Positions 1-53,017 of a stretch of 53,017 nt of DNA are shown piece by piece; the first letter of the stretch is position 1, and each line of letters opens with the position of its first letter. Origin of the DNA: Magnetococcales bacterium (GTDB taxonomy: Bacteria; Pseudomonadota; Magnetococcia; Magnetococcales; UBA8363); the NCBI GenBank assembly GCA_015660855.1, contig JACSDG010000031.1, forward strand, positions 1 through 53,017, in the 5' to 3' direction. The position numbers and the translations under genes are program-made. The notes under the pieces were generated by a model that ran no database searches, was not told the DNA's origin, and was given only the letters and a program-made list of their open reading frames with translations.

Positions 1-71
1 GATGCGGAGTTCCTGAAGATTGGCCAATTATCAATGAAATCAATGAAATATGAAAAAACCTACACTTGTAA

Positions 72-131
72 GGGGATGATCCCCCCCGGACCCCCGCAAA
101 AATTTTTGCCAAACTTTATTTTTCCGATACA
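72..131 (-). repeat. Dispersed modular repeat, copy 1 (module A)
   Basis: Read on the minus strand this begins GTATCGGAAAAATAAAG, runs through TTTGGCAAAAATTTTTGC and ends in a G-run/ATCAT/C-run palindrome. The same module recurs near 5592, 6519, 27686, 28075 and 45811. It lies beside the 3' end of the tRNA gene. The G/C palindrome could act as a terminator; that role is inferred. Confidence 0.8.
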
Positions 132-138
132 TAGATGA

Positions 139-214
<76 letters not shown>

Positions 215-313
215 TTCTGACGTGCGGGAAGACACTACACCACCAAAAAGGTTTCCTGTATACTCCGGGTCGGACTCATTGTCAATACTTCTTTCGCTGG
301 AGACATCGCAATC

Positions 314-1171
314 ATGGTTTGGGAAGTGCAGCTGGTCGCCCCCGATGGGCGTGAGGATGTTTGTAGCAGCCTACTGGAAACGGCGGGATCCATGGGGGCG
401 GTTATGGAATGGACTCCCGATGCCTCTGCCAAAGTACGGGTCAAAGGCTATTTTCCCGACACCATGAAACGCGATGATGTGGAACTGCGCCTCCGTCTGC
501 TGCTCTTGGCGGACGCGGTGACTTTGACGACCGACGGCATGCAGTGGCGACATCTCCCCGATCAGGATTGGGCCGAGGCCTGGAAAAAAGATCTCAAACC
601 CTTTCCCGTAGGCCAACGTTTTCTCATCCGTCCTTCCTGGTGGCCCAATGAGGAAACTACCCGTCTGGTGGTAACAATGGATCCGGGGTTGGCCTTTGGC
701 TCCGGCTCCCACGAAACCACCTCCGGATGCCTCGAAGCGATGGAATGGATCAGCGAAAAAAAAAATCTGGGAGCCTTCCTCGATATGGGATGTGGCTCCG
801 GCATCCTCGCCATGGGGGCTTCTCTCCTCGGGGCCACTTCCATAACCGCTTCCGATCTCGATCCCCAGGCAATCACAACTTCCAAGGAGAATTTTCTCCA
901 AAACTCCCTCGACACTATCGTCACCCTTCTGTCCAGTGATGTCCCCAGGGGACCCTTCGATACCATCGTCGCCAACATCCTTTCCGGCGTACTTCTCGAC
1001 AAAGCTTCCGATCTGGTGCGTGAACTTCGCCCCGGTGGACACCTGATTCTCGCAGGTCTCCTGGACCAGCAACATAGAGAAGTCCTGGTCGCCTATCTGT
1101 CTCTGGGGGTGCTCTCGGAAAAAATATATGAAAAATCACCCTGGATCATCCTCGTCCTCGCCAAACCTTAG
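314..1171 (+). CDS. prmA: Ribosomal protein L11 methyltransferase PrmA
   Basis: This is a cytoplasmic SAM-dependent methyltransferase that trimethylates ribosomal protein L11. The 285-residue length is close to the usual ~290. The conserved DPGLAFGSGSHETT segment precedes the SAM-binding DMGCGSGIL motif near residue 157, and a VANIL motif (family N-[IV]-L) follows near residue 217. The N-terminal ~100 residues match the L11-recognition domain in size. The ATG at 314 has a GGAG 11 nt upstream. It appears monocistronic: ~275 nt separate it from the stator operon. That gap holds AT-rich sequence and no gene I can support. Confidence 0.95.
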   Translation: MVWEVQLVAPDGREDVCSSLLETAGSMGAVMEWTPDASAKVRVKGYFPDTMKRDDVELRLRLLLLADAVTLTTDGMQWRHLPDQDWAEAWKKDLKPFPVGQRFLIRPSWWPNEETTRLVVTMDPGLAFGSGSHETTSGCLEAMEWISEKKNLGAFLDMGCGSGILAMGASLLGATSITASDLDPQAITTSKENFLQNSLDTIVTLLSSDVPRGPFDTIVANILSGVLLDKASDLVRELRPGGHLILAGLLDQQHREVLVAYLSLGVLSEKIYEKSPWIILVLAKP

Positions 1172-1446
1172 ACTTAGATTCCACCCTTGAATTTTTCCAA
1201 CCCCCCGACTCTATCCAGAAAAATGCCCCCCCCAGGATTCTCTCTTTCGCGGCCTGAAAAAAATCTGTTTGTGAAAAGTATTAAAGATTATCCCCGTTTG
1301 GCCCGAACTTACCTCCATGCGCGTGTGACTATCCGGAAAGATCAAGTTTCTCTGTGGTTATGATCTGGAAAAAAAGGGATGTGCGTTGTTGGGTGAATTC
1401 CTGAATATTTGTTCTTGTCTTTCTTAACAGAAAGAAGGAAAAAGGC

Positions 1447-2196
1447 ATGGATATTGCAACTATTGTCGGGATCGTTCTTGCGCTCGCCGTTGTCATTGGT
1501 GGAATATCGATAGACGGCGGGATCATGATGTTTATTAACATTCCCGGCATTCTCATCGTCGTCGGTGGAACCCTCGCAACCATGTTGGTCAGGCACAAGA
1601 TGGTTGATGTCATGGGATCCTTCAACGTACTGATGCGGGCCGTCTTCGTCAAAACGCAAGAACCGGAAAAAGTGATCGGGCAGATTATCGAAATGGCCAA
1701 TATCGCCAGAAAGGATGGTATCCTGGCGTTGGAAAAGTTTAAATCCAGCGACCCTTTTCTCCAAGGAGCTATCAACCATTGTGTTGACGGAGCCGATCCC
1801 GAGTTTCTTCAGAGCGTCCTTACCAGGGAATTGAACTATTTGTCCGAGCGGCATTTGCGGGGAATAGGTATATGGGAGGGCGTGGCAGAAATGGCTCCCG
1901 CCTTCGGCTTGATTGGCACCCTGGTCGGGTTGGTGCAAATGCTGGCCAACATGGCGGATCCTTCCTCCATCGGTCCGGCCATGGCCGTCGCCATTCTGGC
2001 TACCCTTTATGGCACTCTGATCGCCAACGTCGTCGCCATTCCTATGTGCACCAAACTGGCGACCTACAGCCAGGATGAACAAATGGTCAGACAGGTGGTC
2101 ATTGATGGCATGATTGGTATCCAGAAAGGAGTCAATCCCAGACTGCTTCACGAGGCACTGAAAGCTGCGCTGCCTCCGTCACGCCGGGATGCTTAA
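1447..2196 (+). CDS. Flagellar stator protein, PomA/MotA family
   Basis: This inner-membrane channel subunit would couple ion flow to flagellar torque. Its 249 residues align along their whole length with PomA as I remember it: the MDIATIVGIV start, ILIVVGGT in the second helix, a cytoplasmic loop with ARKDGILALE, then APAFGLIGTLVG and IGPAMAVAILATLYG in helices 3 and 4. The Thr residues of GTLVG and ATLYG, important in PomA, are kept. The position of the PomA Asp before VAPAMG is Glu here. A GAAGGAAAAAGG ribosome site precedes the ATG. The stop TAA overlaps the ATG of the next small ORF. It is the first gene of a run with a MotB-like protein and two PilZ proteins. Confidence 0.9.
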   Translation: MDIATIVGIVLALAVVIGGISIDGGIMMFINIPGILIVVGGTLATMLVRHKMVDVMGSFNVLMRAVFVKTQEPEKVIGQIIEMANIARKDGILALEKFKSSDPFLQGAINHCVDGADPEFLQSVLTRELNYLSERHLRGIGIWEGVAEMAPAFGLIGTLVGLVQMLANMADPSSIGPAMAVAILATLYGTLIANVVAIPMCTKLATYSQDEQMVRQVVIDGMIGIQKGVNPRLLHEALKAALPPSRRDA

Positions 2197-2315
2197 TGAG
2201 TACCTCCGGTTGGGTTCCCCCTGACGACGACATACTTGTGAGTCCGGGGGTTATATCGAGATCATGGATGGGGCGGGGCGGTTCAAAAAACACATCCCCG
2301 CACAGGTTACAATGA
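2196..2315 (+). CDS. Small ORF (39 codons) coupled between pomA-like and motB-like genes
   Basis: The ATG overlaps the stop of the PomA-like gene (TAATGA), and its own TGA overlaps the best start of the MotB-like gene (ATGA). It would encode a 39-residue peptide starting MSTSGWVPPDDDILVSPG, with an acidic N-terminal half and a basic tail. Overlap at both ends is typical of translational coupling. It may be a real small protein, a leader that couples translation, or the displaced 5' end of an ancestral longer motB after a frameshift. Its WMG and preceding acidic stretch vaguely recall the cytoplasmic start of PomB. I do not recognise a family. Confidence 0.4.
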   Translation: MSTSGWVPPDDDILVSPGVISRSWMGRGGSKNTSPHRLQ

Positions 2316-3106
2316 TGCCTCACTATCCTCCGTTAAAAAAAAATGCCACTCTCAAGTTAAATACTCTTACCAGCTTGATCCTGCTGTTGTTTGTCTTTTT
2401 TGTGTGGCTGCTTTCTTTCGCCAAGTTTGATATGCGCAAATTTGAAGAGGCGGCGGGATCCATTCGTGGCGCCCTGGGTCTGCCGCGTCTGGAATCCCTC
2501 GGGCTGTTGTCGCTCGGGGGGGGGGAAACGCTTGTCTCCGAGTTCAGTCAAGAAATCGCCATCATTCAGCTCGTCGGAAAAATTGGTTTCGTTCTCACCG
2601 AACGAAAAAATTCCGGTGAGGCTGAGGTGGTTGCCGTGGAACGTGGATTCATCGTGCGCCTGTCCAACGATTCCCTTTTCCAACCCTCCAGTATCAAACT
2701 TCGTGATGACATCAAGCCAACGCTGCAACAGCTCGGGCATCTGCTTGCTGAAGTGGAAAACGAGGTCTTTGTCAGCGGATACACCGATGATGCCCCGCCG
2801 CCTCCGGGTTTGACGTTTGCCTCCAATTGGGGATATTCTGCTGCCCTGGCGGCGGCTGTGGTTCAATTTCTCAGCGAAAATTCCGGGATCGCCCCTGTAC
2901 GCCTTCAGGCGGTTGGCATGGGACAGTACTCGCCCAGGCAACCCAACGACACCGATACCGGGCGGGCAGCCAATCGGCGCATAGAAATGTTCGTTTCCCG
3001 GGTCAAACAACCGCCCATGATTGAAAAAAATATTGAAACTCAGAAAACTTTCCCGCCTGAAGGGGGAGATGCTCCCGTCTCCGAACCTGCGCAGGCCGTT
3101 CCCTGA
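2312..3106 (+). CDS. MotB/PomB-like OmpA-domain protein lacking the channel aspartate
   Basis: This is predicted to have one N-terminal inner-membrane helix (about residues 17-37 from the chosen start), a short linker, and a C-terminal peptidoglycan-binding OmpA/MotB domain with VSGYTDD and GRAANRRIE. After the helix, LSFAKFDMRKFEEAAGS aligns with PomB LSFSEMDVLKFKQIAGS. Counting back through the ungapped helix, the essential PomB Asp24 falls on a Ser, in LTSLILLL. No acidic residue occurs anywhere in the helix. The start at 2312 (ATGATG, overlapping the previous TGA) is preferred; an upstream in-frame ATG at 2264 also exists. The gene follows the PomA-like gene and is followed by PilZ genes. 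Confidence 0.8.
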   Translation: MMPHYPPLKKNATLKLNTLTSLILLLFVFFVWLLSFAKFDMRKFEEAAGSIRGALGLPRLESLGLLSLGGGETLVSEFSQEIAIIQLVGKIGFVLTERKNSGEAEVVAVERGFIVRLSNDSLFQPSSIKLRDDIKPTLQQLGHLLAEVENEVFVSGYTDDAPPPPGLTFASNWGYSAALAAAVVQFLSENSGIAPVRLQAVGMGQYSPRQPNDTDTGRAANRRIEMFVSRVKQPPMIEKNIETQKTFPPEGGDAPVSEPAQAVP

Positions 3107-3122
3107 CATACACGGAGGTGAC

Positions 3123-3719
3123 ATGGCAACCGTAAAAAAAAATCAAGGGGATAACCAGCAACGGGCTTTTGTGCGCGTCGATGACTACTTGCCCATGTCG
3201 TGGCGTCGGGTTGATCCGGAGGAATTTGCAGAAATTATAAGTAATTTTGAAAAAAAACAAAATTTTCCGGCTATTTCCGACGACATCCAATCGGTATTGG
3301 TCAATCTGGAAGTTACCGACAAAATCCAGGTGCTTGAACGTACGGACCCGGTATTGGCGCGTATTCTTTCCCGTCTGGACATGAAGCTCAACATGCTGCT
3401 CAAGGTGTTCTACCCTGGAACCGAAGCCCGTCCCATGATTCCCACCTGGGTCAATTTGAGTGGTGGGGGGATTGCGTTCAAAGAAACGGGGCTTGATGTG
3501 AAGGTTGGAGAAGTTCTGGAACTGCGACTGGCCTTGTCGTTAGATTCTTTGGCATCCATCCAATGTTTTGCTCGTGTAGTCAAAATATTTCCTCTCGATG
3601 ATGAGGGAATGATCAAGGCGGCCTGCCAGTTTGAACCCATCCTCGATGCCGACAGGGAAAAGTTGATCCAACATATCTTCAAACGTCAGTCGGCAATGCT
3701 GCGGGCCAAGCGCGGTTAG
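3123..3719 (+). CDS. PilZ-domain protein with helical insertion
   Basis: This is a probable c-di-GMP receptor of 198 residues. The bipartite PilZ signature is present: RAFVR (RxxxR) near residue 14 and NLSGGGIAF (NxSxxG) near residue 111. About 95 residues of predicted helix separate the two, far more than in a compact PilZ domain. The C-terminus is basic and helical. The ATG at 3123 has a strong GGAGG site 4 nt upstream; a longer reading frame from 3021 overlaps the MotB-like gene and is less likely. It lies 16 nt after the MotB-like gene, so co-transcription is expected. That suggests it may tune the stator, as YcgR does. Confidence 0.85.
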   Translation: MATVKKNQGDNQQRAFVRVDDYLPMSWRRVDPEEFAEIISNFEKKQNFPAISDDIQSVLVNLEVTDKIQVLERTDPVLARILSRLDMKLNMLLKVFYPGTEARPMIPTWVNLSGGGIAFKETGLDVKVGEVLELRLALSLDSLASIQCFARVVKIFPLDDEGMIKAACQFEPILDADREKLIQHIFKRQSAMLRAKRG

Positions 3720-3781
3720 TGGCCAGACGGTATCTCTCTGGCTTGGTATGCTGGCGGACATGAGGGGAGGCAAGGATTGGA

Positions 3782-5590
3782 ATGACGGTTATGGCGGAAA
3801 ATAACCCCATAGGCAACCAGCCAGAAAATCTGATTTTTTGGTTTCGCCCAGTCACCCATGAGCAGTTAAATCGGATCCGGGATTGTCACAGCAAAGGCGC
3901 AGTCTTGCCTGTGGCCCGGTCGGGTTTGAGTCAATCGGTGGCGGCACTGCTTGCCAGGGAGGCCGGTATGCCTTCTCCCGGGGAGGGAAAAGGTGTGCGG
4001 GGGACGGATCGTTCAGCGGTTCTGGACGCCATGAATCGCAAGTTCAATCTGCTTCTGGAACATGTTTATCCGCCACAATCCGTTTTGTCACGCGCACCGG
4101 TTATGCTGGAACCCGAAGGACGGGGAGGAGTCGTTTGGCTTAAAAACGCCCCGTTTGCCGAAAACGATGTTCTGGAACTGCGTTTTCTTGTCAGTGCGCG
4201 GTTGCCTTGGCTGTTCCACGGTTACGCTCGGGTTGTCCGCATGCGTAAAGATTGGTCAACACGGGGAACTCGGGTAGAGTTCCGGTTTGAAACCGGACGG
4301 GCAACCCATGAAGACGCAAACCTTGTTCCGAATGCCCCCTCTCCCCCAGAACCAACCTTGACGGTTCCAGCACAGACTCCGGTACCTCAACCCAGGGCCA
4401 CCTTTTCACCGTCTTCCTTACCTCCGGTTCCAACCGCACAAAAACAACCCTTGCCTGAGCTGACCACAATTCAGAAAAAAAAACCAATCGTTGAAAAAAA
4501 AATACAAAAAACCGTGCCCCAGAACCAACCTTCCCTTGTCGTGGATGCGGATGGCAAGTACGAGCACATGTTGCAGGAAGGGTTGAAAATGTCCCAGCTG
4601 GCCGTTGAGGATGCTGTGGTCAACAAGGGGGAGGATCCCCATCTGCGCTTCCAACCTCAAGCAGATCAAAGACGCGATTTTCGTATCAACGACCGAATTC
4701 CTTTTGTATGGTGCCATGTTTCCGATACCGCTCTCCAAGAGGCCATGGTGACCTTTCACAAGGACAAAGCCTTCGGTCTTCGCACCATCATCCGTAACCA
4801 ACAAAAAATCCTTGCTATTCTGTCCGATATCCAGGAACAGTTGAAACGCAAACATTCCAAGGCCAGAAAAAATGTGGATTGGCACCGGGATCGTCTATCC
4901 TGGCTGTTTTTGCGCGCTGCTTCTGAAAATGATGAAAATTATTTTCTTGGCATGACTGAACTCTTTGCCGCCATTGCCCGTGATATTTCCAAGCAAGCGG
5001 GCGGTAGTGGTGGTCAATGGAGCATTCAGGTTCTGTCACTGTTGCGTCATATGATGGAGTTGCGGCAGGTTCGCGATCAATCCAATCCTGTGACCGAAGC
5101 CAATGCTTTGAAAAAAGCCAATGCAAGCTTGGAAGATGTTGAGCGGCAGTTACCCAAAGCTTTGCAGAAGGTTGAAGAAAACGAACCGGCTTTGGCCGCC
5201 AAGCTGAAAATGTATATGGAAGCCATTGCCACCATTGATTTGACTCAACATGATCGACCGGTGGGACAGTCTCCCGACGGCAAAGATCTTTTCACTGTCA
5301 ACCTGAGTGCCACCGGTCTGGCTTTCAGAACACGTCGATTGTGGGTAAAAAAGGGTGATATTCTGGAGATGCGCATCTTTTTGAGTACAGGGGGAGACCG
5401 TTTTGATCCGGTCACTACTTATGGCCGGGTTGTGTTTGTCAATGAACCGGTAGACAACAAGATCAAGGTTGCCACCTATATCGATCCTAAGCCTTTAGTT
5501 TTCGAACAGAAAATTTATCTACACATCGCGCGCAGACAGAGGGAGCTGCTTTCTGATCGGTCGTTGACGAAAGATGCAGATGATTTTTAA
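3782..5590 (+). CDS. Large PilZ-domain protein (tandem PilZ-like)
   Basis: This 602-residue protein has no signal peptide. An N-terminal PilZ-like region (about 85-180) has the strand pattern, as in ENDVLELRFLV, but no clear RxxxR/NxSxxG pair, so it looks degenerate. A Pro/Lys-rich linker follows (about 185-260). The C-terminal half carries RRDFR near residue 298 and NLSATGLAF near residue 506. A ~205-residue mostly helical insert separates the two motifs. It looks like an expanded paralogue of the preceding gene, 62 nt upstream. It probably senses c-di-GMP next to the stator proteins. The gene ends at a dispersed repeat that may terminate the operon. Confidence 0.75.
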   Translation: MTVMAENNPIGNQPENLIFWFRPVTHEQLNRIRDCHSKGAVLPVARSGLSQSVAALLAREAGMPSPGEGKGVRGTDRSAVLDAMNRKFNLLLEHVYPPQSVLSRAPVMLEPEGRGGVVWLKNAPFAENDVLELRFLVSARLPWLFHGYARVVRMRKDWSTRGTRVEFRFETGRATHEDANLVPNAPSPPEPTLTVPAQTPVPQPRATFSPSSLPPVPTAQKQPLPELTTIQKKKPIVEKKIQKTVPQNQPSLVVDADGKYEHMLQEGLKMSQLAVEDAVVNKGEDPHLRFQPQADQRRDFRINDRIPFVWCHVSDTALQEAMVTFHKDKAFGLRTIIRNQQKILAILSDIQEQLKRKHSKARKNVDWHRDRLSWLFLRAASENDENYFLGMTELFAAIARDISKQAGGSGGQWSIQVLSLLRHMMELRQVRDQSNPVTEANALKKANASLEDVERQLPKALQKVEENEPALAAKLKMYMEAIATIDLTQHDRPVGQSPDGKDLFTVNLSATGLAFRTRRLWVKKGDILEMRIFLSTGGDRFDPVTTYGRVVFVNEPVDNKIKVATYIDPKPLVFEQKIYLHIARRQRELLSDRSLTKDADDF

Positions 5591-5591
5591 A

Positions 5592-5782
5592 CGTATCGAA
5601 AAAATAAAGTTTGGCAAAAATTATTGTGTGAGACCGGGGGAATCATCCCCCCCGTGCTGCGATTTGGAGGCGGCAGCCCACCAAGGATATTTTTTAATAA
5701 TTAACACGGTAAGATAAATTGTATTTTTTGGCTTGTCGCACCCCTAAAGGTTTTTTATTTTTGCCCGAAGGGCATCATGTTC
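5592..5782 (+). repeat. Dispersed modular repeat, copy 2 (modules A, degenerate B, C)
   Basis: Module A (CGTATCGAAAAAATAAAG, then a G-run/ATCAT/C-run palindrome) starts 2 nt after the PilZ stop. A degenerate module B (TTGGAGGCGGCAGCCCACC) follows. Module C with the hairpin GCCCGAAGGGC is near 5763. This fills most of the 294-nt gap before the rhodanese gene; no ORF there is supported. Confidence 0.75.
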
Positions 5783-5884
5783 CTGGCCAGGGATGTTTGA
5801 CTTTCTATTTCCTTTGGCCTATCCTTCCCAGAGGGTTGTTTTCGTTTTTGTATTGAACGCAGTAAACCTGAGGGAGAACGGGTT

Positions 5885-6514
5885 ATGATGATCAAGAAAA
5901 GATGGTGGATGTTGGGTGCGGTTGTTGCGGCCGTGCTGGGCTTCAGTTCTTTGGCTTCTGCGGAAGAGGCAGCAGCCGACGGCACTCCACTGGGCAAGGA
6001 GGTTGCTGACAAGGAACAGGCTTACGCCAAAGGGGTTGTCTTGTCTCCGTTCACCTTGAACGGCCATGAAGTGAAGCAGGACCGAGCGACTGGGGTTCCG
6101 GACGATTTCAAGGATCCTTCGGTGCGCAAATGTAAGCCTTTCTGCGCCCAGCCCATGGAAGTTCCAGGAGCGACTCTGTTCAAGGTGGAAGATTTTCCCA
6201 AAATGGCGGCTGACATCAACGCCGGTAAAATCCTCATTGTGGACATGCGTACCCCCGACTGGTTTGAAAAAGGGACCGTTCCCGGATCGGTCAACCTGCC
6301 TTACAGCGACTTGACCGCCAGTGCCACCAAAGCCAAGGCCAAAGTGAAGAAGCTTGAAGACAAGCCGATCATCGTTTTTTGCAACGGTTGGTGGTGTGGA
6401 CAAAGCCCCCAGGGCATCAAAGCTTTGGTAGAAATCCAATATCCTGGCAAAATCTATTGGTTCCGTGGCGGCAACCAGGATTGGGTTGACGCCGGTCTGC
6501 CCCTGGTAAAGTAG
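5885..6514 (+). CDS. Exported rhodanese-domain protein
   Basis: The 209-residue protein has a Sec-type signal peptide: MMIKKRWW, a hydrophobic core, and likely cleavage after LASA. The mature part has a rhodanese domain in its C-terminal half: the DMRTPDWFEKGTVPGSVNLP strand/helix, then the active-site loop FCNGWWCGQS and a terminal WFRGGNQDWVDAG helix. The loop has two cysteines; either could be the persulfide carrier, and this is not the classic CxxGxR loop. It should act in the periplasm on sulfur or thiol chemistry; the substrate is unknown. A GGGAGAACGGG site precedes the ATG. It is flanked by dispersed repeats on both sides and looks monocistronic. Confidence 0.85.
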   Translation: MMIKKRWWMLGAVVAAVLGFSSLASAEEAAADGTPLGKEVADKEQAYAKGVVLSPFTLNGHEVKQDRATGVPDDFKDPSVRKCKPFCAQPMEVPGATLFKVEDFPKMAADINAGKILIVDMRTPDWFEKGTVPGSVNLPYSDLTASATKAKAKVKKLEDKPIIVFCNGWWCGQSPQGIKALVEIQYPGKIYWFRGGNQDWVDAGLPLVK

Positions 6515-6518
6515 TTCG

Positions 6519-6730
6519 GGCATCGGAAAAATAAAATTTGGCAAAAATTATTGCGGGGGTTAAGGAAGGGGGGCATCCCCCCCTCCTGGTGGGGGTTTGA
6601 TACGAGAGCACCCCCCCCGTAAGCAATGAAGCGGTAAAATCAAAATCAAAGTCAAAAGAAAAACCTTGGAGGCTCTGCCTCCAAACCTCCGCCGGGGGGG
6701 ATGATCCCCCCCGGCCCCCCACAATAATTC
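6519..6730. repeat. Dispersed modular repeat, copy 3, between convergent genes
   Basis: Module A starts after the rhodanese stop. A perfect 8-bp hairpin, TTGGAGGC-TCT-GCCTCCAA, lies at 6666-6684, and a second G/C palindrome in inverted orientation ends at the HAD gene stop. Sitting between convergent genes and able to form stems both ways, it probably serves as a bidirectional terminator (inferred). Confidence 0.75.
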
Positions 6731-6732
6731 GG

Positions 6733-7461
6733 TTACACAGACACTGAGTTCCACCAATCGGCCACAATATCCGCAAGCCCAGTCAAATCGGCCACGATGC
6801 GACAATCGGGGGGAAAAGGATTGGGACACCCCGTGGCCACCACCCCCAAAAAAGAAGCCCCGACCGCCACCGCAGCGCGATGATCCGAGTCGGAATCACC
6901 AATAAACAACAATTCCCTGGCTTGACATTGTTCACGCCGGATCACTTCGGCCAGCAGGCTTTCTTTTTTGGTGGGGCCACCAAAGATTCCACGAAAAAAT
7001 CGATGGATGTCACGACCTTGGATGATTTCGACAACTTCCTCCTGGGGAGCCGCCGAAACAACGTAGGATGGAATCAAGGGCCAACTTTGTAAATACTCCA
7101 GGCTGCCTGCAATGGGAGGGGCGAACAAGGTGCGTTGGTAGATACTGTCTTTATAACGCGCAACAAGACGGTCCAGGGGGTCATTTTCCAGGGCAATTCC
7201 CAAAACCTCCCTGAATATCATTTTAATACGCTCCCGGCGAAAAATTCCTCGGGTTTGATTCCACAGGACTCTGGCCTGTGGACCTTTGCCTGGCATCTCC
7301 ATTTCTACCAAACTTTCCAGGGCATCGTCCTTGATGGGAACAGAATCGGCCAGCACCCCGTCAAAATCAAAGACAACAGCCTGAATTTGCAAGGCGTTAA
7401 ACTTTGCGATCATTTCTTTGCGCTGTTTGTAATTCATCCCGGAGTGACAGGGGGAAATCAT
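6733..7461 (-). CDS. HAD-superfamily hydrolase (phosphatase)
   Basis: This 242-residue soluble protein shows HAD motifs in order: motif I FDFDGVLADS (nucleophile and acid Asp near residues 32 and 34), a helical cap, motif II VVSAAP, motif III Lys in TKKES, and motif IV IGDSDSD. The pattern is that of phosphoglycolate-phosphatase or beta-phosphoglucomutase-like enzymes. The substrate cannot be assigned from sequence. The ATG at 7461 has AAGG upstream; ATGs at 7437 and 7413 are alternatives. It lies 25 nt downstream of the TPR-like gene on the same strand, so the two may be co-transcribed. Confidence 0.85.
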   Translation of the reverse strand: MISPCHSGMNYKQRKEMIAKFNALQIQAVVFDFDGVLADSVPIKDDALESLVEMEMPGKGPQARVLWNQTRGIFRRERIKMIFREVLGIALENDPLDRLVARYKDSIYQRTLFAPPIAGSLEYLQSWPLIPSYVVSAAPQEEVVEIIQGRDIHRFFRGIFGGPTKKESLLAEVIRREQCQARELLFIGDSDSDHRAAVAVGASFLGVVATGCPNPFPPDCRIVADLTGLADIVADWWNSVSV

Positions 7462-7486
7462 ATCAGGAACCTTTTTACAGTCATTT

Positions 7487-8362
7487 TCAATAGTTAAAAC
7501 CCGATGACATCATCCCTTCCCTGGTCCGGTGAAAAAAACGAATTTTAATATGGGAAAGAATATGTTGTCCCAGTTGGGATCGGGATATGGCCTGGTATAA
7601 CCTTGCATTGAGAATTCCAAGATGGTCCCCTCGTACCGAAGTTTGAATTCCCCACATCAGGAACACCTGTTTTTTGGATTCCTTGCCCCCGGATGCAACG
7701 GGCTGATTATACAAGAATTCCATGTGAACAGCCGGTGATCGGAACACCCCCATGGGCAGGAGTTCTTCCAGACGCAAAACTGCGATGGCAATCTGTTGTA
7801 AACGTTCAAGCTCTGGATCGGCAATATTTTTTTCCCTGAGAAACAAAACTGATTGAGAAAGAAAATCATATTCCCTGGCCGTAACACGGGCATTGGCCCG
7901 GATGGCCAAGTCAAGATAATGCCAGGAGGCCTGGAAAAAACCGGAGACCATGCAATCTTTGACCAGCATGCGCAACAGTTCGCCATCCGCTGGAGCCAAT
8001 TCATGGGCACGCCGCGCCATTTCCCGCGCCTCTGAGTAATACCCCATTTTCCTTAAAGATTCACTGTAATCACGAAAGATTGCAGGATCATCGGGGGAAT
8101 TCTCCAGAATGGCATAGTGATGGCGACGCATGGACTCTTCATCTTTGGCCAGACAGGCCAGGCGGGCCAGGATCAATCGGGCGATGTTGCCATGGGACAT
8201 GACAAAATCTTCCGCCTCATCCTGTAATGCGACAAGACTTTCTCTATCAATGTGAATTTCGTAGTTAAAAAATCTCTCAGAATCCCTGAGAATTCTGGTC
8301 AATCTTTTTTCATCTTCAGAACGAGCCACGTCCCAAACCTCCTGGAAACCTTGACGAACCAT
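7487..8362 (-). CDS. TPR-like helical protein of unknown function
   Basis: This is a predicted cytoplasmic protein of about 291 residues. The middle region has repeated helix pairs of TPR type, such as ILENSPDDPAIFRDYSESLR followed by MGYYSEAREMARRAHELAP. The C-terminal ~100 residues match nothing I recognise. I prefer the ATG at 8362 because AGGGA lies 8 nt upstream; a GTG at 8422 would add 20 residues. It is upstream of the HAD gene. Such proteins usually scaffold partners; no partner can be named from the context. Confidence 0.65.
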   Translation of the reverse strand: MVRQGFQEVWDVARSEDEKRLTRILRDSERFFNYEIHIDRESLVALQDEAEDFVMSHGNIARLILARLACLAKDEESMRRHHYAILENSPDDPAIFRDYSESLRKMGYYSEAREMARRAHELAPADGELLRMLVKDCMVSGFFQASWHYLDLAIRANARVTAREYDFLSQSVLFLREKNIADPELERLQQIAIAVLRLEELLPMGVFRSPAVHMEFLYNQPVASGGKESKKQVFLMWGIQTSVRGDHLGILNARLYQAISRSQLGQHILSHIKIRFFHRTREGMMSSGFNY

Positions 8363-8458
8363 CAAACAATCCCTAATACCGAACCCTACAGGGTTTTCGC
8401 AGTTTATTGAACGTTGTTTCACCTGTATTCCGGTATACTGTGGTTTTGGTTTCCAAAC

Positions 8459-9343
8459 CTACACCACTTCGCATTTTTTTATCGGCAAAAATTTTTCTTC
8501 CAATAATCGATGTTTGTCCATCCGGATAACCTGTTCAAATCCGGTGAAATCCATGGTATGCGCCAACCCCTGGGTTGTTCCAGATTTTTGTAAATGGGTA
8601 AAGCAGTTCAATAATGCCTCGGTGACGGCGAAAAGTCCGGAAAGGGCAAACACGACAACCTTGTATCCCATATCCTCCAATTCTTTGGCGGACAGGTTGG
8701 GGGTTTTCCCTCCTTCGATGATATTGGCAAAAAGGTTGTGTTGGGGAAAGTTTCGGGCCACGGTGGCCAACTCTTCCCTGGTCCTCGGGGCTTCGACGAA
8801 CAACATATCGGCACCCGCTTGCAGGTATTGTTCACCGCGTTTCATGGCATCGTCAAGGCCGTGAATGGCTCTGGCATCGGTGCGGGCGATGATCACAAGC
8901 CCGCTATCTCCGGCGGCAAAGCGGGCAGCACGTATTTTTTCACAGTGTTCCGCGACACCGATCACCTGTTTGCCCTCCATATGACCGCAACGTTTCGGCC
9001 AAACCTGATCTTCCAGAATGACGCCGGCCACACCGCAAGCCACAACCTCTTCGATAGTTCGTACCACATTGAGGGGATTGCCATAACCGGTATCCATATC
9101 GGCAATAACAGGCAAACTGGTCGCCCTGGAAATGGCCCTGGCGGCATCGATCATTTCGGTTGCGGTCAGATATCCCATGTCGGGTTTGCCGAGTTTGGCG
9201 GCGGAAATACTGAATCCTCCTGAAAATATCAGCTCCAATCCCACCTGTTCGGCGATCATGGCCCCCAGACAGTCGTAAACGGCTGGGGCAATTTTAATTC
9301 CAGGTCGAGCCAACAATTGTCTTAACTTTTCTCCGGCGGTCAC
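8459..9343 (-). CDS. Isocitrate lyase / PEP mutase family protein
   Basis: This 294-residue TIM-barrel enzyme resembles the 2-methylisocitrate lyase, PEP-mutase and oxaloacetate-decarboxylase branch. Visible signatures are the early SGGFSISA and PVIADMDTGYG metal-binding segments, the catalytic-loop region KRCGHMEGK (compare KKCGH of isocitrate lyase), and IIARTDA. The exact substrate cannot be decided; no methylcitrate-cycle genes adjoin it. The GTG start has GGGAGA upstream. It is divergent from the HIT gene. Confidence 0.82.
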   Translation of the reverse strand: MTAGEKLRQLLARPGIKIAPAVYDCLGAMIAEQVGLELIFSGGFSISAAKLGKPDMGYLTATEMIDAARAISRATSLPVIADMDTGYGNPLNVVRTIEEVVACGVAGVILEDQVWPKRCGHMEGKQVIGVAEHCEKIRAARFAAGDSGLVIIARTDARAIHGLDDAMKRGEQYLQAGADMLFVEAPRTREELATVARNFPQHNLFANIIEGGKTPNLSAKELEDMGYKVVVFALSGLFAVTEALLNCFTHLQKSGTTQGLAHTMDFTGFEQVIRMDKHRLLEEKFLPIKKCEVV

Positions 9344-9590
9344 ATGTTTTCTCCCGGTTTGGAGTTGCCATCTGGGGTACCCACGCGAGCAATTCCCGGG
9401 AGTCTTTCATAACTTGGGCAGACAGGCAACCCAAGGCCAAGTCCTTTCTAAGTTGGCAATCGTGGAGAATGGTGAAATCTTTGGCTCCCAGGTAGAATGG
9501 CGGCTGTTGTCCGAGATGAACGGACAAACCACCAGGCAACAGCCCGACCGGTTTCTTCAAGCCTGTTACAAACAAAAAAGGTTGGCCACG

Positions 9591-10013
9591 ATGAACCAGA
9601 CAGAACTTCACCCAACGCTCGCCAAAGATGGCATCATGGTGGGATCGCTTTCTGCATGTATGGTGCTTTTGATGAACGACCGGCACTATCCCTGGCTTGT
9701 CCTGGTGCCCGACCGTCCAGGATTGCGGGACTTTGACGATCTGACGGAAACCGACGTACCTCTCGTTTTTGCGGACATCAAGCGAACCTCGCAACTGTTG
9801 CGAACAATGTTTCGGCCAACCAAAATTAACGTTGCCGCTTTGGGCAACGTCGTTGCGCAGCTACACATTCACATCATTGCACGATTTGAATCCGACAAAG
9901 CTTGGCCAAAACCCGTCTGGGGAATCCATCCACCGCAACCTTACCCGGATGAAATTTTGGGCAATTTGTTGCCCCGGATCAGAAAAGCTTTCGACATGCC
10001 GGACAAACCATAA
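9591..10013 (+). CDS. HIT-family nucleotide hydrolase
   Basis: This 140-residue protein begins MNQTELHPTLAKDG, like a known branch of short HIT proteins annotated as Ap4A hydrolase-like. The catalytic strand QLHIHIIAR contains two of the three histidines of HxHxH; as I recall this branch normally lacks the third. The ending APVWG-like segment appears as PKPVWG. The open frame extends upstream to 9414, but the family start and an AAGG site support 9591. It is followed after 34 nt by arsC, probably in one operon. Confidence 0.85.
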   Translation: MNQTELHPTLAKDGIMVGSLSACMVLLMNDRHYPWLVLVPDRPGLRDFDDLTETDVPLVFADIKRTSQLLRTMFRPTKINVAALGNVVAQLHIHIIARFESDKAWPKPVWGIHPPQPYPDEILGNLLPRIRKAFDMPDKP

Positions 10014-10047
10014 GAAACGCTAAAGATCACCTGAATAAAGGGAAATT

Positions 10048-10464
10048 ATGAGCCAAAATAAAACAGTCCTGATCCTTTGCACCGGGAATTCCTGTCGCTC
10101 ACAAATGGCCGAAGTCCTTGTCAACCACTTTATGGCCGGACAAGTCCGCGCCTTGTCGGCTGGCACGAAACCACAGCCAAAGGTGGCAGATGGTGCCATT
10201 GAAGCACTTAAAATGGCGAAGCTATCGACCGATGGACTTTATCCCAAAGACATAAACGCCGTCATGAACTCAAGCATCGATCTTGTTGTAACCGTCTGCG
10301 ATAACGCTAAGGAAACCTGCCCAATTTTTCCGCGCCCGGTCCCGCATATTCATCTGCCCTTCCACGACCCCCACGGGGAACCTCTGGAAAGCTTTATTAC
10401 CGTTCGAAACGACATCCATGCCCGTCTCATTCCTGCCATCCGTGAAGCCCTTCACTGTGGGTGA
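10048..10464 (+). CDS. arsC: Arsenate reductase, thioredoxin-coupled type
   Basis: This cytoplasmic enzyme of the low-molecular-weight phosphatase fold reduces arsenate to arsenite. The P-loop CTGNSCR gives nucleophile Cys11. The resolving pair is Cys84 and Cys91 in VCDNAKETC. All three redox cysteines of the thioredoxin-linked ArsC class are present, which separates it from plain tyrosine phosphatases. Its 138 residues match the family length. AAAGGGA precedes the ATG. No arsenite pump or ArsR gene is in the window, so it may act alone or with distant partners. Confidence 0.88.
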   Translation: MSQNKTVLILCTGNSCRSQMAEVLVNHFMAGQVRALSAGTKPQPKVADGAIEALKMAKLSTDGLYPKDINAVMNSSIDLVVTVCDNAKETCPIFPRPVPHIHLPFHDPHGEPLESFITVRNDIHARLIPAIREALHCG

Positions 10465-10524
10465 AAACCATTCCCCAAGAGGTGCCAACAAGCTGTACCG
10501 ATCAAAAAAATCGCGAGGTCCGTG

Positions 10525-11586
10525 ATGCCTTCCACACCTTCCAAATCTGAGAGTATCGAAGAAACCGAAAGCCTGAATAAAGTTTTTCCCGATGACGCCG
10601 AATTTTCTTCCCAGGGATTGGTTTTTGGCAACAATCTCATGAAAACATTAGTCAAGCGCGCCCAGCGTGTCGCAGCCATGGACCTGCCAGTGCTGATTCA
10701 AGGGGAGTCAGGAACAGGAAAGGATGTGCTGGCGCACATCGTCCACCAAGCCTCCAAGCGACGCGACGCACCCTTCGTTTGTGTCAACTGCGGTGCCATC
10801 CCGGACAACCTGGTGGAGGCGGAACTTTTCGGTCATGAAAAAGGGGCCTTTACCGGAGCTACCGTAGCCCGCACCGGCTACATCGCCGAAGCCGATCAAG
10901 GAACCTTATTCTTGGATGAAATCGGAGAATTACCCCTGTCCACCCAGGTCAAATTGCTTCGGGTTCTCCAGGAACGAGAGGTTACAGCGATCGGTTCAGT
11001 CCATCCCCGCAAAGTGAATTTTCGCATCGTGGCGGCAACCAACCGCAACTTATCGCAGGATATTAGCCACGGACGCTTTCGCAATGATCTGTTCCATCGT
11101 CTGGCGGTGGCCGTGTTTACCATTCCCCCTCTACGCGAACGACCAGAGGACTTGGCCGAACTGGTACAGGTCTTCGTTGCCAAAATCAACCAATACATGA
11201 TGCAGAACCAGGGCTTTGACAAAAAGAGAAAATTGACAGACAAAGCCCACGAACTTCTCCAGGTTTACCACTGGCCTGGCAACATACGGGAACTTTACAA
11301 TACCCTGCTGCGCGCCATCCTGTGGAGCGAGAACAACATCGTCAAATCCAAAGATATTCAAGAAGCCCTGTTCGGGATCCAGGTCACCTCCGTAAGCACC
11401 ATCCTTGGGCGGGAATTTGGACAGAGTTTCAGGCTGACCGACGTATTAAGCGAGGTTGCGGACCACTATTTTGACAAGGCACTGCGGGAAAGTGGCGGCA
11501 ACAAATCCTCTGCCACCCGTCTTCTGGGTCTGCCCAATGCCACCACCTTTTCCAATTGGAGAAAGAAATACCCTTGGAAAAAATAA
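10525..11586 (+). CDS. Sigma-54 interaction domain transcriptional activator
   Basis: This is an AAA+ activator of RNA polymerase-sigma54. It shows Walker A GESGTGKD, the GAFTGA loop that contacts sigma-54 near residue 108, Walker B LFLDEIGELP, and the sensor region RFRNDLFHRL. The last ~40 residues form a helix-turn-helix-like end (SGGNKSSATRLLG). There is no receiver, GAF or other sensor domain: only ~35 residues precede the AAA+ core, so control may be by expression or a partner. It starts 60 nt after arsC and may be co-transcribed. No sigma-54 promoter was found near it. Confidence 0.88.
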   Translation: MPSTPSKSESIEETESLNKVFPDDAEFSSQGLVFGNNLMKTLVKRAQRVAAMDLPVLIQGESGTGKDVLAHIVHQASKRRDAPFVCVNCGAIPDNLVEAELFGHEKGAFTGATVARTGYIAEADQGTLFLDEIGELPLSTQVKLLRVLQEREVTAIGSVHPRKVNFRIVAATNRNLSQDISHGRFRNDLFHRLAVAVFTIPPLRERPEDLAELVQVFVAKINQYMMQNQGFDKKRKLTDKAHELLQVYHWPGNIRELYNTLLRAILWSENNIVKSKDIQEALFGIQVTSVSTILGREFGQSFRLTDVLSEVADHYFDKALRESGGNKSSATRLLGLPNATTFSNWRKKYPWKK

Positions 11587-11680
11587 ATCGACACCCTGCG
11601 GTGGTATCGTCGTCCATGATCAGGACAGACGGTTTGCCCACACTCACGCCTCGTCTTTCTCCGTAGACCTCCCCCCGGTT

Positions 11681-14600
11681 TTATTCCTGGCCTTCCCGCC
11701 GACGATCCAGAAAGGCCGAGAAAAACCGATTTTCCATTTCGGTCTTGCTGGTGGGAACCGCCAGATTTTCCGGCAGTGCCTTTGAGACTTCAGGAAGTCG
11801 GCGCGTCTGCGATTCCTTTCCTGTGATCGGGGAACCCTCAACCTTCGGCTCAATCACCTCTTCAACCTTGCGAAACGGTGACCCTCCCACAACAGTCCTG
11901 GTTGCGACCGGCACCGGTTTGGACACGGACGAAAAAGCCGGTTCGGTCTTCTTCGAGGCACGCTGTTCCACGACTTCATCCGACGGTCGCTTCGCCCCCT
12001 TTGCTGTTGCATCTTCCCTGGGTGTGGTACGCACACGCAAGGCATCGGCAAACCGTTGTACCGCCCCGCCCATGGAAACATACGCCACCACCGGTTTAGG
12101 CACAGACTCTGCCTTGATCTCTTGAGCAAACACAGACTCCAAAGGCTTGGCCGGAACCGGTTCGGGGACATCTTCCTTGGGGGCCGCCACATCCGTAACT
12201 ATCCCACCGCTCCGGAAAACTTTCGCCGACCGGCTCCGAACCGAGCGGTTGCTTATGGCACTGATCTGACCTTTCAGTGTTCCCGCAGCCTTCTGGAATC
12301 CATGATCCAATGCCATCACTTCCAGCGCATCCCGGTCATGGGAGGTCATGAAAGCATTGCTCTGGTGCCCAAACTGATCCAAAAGCCGGGCAATCACCGG
12401 ATCGGAAACCGCAGCACCCCACCTGAGACGGCTGCATAAATCATCCGACATGGCCACCAGAAAAGCCGCTTCGCGACCAAAATGATTCGTCAGAAAACGG
12501 CCCATGCTCGCCAACAGATCCGACAAACTTTGACCATCGATTTCCCCCTGACGCGACCCCTGCATGGCTTGAATCAACCGCACCCAATCCTTGCGTGCCG
12601 AAACCAACGCCCCGTGAATTTTCTCTTCCCCCGTATCATCTCCCGCCTGCCCCTCAAAAACCGGATAGACCACGCGGATCCGATTGTCCACGACAACCGG
12701 CGCAACCGTCCCATCCTTTTCGCCTTCCACAACACCCCCACCCGCTTCCCGGACGGTCGGAGTGGGCACCTTTCCAACAGATGGGAGACGACCCAACCAT
12801 GGCGAACCCCCAAGCGTAGGCTTGGAGTGGGAACGTTGGGTATAAACAACCTTGTCGGCAACAGGTTGACCCGGCACATCCGCAACCGTGGTCTCATCAT
12901 TGTCCTTAACCATCCCCGAAACCCATGCCCTGAAAACAGACCCATCATTCCCCTGAGGCACCATCCCTGCCCCAACCTCAGTCGCAACAGTTTCGGGCAC
13001 CGCCGGCACATCCACAACCTCCAAGGCCAACGCAACCCCGGAACCTGGTTCTTCCTCGACCACACCCGCATCCTGCCACGTATCTTCGACGACATCCACC
13101 ATCGTTTCCCCTGCATCCCCTTCCTCTTCCATCCCCACCGTGGCAGCGACGCCCAACCCTGCCCTGGAAGACAAAATCGCCTCCAGTTTTCGGCCAAGCT
13201 CCTCGCCATGCCCCATGAACAACCGATTCGTTTCCGCCATGATGGCATCGACCACCGGCTGCGGGGAGACATGTTGGTGCAATTCCTCCTGCAAACGCAA
13301 GCCTTCCCCACGAATGGCATCAACCACCACCTGCAAGTCCACCTCCCGTCCCTGAGTGGCTTCGATGCGCTCCACGACACTGGAAAACCATTGTTCCAAA
13401 ATGCCCGCCAACCGGTCAAACTCCTCTCCCAGGGCCATCTGAATGGCTGGCAACGAGATCACTTCGGAATGTTCACCACGGGCCAGAGTTTGCACCACCT
13501 CATCCAGGATACGTTTCTGTTCGCTGGCCAACCAAGCCCCCTGCTCCCGCACCGAGGCGATGACGGTATTCTGTATTTCCAAGGCCCGTGCCTCGGTTTG
13601 ACGCCTGGATTGCGCCTGCATGTCCGACCAGGATGCGCTGGCCTGGCTCACCGCCGCCTGCAACCCCGATTGCACCTGGCCCCGTAGCACCGTCAGCATC
13701 GCCTGGATATCGGGTGCCAATCCGGCGTTGATTTCAACCAACCCCGCCGAAATATTTTGCATCACCTCCGACTGAGACACCAGCATGCGGCGAATCTCCC
13801 CCGCCACCATCTCACGCACCGGACTCCAATCCGTCGCCGGCACCGGTTGGGTCATGTATTCCAGGATGGGTGCCAATTCCTGCTGCTGGTTATTTTGCAG
13901 ATGGGCCGTCTGTTCCTGCATGGCTCGCAGCACAGGATCCACATTCGCCACAGACAGGGCAACCTCCACATCCGCAAGCCCCCTCCTGAAATCCTCTGCC
14001 AAACGCGCCGTCTCCCCACGCACCACATCGACAAAGTCTTGCGAGGAAAATCTGGCCTCAAGATCGGCAAACAAGGCCCCCAGTCTTTCGTCCACGCGGG
14101 TCGCCTGCGCCTCCATCAAAATCTCACTCTCTTCCTTGAACGCGCTCACCAGACGAGCCGCCATGCCACTCGATTCCAACCTGGCCGCGATGGTCTCTTT
14201 AAACCACCTCCCCTGACGATCCAGAAGGTCGCGAATTTCGCCACCCAGATCTTGAATCCCCGTCATCTGCGTCCGGGCAGAAACAATCACCGATTCCATA
14301 GAAGTGGCCGCCCGGGCCGCCAATGTTTCCAATCGATGAGTTTCCGACGCCAGCAAACCTGCCAGTTCACTGCGCAGAAAATCTACCGCCGTCACCGCAT
14401 CTTCAATCCCTGCCATCGAGGGTATGCGCTCCAGGATCGCATCAAGCCCCCTTTGCATGACCTGACTCTGGACCGCCAATAATTTTTCCCCCTCGCCACG
14501 CAAAGCCGACACCACCACATCGGCCGTGGCCACATCCCCCAACCTTGCGGTCAACATCGCAGCAAAACGTTCCGACTGCCCCCCCTGCCAAACTTCCATG

Positions 14601-17600
14601 TCCCTGCGCATCTCTGCCAGCACCGGCTGCCAGTCGGGCCTGTCCGCAAGCACCGCCTGACTCTCCAACAAACGCCGTAATAAGACATCCATACCGGCAT
14701 GCCGTCCACGCATTTCCTCACCCAGAGTCTCCAAAACCACCGTCACCGCCTTGGAGGATCCGTGTGACAATTCTTGCAAACGCAAACCCAACTCACCCCG
14801 AAAGCTGGTCAGTTGCATCCGCACCACCTCCGCCACCTCCCCAGGGGTGGCCGCACTGTTGACGCGGGTCAGAAACTCGGCAAACCCCTGAGTCAACGCC
14901 GTCCCCTGCGCCATCAGCAAACGTTCGCCTTCTTCCCGAATGGCCCCAACCGCCGTCGCCTCCATTTGGGCGGCATGCAACCGAGACGACACTTCTTCGG
15001 CAAACTGCCCCTGCTGTTGCCCGAACAGTTCACGAATTTCCGCAAGCATTCGCGCAAGTGCCGGTTTGGGATCCACCTGCGCCCCCAGACCCGACAAACC
15101 TGTCAACACTTTTTCTAGCGCATCCCCCTGACGCACCAACGCCTGTGATAAAGACGAAAACATCACTTGCGCGCCGTCCATGATTTCTTCCACGCGCCGC
15201 GACAATCCAACTTCCGCTCCCGACCCTGCGGTTTCCATGCGGGAAACCATGTCATCCGCCTTTTCTTCAAGTACCGCACGCATCCCGGTCAAAAGATCCC
15301 CGGTCTGCTGTTCCAATTCTTCACCAAGCCTCCCCCCGACATCCGCAACAATCCGCCCCCGTACCTCCTCCAGGCCCGAATTCAAACGACCCGCCAGGCC
15401 ATTCCCCACCTGCTCCATCCCCTGATGCAACGCCTCACGAACCTGTTGCAGTTCCGAACGCAAACGGCCAGCGAAATCGTTGCCAACATCATCCCGGACC
15501 TGCTTGAGGTCGGCTTGCCAAAGCGAAACATTCCGGGCTTGTTGACCTTCGATACGCCCCAGGGAATCGCCAAGACCAACGGCGTGACGCCCCACGACCG
15601 CATCGACCGCATCGGCGACCGTCGCAACCATCCGGTCGGGGGAAACCAACGCCGAAAGCCTCTGTAACAGACGCGACTCACTCTGTTCGATCCCCTCCAG
15701 GATTCCTTCCTTCACCCCCCCTTCGGGCAAGGATTCGAGCAAACGCCGACTCTCTTCCCGGATCATCCGCATCAAAGGTTCCGGATTGATCTGACTTGAA
15801 AGGGTATCACGCAGTTCGTCCAAATGGACTTCCAACTGGTGCGCCAACTTTCCGGCATCCAGGCCACTCTCCTGAAAATGGCGAGTCAATGCCCCCTCGA
15901 CAACCTCGGTCTGGGCAGAAACCAACCGCTGCCCCTGTTCGATCAACGCTTCCAGAATCGGGGTGAAGCTCATCTGTTCGACCAATCGCGATGACAGACG
16001 TGCCCCCTCTTCACGCACCGCAGCAATCACAGGTTCCAATTCCAAACGACCATCCGTCAAACTGGAAGTCATGGCCATCAACGCTTGGTGCAAGGTATGA
16101 AACTGGTTTTCGCCAAGTTCCCGCAAATGGCCCTCCAAGATCTGCAATACGGGTTGCAGGGCCAAACCCTCGGACAATTGCCCGACCACCCGATCACTCT
16201 GATCGCGCAATGTTTGCATGATTTTTTCAAAGGGAAAGGCCTGGCCATCACCCACAAGAAGCCGGGTAATACCCGCATCCAGGGCTTCCTTCTGCTGTCG
16301 CAAAAGACGATCCGTCTGCGCCTGCAAGGCCTCGATCAACGGGACCATGGGCGTCTGTTGCTCCATCCTCTCCAGAAACCGTTCGTTTTCCTCCCTGAAA
16401 CCCTTTAACAACGCTTCCACCCCCTGGGGATGGGACAACCGGGCCAGTATGGCCTCATTGCCCTTGTCAATCGCCGCGAAAATCGGCTCCAGGGCCACAA
16501 CGGGAGATGAAAACCGCTCCTTGATGTCCGCGAGGACATCCCGCAACACATCACCGTGGGTACGTGACCACAGATCCGCTTCATGGCGAATGGTTTGCAG
16601 GACAGGCTCCAAAAGTGCCGCCGCAAACCGCTCCTCCCCACCCCGCATGATGACCAGATCCCGCGCCTCCGACGGCATGGTTGCAACGGGACCATCCCCC
16701 ACCCCGGTGATGAGGGTCCGCAATTCTTCCAGGTGGCCCTGCAACATCACCCCCTGGCCTTGAACCAGCCGTTCGACATCCCCCCGCAACACCTCCACCA
16801 GGGAAGTTTCCAGCAGGCAATCCCCACCTGCCACCCCATGCGCAGCCTGTTGCATCCATTCGGAGATCTTAACGGTCTGTCGTTCCACGATCGCGGCCAC
16901 CTGATCACGAAATACCGTCAGCAGATTTTCCGATGTTGGATTCCCGACCGAAGATTTTTCCAGCATGGTTTGGCCAAAATCGGCCAATTCCTGTCGCATC
17001 GTCTGCCGCACGACATCCGTCGAAATCATCCCCCGCAGACTGTCCATCAGGGTTCCCAGACGCCCCGCCAACATATCCTCCTGCTGGTCCAGCAGGTGCT
17101 GCCCTTCCTGTCGCACCACTGCCAGAACCGGATCAACCAAAAGATCCGGAGAAACCTGAGCGGCCCGCCATTGTTCCATGGTCTCCCGCAACAAATCCCG
17201 AACCATCCGGCCATGCTCGTCAAACCAGGATTTCTGCTGCCGCTCAACCGATCCCCAATCCATCCCGGAAGCATCACCACGCTCTTGCCTCACCTGCGCC
17301 AACACCCCGGTCATGGCCGCATCCAAACGTTGCACCAGGGTTTGGGAAACCTGGGCGACGGCATCGAGGATCGGTTGCAACGATAGCATCCCGGTCGCTT
17401 CATGCAACATGGCAGAAAAAGATTCCCGCAGCATGTGACCATGGGCATCGGTAACACGGGTGATTTCCCCACGCAGGAGCGGCAACAATCTTTCAGGATT
17501 CTGCCCGGCCCCTTCCTGACGACTCCCCACCTCCACCATGGCCAGATCCAACCTGCCGTGAAGTTCATCCCCCAATTGCCGAAATCGTTGCTCCACAGAT

Positions 17601-20600
17601 TCGGTAATCTGCGTCAGGGATTTCTGCATCTGCTCCATGAGATCATCGTAGGAACGCTCTTCCCTTGCCCCCAGACGTTGCATCTCCTCCTGAAGGGTCT
17701 GGGCCAAAAAAGTGGGAGAAAAAGATTCGCTGAGTAGCACAGCCAGACCGCTCAAAATCCGGGCCGTCTGGTCATCCTGGCGGGAATCAAGGTCAACCAT
17801 CAGCCGTTGCAACCCGTCCAGAACCGCCTGGGCCATCGCAGACCCCGAAGATTCGCTCCCAACAACGCTATTTTGTTGCGAAGAAGGAAGATCATCGCGC
17901 ATGGCAGCAACGAGCCTATCCGACGAAAGTTTTTCACCAAGCCGCGCCGTTAATTCCTCCAGGGTCTGCCGCATCACCCCCCGTTGGGTATCCAACAACC
18001 TAGCACTCTCCTGCTCCATGGAGGAAACCAGAGAGGCCATGCCCACTTCCAGATGATCCGACAAGGCATTCTCGATGGCACGCAATTGTTGCGGCACCAA
18101 AGTCCCCTGGGCCGCAACCGCAACCACCAAAGGATCCACCATCCGTTGTATTTCAGCGGTCACATGTTCGGAAATATCTTTTTGCCGGTTATAAAGGGCT
18201 TCCATGACCGGATGGGATGAAAAAACCGCACCAAGATTGGACACCGCCGCATCCATGGCCTGCTGGATGGTCGCCTGTTGCCGCGAAAAAAACCATTCAC
18301 CCTCCCCGCGTATGGCGGCAAGAACCGGGTCCAACGTCAAACCGTGTTCCCCCCCCTGGGTACCCACCTTTTCCAAGGTTTCGTGAATCTGCAACGTCAT
18401 ACGTTCGGCCAGGGCATCGCTTTGTTTTTCCAAGGCATCGAACACGGGATCAAGGGAAAAATCCAAACGGCGAATCCCTTCGGAAAACGCCACATGCAAA
18501 CGATCCATCTCCCCCATAAGCCCCTGCAAACCGGCGTCGGCCCCCATGGATTCGGGGAGGCGTCCCTCCAAATCCTCCAATGCCCTGCGTACCCGATCAT
18601 CATGGCGGTCCATGAGTTGCGCCATCTCACCGAGCAACCGGGTCACCAACGCTTCCCGATCACCAGCGTCACCCCCTGCGGCCTGCCAACGCGCCAGAAT
18701 CTCTTCCATAACCTGGGTCTGATGCTGTATCAGCTGCTGCCCTTGATTTTTGACCTCTTCAAGAATGGGGGTCAGATTCAAACCCGTCTGCGGCCGGTCA
18801 TCCACCACCATCGGCAAAGATGCGGCGGTCTCCATCACCTTCAGCCGGGAAAACCCTCCCTCCAAAAGCAAGCGCACTTCAGACAACTGCCGGGAAAACA
18901 GATTTTCCACCTCCCCCTTGATCGCAACGACCACAGAATCCCCAGCCAAACCCTTGTCTTCCCACTGGGCCGTCCATTCGGTCATGGTCCCGACCACCGA
19001 CTGGGTGTAGCGTTGCAGCAGACGATCCTCGATACCTTCCAACCTGCGCCCGAAAACAGTTACTTCGCTACGCACCGCATCAAGGACGGCATTCGGGGCC
19101 ACCATTTCAAAAATGGCCGCCACCGCCCCTTCCATGGCCTTGCCGATCATCTCCCCCTGCCGAGAAAGGGTACGTTCCCCTTCCGCCTTGACCGCTGCCA
19201 ACAACGGCTCCACCTGCAACCGGCCATCGTGATCACGTACGGCGACGTTTTCCAACACCTCCCCAATGGCGCGCGTGTATTGCGCCATCTGCATCTGTCC
19301 CTGGACCTTCATGGCATCGATGATGGGTTTGACCAATTTTTCAGTGCCCAACTGGTTTTCCCTGAGACTTTGACGCAGCTCCTCCTGTCCGGCCAAAATG
19401 GAGTTCAACAGGTTGCGACCACCCCGGTCCTCCACCAACTGGCGCATCCCTTCACGCACCGCCTCGACAATCCTCTTGCCCTCGGTCCTGAGGGCCGTCT
19501 CCACCAGATCAGGGTTGAAACCTGTCCCCGCCAAACCTTGCAAAGCCTCCTGGACGGCAGAATGATCCGCCAACAATTGTTGTCCCTGATCCTTAAGCTC
19601 TGCCAGTACGGAATTTAAAATGGTTTCATCCCCCCTGGCATTCTGCGACCATTGTTCGATCAAATGGGCATGTTCCGCCCGAATGGTTGCCAGAATGGCA
19701 TCCAGAGAAAATTTTTCTTCCAACGCCACACGCACCAACTCCCCCTGGCGCGACAATATTCTTTCACCTTCCGCCTTCACCAAGGCCAATACCGGTTCCA
19801 GACGGTTCACACCATCGTCACCCTTGACCGCGACATCCGCCAACGCCTGCGCCATAACCTGGGCATGACGTTGCGCCAGATCTTCCCCCTGGACCCGCAA
19901 TACCTCCGTCACCCTTTTGAACCATTGTTCATTGCTGGCCGGCAACTCACGCAGACGCAACTCCATGGATTCATGGCCGGCACGCAGGGTATCGATCAGG
20001 GTGTCGGCAAAGGGCCATGCCTCCAACACCCCACGCACCCCTTCCTGCCCCCGCTCCAAAATCCGTACCTCCTGCGCTTGCAGGGCCGCCACCACCGGAT
20101 CAACAATGGCATCCACCGAGATTCCCCGCAATTCCTGCAAAGATTCCTGGATCGCCGTATGTCCTTCCAGCAACGCCTGCCCCTGGGCCTTAAGTGCCGA
20201 CAATATCGGTTGTACAACCTCGGCATCACCTTCCCCATCAATCCGCAACTGTTCGACCAAACGGGTATGTTCATCGCGGATGGTCGCCAATATGGGGGCC
20301 AGGGAGAAATTTTCCGCCAAGGCCACGCGCACCAGTTCCCCCTGGCGCGACAGTATTCTTTCACCTTCCGCCTTCACCAAAGCCAATACCGGTTCCAGAC
20401 GGTTCACTCCATCGTCACCCTTAACGGCAATGTCGGCCAACGCCTCGGCCAACGCCTGGGAATGCCGTTGCGCCAGCAAAGTCCCCTGGGATTGCAACGC
20501 CGCCATCACCCTGTTGGACCATGCCTCATGATGCGCCGGCAACTCCCGCAAACGCAGCTCCATGGATTCATGGCCGGCACGCAGGGTATCGATCAGGGTG

Positions 20601-23600
20601 TCGGCAAAGGACCATTCCTCCAAAGCCTGCCGTACCCCTGCTTCCTGGCCGCGAATGGCTTCCACCACGGGTCCGACGATATCCGCCGCATCCAGTTTTT
20701 TCCCGGCCAAACCTTTGATCGATTCCTCAATAGCGACATGCCCTTCTGCCAACTGCCGCGCCTGTCCCTGAAGTGCCGCCAGCACCGGAGCCAAAACCGC
20801 CGCATCCCCATGGATATCCGCAGCCAAACGCTCCGCCCATCGGCCAAACTCACCCCGAATTTCCTCCAACAACCGTGGCAGCGCATAGTTTTCCTCGACC
20901 GCCGCCAATACCCGTTCCCCCTCCGCCCGAACCGCCACCAGCACCGGCTCCAGCGACACCCCACCACCAGCATCGCCACGCACCGCCACATCCCGCAAAG
21001 AATCCATGATGACGCCAGCCTGCCGCCGTACCAGGGATTCCTCCAACCCCGCTACCGATTCCAACACCCGTTGCAGCCAAAGATCACCCGATTGCAGTGC
21101 GTCCTTGATACGACCTTCCAAAGTTTCCAAAACCCCTGGCGTCACAGCAGATGCAACCGTTTCCGGCAAGCGTTCCGCCAGTAGGCGTTCCAGGTTTTCC
21201 CGTTGACGAACCACCAGGGCCTCCCCCTGACGCCGCACTTCCGCCACCAACGTCTGCGTACTTTCCCCACCCACCCCAAGATCAACCGTCAAACGGGAAA
21301 CGGCGGCATCCATGGCTTCCATGTGCGACCGGGCCAAACGGGTCGCCTGTTCCTCCAGACGCCGGGCCACTGGATTCAATTCGCCGCGCACCGCCTGCAT
21401 GACCGCCTGGGGGGACAACATTTCCTTCAGCCCCACCTCCACTCCATCCAACGCCAGTCGTAGGGTATCCCCCTGACGCGCAACGATTCGCCCCCCCTCC
21501 TCCCGAACCGACTTGAGAATTTCCGCCAGGCGGGCATCCACCTGACCGCCACGATTCAAGATGGATTCCTCAATCGCCCCGACCGCCTCCGCCAACCGCG
21601 CCGCCAACGCCTCCCCCTGGGAACGCAACCCCTGGAACACCCCTGCCATTTTGTCTTCCCTGGCCGCCGTCGTCGCTGCAAAACGCTGCAACAACCCCTC
21701 CTGCCCACCCTGGAGCAATGCCAGGAGGGCATCTCCCGAAAGGCGTTTATCCAGGGCACTCTCCACCAACGCTTCCTGGCGAGCCAGCATGCGTTCCCCT
21801 TCGACCTTGATGGCGACCAGCACCGGCTCCATCTGCATCTGGCCGTTGTCATCTCGCAAGGTAATGCTGGCAAAAGCCTCACCGATGGCGCGCGAATGTT
21901 CCCTGGCCAGGCGTTCCCCCTGAGCGTCCAATGCCGCAAGCAACGCAACCAAAGAACTTTTCACCTCGGCCATATTTTCCCTGAGGCTCTCCTCAAGGCG
22001 GACATGCTCGGCACGAATCGCCTCCTGAATGGATTCCCCCGTCCAAATGCCCGACAAAGCCTGATTGAGAATCCCTTCCTGCCGTTTGAGAAGACGTTCA
22101 CCCTCTTGGCGCACATCGGCAAGGAGGGTCTGCAACGCCGGATCATCCGCCAAAACCCGAGCTTCCAAACCTGTCAGGGCTGTTTCAATCATCCGCGTCT
22201 GCCGCTTGAGGACATCTTCACCCTGCTGTTGCATCTGCCCCACCAAGAGCCGCATCTCTCCCTGAACCCCTTGAATGATGACATCCGGCGCGAGGGTATC
22301 CTTGAATCTGGCCACGACCCCATCCACCGCCATCCGAACATTTTCCCCCTGGCGAACCAGAATACGTTCCCCCTCGGCGCGAACTGCCGCCAGCACGGTC
22401 TGTACTCTTTCCTCCCCCGGTTCAACCATGGGCAGCAACCGCCCGAACAAATTTTGCAAAGATGCGGCATGAGAAGCCAACATGGCGGCACTCCTGGATT
22501 CCAACGCCTCCAGCGACCGCCGCCACTGCCCCTCACCCTGACCCAGCCGCGCATCGATCAAACCCATCCATTTTTCCTGCTCCCCCTTGAGCGCGGCCAG
22601 GATGTCCCCCATCACCGGCGCGGCTACCTCCGATCCAGAATCTGCCCGTTCACGTCGCCATTCCGCCTTTTCCTGCGCCCACATCCGCCCCTGGGCCTCC
22701 ATTTTTTCTGCCAGGGATTGGGCTTCGACCACAACGGCGCGGATCACATTTTCGGTGGAAAATCCAGAGCGTAAACCATCCTCCAACATCCTGACCACAT
22801 CACCAAGGGCCTCCTTCTGCGCCGCCAGAATCCGCCGCCCCTCCAACCGCACCGCCTCCAGGACAGACGCATCACCATCTCCCGCAACCACCACCCCCCT
22901 GGAAGCTTCCGCCACCGTTACGGCATAGTGCCGGCTTACGCGTTGTTCCAACTCCGACAAGGCTTTCCATATCGGATCCAAAGAGACGGGCACCACCTCC
23001 AGGCTGGCACGCATTTCCCGGAGCATCCCCCGGTTTTCCTCACGGATCCCCTCCACCATCAAACCCGAGGAAAAACTGTCACGAAACACCCTGGCCATGT
23101 CTTCCATAGCCGAACGCATCGCCTCCGACTGCCGCGCCACCCCCCGTTCCCCTTCAAGGCGGATGGCCGCCAGCACAGGTTCAAGTCGGACGTTTCCATC
23201 CGTCCCCGCAACGGTCAGCCCCCCCAAGGCCCCTTGCAACGTACGTCCGTACAGATCCATCTGATGCTGGTTGCGCTCCTGAAACTGTTCCATGAGGGCA
23301 CTCATATCGGTGCGAATGGAACGGATCAGCACCTCCGGATTCAAGGATTCACGCAACTGGACAGTCATACCCGCCAGGGCCTGGGCCAAAGCCTCCCCCT
23401 GACGCCTGACAATTGTTTTTCCCTCATCGCGCAACGCCTCTAAAACCGGCTGCAACCCCGACACACCCTCCCCCGCAAGGACTGTTTTTTCCGCCATGAT
23501 CTGGGCCAGGGAATCGCGAATGATGGTGGCGTGGCGTTCGGCCATCTGCCGCCCCTGGGTCTGAAAGGTGGCCAACAAGGGATCCAAAGATTGACGCAGC

Positions 23601-25414
23601 GTCGAGAGTTCCTGATACCATTCACTGGAAAATCCGGCCAAAGCCTCCCGGACCGCCTGCATGAAAACCTTGGGGGAAAATCGTTGATCCAAAATTTCCT
23701 TGAGGGCTGATTCATGTTGCAACCCCAGACGTTGCCCCTCGGCACGCACCGCCGCCACCAGGGGCTGAAGTTCCAATTCACCCCCCGCCCCTTTGACCGC
23801 AACCGCGCTCAAAGCCTCCTGAATGGCCTCACGGTGCTGTCTGGCCCACTTTTCACCCTGTTCGTCCATGGCCACCAACACAGGATCCAGAGAGATTCTT
23901 ACTGTGGCCAGATGCTGCCTGAATTGCCCCATGAGGATCCGATTTTCTTCCCGTATCCCTTCAAGGATCTCCTGGGATTGGGCCGCCTGGGAAAATCCAG
24001 AGCGCATTTCCTTGAGAAGGGCATCAAAACCATCCTGCTGCCGCTGCGCCAATTGCCGGCTCTGAAGGGCAACGGCACTTTGAACACTTTCAAGGCCAAA
24101 CCCCGTCACCTCGGCATGTGTCGCCATCCCTTCTAAAAGTTTACTCACCACCCCCGCATGCCCTTCGGCCAACTGCCGACCCTGATGCCGCAAGGCCTCC
24201 AACACCGGTTCCAACAGTTTGTCGGCCACCGGCAAGGTTTCGCGAAGACTCCGTTCCAAAGTGCCCGTGTCTGACCGAACGCCGGCAACCATTCGATCCA
24301 ACTGCCCACCCAAACTGTCCCGCAATCCCCCAACCGCCTCTTCCAGGGCCACACGCACCATGCTTTCGTGACGGCTCACGATCCGATCCCCCTCCCTGCG
24401 CACCGCCGTCATCACCGCGTCCAGGGAAAAACCTTCTCCCTTCGTTTCCATCCATCGGGATTCGGCCTCCAGGACCCGTTGGACCGCCTCGGTCTGCCAA
24501 CGCCCCAACTGCTCCCCCTGCCTGCGAATGGCCTCCAGAACCGGCCCCAAATCGACCTGTCCCGAAACCAGGCTTTCACGAATTTTTTCCCCCAGAGTAA
24601 AAATTTCCTTTTTAACGGATCCAACCGTCCCATCCAGATGGGAGGCGATTTCCTGAGCCATCCCCTGGGGATCCATGAGAGCACGAAAATCTTCCTCAAA
24701 GCGTTCGCTGGCGGTGGAATTGACCTCGAAGCGTACCGATTGGACGCGATCCGACAGCAACCGGCGAAATTGCCGCGCATAGGCAGTCAGAAGATCCATT
24801 TGCAGGCGATGGCCATAGGAAAACAACAACCCGGCCAATAGGCCGGCAAAGGCGGGAAACAATTTGTAGGAGAAAGATTTAAGAAAAAGGGCCGTGGCCT
24901 CCCAGGGATGGTTGCGCAGGTCGGCAACATCCAGGGGAGGTTGATCCAGGGGGGCCAGAGTCAAGGGGGCAAAAAAAAGACCGGAGATAAAACCGGCCAG
25001 GGAAATCAACACCCCCACCCCCAGCAAATAGTAGGGCAGCAAACGGTAAAATCTCAGATCCATGTGCCCTTGCAACAGGGCATCGACCGAAAAAAAAGAT
25101 TCCGGTTCGTGGAGGGATTCCACCCAGCGATCAGAAATTCTAAGCCCCTGGCGGTAACGCCTCCAGGGTTGGGAAAGGAGTTCGTTTTTGGCAAACTCGC
25201 CGTCCAGTTGTGGCAGCCGGTCGGAAAAATCCCGGACATCCAGATTGGTCAGGACATGGATGCCATCGGCCAGCATGGCGCGCACCGGAAGCAGAATTCC
25301 CAAACGCCAGACCAACCATTGCCCCATGGCCCACAGAAAAATCACCTCCCCGGACAACCAGGAGGTTATGGGTTGGTTTAAAAAGTGTAGAATCTGCTGG
25401 AACATGTCATCCAT
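11681..25414 (-). CDS. Giant membrane protein: MotA/TolQ/ZorA-like pore domain plus very long helical repeat tail
   Basis: The single open frame encodes 4577 residues. Three membrane helices lie near the N-terminus (about 18-42, 126-149 and 181-202), with ~80 cytoplasmic residues between the first two. The last pair, LLPYYLLGVGVLISLAGFIS and FPAFAGLLAGLLFS, has the Gly/Ala-rich pattern of MotA/TolQ/ExbB channels, closest in layout to ZorA of Zorya anti-phage systems. From about residue 260 to 4000 there are many degenerate helical repeats built on LEPVLAAVRAEGER-LARQGE-VR-AL and DPVLEALRQQGRQLAERH. The C-terminal ~550 residues hold low-complexity linkers around a helical block (about 4275-4410). 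ZorA tails are several hundred residues, so this is extreme. No MotB/ZorB partner adjoins. It is convergent with the sigma-54 gene and divergent from the cNMP gene. The coding call is certain; the pore assignment is inferred. Confidence 0.85.
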   Translation of the reverse strand: MDDMFQQILHFLNQPITSWLSGEVIFLWAMGQWLVWRLGILLPVRAMLADGIHVLTNLDVRDFSDRLPQLDGEFAKNELLSQPWRRYRQGLRISDRWVESLHEPESFFSVDALLQGHMDLRFYRLLPYYLLGVGVLISLAGFISGLFFAPLTLAPLDQPPLDVADLRNHPWEATALFLKSFSYKLFPAFAGLLAGLLFSYGHRLQMDLLTAYARQFRRLLSDRVQSVRFEVNSTASERFEEDFRALMDPQGMAQEIASHLDGTVGSVKKEIFTLGEKIRESLVSGQVDLGPVLEAIRRQGEQLGRWQTEAVQRVLEAESRWMETKGEGFSLDAVMTAVRREGDRIVSRHESMVRVALEEAVGGLRDSLGGQLDRMVAGVRSDTGTLERSLRETLPVADKLLEPVLEALRHQGRQLAEGHAGVVSKLLEGMATHAEVTGFGLESVQSAVALQSRQLAQRQQDGFDALLKEMRSGFSQAAQSQEILEGIREENRILMGQFRQHLATVRISLDPVLVAMDEQGEKWARQHREAIQEALSAVAVKGAGGELELQPLVAAVRAEGQRLGLQHESALKEILDQRFSPKVFMQAVREALAGFSSEWYQELSTLRQSLDPLLATFQTQGRQMAERHATIIRDSLAQIMAEKTVLAGEGVSGLQPVLEALRDEGKTIVRRQGEALAQALAGMTVQLRESLNPEVLIRSIRTDMSALMEQFQERNQHQMDLYGRTLQGALGGLTVAGTDGNVRLEPVLAAIRLEGERGVARQSEAMRSAMEDMARVFRDSFSSGLMVEGIREENRGMLREMRASLEVVPVSLDPIWKALSELEQRVSRHYAVTVAEASRGVVVAGDGDASVLEAVRLEGRRILAAQKEALGDVVRMLEDGLRSGFSTENVIRAVVVEAQSLAEKMEAQGRMWAQEKAEWRRERADSGSEVAAPVMGDILAALKGEQEKWMGLIDARLGQGEGQWRRSLEALESRSAAMLASHAASLQNLFGRLLPMVEPGEERVQTVLAAVRAEGERILVRQGENVRMAVDGVVARFKDTLAPDVIIQGVQGEMRLLVGQMQQQGEDVLKRQTRMIETALTGLEARVLADDPALQTLLADVRQEGERLLKRQEGILNQALSGIWTGESIQEAIRAEHVRLEESLRENMAEVKSSLVALLAALDAQGERLAREHSRAIGEAFASITLRDDNGQMQMEPVLVAIKVEGERMLARQEALVESALDKRLSGDALLALLQGGQEGLLQRFAATTAAREDKMAGVFQGLRSQGEALAARLAEAVGAIEESILNRGGQVDARLAEILKSVREEGGRIVARQGDTLRLALDGVEVGLKEMLSPQAVMQAVRGELNPVARRLEEQATRLARSHMEAMDAAVSRLTVDLGVGGESTQTLVAEVRRQGEALVVRQRENLERLLAERLPETVASAVTPGVLETLEGRIKDALQSGDLWLQRVLESVAGLEESLVRRQAGVIMDSLRDVAVRGDAGGGVSLEPVLVAVRAEGERVLAAVEENYALPRLLEEIRGEFGRWAERLAADIHGDAAVLAPVLAALQGQARQLAEGHVAIEESIKGLAGKKLDAADIVGPVVEAIRGQEAGVRQALEEWSFADTLIDTLRAGHESMELRLRELPAHHEAWSNRVMAALQSQGTLLAQRHSQALAEALADIAVKGDDGVNRLEPVLALVKAEGERILSRQGELVRVALAENFSLAPILATIRDEHTRLVEQLRIDGEGDAEVVQPILSALKAQGQALLEGHTAIQESLQELRGISVDAIVDPVVAALQAQEVRILERGQEGVRGVLEAWPFADTLIDTLRAGHESMELRLRELPASNEQWFKRVTEVLRVQGEDLAQRHAQVMAQALADVAVKGDDGVNRLEPVLALVKAEGERILSRQGELVRVALEEKFSLDAILATIRAEHAHLIEQWSQNARGDETILNSVLAELKDQGQQLLADHSAVQEALQGLAGTGFNPDLVETALRTEGKRIVEAVREGMRQLVEDRGGRNLLNSILAGQEELRQSLRENQLGTEKLVKPIIDAMKVQGQMQMAQYTRAIGEVLENVAVRDHDGRLQVEPLLAAVKAEGERTLSRQGEMIGKAMEGAVAAIFEMVAPNAVLDAVRSEVTVFGRRLEGIEDRLLQRYTQSVVGTMTEWTAQWEDKGLAGDSVVVAIKGEVENLFSRQLSEVRLLLEGGFSRLKVMETAASLPMVVDDRPQTGLNLTPILEEVKNQGQQLIQHQTQVMEEILARWQAAGGDAGDREALVTRLLGEMAQLMDRHDDRVRRALEDLEGRLPESMGADAGLQGLMGEMDRLHVAFSEGIRRLDFSLDPVFDALEKQSDALAERMTLQIHETLEKVGTQGGEHGLTLDPVLAAIRGEGEWFFSRQQATIQQAMDAAVSNLGAVFSSHPVMEALYNRQKDISEHVTAEIQRMVDPLVVAVAAQGTLVPQQLRAIENALSDHLEVGMASLVSSMEQESARLLDTQRGVMRQTLEELTARLGEKLSSDRLVAAMRDDLPSSQQNSVVGSESSGSAMAQAVLDGLQRLMVDLDSRQDDQTARILSGLAVLLSESFSPTFLAQTLQEEMQRLGAREERSYDDLMEQMQKSLTQITESVEQRFRQLGDELHGRLDLAMVEVGSRQEGAGQNPERLLPLLRGEITRVTDAHGHMLRESFSAMLHEATGMLSLQPILDAVAQVSQTLVQRLDAAMTGVLAQVRQERGDASGMDWGSVERQQKSWFDEHGRMVRDLLRETMEQWRAAQVSPDLLVDPVLAVVRQEGQHLLDQQEDMLAGRLGTLMDSLRGMISTDVVRQTMRQELADFGQTMLEKSSVGNPTSENLLTVFRDQVAAIVERQTVKISEWMQQAAHGVAGGDCLLETSLVEVLRGDVERLVQGQGVMLQGHLEELRTLITGVGDGPVATMPSEARDLVIMRGGEERFAAALLEPVLQTIRHEADLWSRTHGDVLRDVLADIKERFSSPVVALEPIFAAIDKGNEAILARLSHPQGVEALLKGFREENERFLERMEQQTPMVPLIEALQAQTDRLLRQQKEALDAGITRLLVGDGQAFPFEKIMQTLRDQSDRVVGQLSEGLALQPVLQILEGHLRELGENQFHTLHQALMAMTSSLTDGRLELEPVIAAVREEGARLSSRLVEQMSFTPILEALIEQGQRLVSAQTEVVEGALTRHFQESGLDAGKLAHQLEVHLDELRDTLSSQINPEPLMRMIREESRRLLESLPEGGVKEGILEGIEQSESRLLQRLSALVSPDRMVATVADAVDAVVGRHAVGLGDSLGRIEGQQARNVSLWQADLKQVRDDVGNDFAGRLRSELQQVREALHQGMEQVGNGLAGRLNSGLEEVRGRIVADVGGRLGEELEQQTGDLLTGMRAVLEEKADDMVSRMETAGSGAEVGLSRRVEEIMDGAQVMFSSLSQALVRQGDALEKVLTGLSGLGAQVDPKPALARMLAEIRELFGQQQGQFAEEVSSRLHAAQMEATAVGAIREEGERLLMAQGTALTQGFAEFLTRVNSAATPGEVAEVVRMQLTSFRGELGLRLQELSHGSSKAVTVVLETLGEEMRGRHAGMDVLLRRLLESQAVLADRPDWQPVLAEMRRDMEVWQGGQSERFAAMLTARLGDVATADVVVSALRGEGEKLLAVQSQVMQRGLDAILERIPSMAGIEDAVTAVDFLRSELAGLLASETHRLETLAARAATSMESVIVSARTQMTGIQDLGGEIRDLLDRQGRWFKETIAARLESSGMAARLVSAFKEESEILMEAQATRVDERLGALFADLEARFSSQDFVDVVRGETARLAEDFRRGLADVEVALSVANVDPVLRAMQEQTAHLQNNQQQELAPILEYMTQPVPATDWSPVREMVAGEIRRMLVSQSEVMQNISAGLVEINAGLAPDIQAMLTVLRGQVQSGLQAAVSQASASWSDMQAQSRRQTEARALEIQNTVIASVREQGAWLASEQKRILDEVVQTLARGEHSEVISLPAIQMALGEEFDRLAGILEQWFSSVVERIEATQGREVDLQVVVDAIRGEGLRLQEELHQHVSPQPVVDAIMAETNRLFMGHGEELGRKLEAILSSRAGLGVAATVGMEEEGDAGETMVDVVEDTWQDAGVVEEEPGSGVALALEVVDVPAVPETVATEVGAGMVPQGNDGSVFRAWVSGMVKDNDETTVADVPGQPVADKVVYTQRSHSKPTLGGSPWLGRLPSVGKVPTPTVREAGGGVVEGEKDGTVAPVVVDNRIRVVYPVFEGQAGDDTGEEKIHGALVSARKDWVRLIQAMQGSRQGEIDGQSLSDLLASMGRFLTNHFGREAAFLVAMSDDLCSRLRWGAAVSDPVIARLLDQFGHQSNAFMTSHDRDALEVMALDHGFQKAAGTLKGQISAISNRSVRSRSAKVFRSGGIVTDVAAPKEDVPEPVPAKPLESVFAQEIKAESVPKPVVAYVSMGGAVQRFADALRVRTTPREDATAKGAKRPSDEVVEQRASKKTEPAFSSVSKPVPVATRTVVGGSPFRKVEEVIEPKVEGSPITGKESQTRRLPEVSKALPENLAVPTSKTEMENRFFSAFLDRRREGQE
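19740..20612 (-). repeat. Recent ~600-bp tandem duplication inside the giant gene
   Basis: Blocks near 19745-20010 and 20340-20610 are almost identical at DNA level with an offset close to 600 bp. Both encode FADTLIDTLRAGHESMELR and VKGDDGVNRLEPVLALVK followed by ILSRQGELVRVAL. Most other repeats in the gene are recognisable only at protein level, so this pair duplicated recently. Confidence 0.8.
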
Positions 25415-25689
25415 TCAGTCGGTAGTTCCATGGATCTGCCATGAACATCCTATCGGATGGTCAAACTTCCGGCATAACACGATAAACGGCATCTCCGGTC
25501 AATGAACCGGCATGAGTGCACGCCTCAAAGACCCAACCCTGCCGTCAACAGCACGCCTGCGAAACGCCAACCCTGGTCAACACGAGAAAAAAATGATGGA
25601 CTTTTGCACTGGAACCGATAGTATCATCATGGGTCTGGTGTTTCTGCTGCAACTTTCATGCTCAATTGAAAGCAGAGGATTTTTAACCT

Positions 25690-26169
25690 TTGGACAACAA
25701 TATCACATTTGACGATCTGGTTCGTTTTTTTTCAAAGATCCCCGGCTTCAAAAGCATTGCGGAGCAAGACCTGCGCAATCTTGTCGCCCCCATTGTCTGC
25801 ATCAGCACTTACGAGGCCAATCAGACCATCATCCGTACCGGCGAACCGGGAGATACGCTGTACATGCTCTATGATGGTCAGGTCAGGGTGGATTTTCCGG
25901 CCAACAATTCGGAAAGAAAGTCTGATTTTATGGAAAGTGGCGATATATTCGGTGAAATGGCCCTGGTTTCCCAAGCCAGACGTTCAGCGAATGTCGTGGC
26001 AACCCAACCCTGCACCTGTCTTACCATCGACGCCGAATCGTTTCAGGACATCATGAAAAACCATTGGCGCATCGCCCGTGCCGTGGCGGGATTGGTCGGC
26101 GAACGTTTCGTCGCCCGCGCTACTTCCAAGAAGGACAACCCCAAACCGGACCGGAACAACCCTCGGTAA
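25690..26169 (+). CDS. Cyclic-nucleotide-binding domain protein
   Basis: This 159-residue cytoplasmic protein consists of one CRP/cNMP-type beta-barrel: LYMLYDGQVRV, a phosphate-binding cassette region GDIFGEMALVSQARRSANV, then a helix. The Arg-Arg-Ser part fits nucleotide-phosphate contact. There is no DNA-binding helix-turn-helix after the barrel, so it is a stand-alone sensor and not a transcription factor. The start codon is TTG at 25690 with AGAGGA upstream; no in-frame ATG gives the whole domain. Its TAA overlaps the next ATG (TAATG), so the SPOR gene is translationally coupled. It is divergent from the giant gene, and the ~275-nt region between must hold both promoters. Confidence 0.85.
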   Translation: MDNNITFDDLVRFFSKIPGFKSIAEQDLRNLVAPIVCISTYEANQTIIRTGEPGDTLYMLYDGQVRVDFPANNSERKSDFMESGDIFGEMALVSQARRSANVVATQPCTCLTIDAESFQDIMKNHWRIARAVAGLVGERFVARATSKKDNPKPDRNNPR

Positions 26170-26807
26170 TGATGCGGCACCCTTCCAGTTGGATGATCGA
26201 GACGGTTTTCAGCCTCATCGTCTGTTTTTTCATCCTGGCGGTGGGATGGGAACTTTTCCAACGGGAGATGGGGGTCACCCCAAAGATAGGATCCAAACCC
26301 GCATCCATCCCCAAAACAACCGCCCAATCGACCGTTTCCCATGAAGACCGTTTGGCACTGATGGAATTACGCCTGTCGCGCCTGGAAAAAACCTTGGCGG
26401 AAAAGACGGGTATCCGATTGTCCCGCCGCCCCCAGGTTGTACCAGACCCGAAGGCCCCCCGTACCGCCACTCCCGAGCCAACCACCGTCCCCGGCATGAC
26501 GCCCCCCAGTCGTGAGAACGCTTCCCCCACCGACAACCACAACGCCGATATCCCGAGCCATCCCAGGGGATATTTTGTCGCCGTAGGGTGCTATGGCAAC
26601 CCCGGTTACGCCCATGAATTTCGCGACCGCCTGCGCAACCGGGGCTTTTCCGCCTACGAAAAACAGATTCGCCGCAAAGAAGACATTTTACTGTGCGTGT
26701 TTGTCGGACCGATCGATACCGAAACGCAGGCCAAAGACCTTGCCACCGTCCTGGCGTCAAACCATGGTGCCATCGGACCTCTGATTTATCCCTATCCCAA
26801 CCGTTGA
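26169..26807 (+). CDS. Single-pass membrane protein with C-terminal SPOR domain
   Basis: This 212-residue protein has an N-terminal membrane anchor (about residues 9-27, WMIETVFSLIVCFFILAVGW). A Pro/Thr-rich periplasmic linker follows. The C-terminal ~75 residues match a SPOR domain: GYFVAVGCYGNPGYAHEFRD, then LLCVFVGPI and a final TQAKDLATVL helix. SPOR domains bind denuded peptidoglycan at division sites. The ATG at 26169 overlaps the preceding stop; a longer frame from 26064 is an overlap artefact. The pairing with a cNMP sensor suggests a cell-envelope output, but this is inference. Confidence 0.82.
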   Translation: MMRHPSSWMIETVFSLIVCFFILAVGWELFQREMGVTPKIGSKPASIPKTTAQSTVSHEDRLALMELRLSRLEKTLAEKTGIRLSRRPQVVPDPKAPRTATPEPTTVPGMTPPSRENASPTDNHNADIPSHPRGYFVAVGCYGNPGYAHEFRDRLRNRGFSAYEKQIRRKEDILLCVFVGPIDTETQAKDLATVLASNHGAIGPLIYPYPNR

Positions 26808-26852
26808 TTTTTGAAAAAGTGACGTTACGCCATCGATACGAATTGGCTGATC

Positions 26853-26942
26853 TCCTGGACAACAAGGGATCCGGTTCAGGTCGTTTGCCAAACGTTCCCG
26901 CTCCGACTCCAGGGCGTAGCGGGATTGCAGGTTCATCCAGAA
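26853..26942 (-). pseudogene. Relic of a HigA-type antitoxin (C-terminal end)
   Basis: Minus-strand translation from 26942 reads FWMNLQSRYALESERERLAN. This matches the conserved C-terminal FW-NLQ-YDL pattern of HigA/XRE addiction-module antitoxins. Nothing upstream in frame resembles the helix-turn-helix part, because an IS3-like end begins at about 26946. It is a non-functional fragment. Confidence 0.5.
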
Positions 26943-26945
26943 TTA

Positions 26946-27326
26946 TGGTACTCCCCAAATTTCGGACAATGGTGTAAGCTCTAATTCACACCAAACATGG
27001 AGAGAATTATGAGCATACAACGCAAACTGCACAAACCAGAATTCAAGGCCAAAGTTGCAATTGCCGCGCTACGTGGGGATAAAACAACGTCCCAACTATC
27101 AAGCAAATTTGGCGTTCACAGTACCATGATTAGTGGCTGGAAACGGACCCTCGTGGAGGGTGCTGCCAGTCTGTTTGAAACACACCAAAAACGGCAAGTG
27201 GTTAATGAAAGCCAAAATCTCTCCTTACCGCCTCGTTGTCAAGTGCTGCTGTTACAATCCCTCGTTTTTGTCCCATCGCCAGAAAGAGAGGCAAATCGAC
27301 TGGGGTCTGAACGATTACGATGGTAG
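26946..27326 (+). pseudogene. IS3-family remnant: terminal-repeat-like end plus truncated OrfA
   Basis: An IS3-like end (GGTACTCCCCAAATTTCGGAC) at about 26946 precedes a frame starting MSIQRKLHKPEFKAKVAIAA at 27009. This is the OrfA N-terminal helix-turn-helix region, including LSSKFGVHSTMISGWK. Similarity stops near 27185. The frame then runs into unrelated sequence and ends at 27326. There is no OrfB and no matching right end, so the element is dead. Confidence 0.75.
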
Positions 27327-27400
27327 ACGTTCATTTGCCCACAACGGATGGTCGCCAAATCATACTGTCTCGATACACCCAGCCCGAAAATTTCAATTAA
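27320..27400 (+). mobile_element. Possible transposase C-terminal scrap (IS1634-like)
   Basis: A 26-codon frame reads VDVHLPTTDGRQIILSRYTQ and stops at 27398-27400. The LPTTDGR--LSRYTQPE pattern resembles the C-terminus of IS1634/IS4-type transposases as I recall it. The rest of the gene is not seen. Between 27400 and 27583 I see nothing supportable. Confidence 0.35.
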
Positions 27401-27582
27401 GTGCGTCAAAAGTTCCATTGTGGTGCCGACCTTTGGATACAACATCGTTTAATTTCAATATGTTACCTGTTTCAGAAGGGGCGAATCGCGAAAGTTGGGC
27501 TAGTTTTCAGTCTCTTTTCAGCGTATCCACGCGACCGCCCCCACCCCCCCATTGGCAATAGAACTTTTTGTTCCAATGATCA

Positions 27583-27686
27583 AAAAAAGAACCTTGGCGG
27601 GCTGCCGTCTCCAAACCTCCACCGGGGGGGATGATCCCCTTCGGATCCCCGCAACAATTTTTTCCAAATTTTATTTTCCGATACGT
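27583..27686 (-). repeat. Dispersed modular repeat, copy 4
   Basis: Module A is in minus orientation, ending in the ACGTATCGGAAAATAAAAT block on the minus strand. The GGGGGGATGATCCCC palindrome lies near 27625 and a degenerate module B near 27595. It abuts the 3' end of the acyl carrier protein gene. Confidence 0.75.
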
Positions 27687-27689
27687 GGA

Positions 27690-27944
27690 CTACAGGCATT
27701 CTTCGACCAGATCAATAATATCTTCCACACTTTCCAAATCGGTGATCTGATCGACATCGAAGACAAGACCGAAACGTTCTTCCACCTGGGTGATGATGGC
27801 GACGTGTTTCAAAGAATCCCATTGCGGCACATCGCCGAACATCCACTCCAAATCGACTACATCCTTGGGGAGTTTAAGGACATCGGCAATGATGGCAACC
27901 ACCCGCTCCTGAATGGAGTGTCTGTCGAAATTTTGATCTGGCAT
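27690..27944 (-). CDS. Acyl carrier protein-like protein
   Basis: This 84-residue protein is of ACP fold. The phosphopantetheine attachment Ser is in WDSLKH (DSL motif) near residue 44, followed by VEERFGLVFDVDQI and a last helix SVEDIIDLVEE. An open frame continues upstream to 28076, but those extra 44 codons are translated dispersed repeat, so the ATG at 27944 (MPDQNF) is chosen. No ketosynthase, AMP-ligase or acyltransferase gene adjoins it, and dispersed repeats flank both sides. It may serve a distant lipid or specialised pathway. Confidence 0.82.
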   Translation of the reverse strand: MPDQNFDRHSIQERVVAIIADVLKLPKDVVDLEWMFGDVPQWDSLKHVAIITQVEERFGLVFDVDQITDLESVEDIIDLVEECL

Positions 27945-27957
27945 GTTCAGACAACCC

Positions 27958-28075
27958 CAGAATATCATGCCCTTCGGGCAAAAAATCAAAATCAAAACCC
28001 TGGGGGCTTCGCCCCCAAATCCCCCCCGGACCCCCACAAAAATTTTTGCCAAACTTTGTTTTTCCGATACGCGCA
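27958..28075 (-). repeat. Dispersed modular repeat, copy 5 (modules A, B, C)
   Basis: All three modules are present in minus orientation: module A ends near 28075, the perfect hairpin TGGGGGC-TTC-GCCCCCA is at 28001-28017, and the GCCCTTCGGGC hairpin is near 27969. Its minus-strand frame is open and in phase with the ACP gene, which can mislead start prediction. Confidence 0.8.
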
Positions 28076-28141
28076 ACCAAACAGACTCGAAGGAACAAAA
28101 GCCTCCCGTCGAAAGCCAGCGATCGACCTACCCCCGAGAGA

Positions 28142-29341
28142 TCAAAAGGTCGTGTGCTGCTTGATGCCGTTTTCCGCCCGTTCACCCCAGCCGGTCATCA
28201 AGGCGGCAGGATTGTTGGCAACGATTTTCTCCCCATCCTTTAGACCGGAAAGGACACTGACGAAATCTTTGTCAACGAACCCGCCCAGCCGCACCATCCG
28301 CAATTCCGGGCTGCCGTTTTCCACCAAGGCTAGGACAGCCGGCAAACTTCCGCGCCAAATGACCGCAGCACGGGGAACGGTGGGAAGCGATTTGGCCTGA
28401 GAGGTATGATCGGGGATCATCACCTCGGCATACATCCCCAACAAACCATGCCCGCTGGGTTTTTCAGTCAATTCAAGCTTGACGGTGACCGTATGACGCT
28501 GCGGATCGGCCATAGGGTAAATCTGCACCACTTTTGTTTCCACCATGGCATCGTTGATGTCCAAGCGGGCCTGGATCACCATGTCTTTTTTGATGCCGGC
28601 GACAATGCGCGCAGGCACATCCACCTTGATTCTGAGGCGGCTGGGATCGGCGAAGGAAACCAGCGGCATCCCCGGCTGAACCGTATCCCCCTTCTCTACA
28701 TGCTTGACGGTGATGATGCCGTTGAACGGAGCAATGGAACGGGCATCGCGCAGCTTGGCGTTGATCTCCTTGATGGCAGACTGGGCCTGGATAATCGACA
28801 TGTGAGCCTGCTGTACCTGTACGCCATGGGCATAATTTTGGGCGTAGTCACTCAAACCCGGATTGTCCATCCCCATCATAGAGGAAAAAGGCCGAGTAAA
28901 GGCGCGGTCAAACATGCGCGGCATCCCCATCCCCATGTTGTCGGAAGCCATGGGAGAACCGGAGTAGACCTGCCGGTTAAACTGGACGTTGTTGTTTTGG
29001 AACATGGACTGGGCCTTGGCAAGCTCCGCCTGAGCCGAGTCTCTCTTGGCCAGCAGGTCGGACTCTTCGATGGAAACAAGGACAACCCCCTTGTTGAAGG
29101 CGTCGCCTTCGGTCCCGGAGATAGAGCGAATCCGTCCAGGAATCTGGGCCGAGAGGGTCACATCCCGAAAGGGAACCACCGTCCCGCCCAAGGTCACCGT
29201 ATCACTCACCTCCCTGGATTGAACCGTAAAGACATCTTTTGCCTCCTCCGCAGCCACAGATCTGGCCGGACAAACACCGGCGAAAAATATCATCAGGCCC
29301 ATCAGTGGAAGGATTTTGCTTGGATTTCCTTTCGTAGACAC
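28142..29341 (-). CDS. RND-type efflux periplasmic adaptor (HlyD/MFP family)
   Basis: This 399-residue protein has a signal peptide (STKGNPSK, hydrophobic core, cleavage near ARSVAAEE). The lipoyl-type half motif PGRIRSISGTEGDAFNKG and its partner RSIAPFNGIITVKHVEKGD bracket a helical hairpin. Beta-barrel and membrane-proximal domains follow. The hairpin holds a Met-rich insert near 28870-28965 (MASDNMGMGMPRMF and MMGMDN), which could bind metal. I prefer the GTG at 29341 because AGGGGG lies 9 nt upstream and it gives a clean signal peptide; a TTG at 29398 would add 19 residues. No RND pump or outer-membrane gene is adjacent, so it is an orphan here. Confidence 0.85.
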   Translation of the reverse strand: MSTKGNPSKILPLMGLMIFFAGVCPARSVAAEEAKDVFTVQSREVSDTVTLGGTVVPFRDVTLSAQIPGRIRSISGTEGDAFNKGVVLVSIEESDLLAKRDSAQAELAKAQSMFQNNNVQFNRQVYSGSPMASDNMGMGMPRMFDRAFTRPFSSMMGMDNPGLSDYAQNYAHGVQVQQAHMSIIQAQSAIKEINAKLRDARSIAPFNGIITVKHVEKGDTVQPGMPLVSFADPSRLRIKVDVPARIVAGIKKDMVIQARLDINDAMVETKVVQIYPMADPQRHTVTVKLELTEKPSGHGLLGMYAEVMIPDHTSQAKSLPTVPRAAVIWRGSLPAVLALVENGSPELRMVRLGGFVDKDFVSVLSGLKDGEKIVANNPAALMTGWGERAENGIKQHTTF

Positions 29342-29706
29342 GATCTGATTTCCCCCTGGTAGAGAAGTGGAACAAGCCTGATTGGCGGACGGTTCCAAGT
29401 CAGTAAAGCCCCGCTTGGATCACATTAAGCTACCACAAAGGCCCATGAAGCACCATGGAAAAACAAGATGAAACGCCCCCCTGGAAAAGTTGTAGGAAAA
29501 TGCGTGAGTTTGCCCTATTCCCGCCGACAGAACGATCACACAAGGTCCGCAGTTTTTCGTAGGCTCCCACCAGTCGCCCCCCCCTCGATGGCATCATCAT
29601 CAGGGTAAAAAAAAGGACTCCGAACCTTGCCAGACAAGGGATTCGCATGGTTATATCCCCTTAGGGGGATTTCTACCACCGTTACGAATACGCCGGAATC
29701 CTTGCG
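29342..29706. other. 365-nt divergent intergenic region
   Basis: This separates the adaptor gene from the HD-GYP gene and should hold both promoters. It contains a small palindrome TATCCCCTTAGGGGGAT near 29653, reminiscent of the dispersed-repeat core. The minus-strand frame of 72 codons here has no recognisable features and I do not call it. Confidence 0.4.
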
Positions 29707-32295
29707 ATGGTCATTGCTAAATCCACTCCGATCAAAACCCTCGTGCCGGCTCCGATCAAAACCCTCATGCCCGCGATCATCGCCATTTCTCGAATCGGAC
29801 TGGCCCTCTTTGCCATTGAGTTTATCGTCATGCTCATTCTGCCTCGGTTGATCGGCGAGGGAGGAATGGAAACTTGGTTCGCTACGGTGGGAGATGCCTT
29901 TTTACTGGCGGTACTTTCAACCCCTGTAATCATTAAAATATTGCGCCAAGAATACAAAAATGAAAAATTTTTCTTCAACTCCAAATTATCGTTTAGTTTT
30001 GTCGCCTTTAACGTAGGTGTTGCCATCTTTTCCGTCACATTTTCAGTGGAATGTGGCATCATGCTCCTTGTCCCTCTGACAGGATTCACGGAAGGATCCT
30101 TCATCCTGGCGGCTCTGGACGCCGCTCTGCTCGCCCTGGTCGCCGCCCCTGTCGTCTTCTTCCTTGTCGTGGTGGATCGCGGTCGTATCTTTACCTTCTC
30201 CAATACCGACAAGTTGCGTAACGTCAGGCGACAGTTTCTACTGCTGTTCCTTCCACAGCTTGTGTTTTTTTCGTTGATTACTGAGGCACTCTACTTTCAG
30301 GAAACCCGATCCCAGAGAAAACATGTTGCCGCCGAAGATGTTCGCAGACTGGAATTGCTCCGGGATAATCTGGCGCGGGAAATGGCCCATGTGGCAGAAG
30401 ATTTACGGTTACTGATACGGGATCCGAATATTATCGAAACCATAAAGGGCAATCTGGAGGCGGAAAAATTATTGATTCAAAATTTTTCACAGTTATTGCT
30501 GGCAAAAAATCGCTACCAAGGTGCCTCTCTCATCACTCCCCATGGAAAAACCCTGGTTCATGTTGATCGGCGCAACATGGGTCGCAACACACAGGAAACA
30601 GCGGAACATATCGTAGACCGTCCAAAAGAAACGGCCAGCCCGGACGACAGGAATACGGGCGATGTCATCCTGATTTCCCCGCCCCACTCCCAACAGGACC
30701 ATTCCGTGTTGCGGTTCACATTCCCCATTCAGAACGTACAAAGTCAAAGGGTTGCAACGATTTATCTGGACAGCCTGTGGGACACATTTGAGGCCATCAT
30801 CAACAATCAGGCCCCCCATATGGTGGGACAATTGCATCTTTTTTCCGCCGGTCAATCGCCCATTTACTCTTTTGGTCCCGCCTCCCATGATTTGTCCGTG
30901 GAGAATGGCAGTCTGTGGGAAAAAATAATCGCCGCCCAAAGTCCGCACATTGAACATGAAAAGGGGGTGATCCTTTTTGCAACGGTGCATTCCCTGACAG
31001 GTTTCCGTGGTCCTCTCTGGAAACTGGTTTCCTGGATTTCCCTAGAAAAACAAGGTGTCCTTCAGTCCGCTTTTCGGCGGCACCTGCTCATTTTCCAATC
31101 CCTGTTGATCGTCCTGGCAGCCATCGGAAGTTGGATTTTTTCTCAAACCATCGTCAACCGGCGCGAAGCGGACGCCCGCAATGAACGGGCACATCAATCA
31201 CGTATCACCTTGAGCGCGCTCCTCGAAACCACCCTGACCCCCATGACCATGGAAAAGCAACTGCACACCGCCCTGCAAATCGTCAGTACAACCCCCTGGG
31301 TGGGCATGACCGGCAAGGGAGCCATGTTTCTTACAGACCCCAATTTGCAACAAATGCACCTGGCGGCACAGGAAAATCTAAGCCTGGGTGAACAACAGCG
31401 ACTCAAAAGGGTACCCGTGGCCCGGTGCCTTTGCCAACAAAACAACAACTCGCGCAAAGTTCTTAAGTTTCCAAAAGATTTCCCCGACCATGTCCCTTGC
31501 CTGGACAACACCAGCCGAGGGAGCTATTGCATTCCTATTCCAGGGATCCATGGACCTCTGGGGGTGATGCACATGCAGTTGAAATCGGGACAACCATCCT
31601 ACGACGAAGAAGCCTTCTTCTCCACCGTGGCAGGTACTCTTTCAGGAATCATCGAAAGGCGCAGGATGGAATCGGAGCTGCAACATAAAAATGAAGAACT
31701 CAGAAGAACCCGCCTCGACATCATCCACCGTCTGGGAATGGCCGCCGAATATCGGGATCAAGACACCGGATTGCATGTGGTACGCATGAGCAAATATGCC
31801 ACCATTTTGGCACGGGCCGCTGGTTTTTCAGAAGAATTTTGCGAAATCTTGACCAACGCCGCCCCCATGCACGACATCGGTAAAATCGGAATTCCCGATC
31901 ATATCCTCCTCAAGCCAGCCCTTTTGGACGAACATGAGAGAGAAATCATGAAACAACATACCTTGATCGGTTCTGTCATGTTGCATGGTTACGAGGCGGA
32001 GCCCATGAATACTGCCCATATCATTGCCCTGACCCACCACGAACGCTGGGATGGCAAAGGCTATCCTATTGGTGTTCCCGGCGAGGAAATCCCCATCGAA
32101 GGGCGAATATGCGCCATCGCGGATGTTTTCGATGCCCTCACCAGCGACCGGCCCTACAAAAAAGCCTGGAGTGTCGAACGAACCCTTGAAGAAATTCGCT
32201 CCTCCGCAGGAACCGCTTTCGACCCGGACCTAGTGGCTACCTTCGGGGATATTTTCCCGGAAATTGTCGCCGTCCGGGCCATCTATAACGAGTGA
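29707..32295 (+). CDS. Membrane-bound HD-GYP phosphodiesterase with periplasmic sensor and GAF-like domain
   Basis: This 862-residue protein should degrade c-di-GMP. Five hydrophobic helices lie in the first ~195 residues. A long extracytoplasmic segment (about 196-458, Cache-like in layout) comes next, then a membrane helix (about 460-480) and a GAF-like region (about 505-645). The HD-GYP domain has the HD pair in MHDIGKIG (722-723) and HHERWDGKGYP near residue 777, all intact. Several early ATGs exist; 29707 keeps the full membrane region. It is convergent with the GGDEF gene downstream (8 nt between stops), an opposing-enzyme pair. Confidence 0.88.
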   Translation: MVIAKSTPIKTLVPAPIKTLMPAIIAISRIGLALFAIEFIVMLILPRLIGEGGMETWFATVGDAFLLAVLSTPVIIKILRQEYKNEKFFFNSKLSFSFVAFNVGVAIFSVTFSVECGIMLLVPLTGFTEGSFILAALDAALLALVAAPVVFFLVVVDRGRIFTFSNTDKLRNVRRQFLLLFLPQLVFFSLITEALYFQETRSQRKHVAAEDVRRLELLRDNLAREMAHVAEDLRLLIRDPNIIETIKGNLEAEKLLIQNFSQLLLAKNRYQGASLITPHGKTLVHVDRRNMGRNTQETAEHIVDRPKETASPDDRNTGDVILISPPHSQQDHSVLRFTFPIQNVQSQRVATIYLDSLWDTFEAIINNQAPHMVGQLHLFSAGQSPIYSFGPASHDLSVENGSLWEKIIAAQSPHIEHEKGVILFATVHSLTGFRGPLWKLVSWISLEKQGVLQSAFRRHLLIFQSLLIVLAAIGSWIFSQTIVNRREADARNERAHQSRITLSALLETTLTPMTMEKQLHTALQIVSTTPWVGMTGKGAMFLTDPNLQQMHLAAQENLSLGEQQRLKRVPVARCLCQQNNNSRKVLKFPKDFPDHVPCLDNTSRGSYCIPIPGIHGPLGVMHMQLKSGQPSYDEEAFFSTVAGTLSGIIERRRMESELQHKNEELRRTRLDIIHRLGMAAEYRDQDTGLHVVRMSKYATILARAAGFSEEFCEILTNAAPMHDIGKIGIPDHILLKPALLDEHEREIMKQHTLIGSVMLHGYEAEPMNTAHIIALTHHERWDGKGYPIGVPGEEIPIEGRICAIADVFDALTSDRPYKKAWSVERTLEEIRSSAGTAFDPDLVATFGDIFPEIVAVRAIYNE

Positions 32296-32303
32296 CCCTT
32301 CCT

Positions 32304-34451
32304 TCAATCCCAGGACGTTGCCGCCGCCTCTAGATCGCTCCAGTGCATGACCCGGTTTCTTCCCGATCTTTTCACGGCGTAGAGGGCTTTGTCGGCCAGT
32401 TTGACCAATTCCATGGGGTTATTGACCTTCGCCTGGGGATATGAAGCCACCCCTATACTGATGGTCACCTTCATGGACCGAACCTCCATGTCCTCAATCT
32501 TGCGCCGAAAGTTCTCCGCAACCAACATCGCCCCTGAGGAACCCGTGTTGGTTAACACCAAACAAAATTCCTCCCCACCGTAACGACAGGAATAATCGCT
32601 TTGGCGCAAATTGCTGCGGGCCGCTTCACCAATGCTTTCCAATACCAAATCACCCATATCATGGCCATAGGTGTCGTTAAATTTTTTAAAATGATCCACA
32701 TCAAAGAATAAGACAGACAATTCCAAATGATACCGGCTGGCCCGACTGAATTCCTTGACCATGAATTCTTCCAGCCAACGCCGGTTGAACAAACCAGTCA
32801 ATTTGTCGGTAACCGAAATTTTTCTTAATTCCGACTCCAATTGTTTTTCCTGGGTCACATCCCGCATCAAGGCAATCGAGCCGATTTTGCCTCCATTTTG
32901 ATCCAAGAAACTCGAAGCATAAAAATTAAGGACACGTCCCTTATACACCACAACTTCTGGAAGATTTTTATTGTCAGGATTTATGTAACTTTTAATGTAG
33001 TCGGGTTCATCCACCAGATTAAAAAAACCTTCGCTCCGAATCTGCTCCGCTGTTTTGTCCAGCAAACGCTCTGCGGAGGGATTAACCAAAACGACAGCAT
33101 CATCCTGGTCGGAAACAATAATTCCTTCACGGGTCGTGTGGATGATGGTGGTCAGTTTGTTTCTTTCCTGCAACAGAAAGGATTGATTACGGCGTATTTC
33201 CCGACTCATTTCGTTGAACAGGGCAACAATTTTCCCCAGTTCATCATTGGATTCGATTGGAAGATCATCGCGAAAACGATTCTCCTCAAGATCGTGCATT
33301 GCCGCAGATAAAAGTTTAAGCGGCTGCGTAATATGACCAGAAACAATACGTACAGCGACAGTCCCAACGATCAATACTAAAAATACTGTAAACAGAATCA
33401 TGTTGCGAATACCCGCCAGGGATGAATCTCCCTTTAGCAGATTTTCGTAGGATTGAACACGCACCAAGCTCCAGTCAAACTGGGGCAAGGATTTGTAACT
33501 GACAAAATAACGCTTGGAATCGGTGTCGAAATGACCATAACCCTCGTTACCCGCACGGGCTTGTTCCATCAGGGCGAGAAAGCCGGGATCGTTGGAAATG
33601 GTACGCACATGGGACAGATAATCTTCCAGGTTGGGTTTTCCTTCGCGTATGAATTCAGGCTTTTGCAAAAAATCCGTCGCTTTGGCACTATCCACAATCA
33701 CCAACCCGTCAATGGTCTGAATGAACATGCGATCGGACAACGGATCAACCTTTTCGGTGCTGGTATTATTTCTGCGGGGGGTGCTGGCATCGGTTATAAA
33801 TTTTTGAAATAAGCTTAATGGGATCTCAAAATGGTAAAATGCAGGAATGGTTCCGTCATCCAAAACCACCGGAGAGGTGTAGGCAAACACCCACTCAGCG
33901 ACATCTGTCGACATATAGGGTCGGGATACATAAACCTCACCGGCGGGCAGATCAAAGGAGGGTTTGAAAAAAGGGGTTGAAGCCTCACTGGCCGACAAAT
34001 CCTCGTTGGCCGCCACTTTGCCACGGGTAATGCGTGTATGTTCCTGGCCCGATCGGTCGATGATGCAAGTTTCAACGATGGGGAAACGTTTTTGCAGTGA
34101 GAAGGTCCATTGGTTGAGTTGTTCACGCAAATAGCGCTGCCGCCATGACAACGCCAGCTTGCCTTCAGCATTGAGGAGATGACCTTTCAAAGTTTCCGGC
34201 AGGGAAAAATAATCTTTGAAAATGCGGTTCTCCAGTGCGAAGACCATGGCACTCTTGGCCTGCTCGTGGAAAACCTGATTCTTTCCAAATATATGTTCTA
34301 TATCATTGTGCATGTCCCCAATAGCACTGGAAATGACCGCCTCCTCCGTTTTGTTGAAGGAAAACCAGCCAATGCTTCCCGTGGCCAGGACAAGCAGCAC
34401 GGAGAAGATAAAAGAAAACTTATTTTGAATTTTATAGAGAGAAAAGGCCAT
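32304..34451 (-). CDS. Diguanylate cyclase with Cache-like, HAMP, PAS and GGDEF domains
   Basis: This 715-residue protein makes c-di-GMP. A membrane helix near residues 12-30 is followed by a ~300-residue periplasmic sensor, a second helix with LFTVFLVLIVGTVAV, HAMP, a PAS domain with IIVSDQDDAVVLVNPSAERLL, and a GGDEF domain. The active site is GGEEF near residue 624, and an RQSD inhibitory site lies five residues before it, so product feedback is expected. The ATG at 34451 has GGAAAG 10 nt upstream; a TTG at 34469 is an alternative. It is divergent from the CHAT gene. Confidence 0.9.
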   Translation of the reverse strand: MAFSLYKIQNKFSFIFSVLLVLATGSIGWFSFNKTEEAVISSAIGDMHNDIEHIFGKNQVFHEQAKSAMVFALENRIFKDYFSLPETLKGHLLNAEGKLALSWRQRYLREQLNQWTFSLQKRFPIVETCIIDRSGQEHTRITRGKVAANEDLSASEASTPFFKPSFDLPAGEVYVSRPYMSTDVAEWVFAYTSPVVLDDGTIPAFYHFEIPLSLFQKFITDASTPRRNNTSTEKVDPLSDRMFIQTIDGLVIVDSAKATDFLQKPEFIREGKPNLEDYLSHVRTISNDPGFLALMEQARAGNEGYGHFDTDSKRYFVSYKSLPQFDWSLVRVQSYENLLKGDSSLAGIRNMILFTVFLVLIVGTVAVRIVSGHITQPLKLLSAAMHDLEENRFRDDLPIESNDELGKIVALFNEMSREIRRNQSFLLQERNKLTTIIHTTREGIIVSDQDDAVVLVNPSAERLLDKTAEQIRSEGFFNLVDEPDYIKSYINPDNKNLPEVVVYKGRVLNFYASSFLDQNGGKIGSIALMRDVTQEKQLESELRKISVTDKLTGLFNRRWLEEFMVKEFSRASRYHLELSVLFFDVDHFKKFNDTYGHDMGDLVLESIGEAARSNLRQSDYSCRYGGEEFCLVLTNTGSSGAMLVAENFRRKIEDMEVRSMKVTISIGVASYPQAKVNNPMELVKLADKALYAVKRSGRNRVMHWSDLEAAATSWD

Positions 34452-34630
34452 GTTAACGAAGCTTTCCAACCTAAAGCGTAACGCCGATCAGGCAAACCAG
34501 GGGCTCAACCTCGAAAATCCCGGTTCGGATTTTACCTTGCTTCACCACCCACGCGCCATGGATTGCTTGACGAAAGAATCGTTTCAACCTTGGAAAAATA
34601 GGGGTGGATGCAGCGGTTAAAAATAACTTG

Positions 34631-34713
34631 CCATGGAACCAACTATTAAAATACTGTGACGCATCATGTGTTGAACGACGGAGGTTGGCTCTGGTTTTTT
34701 GGTGGGTGGAGGG
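34631..34713 (+). repeat. 5' flank block of the CHAT gene, homologous to the DUF4258 upstream region
   Basis: CCATGGAACCAACTATTAAA and the following ~20 nt align with 40485-40525 with one 1-nt gap. After ~27 extra nt, CTGGTTTTTTGGTGGGTGGA aligns with 40524-40546. The block ends at the ribosome site of the CHAT gene. It may carry the promoter. Confidence 0.65.
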
Positions 34714-34720
34714 AAAATCC

Positions 34721-42693: not shown

Positions 42694-43725
42694 TTAAGTG
42701 TTGGGCAGGGAATGAAAAATACGCAGCATGCTGTCGTAACGTTTTTGCGAAACCTGCCCTGCCAAAACGGCCTCTTTGACTCCGCAGGCCGGTTCGTGTT
42801 CGTGGCTACAGTTGGCAAAACGACAGGGTTTTGCATGCCGGGCCATGTCGCGGAAATAGTGGGCCAGCACCCCCTTGGAAATGTTAACCAAGCCAAATTC
42901 ACGAATACCCGGTGAATCAATCAGACTGCCCCCCATGGGAAGATGGTAGAGCCTAGCCACGGTCGTGGTATGCCGCCCCTGACCTGAAAGCTCGTGGGAG
43001 GCCCCGATGGTGGGTTTTTCGGCGTCATTCTGAATCCATCGGGAAATGATCGACGATTTTCCCACACCGGAATGACCGGAAAAAATACTGATTTTGTGGC
43101 GCAACAGCGACTCCAACTCAGCTATTCCCTGGCCCGTTTGGGCCGATACATAACAAATACGATAGTCCATATCGACGTAGGGTTGAAATATTTGCTCCAA
43201 AAACTCCAGGGTGGCCAGTCGGTCCGTTTTGTTGACGACAATGATCGCTTCCATGGCACTCGCCTCCGCCGCAACAAGATAACGATCCAACAAACCTTCG
43301 TTGGGATCTTCGGCGGTCAGGGTGATCAGCAATAAATCGATGTTGGCGGCTACCGTTTGGACATGACCTCCGACGCTGGGACGTTGCAGGGCGTTTTTAC
43401 GTTCATGAATCGACCAGATAACCCCCTGTTGCAGTGCGTTTCCTGACCGGCTCCATTGCACCCGGTCACCGCAGACAGGTTCCTGCCCCGCTGTTTCCCG
43501 GATGGCACAACGAAACCGCGACCCGGAAATGTCTTCAACTTCAACATTATAGCCAAAATGGGAAATGACCCGACCATCTTCCGGTGGTAAAATTTCGCTC
43601 TGGGCCAGACGTTCCCAGGTGAGCAGATTGCGATCGGCCTGGTTTTGCCGACGTTGCTCCCGCATGGTACCGATTCGGGCTTTTTGTCGTGTCGTCAAAC
43701 GTTTTGAGGGGTTTCTTCGAGGCAT
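42694..43725 (-). CDS. rsgA: Ribosome small-subunit GTPase A
   Basis: This 343-residue circularly permuted GTPase assists late 30S maturation. An N-terminal OB fold is followed by G4 VVNKTD, G1 GHSGVGKSS and G3 DSPGIREFG, in the permuted order diagnostic of RsgA. The C-terminal zinc site is CRFANCSHEHEPAC. The start at 43725 (MPRRNPSKRLTTRQ) fits the basic N-terminus of the family; the frame extends to 43839. It is divergent from the diguanylate cyclase gene. Confidence 0.93.
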   Translation of the reverse strand: MPRRNPSKRLTTRQKARIGTMREQRRQNQADRNLLTWERLAQSEILPPEDGRVISHFGYNVEVEDISGSRFRCAIRETAGQEPVCGDRVQWSRSGNALQQGVIWSIHERKNALQRPSVGGHVQTVAANIDLLLITLTAEDPNEGLLDRYLVAAEASAMEAIIVVNKTDRLATLEFLEQIFQPYVDMDYRICYVSAQTGQGIAELESLLRHKISIFSGHSGVGKSSIISRWIQNDAEKPTIGASHELSGQGRHTTTVARLYHLPMGGSLIDSPGIREFGLVNISKGVLAHYFRDMARHAKPCRFANCSHEHEPACGVKEAVLAGQVSQKRYDSMLRIFHSLPNT

Positions 43726-43903
43726 GAAAAATGTTAGTGTCGGTGTCTGAATTGTTGGGAGTTTGGTGCGATCATTGCGACAGTGACTGCACCAAACCTG
43801 AAGAGATGTCTCCGACTGTGCATTCCAGCCTGACCTCATTGTAAAGCATTATCGCAAACTTTCAACCTTGATGCGTGCATGATCAATCCATGGTTTTACA
43901 GGA

Positions 43904-45793
43904 ATGAATAAAAAAATTCTGTCCATTTTGTCGGCGATGGACCTGAAAAAAAAGACCACTCTGATGATCGCGGCACTTTCTGGTACCATGATTGTCATGC
44001 TGGCTTTCGTCAGTCTGTTGACGTTTCGGGAATTTTCCATCGCCACGGCCAGGGATCATGTCCGATCCGTCGCCGAAGTGATTCGGGTCGGCCTGACCGA
44101 AGCCATGATCAATGGCACGATCGACAAACGAGATCAGTTTCTCAAAAGGCTTTCGGAAATCGAAGGTTTTTCGCAAGCACGCGTCATTCGCGGTCCAGAA
44201 GTCGTCCAACAGTTCGGTAGCGGCCTTGAGGTTGAGCAGGTTTCCGATGGCATCGATCAAACCGTCATGAAAACCGGCGAGCCTTATTTTTCCATAGTTG
44301 ACGGAGAGATGACTCCCATATTCAGGGGAACCATCCCGTTTGTTGCTTCTGCTGTGGGTACTCCGAATTGTTTGCAATGTCATCAGGTTCGTGCGGGTGA
44401 TGTCCTGGGCGTCGTCACCATTTATCTTTCCATGGAGCATTTACGTAATAAGGCACTGGAAAGCATTGGCGTCATGTTGGCCATCGTCGTCATTTTCTCT
44501 TTGTTCCTGGCTCTTTTCTTTCGTCGCCAGATCAACCCGGTCGTTCAAACCGCTCAGGGGGTGCAGCATGTCGTCGCGCGTGCCACGGATGGGGATTTCA
44601 GTGGCACGATTGCGTATTCCGGCGGTGACGAAATGGGCTTGATCTCCAGAGATCTTAACCGGCTTATGCAACACTTGCAGATCAACCTTGGTGCCATCAG
44701 TCATGACATTTCTAAGTTGATTCATTATGAAATTGAGGAAAACAGCAACCTGGTGACCACCACCACCGAGATGGTGGAAACCTTGCTCGATGTGGCTCAA
44801 TTCAAACAAGCTGTCGAAGAAGATCAAACGACTCAGGAGGTTTATTTCCGCATCAGTCGGTTGTTGATTGAAAAATTTGGCGTCGCCACCTTTTCCATTT
44901 ACGAAGTGATGATTGGGAAAAACAATATCAGGCCTGTCGTCGTCGATGGCGATCCACAAAAAGCTGCCCGTTGGTGTAGTGCGAGGGTTATGTTTCATGC
45001 CGATTCGTGTCGTGCCCACCGTACCGGTCACGTCATTGACTCCTTTGAAAATCGTTACATTTGCAGCCAGTTCAATCATTCCGATGATACTAAAGAGTTG
45101 GGCCATATATGTATCCCTGTTTTTCATTCCGGACAGGTGGGGATGATTATTCAGATCGTGGCTTCGCGTGTGGAGGGGCCGGTTTATCAATTTCTTCTGC
45201 CTTTCATCCGCACCTACCTGCGGGAGTCTTCTCCCACCGTCGAAGCCAAGCGTCTGTTGGACACCCTCAGAGAATCCACTCTCAGGGATGCCTTGACTGG
45301 TTTGCACAATCGCCGTTTTCTCAAGGAGTTTGAGGATACGCTGGTTGCCACAACCCGCCGCAAAAACAGCAGTCTTTCCATTTTGATGATGGATCTGGAT
45401 CATTTCAAACATGTCAACGATACCTATGGTCACGATGTCGGGGACACGGTGCTCAAGGCCCTTGCAAAAACCTTGAGCAATCAGGTTCGCACCTCCGACA
45501 TTGTCATTCGTTATGGGGGTGAGGAGTTCATGGTTGTTCTTCAGGAAAATTCGGATTATACCGGGACTCAGTTGGCGGAGAAAATTCGGCAGGCGGTTGA
45601 AAAAATGAAAATTCAATTTTCTGGCGGGCAATTGCAAAAAACCATTTCCATTGGTGTGGCTGGGTTTCCTGCGGATGGGGAAGAATTCTGGGATGTGGTC
45701 AAAGCGGCTGATCTGGCTCTTTATGCTGCGAAAAAGGGGGGGCGCAATCGTTGGGTCTGCTATGATCCGATCCTGGCTGAAAAGCCCGTCTGA
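43904..45793 (+). CDS. Diguanylate cyclase with periplasmic CxxCH haem motif
   Basis: This 629-residue protein has a membrane helix near residues 20-42, then a ~145-residue periplasmic domain ending with a c-type haem signature CLQCH (Cys156, Cys159, His160) in GTPNCLQCHQVRAGDVLGV. A second helix (about 185-206) with ALFFRRQINPVVQ leads into HAMP. A GAF-like region (about 290-440) precedes the GGDEF domain with GGEEF at 538-542 and an RTSD inhibitory site five residues earlier. It resembles Tll0287/DUF3365-type haem sensors coupled to c-di-GMP synthesis, so redox, NO or O2 control is likely (inferred). AGGA directly abuts the ATG, so initiation may be weak or the start may be elsewhere. Confidence 0.88.
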   Translation: MNKKILSILSAMDLKKKTTLMIAALSGTMIVMLAFVSLLTFREFSIATARDHVRSVAEVIRVGLTEAMINGTIDKRDQFLKRLSEIEGFSQARVIRGPEVVQQFGSGLEVEQVSDGIDQTVMKTGEPYFSIVDGEMTPIFRGTIPFVASAVGTPNCLQCHQVRAGDVLGVVTIYLSMEHLRNKALESIGVMLAIVVIFSLFLALFFRRQINPVVQTAQGVQHVVARATDGDFSGTIAYSGGDEMGLISRDLNRLMQHLQINLGAISHDISKLIHYEIEENSNLVTTTTEMVETLLDVAQFKQAVEEDQTTQEVYFRISRLLIEKFGVATFSIYEVMIGKNNIRPVVVDGDPQKAARWCSARVMFHADSCRAHRTGHVIDSFENRYICSQFNHSDDTKELGHICIPVFHSGQVGMIIQIVASRVEGPVYQFLLPFIRTYLRESSPTVEAKRLLDTLRESTLRDALTGLHNRRFLKEFEDTLVATTRRKNSSLSILMMDLDHFKHVNDTYGHDVGDTVLKALAKTLSNQVRTSDIVIRYGGEEFMVVLQENSDYTGTQLAEKIRQAVEKMKIQFSGGQLQKTISIGVAGFPADGEEFWDVVKAADLALYAAKKGGRNRWVCYDPILAEKPV

Positions 45794-45810
45794 AAGCCTG
45801 GAAGAATTTT

Positions 45811-46000
45811 ACGTATCGGAAAAACAAAGTTTGGCAAAAATTATTGCGGGGGTCCGGGGGGGATCATCCCCCCCGGCGGGGTTTGGGGCAGCGCCCCAAG
45901 GTTCTTTTTTGCCAATGAAAACAAAAAGCTTTATTGCCTATGGGGGTTTGGGGGCGAAGCCCCCAAGGTTTTGGTTTTTGCCCGAAGGGCATCATGTTCG
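45811..46000 (+). repeat. Dispersed modular repeat, copy 6 (most complete: A, B, B', C)
   Basis: Module A (CGTATCGGAAAAACAAAG to the G-run/ATCAT/C-run palindrome) is followed by a hairpin TTGGGGC-AGC-GCCCCAA, a second hairpin TTGGGGGC-GAA-GCCCCCAA at 45948-45966, and GCCC-GAA-GGGC near 45980. It separates the convergent cyclase and Hsp70 genes. Confidence 0.8.
45883..45910 (+). terminator. Rho-independent-like terminator within repeat copy 6
   Basis: A perfect 7-bp stem, TTGGGGC-AGC-GCCCCAA at 45883-45899, is followed by GGTTCTTTTTT. It is placed to end the diguanylate cyclase transcript. Confidence 0.6.
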
Positions 46001-46009
46001 TCGGAAGGA

Positions 46010-48160
46010 TCAGGATTCGCTGCCTCCAACAAAAAGCCCTGGCGGCAAGGATTCACCGTAGAGACTGACCTGATCGGCGCGGACAACAGGGAAGAATTCC
46101 AGCACCCGCGCCACTTTCAACGACGACACCCCCGCCTTTTCCAGTTTGGAGCCGATTTTTTTGCGCAAGGAGGCTGCGACATCCAGGCTGCGATTGTCTA
46201 CAACGCGGGCTGCTTGCAAAAACAGCGTTTGCATCTCCAAACCCTGGGGGCCTGACCAATCCAATGGCGAAAATATGTGAAACACCTGCTCCACCTTGTC
46301 CGGAGAAACCACCGCTTCGGGACCGGCATACAGGGGGGTTCGGTTGAGCAATAAACCCAGGGCGTTCAAATAGGGATCCGCATATTGTTTGGCTTTGAGT
46401 AGATTTTTGGCACTGTCAGCGTAAAAATCAATCAGTTCCGTCTTGATTTCATGTCCCAACCGCTCCAACGCCCCCGAAAGACGAATCAACTCCGGTGATA
46501 CCCCCTTGGTTCCTCGCAAAGAGTGCAGTTCGGGGGAAAAAAGGCGTTCCTGGCGTTGCCGATCCAATCCCCCGGCCACACGACGCCAAAGAATGTGCTC
46601 CTGGAGACGGATACGCTTGCCGGGAAAAGCCTGCCCACCCTCTTTGAGTCGCCACAGACTGTCCATCCGTGCCTCATCCATGATGGCTCCAAAACCCGGA
46701 CGTAAAAAATATCCCGCCAGGATCAACCAAGTCTCTTCGTGATCGATGGAATTGGATCGATACAGGAAACTTTTTTCCAATGCCTCCCACAATCCACGAA
46801 CCACCACCCAGTTCCATTCCCCCTTGGGGCGGCCAAACATTTCTTCCAAACTTTTCGTCAAACGGGTCGCAGTCAATTTGTCCCGTTTGTCGATGCGCTG
46901 GGAAAATAATGTTTGTATACGTTCCTGCGCCATGACCATGGCCTCCGCAGAGACATTAGGCTCGGCTTTGATCATGGCCTCGGTATGGGATCTTTTGGCC
47001 GTCACCGAACCCGACTCATGTGGGCGTAAATTAAATTCAAGGGGCCAAGTTTGTTTTACATCGGCATGCTGACTGTGCAAAAATATTTGTAACAAACCCA
47101 ACTCATTCTGTTCGGCACTCAAAGAAACCGGCAGGGTCTTTCCCATCCGTTTTTCCTCCGCATCATCCAGTTTGATGATGGTTTCCAACGCCAACAGCGG
47201 ATGAAATTCTTTTTCATTCCAGTCCACCAGACCGCCAGCCTTAACCTTTATCCCGCGTGTGGAATAATGGCTTTGGAAACGTACCGGGCGATTGATTTGT
47301 AGTGACAGGGCCAAGTCATCCATGGCAAACCGTTCGCCGCTTTTGGCACCACGGGGAAGAATACAGACCAGGGAGGGAGGGCCAGAGGCTTTGTGGTGCG
47401 CGTCCCCTTTGCGATGGACCTCCAGAAAAATGGCACGGGGTGCCCCTGCCTCGATACGATTTTCCTTGGTGTGCAAAATGCGACCGTAACGCGCTGCCCC
47501 CAAAGCAACGGCCAGGTCAGGTTCCCGATTTTCCAAAGACAATGGCGTGTAACCTTCCTGCCAGTTGCCGATTTGCAGAAGTAACCGTTCCCGGACCAAA
47601 ATGGGAAAAAGGGATCCTCCGTTGAACAGGATGGCATCCACCCTGGGTAAACCGTTTAAAAAGGCCGCCAAATGTTTGGTAATGGCACTGTCGGTGGCAT
47701 AGGGAAGGCCCCATTCCTTGAAGGCCCCACGGGCGGTCTCGGGAACAGCAGCGCGGTCACATTCGGGGAAAAAACCTTCAAAAAGAATTTTATGGATTTC
47801 TCCACGGGTCATGCGGGCCGACATGGCACTACTGAGCAGTGACGCCCCCCGCCCAGATATGGACAGGCTGAAAAATTCGTCGGCTGACCCGTCCACCGCC
47901 AGGGCTTTCTCTTTGAGATCCCGGCAACGGGCCACGAGGTTTTCCCATTTTTGTCCGGTCAGTGGTTCTCCATCGCCCACGAGACGCGGTTGCAGTCGAT
48001 GGGCCATGGCCAAATCAATGTTATCCCCCCCCAGGAGTATGTGCTCGCTGACGGCGACGCGGCGGATGGTCGGTGATACCTGACCCGGTTGCCGTTCCAG
48101 AGAAAACAGCGAAAAATCGGAAGTGCCTCCAATCCTGCTGCCGATCCTTGGGAAGCCCAC
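46010..48160 (-). pseudogene. Hsp70-family protein, C-terminal part after a frameshift
   Basis: This frame holds most of a large (about 930-residue) Hsp70-like protein. It starts in the middle of the nucleotide-binding domain at GGTSDFSLF (the second phosphate motif), continues through the adenosine-binding ILFNGGSLFP region, and ends with a long C-terminal part unlike DnaK's substrate domain. The N-terminal half lies in another frame directly upstream. The junction near 48130-48145 has lost part of the DxGGGT motif: only RIGGTSD remains. It is probably a broken gene, unless the assembly is wrong here. Confidence 0.75.
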
Positions 48161-48800
48161 CCCACAAGGCTTCCTGGGTCGGGTGCCGTTCCAGCCAACG
48201 ATAAAAAGCGGCCTGGGGTTCTTCGATCAGGCGTACCTCTTTGGGAAATCCTGCATCGCGTGCGGCAATCAGGGTCAGGCGTTGGGCCACGGCATCGAAC
48301 GATGCGGGAACGGTGATGGTAATACTCTGATTCTCAAAGGCAAAATCACTCCCGGAAGACGCAAAACGATCATTCCATGCCCCACTGAAATAATTAAGAA
48401 TCAAGGCCAGGGCATGCAGGGGAGAAATTTTTTCGTTGGGAGCCAGTTCTTCGGAACCAAAGGGTAGAAATGGCGCGGTACGATCAGAAGCATGGTGACA
48501 CAGCCAGGATTTGGCCGAATGGACGACCCGCCCTGGGGATTCGGCAGCCCGTGCTCGGGCCAAATGGCCGACAATCCAGGGATCCTTGCGTAGTCGATCC
48601 TCCGCAAATTGCGATACCAACGCCGCTTCGGGGAGATAAAGAAAAGAGGGCAAAGTGGACGATTCACCCACGTTCGCCCTGGAGAGCCATTGCACCACCG
48701 GAAACACTTCACTGGCCGATCCCCCCTGGAGGGGTTGAAACGCCATGACGCTGCTGGTGGTTCCAAGATCAATACCGATACTGTAACGTGCTTTGGACAT
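48021..48800 (-). pseudogene. Hsp70-family protein, N-terminal part before a frameshift
   Basis: This fragment begins MSKARYSIGIDLGTTSSVMA, the first phosphate-binding motif of Hsp70/actin ATPases. It continues through ITVPASFDAVAQRLT and LIEEPQAAFYRW. Meaningful similarity ends near 48145 (GLPKDRQQDW); the rest is out-of-frame translation overlapping the next fragment. It starts 7 nt after the response-regulator gene, so the two are likely co-transcribed. Confidence 0.75.
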
Positions 48801-48807
48801 GACGACT

Positions 48808-50814
48808 CTAGTATGTGCTGATATAATTGGGAACCCAATGGACGGCGTCTCCGTTCAGGGTTATGGCAGAGACCGGTCCGTCATGGGAAAGGACAAAGGC
48901 CACTGATCCAGGATAGCGGGCAACAAAATCTACGGCAGAACCATGACGGGTACCATATCTGGAACGGTCCACCTCGTGCAAAGATGGCGAACCGTCGCGG
49001 TTGTCATAGACAACCTTTCCGTGCCAGGTATTGGCGGCCAAAATGGCGCCGAAGGAAATGGGCTTCAACCGATGCGAGATGAGAACGGCACCGTCGATAC
49101 GGGTCAAGTGTGACAAAAACTCGGTGTGCTCGATCATTCGGCGCTTGACATCAAGCAGGGCTTGGCTGACGGCTTTCAGGCATGGCATTTCTTCCGGGTT
49201 GCCTTCAACCAACCGGACTCTTTTGATTTCCAACCGACAATGTTCGTCAATGATGCCAACCCCCTCGCAACTATCGATCAAAGGGTACCGGTCGGTCAGG
49301 GATTCCTGTGTTTTAACAACATAGTCCTCAGGCAGCCAAATGACTGTCCCCCCAGTGCTGTCTTCCGAGGAATGTACCAGGAGCAACAACAACACCGAAC
49401 GATAACTTTCCCAATACATGTCTTGAGATCTTTGGTATTCAGGGTGACCCTGGATACCGTTGAGTATTGTGGTTGCGATAATGCAATTTTCAAAAGGATC
49501 GGTCACAGGTTCGGAAAAGTGTCCGGCTTGAAAGTGGGCCAGCATTTTTTCACCCCATCGTATGACCAAAGAACCTGTTTTTCTGGAGTCAATGGTTAGA
49601 ACCTGGGCAGGTTTTTTCTGGGGAGGAAAAGGATCCAGCATGCTGCGACCACGGATACTGGCAAACAAGGCTCCCCAGATTTCCAGGTTGCGTGCATCAT
49701 TCGATTTGGCGCGCACAAAAAGAGAGGTTGTGGATGAATCAAACCCCGGACCCAGTTTGACGAGAGAGTTGACGGTAAAAGGTATAGGTGTTTCAAAGCG
49801 GATAAAGGGGGCATCAAACCCGGCATCGCTGGAAATCAAAGATTCATCCCCCAGGGCGACGCTGACTCTGACGGGCAAATCCTCCTCGCGGCGCAATCCG
49901 GCAAGGAAAACATTTTCCATGATGGACTTGACGTGATGGAACCCCAGAAGATCGGTATTTTGGGGATGAACCCGGTTGGCCAGAGCCAGAATGTGATCGA
50001 TGATGTGAGAATCGAACAGGGCCAAACCTTCCTGACCTCCCAAGGCTTTCTTGCGCTCGCTGATGTCACGGATCACGGCGGAGAAAAACATTTTTTTACC
50101 GGCATGCCAATGGGTTATGGAAATTTCCATCGGAAATTCCTCGCGATTTCTTCGCAGTCCCAAAAGCTCCAGCAACCGCCCAGACAATTTGACCCGACCG
50201 GTTTCACGTACCTGGGCAAGTCCTTCGGTGTGCTGATTGGCGAAGCGGGAAGGCATCAGCATGGTCAAAGGTCGCCCAAGGACATCCTCCTTGGCGTATC
50301 CAAAAATCAATTCGGCACCACGGTTCCAGAAAACAATGTTGCCATGGCTGTCGGCGGTAATGATGGCATCGCTTTGTGAGTCGGTGGCCAGGCGGATTTG
50401 TTCCTCTTTTTCCCGCAGGGCGATGAAGGAGGCTTTGTGGCGAAGGATACGCCGCATCCTTTGCCTGAGGAGATCCCAGTTGATGGGCTTGGATACGTAA
50501 TCTTCGGCTCCGGATTGAAACACGCGATTGATCGCATCGCCACTGGAAAGGGAAGTTACGATGACCACCGGGACATCGTCGCCTCCCGGAAGGGCCTTGA
50601 GTCTTCGGCAGGTTTCAAATCCGTCGATTTGCGGCATTTGTGCGTCGAGTAAAACCAGATCCGGACGGTGCTGTTCAAAAAGTTTAAGCGCATCAAGTCC
50701 GTTATCCGCCATCACGACGGCGAAACGATTGCCTTTCAGAAAAGTTTCCAAAAGCTGCAAAATGACGGTGTCGTCATCCACAATAAGGATCAGGTTTTTT
50801 TCTTGTTCGACCAT
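48808..50814 (-). CDS. Response regulator with PAS and diadenylate-cyclase-like (DACN) domain
   Basis: This protein is about 668 residues from the chosen ATG. Counting from a longer frame that begins at a TTG at 50889: the receiver domain has LIVDDD and the phospho-acceptor Asp82 in LVLLDAQMP, with SKP near 134; a PAS domain spans about 165-285 (DAIITADSHGNIVFWN); a central beta-rich region includes PIPFTVNSLVKLGPG and LEIWGALF; and the last ~95 residues resemble the DisA/CdaA nucleotide-binding fold, with IDGAVLIS (DGA 599-601) and YGTRHGSA (648-650). The RHR motif is RHG, so it may sense and not make c-di-AMP, as proposed for DACN-type sensor domains. The start is uncertain among 50814, 50868 and 50889. 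Confidence 0.8.
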   Translation of the reverse strand: MVEQEKNLILIVDDDTVILQLLETFLKGNRFAVVMADNGLDALKLFEQHRPDLVLLDAQMPQIDGFETCRRLKALPGGDDVPVVIVTSLSSGDAINRVFQSGAEDYVSKPINWDLLRQRMRRILRHKASFIALREKEEQIRLATDSQSDAIITADSHGNIVFWNRGAELIFGYAKEDVLGRPLTMLMPSRFANQHTEGLAQVRETGRVKLSGRLLELLGLRRNREEFPMEISITHWHAGKKMFFSAVIRDISERKKALGGQEGLALFDSHIIDHILALANRVHPQNTDLLGFHHVKSIMENVFLAGLRREEDLPVRVSVALGDESLISSDAGFDAPFIRFETPIPFTVNSLVKLGPGFDSSTTSLFVRAKSNDARNLEIWGALFASIRGRSMLDPFPPQKKPAQVLTIDSRKTGSLVIRWGEKMLAHFQAGHFSEPVTDPFENCIIATTILNGIQGHPEYQRSQDMYWESYRSVLLLLLVHSSEDSTGGTVIWLPEDYVVKTQESLTDRYPLIDSCEGVGIIDEHCRLEIKRVRLVEGNPEEMPCLKAVSQALLDVKRRMIEHTEFLSHLTRIDGAVLISHRLKPISFGAILAANTWHGKVVYDNRDGSPSLHEVDRSRYGTRHGSAVDFVARYPGSVAFVLSHDGPVSAITLNGDAVHWVPNYISTY

Positions 50815-50964
50815 GGGGCGGTTGGTTTCCGGGAAAGGGGCTGTATCGGCTCCCTGGAAATATACCATCAATCTCATTGGATAAGCCAAGCTTCAGTCTG
50901 ACTGCAACCCGGCCTGGATTGGCAAGAAGGCACCAAGAACCCGATCCTTGTCGCCATTCAGCAC

Positions 50965-50982
50965 GGGGGGGATGATCCCCCC
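50965..50982. repeat. Minimal dispersed-repeat core palindrome
   Basis: GGGGGGGATGATCCCCCC stands alone between the response-regulator start and the lipoprotein stop. It is the same core as in module A and could end the lipoprotein transcript. Confidence 0.6.
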
Positions 50983-50996
50983 TCAACACGCCCTGA

Positions 50997-52598
50997 TCAA
51001 AACGGTCGTCCAAAGGCCCCGTCTGGGAGGCGAAAATAGGTTTCTAACAAGGTGGGATCGTCAAATTCGGCCTGATCAAAATAAATCATCTGTGTTTCGC
51101 GCTGACGAGGATGACCGGCATGGTAGAGTCCCGATGGAGCCAGCAGTGTGCATTCAGGCCGGTGGGCCTGTCGCACCAAGCCATCTTCATCGAACAAACT
51201 CAGATGGTCATTGTTAAAGGGAAGTTTTTCCAAAAGATCATAGGGTTTTAACACATATTTTTTTGCGGGTTGGCTGGAGGCCAATTGGTTTTCAAGGCGC
51301 ACGGAAACCAACTGATGCTGTCCGGCGGAATAATACAGGACGACCCTTTTTGGGGGGCCATCGGGGCTGGCAACCAACTCGGGGACAACGGCATCGATAC
51401 CAGAAACTTCTTGTTCCAAATGGAATTTTTTTCCATCCAACGGTGACGGGTATTGTTGACGGCTCCAATTTTCCAGACGTTCACTGGGAAAAACTTTGTA
51501 ATAACAACCACAATTGGAAACCGACTCGTATATGAGCGGTTTGTGATCCCGGTTGAGGGTGATGCGAAAGGTCCAGCCTTCCATGGGTCCGGCCTCGGGA
51601 TCGAAGGATTTAAGCTGGGGGTGCTGGGGGTACCAGAGGGTATAGACCAATTGTTTGACGGGTATTTTCTGGATTTGGGTATGACGGATGTAGGCGTACA
51701 GGGTTGGTTTGTTGCTGTGAACCCCGGGGATGGCCGACTCGGGGTTTTGCCCTTGCAGGAACACCTCACCAAAATAATCGGCTTTTTTGTCATACTTAGG
51801 CTCATCCTGAATTTCCTGCACAACAATCGGAGCGAAATCGTTGAGCAGCGTCCAATCCTCCTGGCCGCCTGGGGGGGAGGTTTTGTCCAGGGGTTGGGGG
51901 CGGTAAAGGTTGCTCTTGGGAAAAATGGGGACATGGGCCGAGCGATCATCGGTGAGGGCGTGATACCAGATCCAGGCTTGAACAAAGGGGACAGCGGGAG
52001 CCGTGGCCAGCAGTCGCGTCATGCGGTCACGGGTTTTTATGGACTCATCTATGTGCAGTACGAACCGTCCCCAATAGGCATCCAGCCCTTTGACGTTGGC
52101 CAGGGTGAATACCTTTTGAATTTCCTTGTCCAGTTCATCGTGGGCGTGGAGTTGATAGGCGTTGACGAACCGTTCCTGTGGTGTGTCTCCACCCTGGCGA
52201 AAGTCCATTTCCTTGTGGGGCTTGGCCAGAAAATCCGTGAGTTTTTTCGGGGGGATTTTATCGACGGAGGCGGTGATGAATTGATCGTTGATTTCCCCCG
52301 CATCCACCAAGAACTGGCGGATGAACTCCCTTTTTTGTACCAGCCCTTGTTGCTGGTTGTATTGGGAGATGCGTTGCCGCAGATTGTCGTTGATTTTAAG
52401 GTATTCGTAACCTTTAACCCCCTGGAAGCGGGCGTCGCGCACGCCATGCTCCGCGAAAAATCGGTCTTGTTCGTTCATGGATTCTGGAAATGATGTTTCT
52501 GCATCGGGGACAGGGCCATCCACGGTGGCACAACCGTGGATGACGAGCACCAGGGCGATTGCGGACAGAAAAACCGAAAATTTTGGCAACGATGGCAT
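50997..52598 (-). CDS. Predicted lipoprotein of unknown function
   Basis: This protein of about 533 residues begins MPSLPKFSVFLSAIALVLVI and has a lipobox-like IHGC, so it should be lipid-anchored and face the periplasm. The mature protein has an N-terminal helical half and a beta-rich C-terminal half, with a conspicuous NCGCYYKVFP near the middle of the latter. I do not recognise a family. The start at 52598 gives the clean signal peptide; the frame is open to 52649. It lies upstream of the response-regulator gene on the same strand (about 180 nt apart). Confidence 0.75.
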   Translation of the reverse strand: MPSLPKFSVFLSAIALVLVIHGCATVDGPVPDAETSFPESMNEQDRFFAEHGVRDARFQGVKGYEYLKINDNLRQRISQYNQQQGLVQKREFIRQFLVDAGEINDQFITASVDKIPPKKLTDFLAKPHKEMDFRQGGDTPQERFVNAYQLHAHDELDKEIQKVFTLANVKGLDAYWGRFVLHIDESIKTRDRMTRLLATAPAVPFVQAWIWYHALTDDRSAHVPIFPKSNLYRPQPLDKTSPPGGQEDWTLLNDFAPIVVQEIQDEPKYDKKADYFGEVFLQGQNPESAIPGVHSNKPTLYAYIRHTQIQKIPVKQLVYTLWYPQHPQLKSFDPEAGPMEGWTFRITLNRDHKPLIYESVSNCGCYYKVFPSERLENWSRQQYPSPLDGKKFHLEQEVSGIDAVVPELVASPDGPPKRVVLYYSAGQHQLVSVRLENQLASSQPAKKYVLKPYDLLEKLPFNNDHLSLFDEDGLVRQAHRPECTLLAPSGLYHAGHPRQRETQMIYFDQAEFDDPTLLETYFRLPDGAFGRPF

Positions 52599-52829
52599 GG
52601 GTTTGTCTTCAAGGCAACGAATTCGGATGATTGCGCGAACACTCCGCAACCCGACCCCATTTTATACCGTATTTCCGCCCGGGGAAATGGCTGCTGAATT
52701 TTTGTCAGCCATTTTTCCATCTCTGGCTCGACTTGGATGAGGGGCAGAAGGTTTTGTTCCAACGCCCTTCGGTAGCCGCTATTTTTCCAGAGCTGAGGGA
52801 CTCCCCGAACCTTCGCATCCGGGTCTGCG

Positions 52830-52860
52830 TGCAAGGCTCAACCCGAAGGGAACCTTGCAG
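52830..52860. terminator. Imperfect inverted repeat downstream of the edge gene
   Basis: TGCAAGG pairs with CCTTGCA around an inner CCC-GAA-GGG stem, 13 nt after the stop of the partial gene on the minus strand. There is no U-tract, so a terminator role is only possible. The 52599-52829 stretch holds no gene I can support; a TATAAAAT box near 52666 on the minus strand could serve the lipoprotein gene. Confidence 0.35.
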
Positions 52861-52872
52861 AAACTCATCCGC

Positions 52873-53017: not shown

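Follow-up and report, generated by a model that had tools for sequence, protein, structure and literature searches.

Signalling by c-di-AMP has been described chiefly in Gram-positive bacteria and archaea, and the DACNV domain goes together with the diadenylate cyclase (DAC) domain. Pfam labels DACNV a 'probable sensor domain', and NCBI names proteins of the type of WP_243520307.1 (Hymenobacter) 'putative sensor domain DACNV-containing protein'; the literature searched, which included few subscription papers, yielded no mention of DACNV. In CdaA of L. monocytogenes, the side chains contacting ATP are those of the leucine of GALI, the aspartate of DGA, the threonine, arginine and histidine of GxRHRxA, and the serine and second glutamate of SEE, while the first glutamate contacts ATP by its main chain and the second binds the metal (PMC7288161). 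The third residue of the RHR motif, an arginine, is not among these listed contacts. DAC activity was killed when RHR was entirely replaced by AAA (PMC3328451; PMC4568413); as all three residues are changed in these mutants, they do not address the third arginine alone, and no test of it by itself was found in the literature searched. DAC domains function only as face-to-face dimers (PMC8573169).

The window analysed here, a stretch of 53,017 nucleotides from a Magnetococcales bacterium (contig JACSDG010000031.1), encodes a 668-aa protein which, with a probability of roughly 0.6, is a response-regulator, phospho-gated diadenylate cyclase, catalysis being predicted. What appears to be new is the fusion of a receiver to a putative diadenylate cyclase of the DACNV type; in Magnetococcia, this divergent form appears to substitute for the standard enzyme. 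Judged by titles, no paper on diadenylate cyclase or c-di-AMP in Magnetococcia was found; the receiver fusion may have a prior mention.

Gene, domain layout and neighbourhood

The minus-strand reading frame was unbroken over 668 codons, from an ATG at 50814 to a stop codon at 48808-48810, and displayed the features collected in Table 1. The earlier note, made from the letters alone, had described a fusion of receiver and PAS domains ending in DGA and GTRHGSA motifs, with RHG in place of RHR, all of which was recovered. It had overlooked DACNV and had confined the DAC domain to the last 100 residues, whereas this domain begins earlier, at a GGTVIW strand which is the counterpart of GALI (start judged from the alignment). 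The DACNV match exceeded its curated cut-off (53.4 bits vs 27) and, of all single features, points most strongly to a DAC-type protein; DACNV and DAC occurred together in 50 out of 50 scanned family members and in one Hymenobacter protein. The receiver displayed the acidic pair D13 and D14, the phospho-acceptor D57 and K109, all of them identical in six orthologues.

Table 1. Features of the gene for the 668-aa protein (positions in the window)
Feature	Position	Strand	Evidence
Whole gene, 668-aa receiver-PAS-DACNV-DAC protein	48808..50814	-	intact ORF and Pfam
Receiver, aa 9-120	50455..50790	-	Pfam PF00072 Response_reg, 3.5e-29
PAS domain, aa 148-253	50056..50373	-	Pfam PF13426 PAS_9, 8e-16
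DACNV domain, aa 294-382	49669..49935	-	Pfam PF21751, 6e-14
Divergent DAC (DisA_N), about aa 486-668	48811..49359	-	sub-threshold PF02457, family matches, joint alignment, shuffled hhalign
DGA motif, aa 574-576	49087..49095	-	conserved across the family
GTRHGSA motif, aa 621-627	48934..48954	-	counterpart of GxRHRxA
SHDGP motif, aa 643-647	48874..48888	-	counterpart of the SEE loop

An Hsp70/DUF3731 (DnaK-related) gene (46010-48800, minus strand) begins 7 bases past the stop of the DAC gene and is split into two overlapping frames of 259 and 716 aa; the frameshift, near 48021-48160, stems from an assembly error or else marks the gene as broken. This downstream gene and a 550-aa ORF upstream were considered as operon partners and rejected, since neither adjoins the orthologues, which lie next to acetate kinase, phosphotransacetylase and an unknown 225-aa protein. 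As the orthologue neighbours differ, no conserved partner was found; nor was a kinase partner present among the window genes scanned. Elsewhere in the window, a 4577-aa ORF (11681-25414, minus strand) gave no convincing Pfam match. Segments 29707-37651 and 43904-45793 encoded two GGDEF proteins, an HD_5 (HD-GYP-like) protein and a CHAT-NACHT/NB-ARC-TPR protein, and look rich in c-di-GMP signalling.

The C-terminal domain and its catalytic residues

The 668-aa protein matched the DAC profile PF02457 at residues 567-650, with an E-value of 0.055 for the whole protein and of 0.023 (14.7 bits) when the C-terminal part was searched alone. The profile match called for by the earlier note thus exists but stays under the curated cut-off of 27 bits, which was not reached by another family member (L050, 23.2 bits) either. 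All 50 scanned members matched PF02457 in the same place (best E-value 4e-5), and the matches from a genome-wide DAC search fell in the C-terminal part of DACNV-family frames. The C-terminus of the family, compared by hhalign with 30 standard CdaA proteins taken from other Pseudomonadota, scored 32.5 against a maximum of 19.8 among 60 column-shuffled controls, and the alignment paired GTRHxSA of the family with GTRHRAA of standard CdaA. Since every scanned member matched and the score lay above all shuffles, the weak match of the 668-aa protein is not due to chance, and the DAC-like ending originally proposed was borne out: DAC homology was found at the level of the family, though not by the Pfam cut-off for a single protein. 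The Hymenobacter DACNV protein matched the DAC profile at 1.6e-5 and displayed a full GTRHRAA together with a SQDG loop; judged by its sequence, it links standard DAC and the Magnetococcia family.

Across 64 distinct family proteins, the aspartate and alanine of DGA were present in 64 and the glycine in 63, and the glycine, arginine and histidine of the GTRH region were each found in 64/64. The threonine of GTRH was retained in 51 out of 64, with alanine or methionine in some paralogues. The full RHR motif was absent from the family, only R-H being kept: its third position was occupied by N, A, T, G, S or I (glycine in the 668-aa protein) and by arginine in 0/64. SEE corresponded to S-[Q/H]-D-G, with serine, aspartate and glycine each in 64/64; the aspartate, present in all 64, occupies the position of the metal-binding glutamate when counted from the conserved serine, the gap in the MAFFT alignment being placed one residue differently. 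Among the deviations of the family from standard DAC motifs were the third arginine of RHR, missing in every Magnetococcia member, and S-x-D for SEE. Among close orthologues the DAC C-terminus was the best conserved part (79-88 % identity vs 73-82 % for the receiver), and dN/dS was below 0.12 where computable, with dS saturated. This pattern of conservation is more in line with an enzyme than with a dead copy and makes catalysis a prediction drawn from residues.

Distribution of the family and of the c-di-AMP pathway

At least one DACNV protein was found in 43 out of 48 Magnetococcia genomes, whereas the 350 genomes sampled from other Pseudomonadota contained none. Many Magnetococcia families displayed one stand-alone DACNV protein of ~420 aa. 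The source genome harbored three DACNV proteins, namely the 668-aa protein, another receiver-PAS copy (C214) and a GAF copy (C148), and no stand-alone DACNV-DAC copy. Closest relatives came from Magnetococcales MAGs, with 70-78 % identity over the C-terminal 393 residues. In a tree of 64 core sequences with the Hymenobacter outgroup, all 25 receiver-PAS fusions formed one clade (97/85) and all 12 GAF fusions another (89/51), stand-alone forms being placed elsewhere; each type of fusion seems to have arisen once. The outgroup branch was very long, so that the root, and the stand-alone form as the ancestral one, are not firm. Relatives of the DACNV-DAC protein were found neither in the viral contigs nor in the phages searched. 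Membership in DS2_3_antiphage (NCBIfam) was rejected, since the match (best E-value 0.0032) was limited to the short GxRHxxA..SQDG stretch and indicates a shared motif; the PADLOC matches of the 668-aa protein lay within the receiver.

A PgpH-type (7TMR-HD) c-di-AMP phosphodiesterase was present in 46 out of 48 Magnetococcia genomes, in one copy each (split into two matches in one genome). Only one of the 350 other Pseudomonadota genomes (G071) displayed 7TMR-HD over the cut-off, in a 1141-aa frame, and no DAC match was found there. The search for a phosphodiesterase suggested by the earlier note was successful in the source genome, where a PgpH gene directly downstream of phoH encodes the 7TMR-HDED, 7TM and HD parts and preserves the HD residues. 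PgpH and DACNV occurred together in 42 out of 48 Magnetococcia genomes, a co-occurrence that rests on one clade and may thus represent a single historical event; four genomes, one of them 93 % complete (G027), contained PgpH without a DACNV match.

No standard DAC was detected in the 48 Magnetococcia genomes even at an E-value of 1, the matches at that level being the DACNV family, two proteins termed L078 and L079, and a few weak places. DACNV-DAC is the main DAC-type family of Magnetococcia, and no other was found apart from L078 and L079, which occur in two genomes. With no standard DAC in the class and PgpH kept, the DACNV family naturally suggests itself as the source of the product that PgpH removes. 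L078 (844-1920) and L079 (778-1731) are DAC-like, with GARHATA or GGRHASA, a SQDGP loop and DGC replacing DGA; one of them is followed by an AAA+ protein, possibly in a separate nucleotide-signalling or defence operon. Neither the c-di-AMP riboswitch RF00379 nor CdAMP_rec (PF06153) was found in Magnetococcia, and the GdpP model PF24898 was uninformative, as it seems to cross-match ordinary GGDEF proteins. In another Pseudomonadota family of the sample (f18), standard CdaA was almost uniformly present; c-di-AMP is thus not rare in every proteobacterial lineage, and the initial view of it as uncommon in proteobacteria was too broad.

Interpretation and relation to known systems

The 668-aa protein is best read as one member of a set of three paralogues that take the place of a standard diadenylate cyclase. 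A histidine kinase would phosphorylate the receiver, and signals from receiver and PAS, relayed via DACNV, would make two C-terminal DAC domains face each other, a step that we infer because DAC needs head-to-head dimers. The receiver of PleD dimerises on phosphorylation, and such phosphorylation-driven dimerisation would be a simple way to form the DAC dimer as well. This dimer would condense two ATP to c-di-AMP, which the product of the housekeeping PgpH gene would degrade; the 668-aa protein would then serve c-di-AMP as PleD serves c-di-GMP. Phospho-gating and the parts given to PAS and DACNV are likewise what we infer. At slightly less than even odds, the DACNV-type family as a whole may have replaced the standard c-di-AMP synthase in Magnetococcia, working without the third arginine of RHR and with SxDG for SEE, in some lineages under receiver-PAS or GAF control, phospho-gated and perhaps with an altered product.

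The earlier note had left the choice between synthesis and sensing of c-di-AMP. A sensor role of a catalytically dead DAC domain, with ATP or c-di-AMP as the bound ligand, would agree with the class-wide loss of the third arginine, with the change of SEE to S-x-D, with alanine or methionine for the threonine of GTRH in some paralogues and with the Pfam label of DACNV. We consider it unlikely, and synthesis likelier than sensing, because the aspartate, arginine, histidine, serine and acidic residue are invariant in 64 proteins, more strictly than a pseudo-enzyme needs, because most of these genomes contain no other DAC to make the ligand, and because PgpH is kept. That the motifs are conserved yet altered could also indicate an active cyclase with another product, such as a mixed or linear dinucleotide, its specificity shifted by the third RHR residue and the SxDG loop; L078 and L079, two odd DAC-like proteins of the class, have SQDG loops similar to that of the family, and neither of two known c-di-AMP receptor families was found. 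This we hold to be improbable, since PgpH belongs to a c-di-AMP phosphodiesterase family and the Asp/Arg/His/Ser contacts to ATP are all retained.

AlphaFold models of the C-terminus (393 aa and 199 aa), built with six orthologues, were poor (mean pLDDT 37 and 41) and were counted neither way; Foldseek with the second of them returned noise and no DAC structure, and a PDB profile search with the family gave chance matches only, with no DAC structure at an E-value below 10. The Foldseek and PDB results and the weak score of the single protein would suit an unrelated C-terminal domain without DAC fold whose short motifs resemble those of DAC by chance, a very remote prospect given the DAC matches of all 50 members, the hhalign score above shuffled controls and the intermediate Hymenobacter protein. 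A diadenylate cyclase under receiver control is the preferred reading. If active, the family would represent c-di-AMP made under direct two-component control, would help to tell which motif residues are essential to a DAC, and would equip magnetotactic cocci with a second cyclic dinucleotide network in addition to that of c-di-GMP. As annotation by the DAC cut-off or by RHR misses the family, DAC surveys of Pseudomonadota may undercount.

DACNV-DAC proteins (PF21751 with PF02457) such as WP_243520307.1 of Hymenobacter (Bacteroidota) have in common with the Magnetococcia family the domain order, DGA, GTRH and the SQDG loop. WP_243520307.1 differs by its full RHR, the third arginine never being found in the Magnetococcia family, and has neither receiver nor PAS. 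CdaA, DisA and CdaS display DGA, G-x-R-H and a conserved serine with an acidic residue in the same order. The Magnetococcia family differs from them by RHx for RHR, by SxDG for SEE and by a greater distance from the GALI-like strand to DGA, and it lacks the membrane part of CdaA and the DNA-binding part of DisA. The receiver-GGDEF diguanylate cyclases PleD and WspR would share the general plan of a receiver-driven nucleotide cyclase, whereas their catalytic fold is unrelated to DAC and another product is expected.
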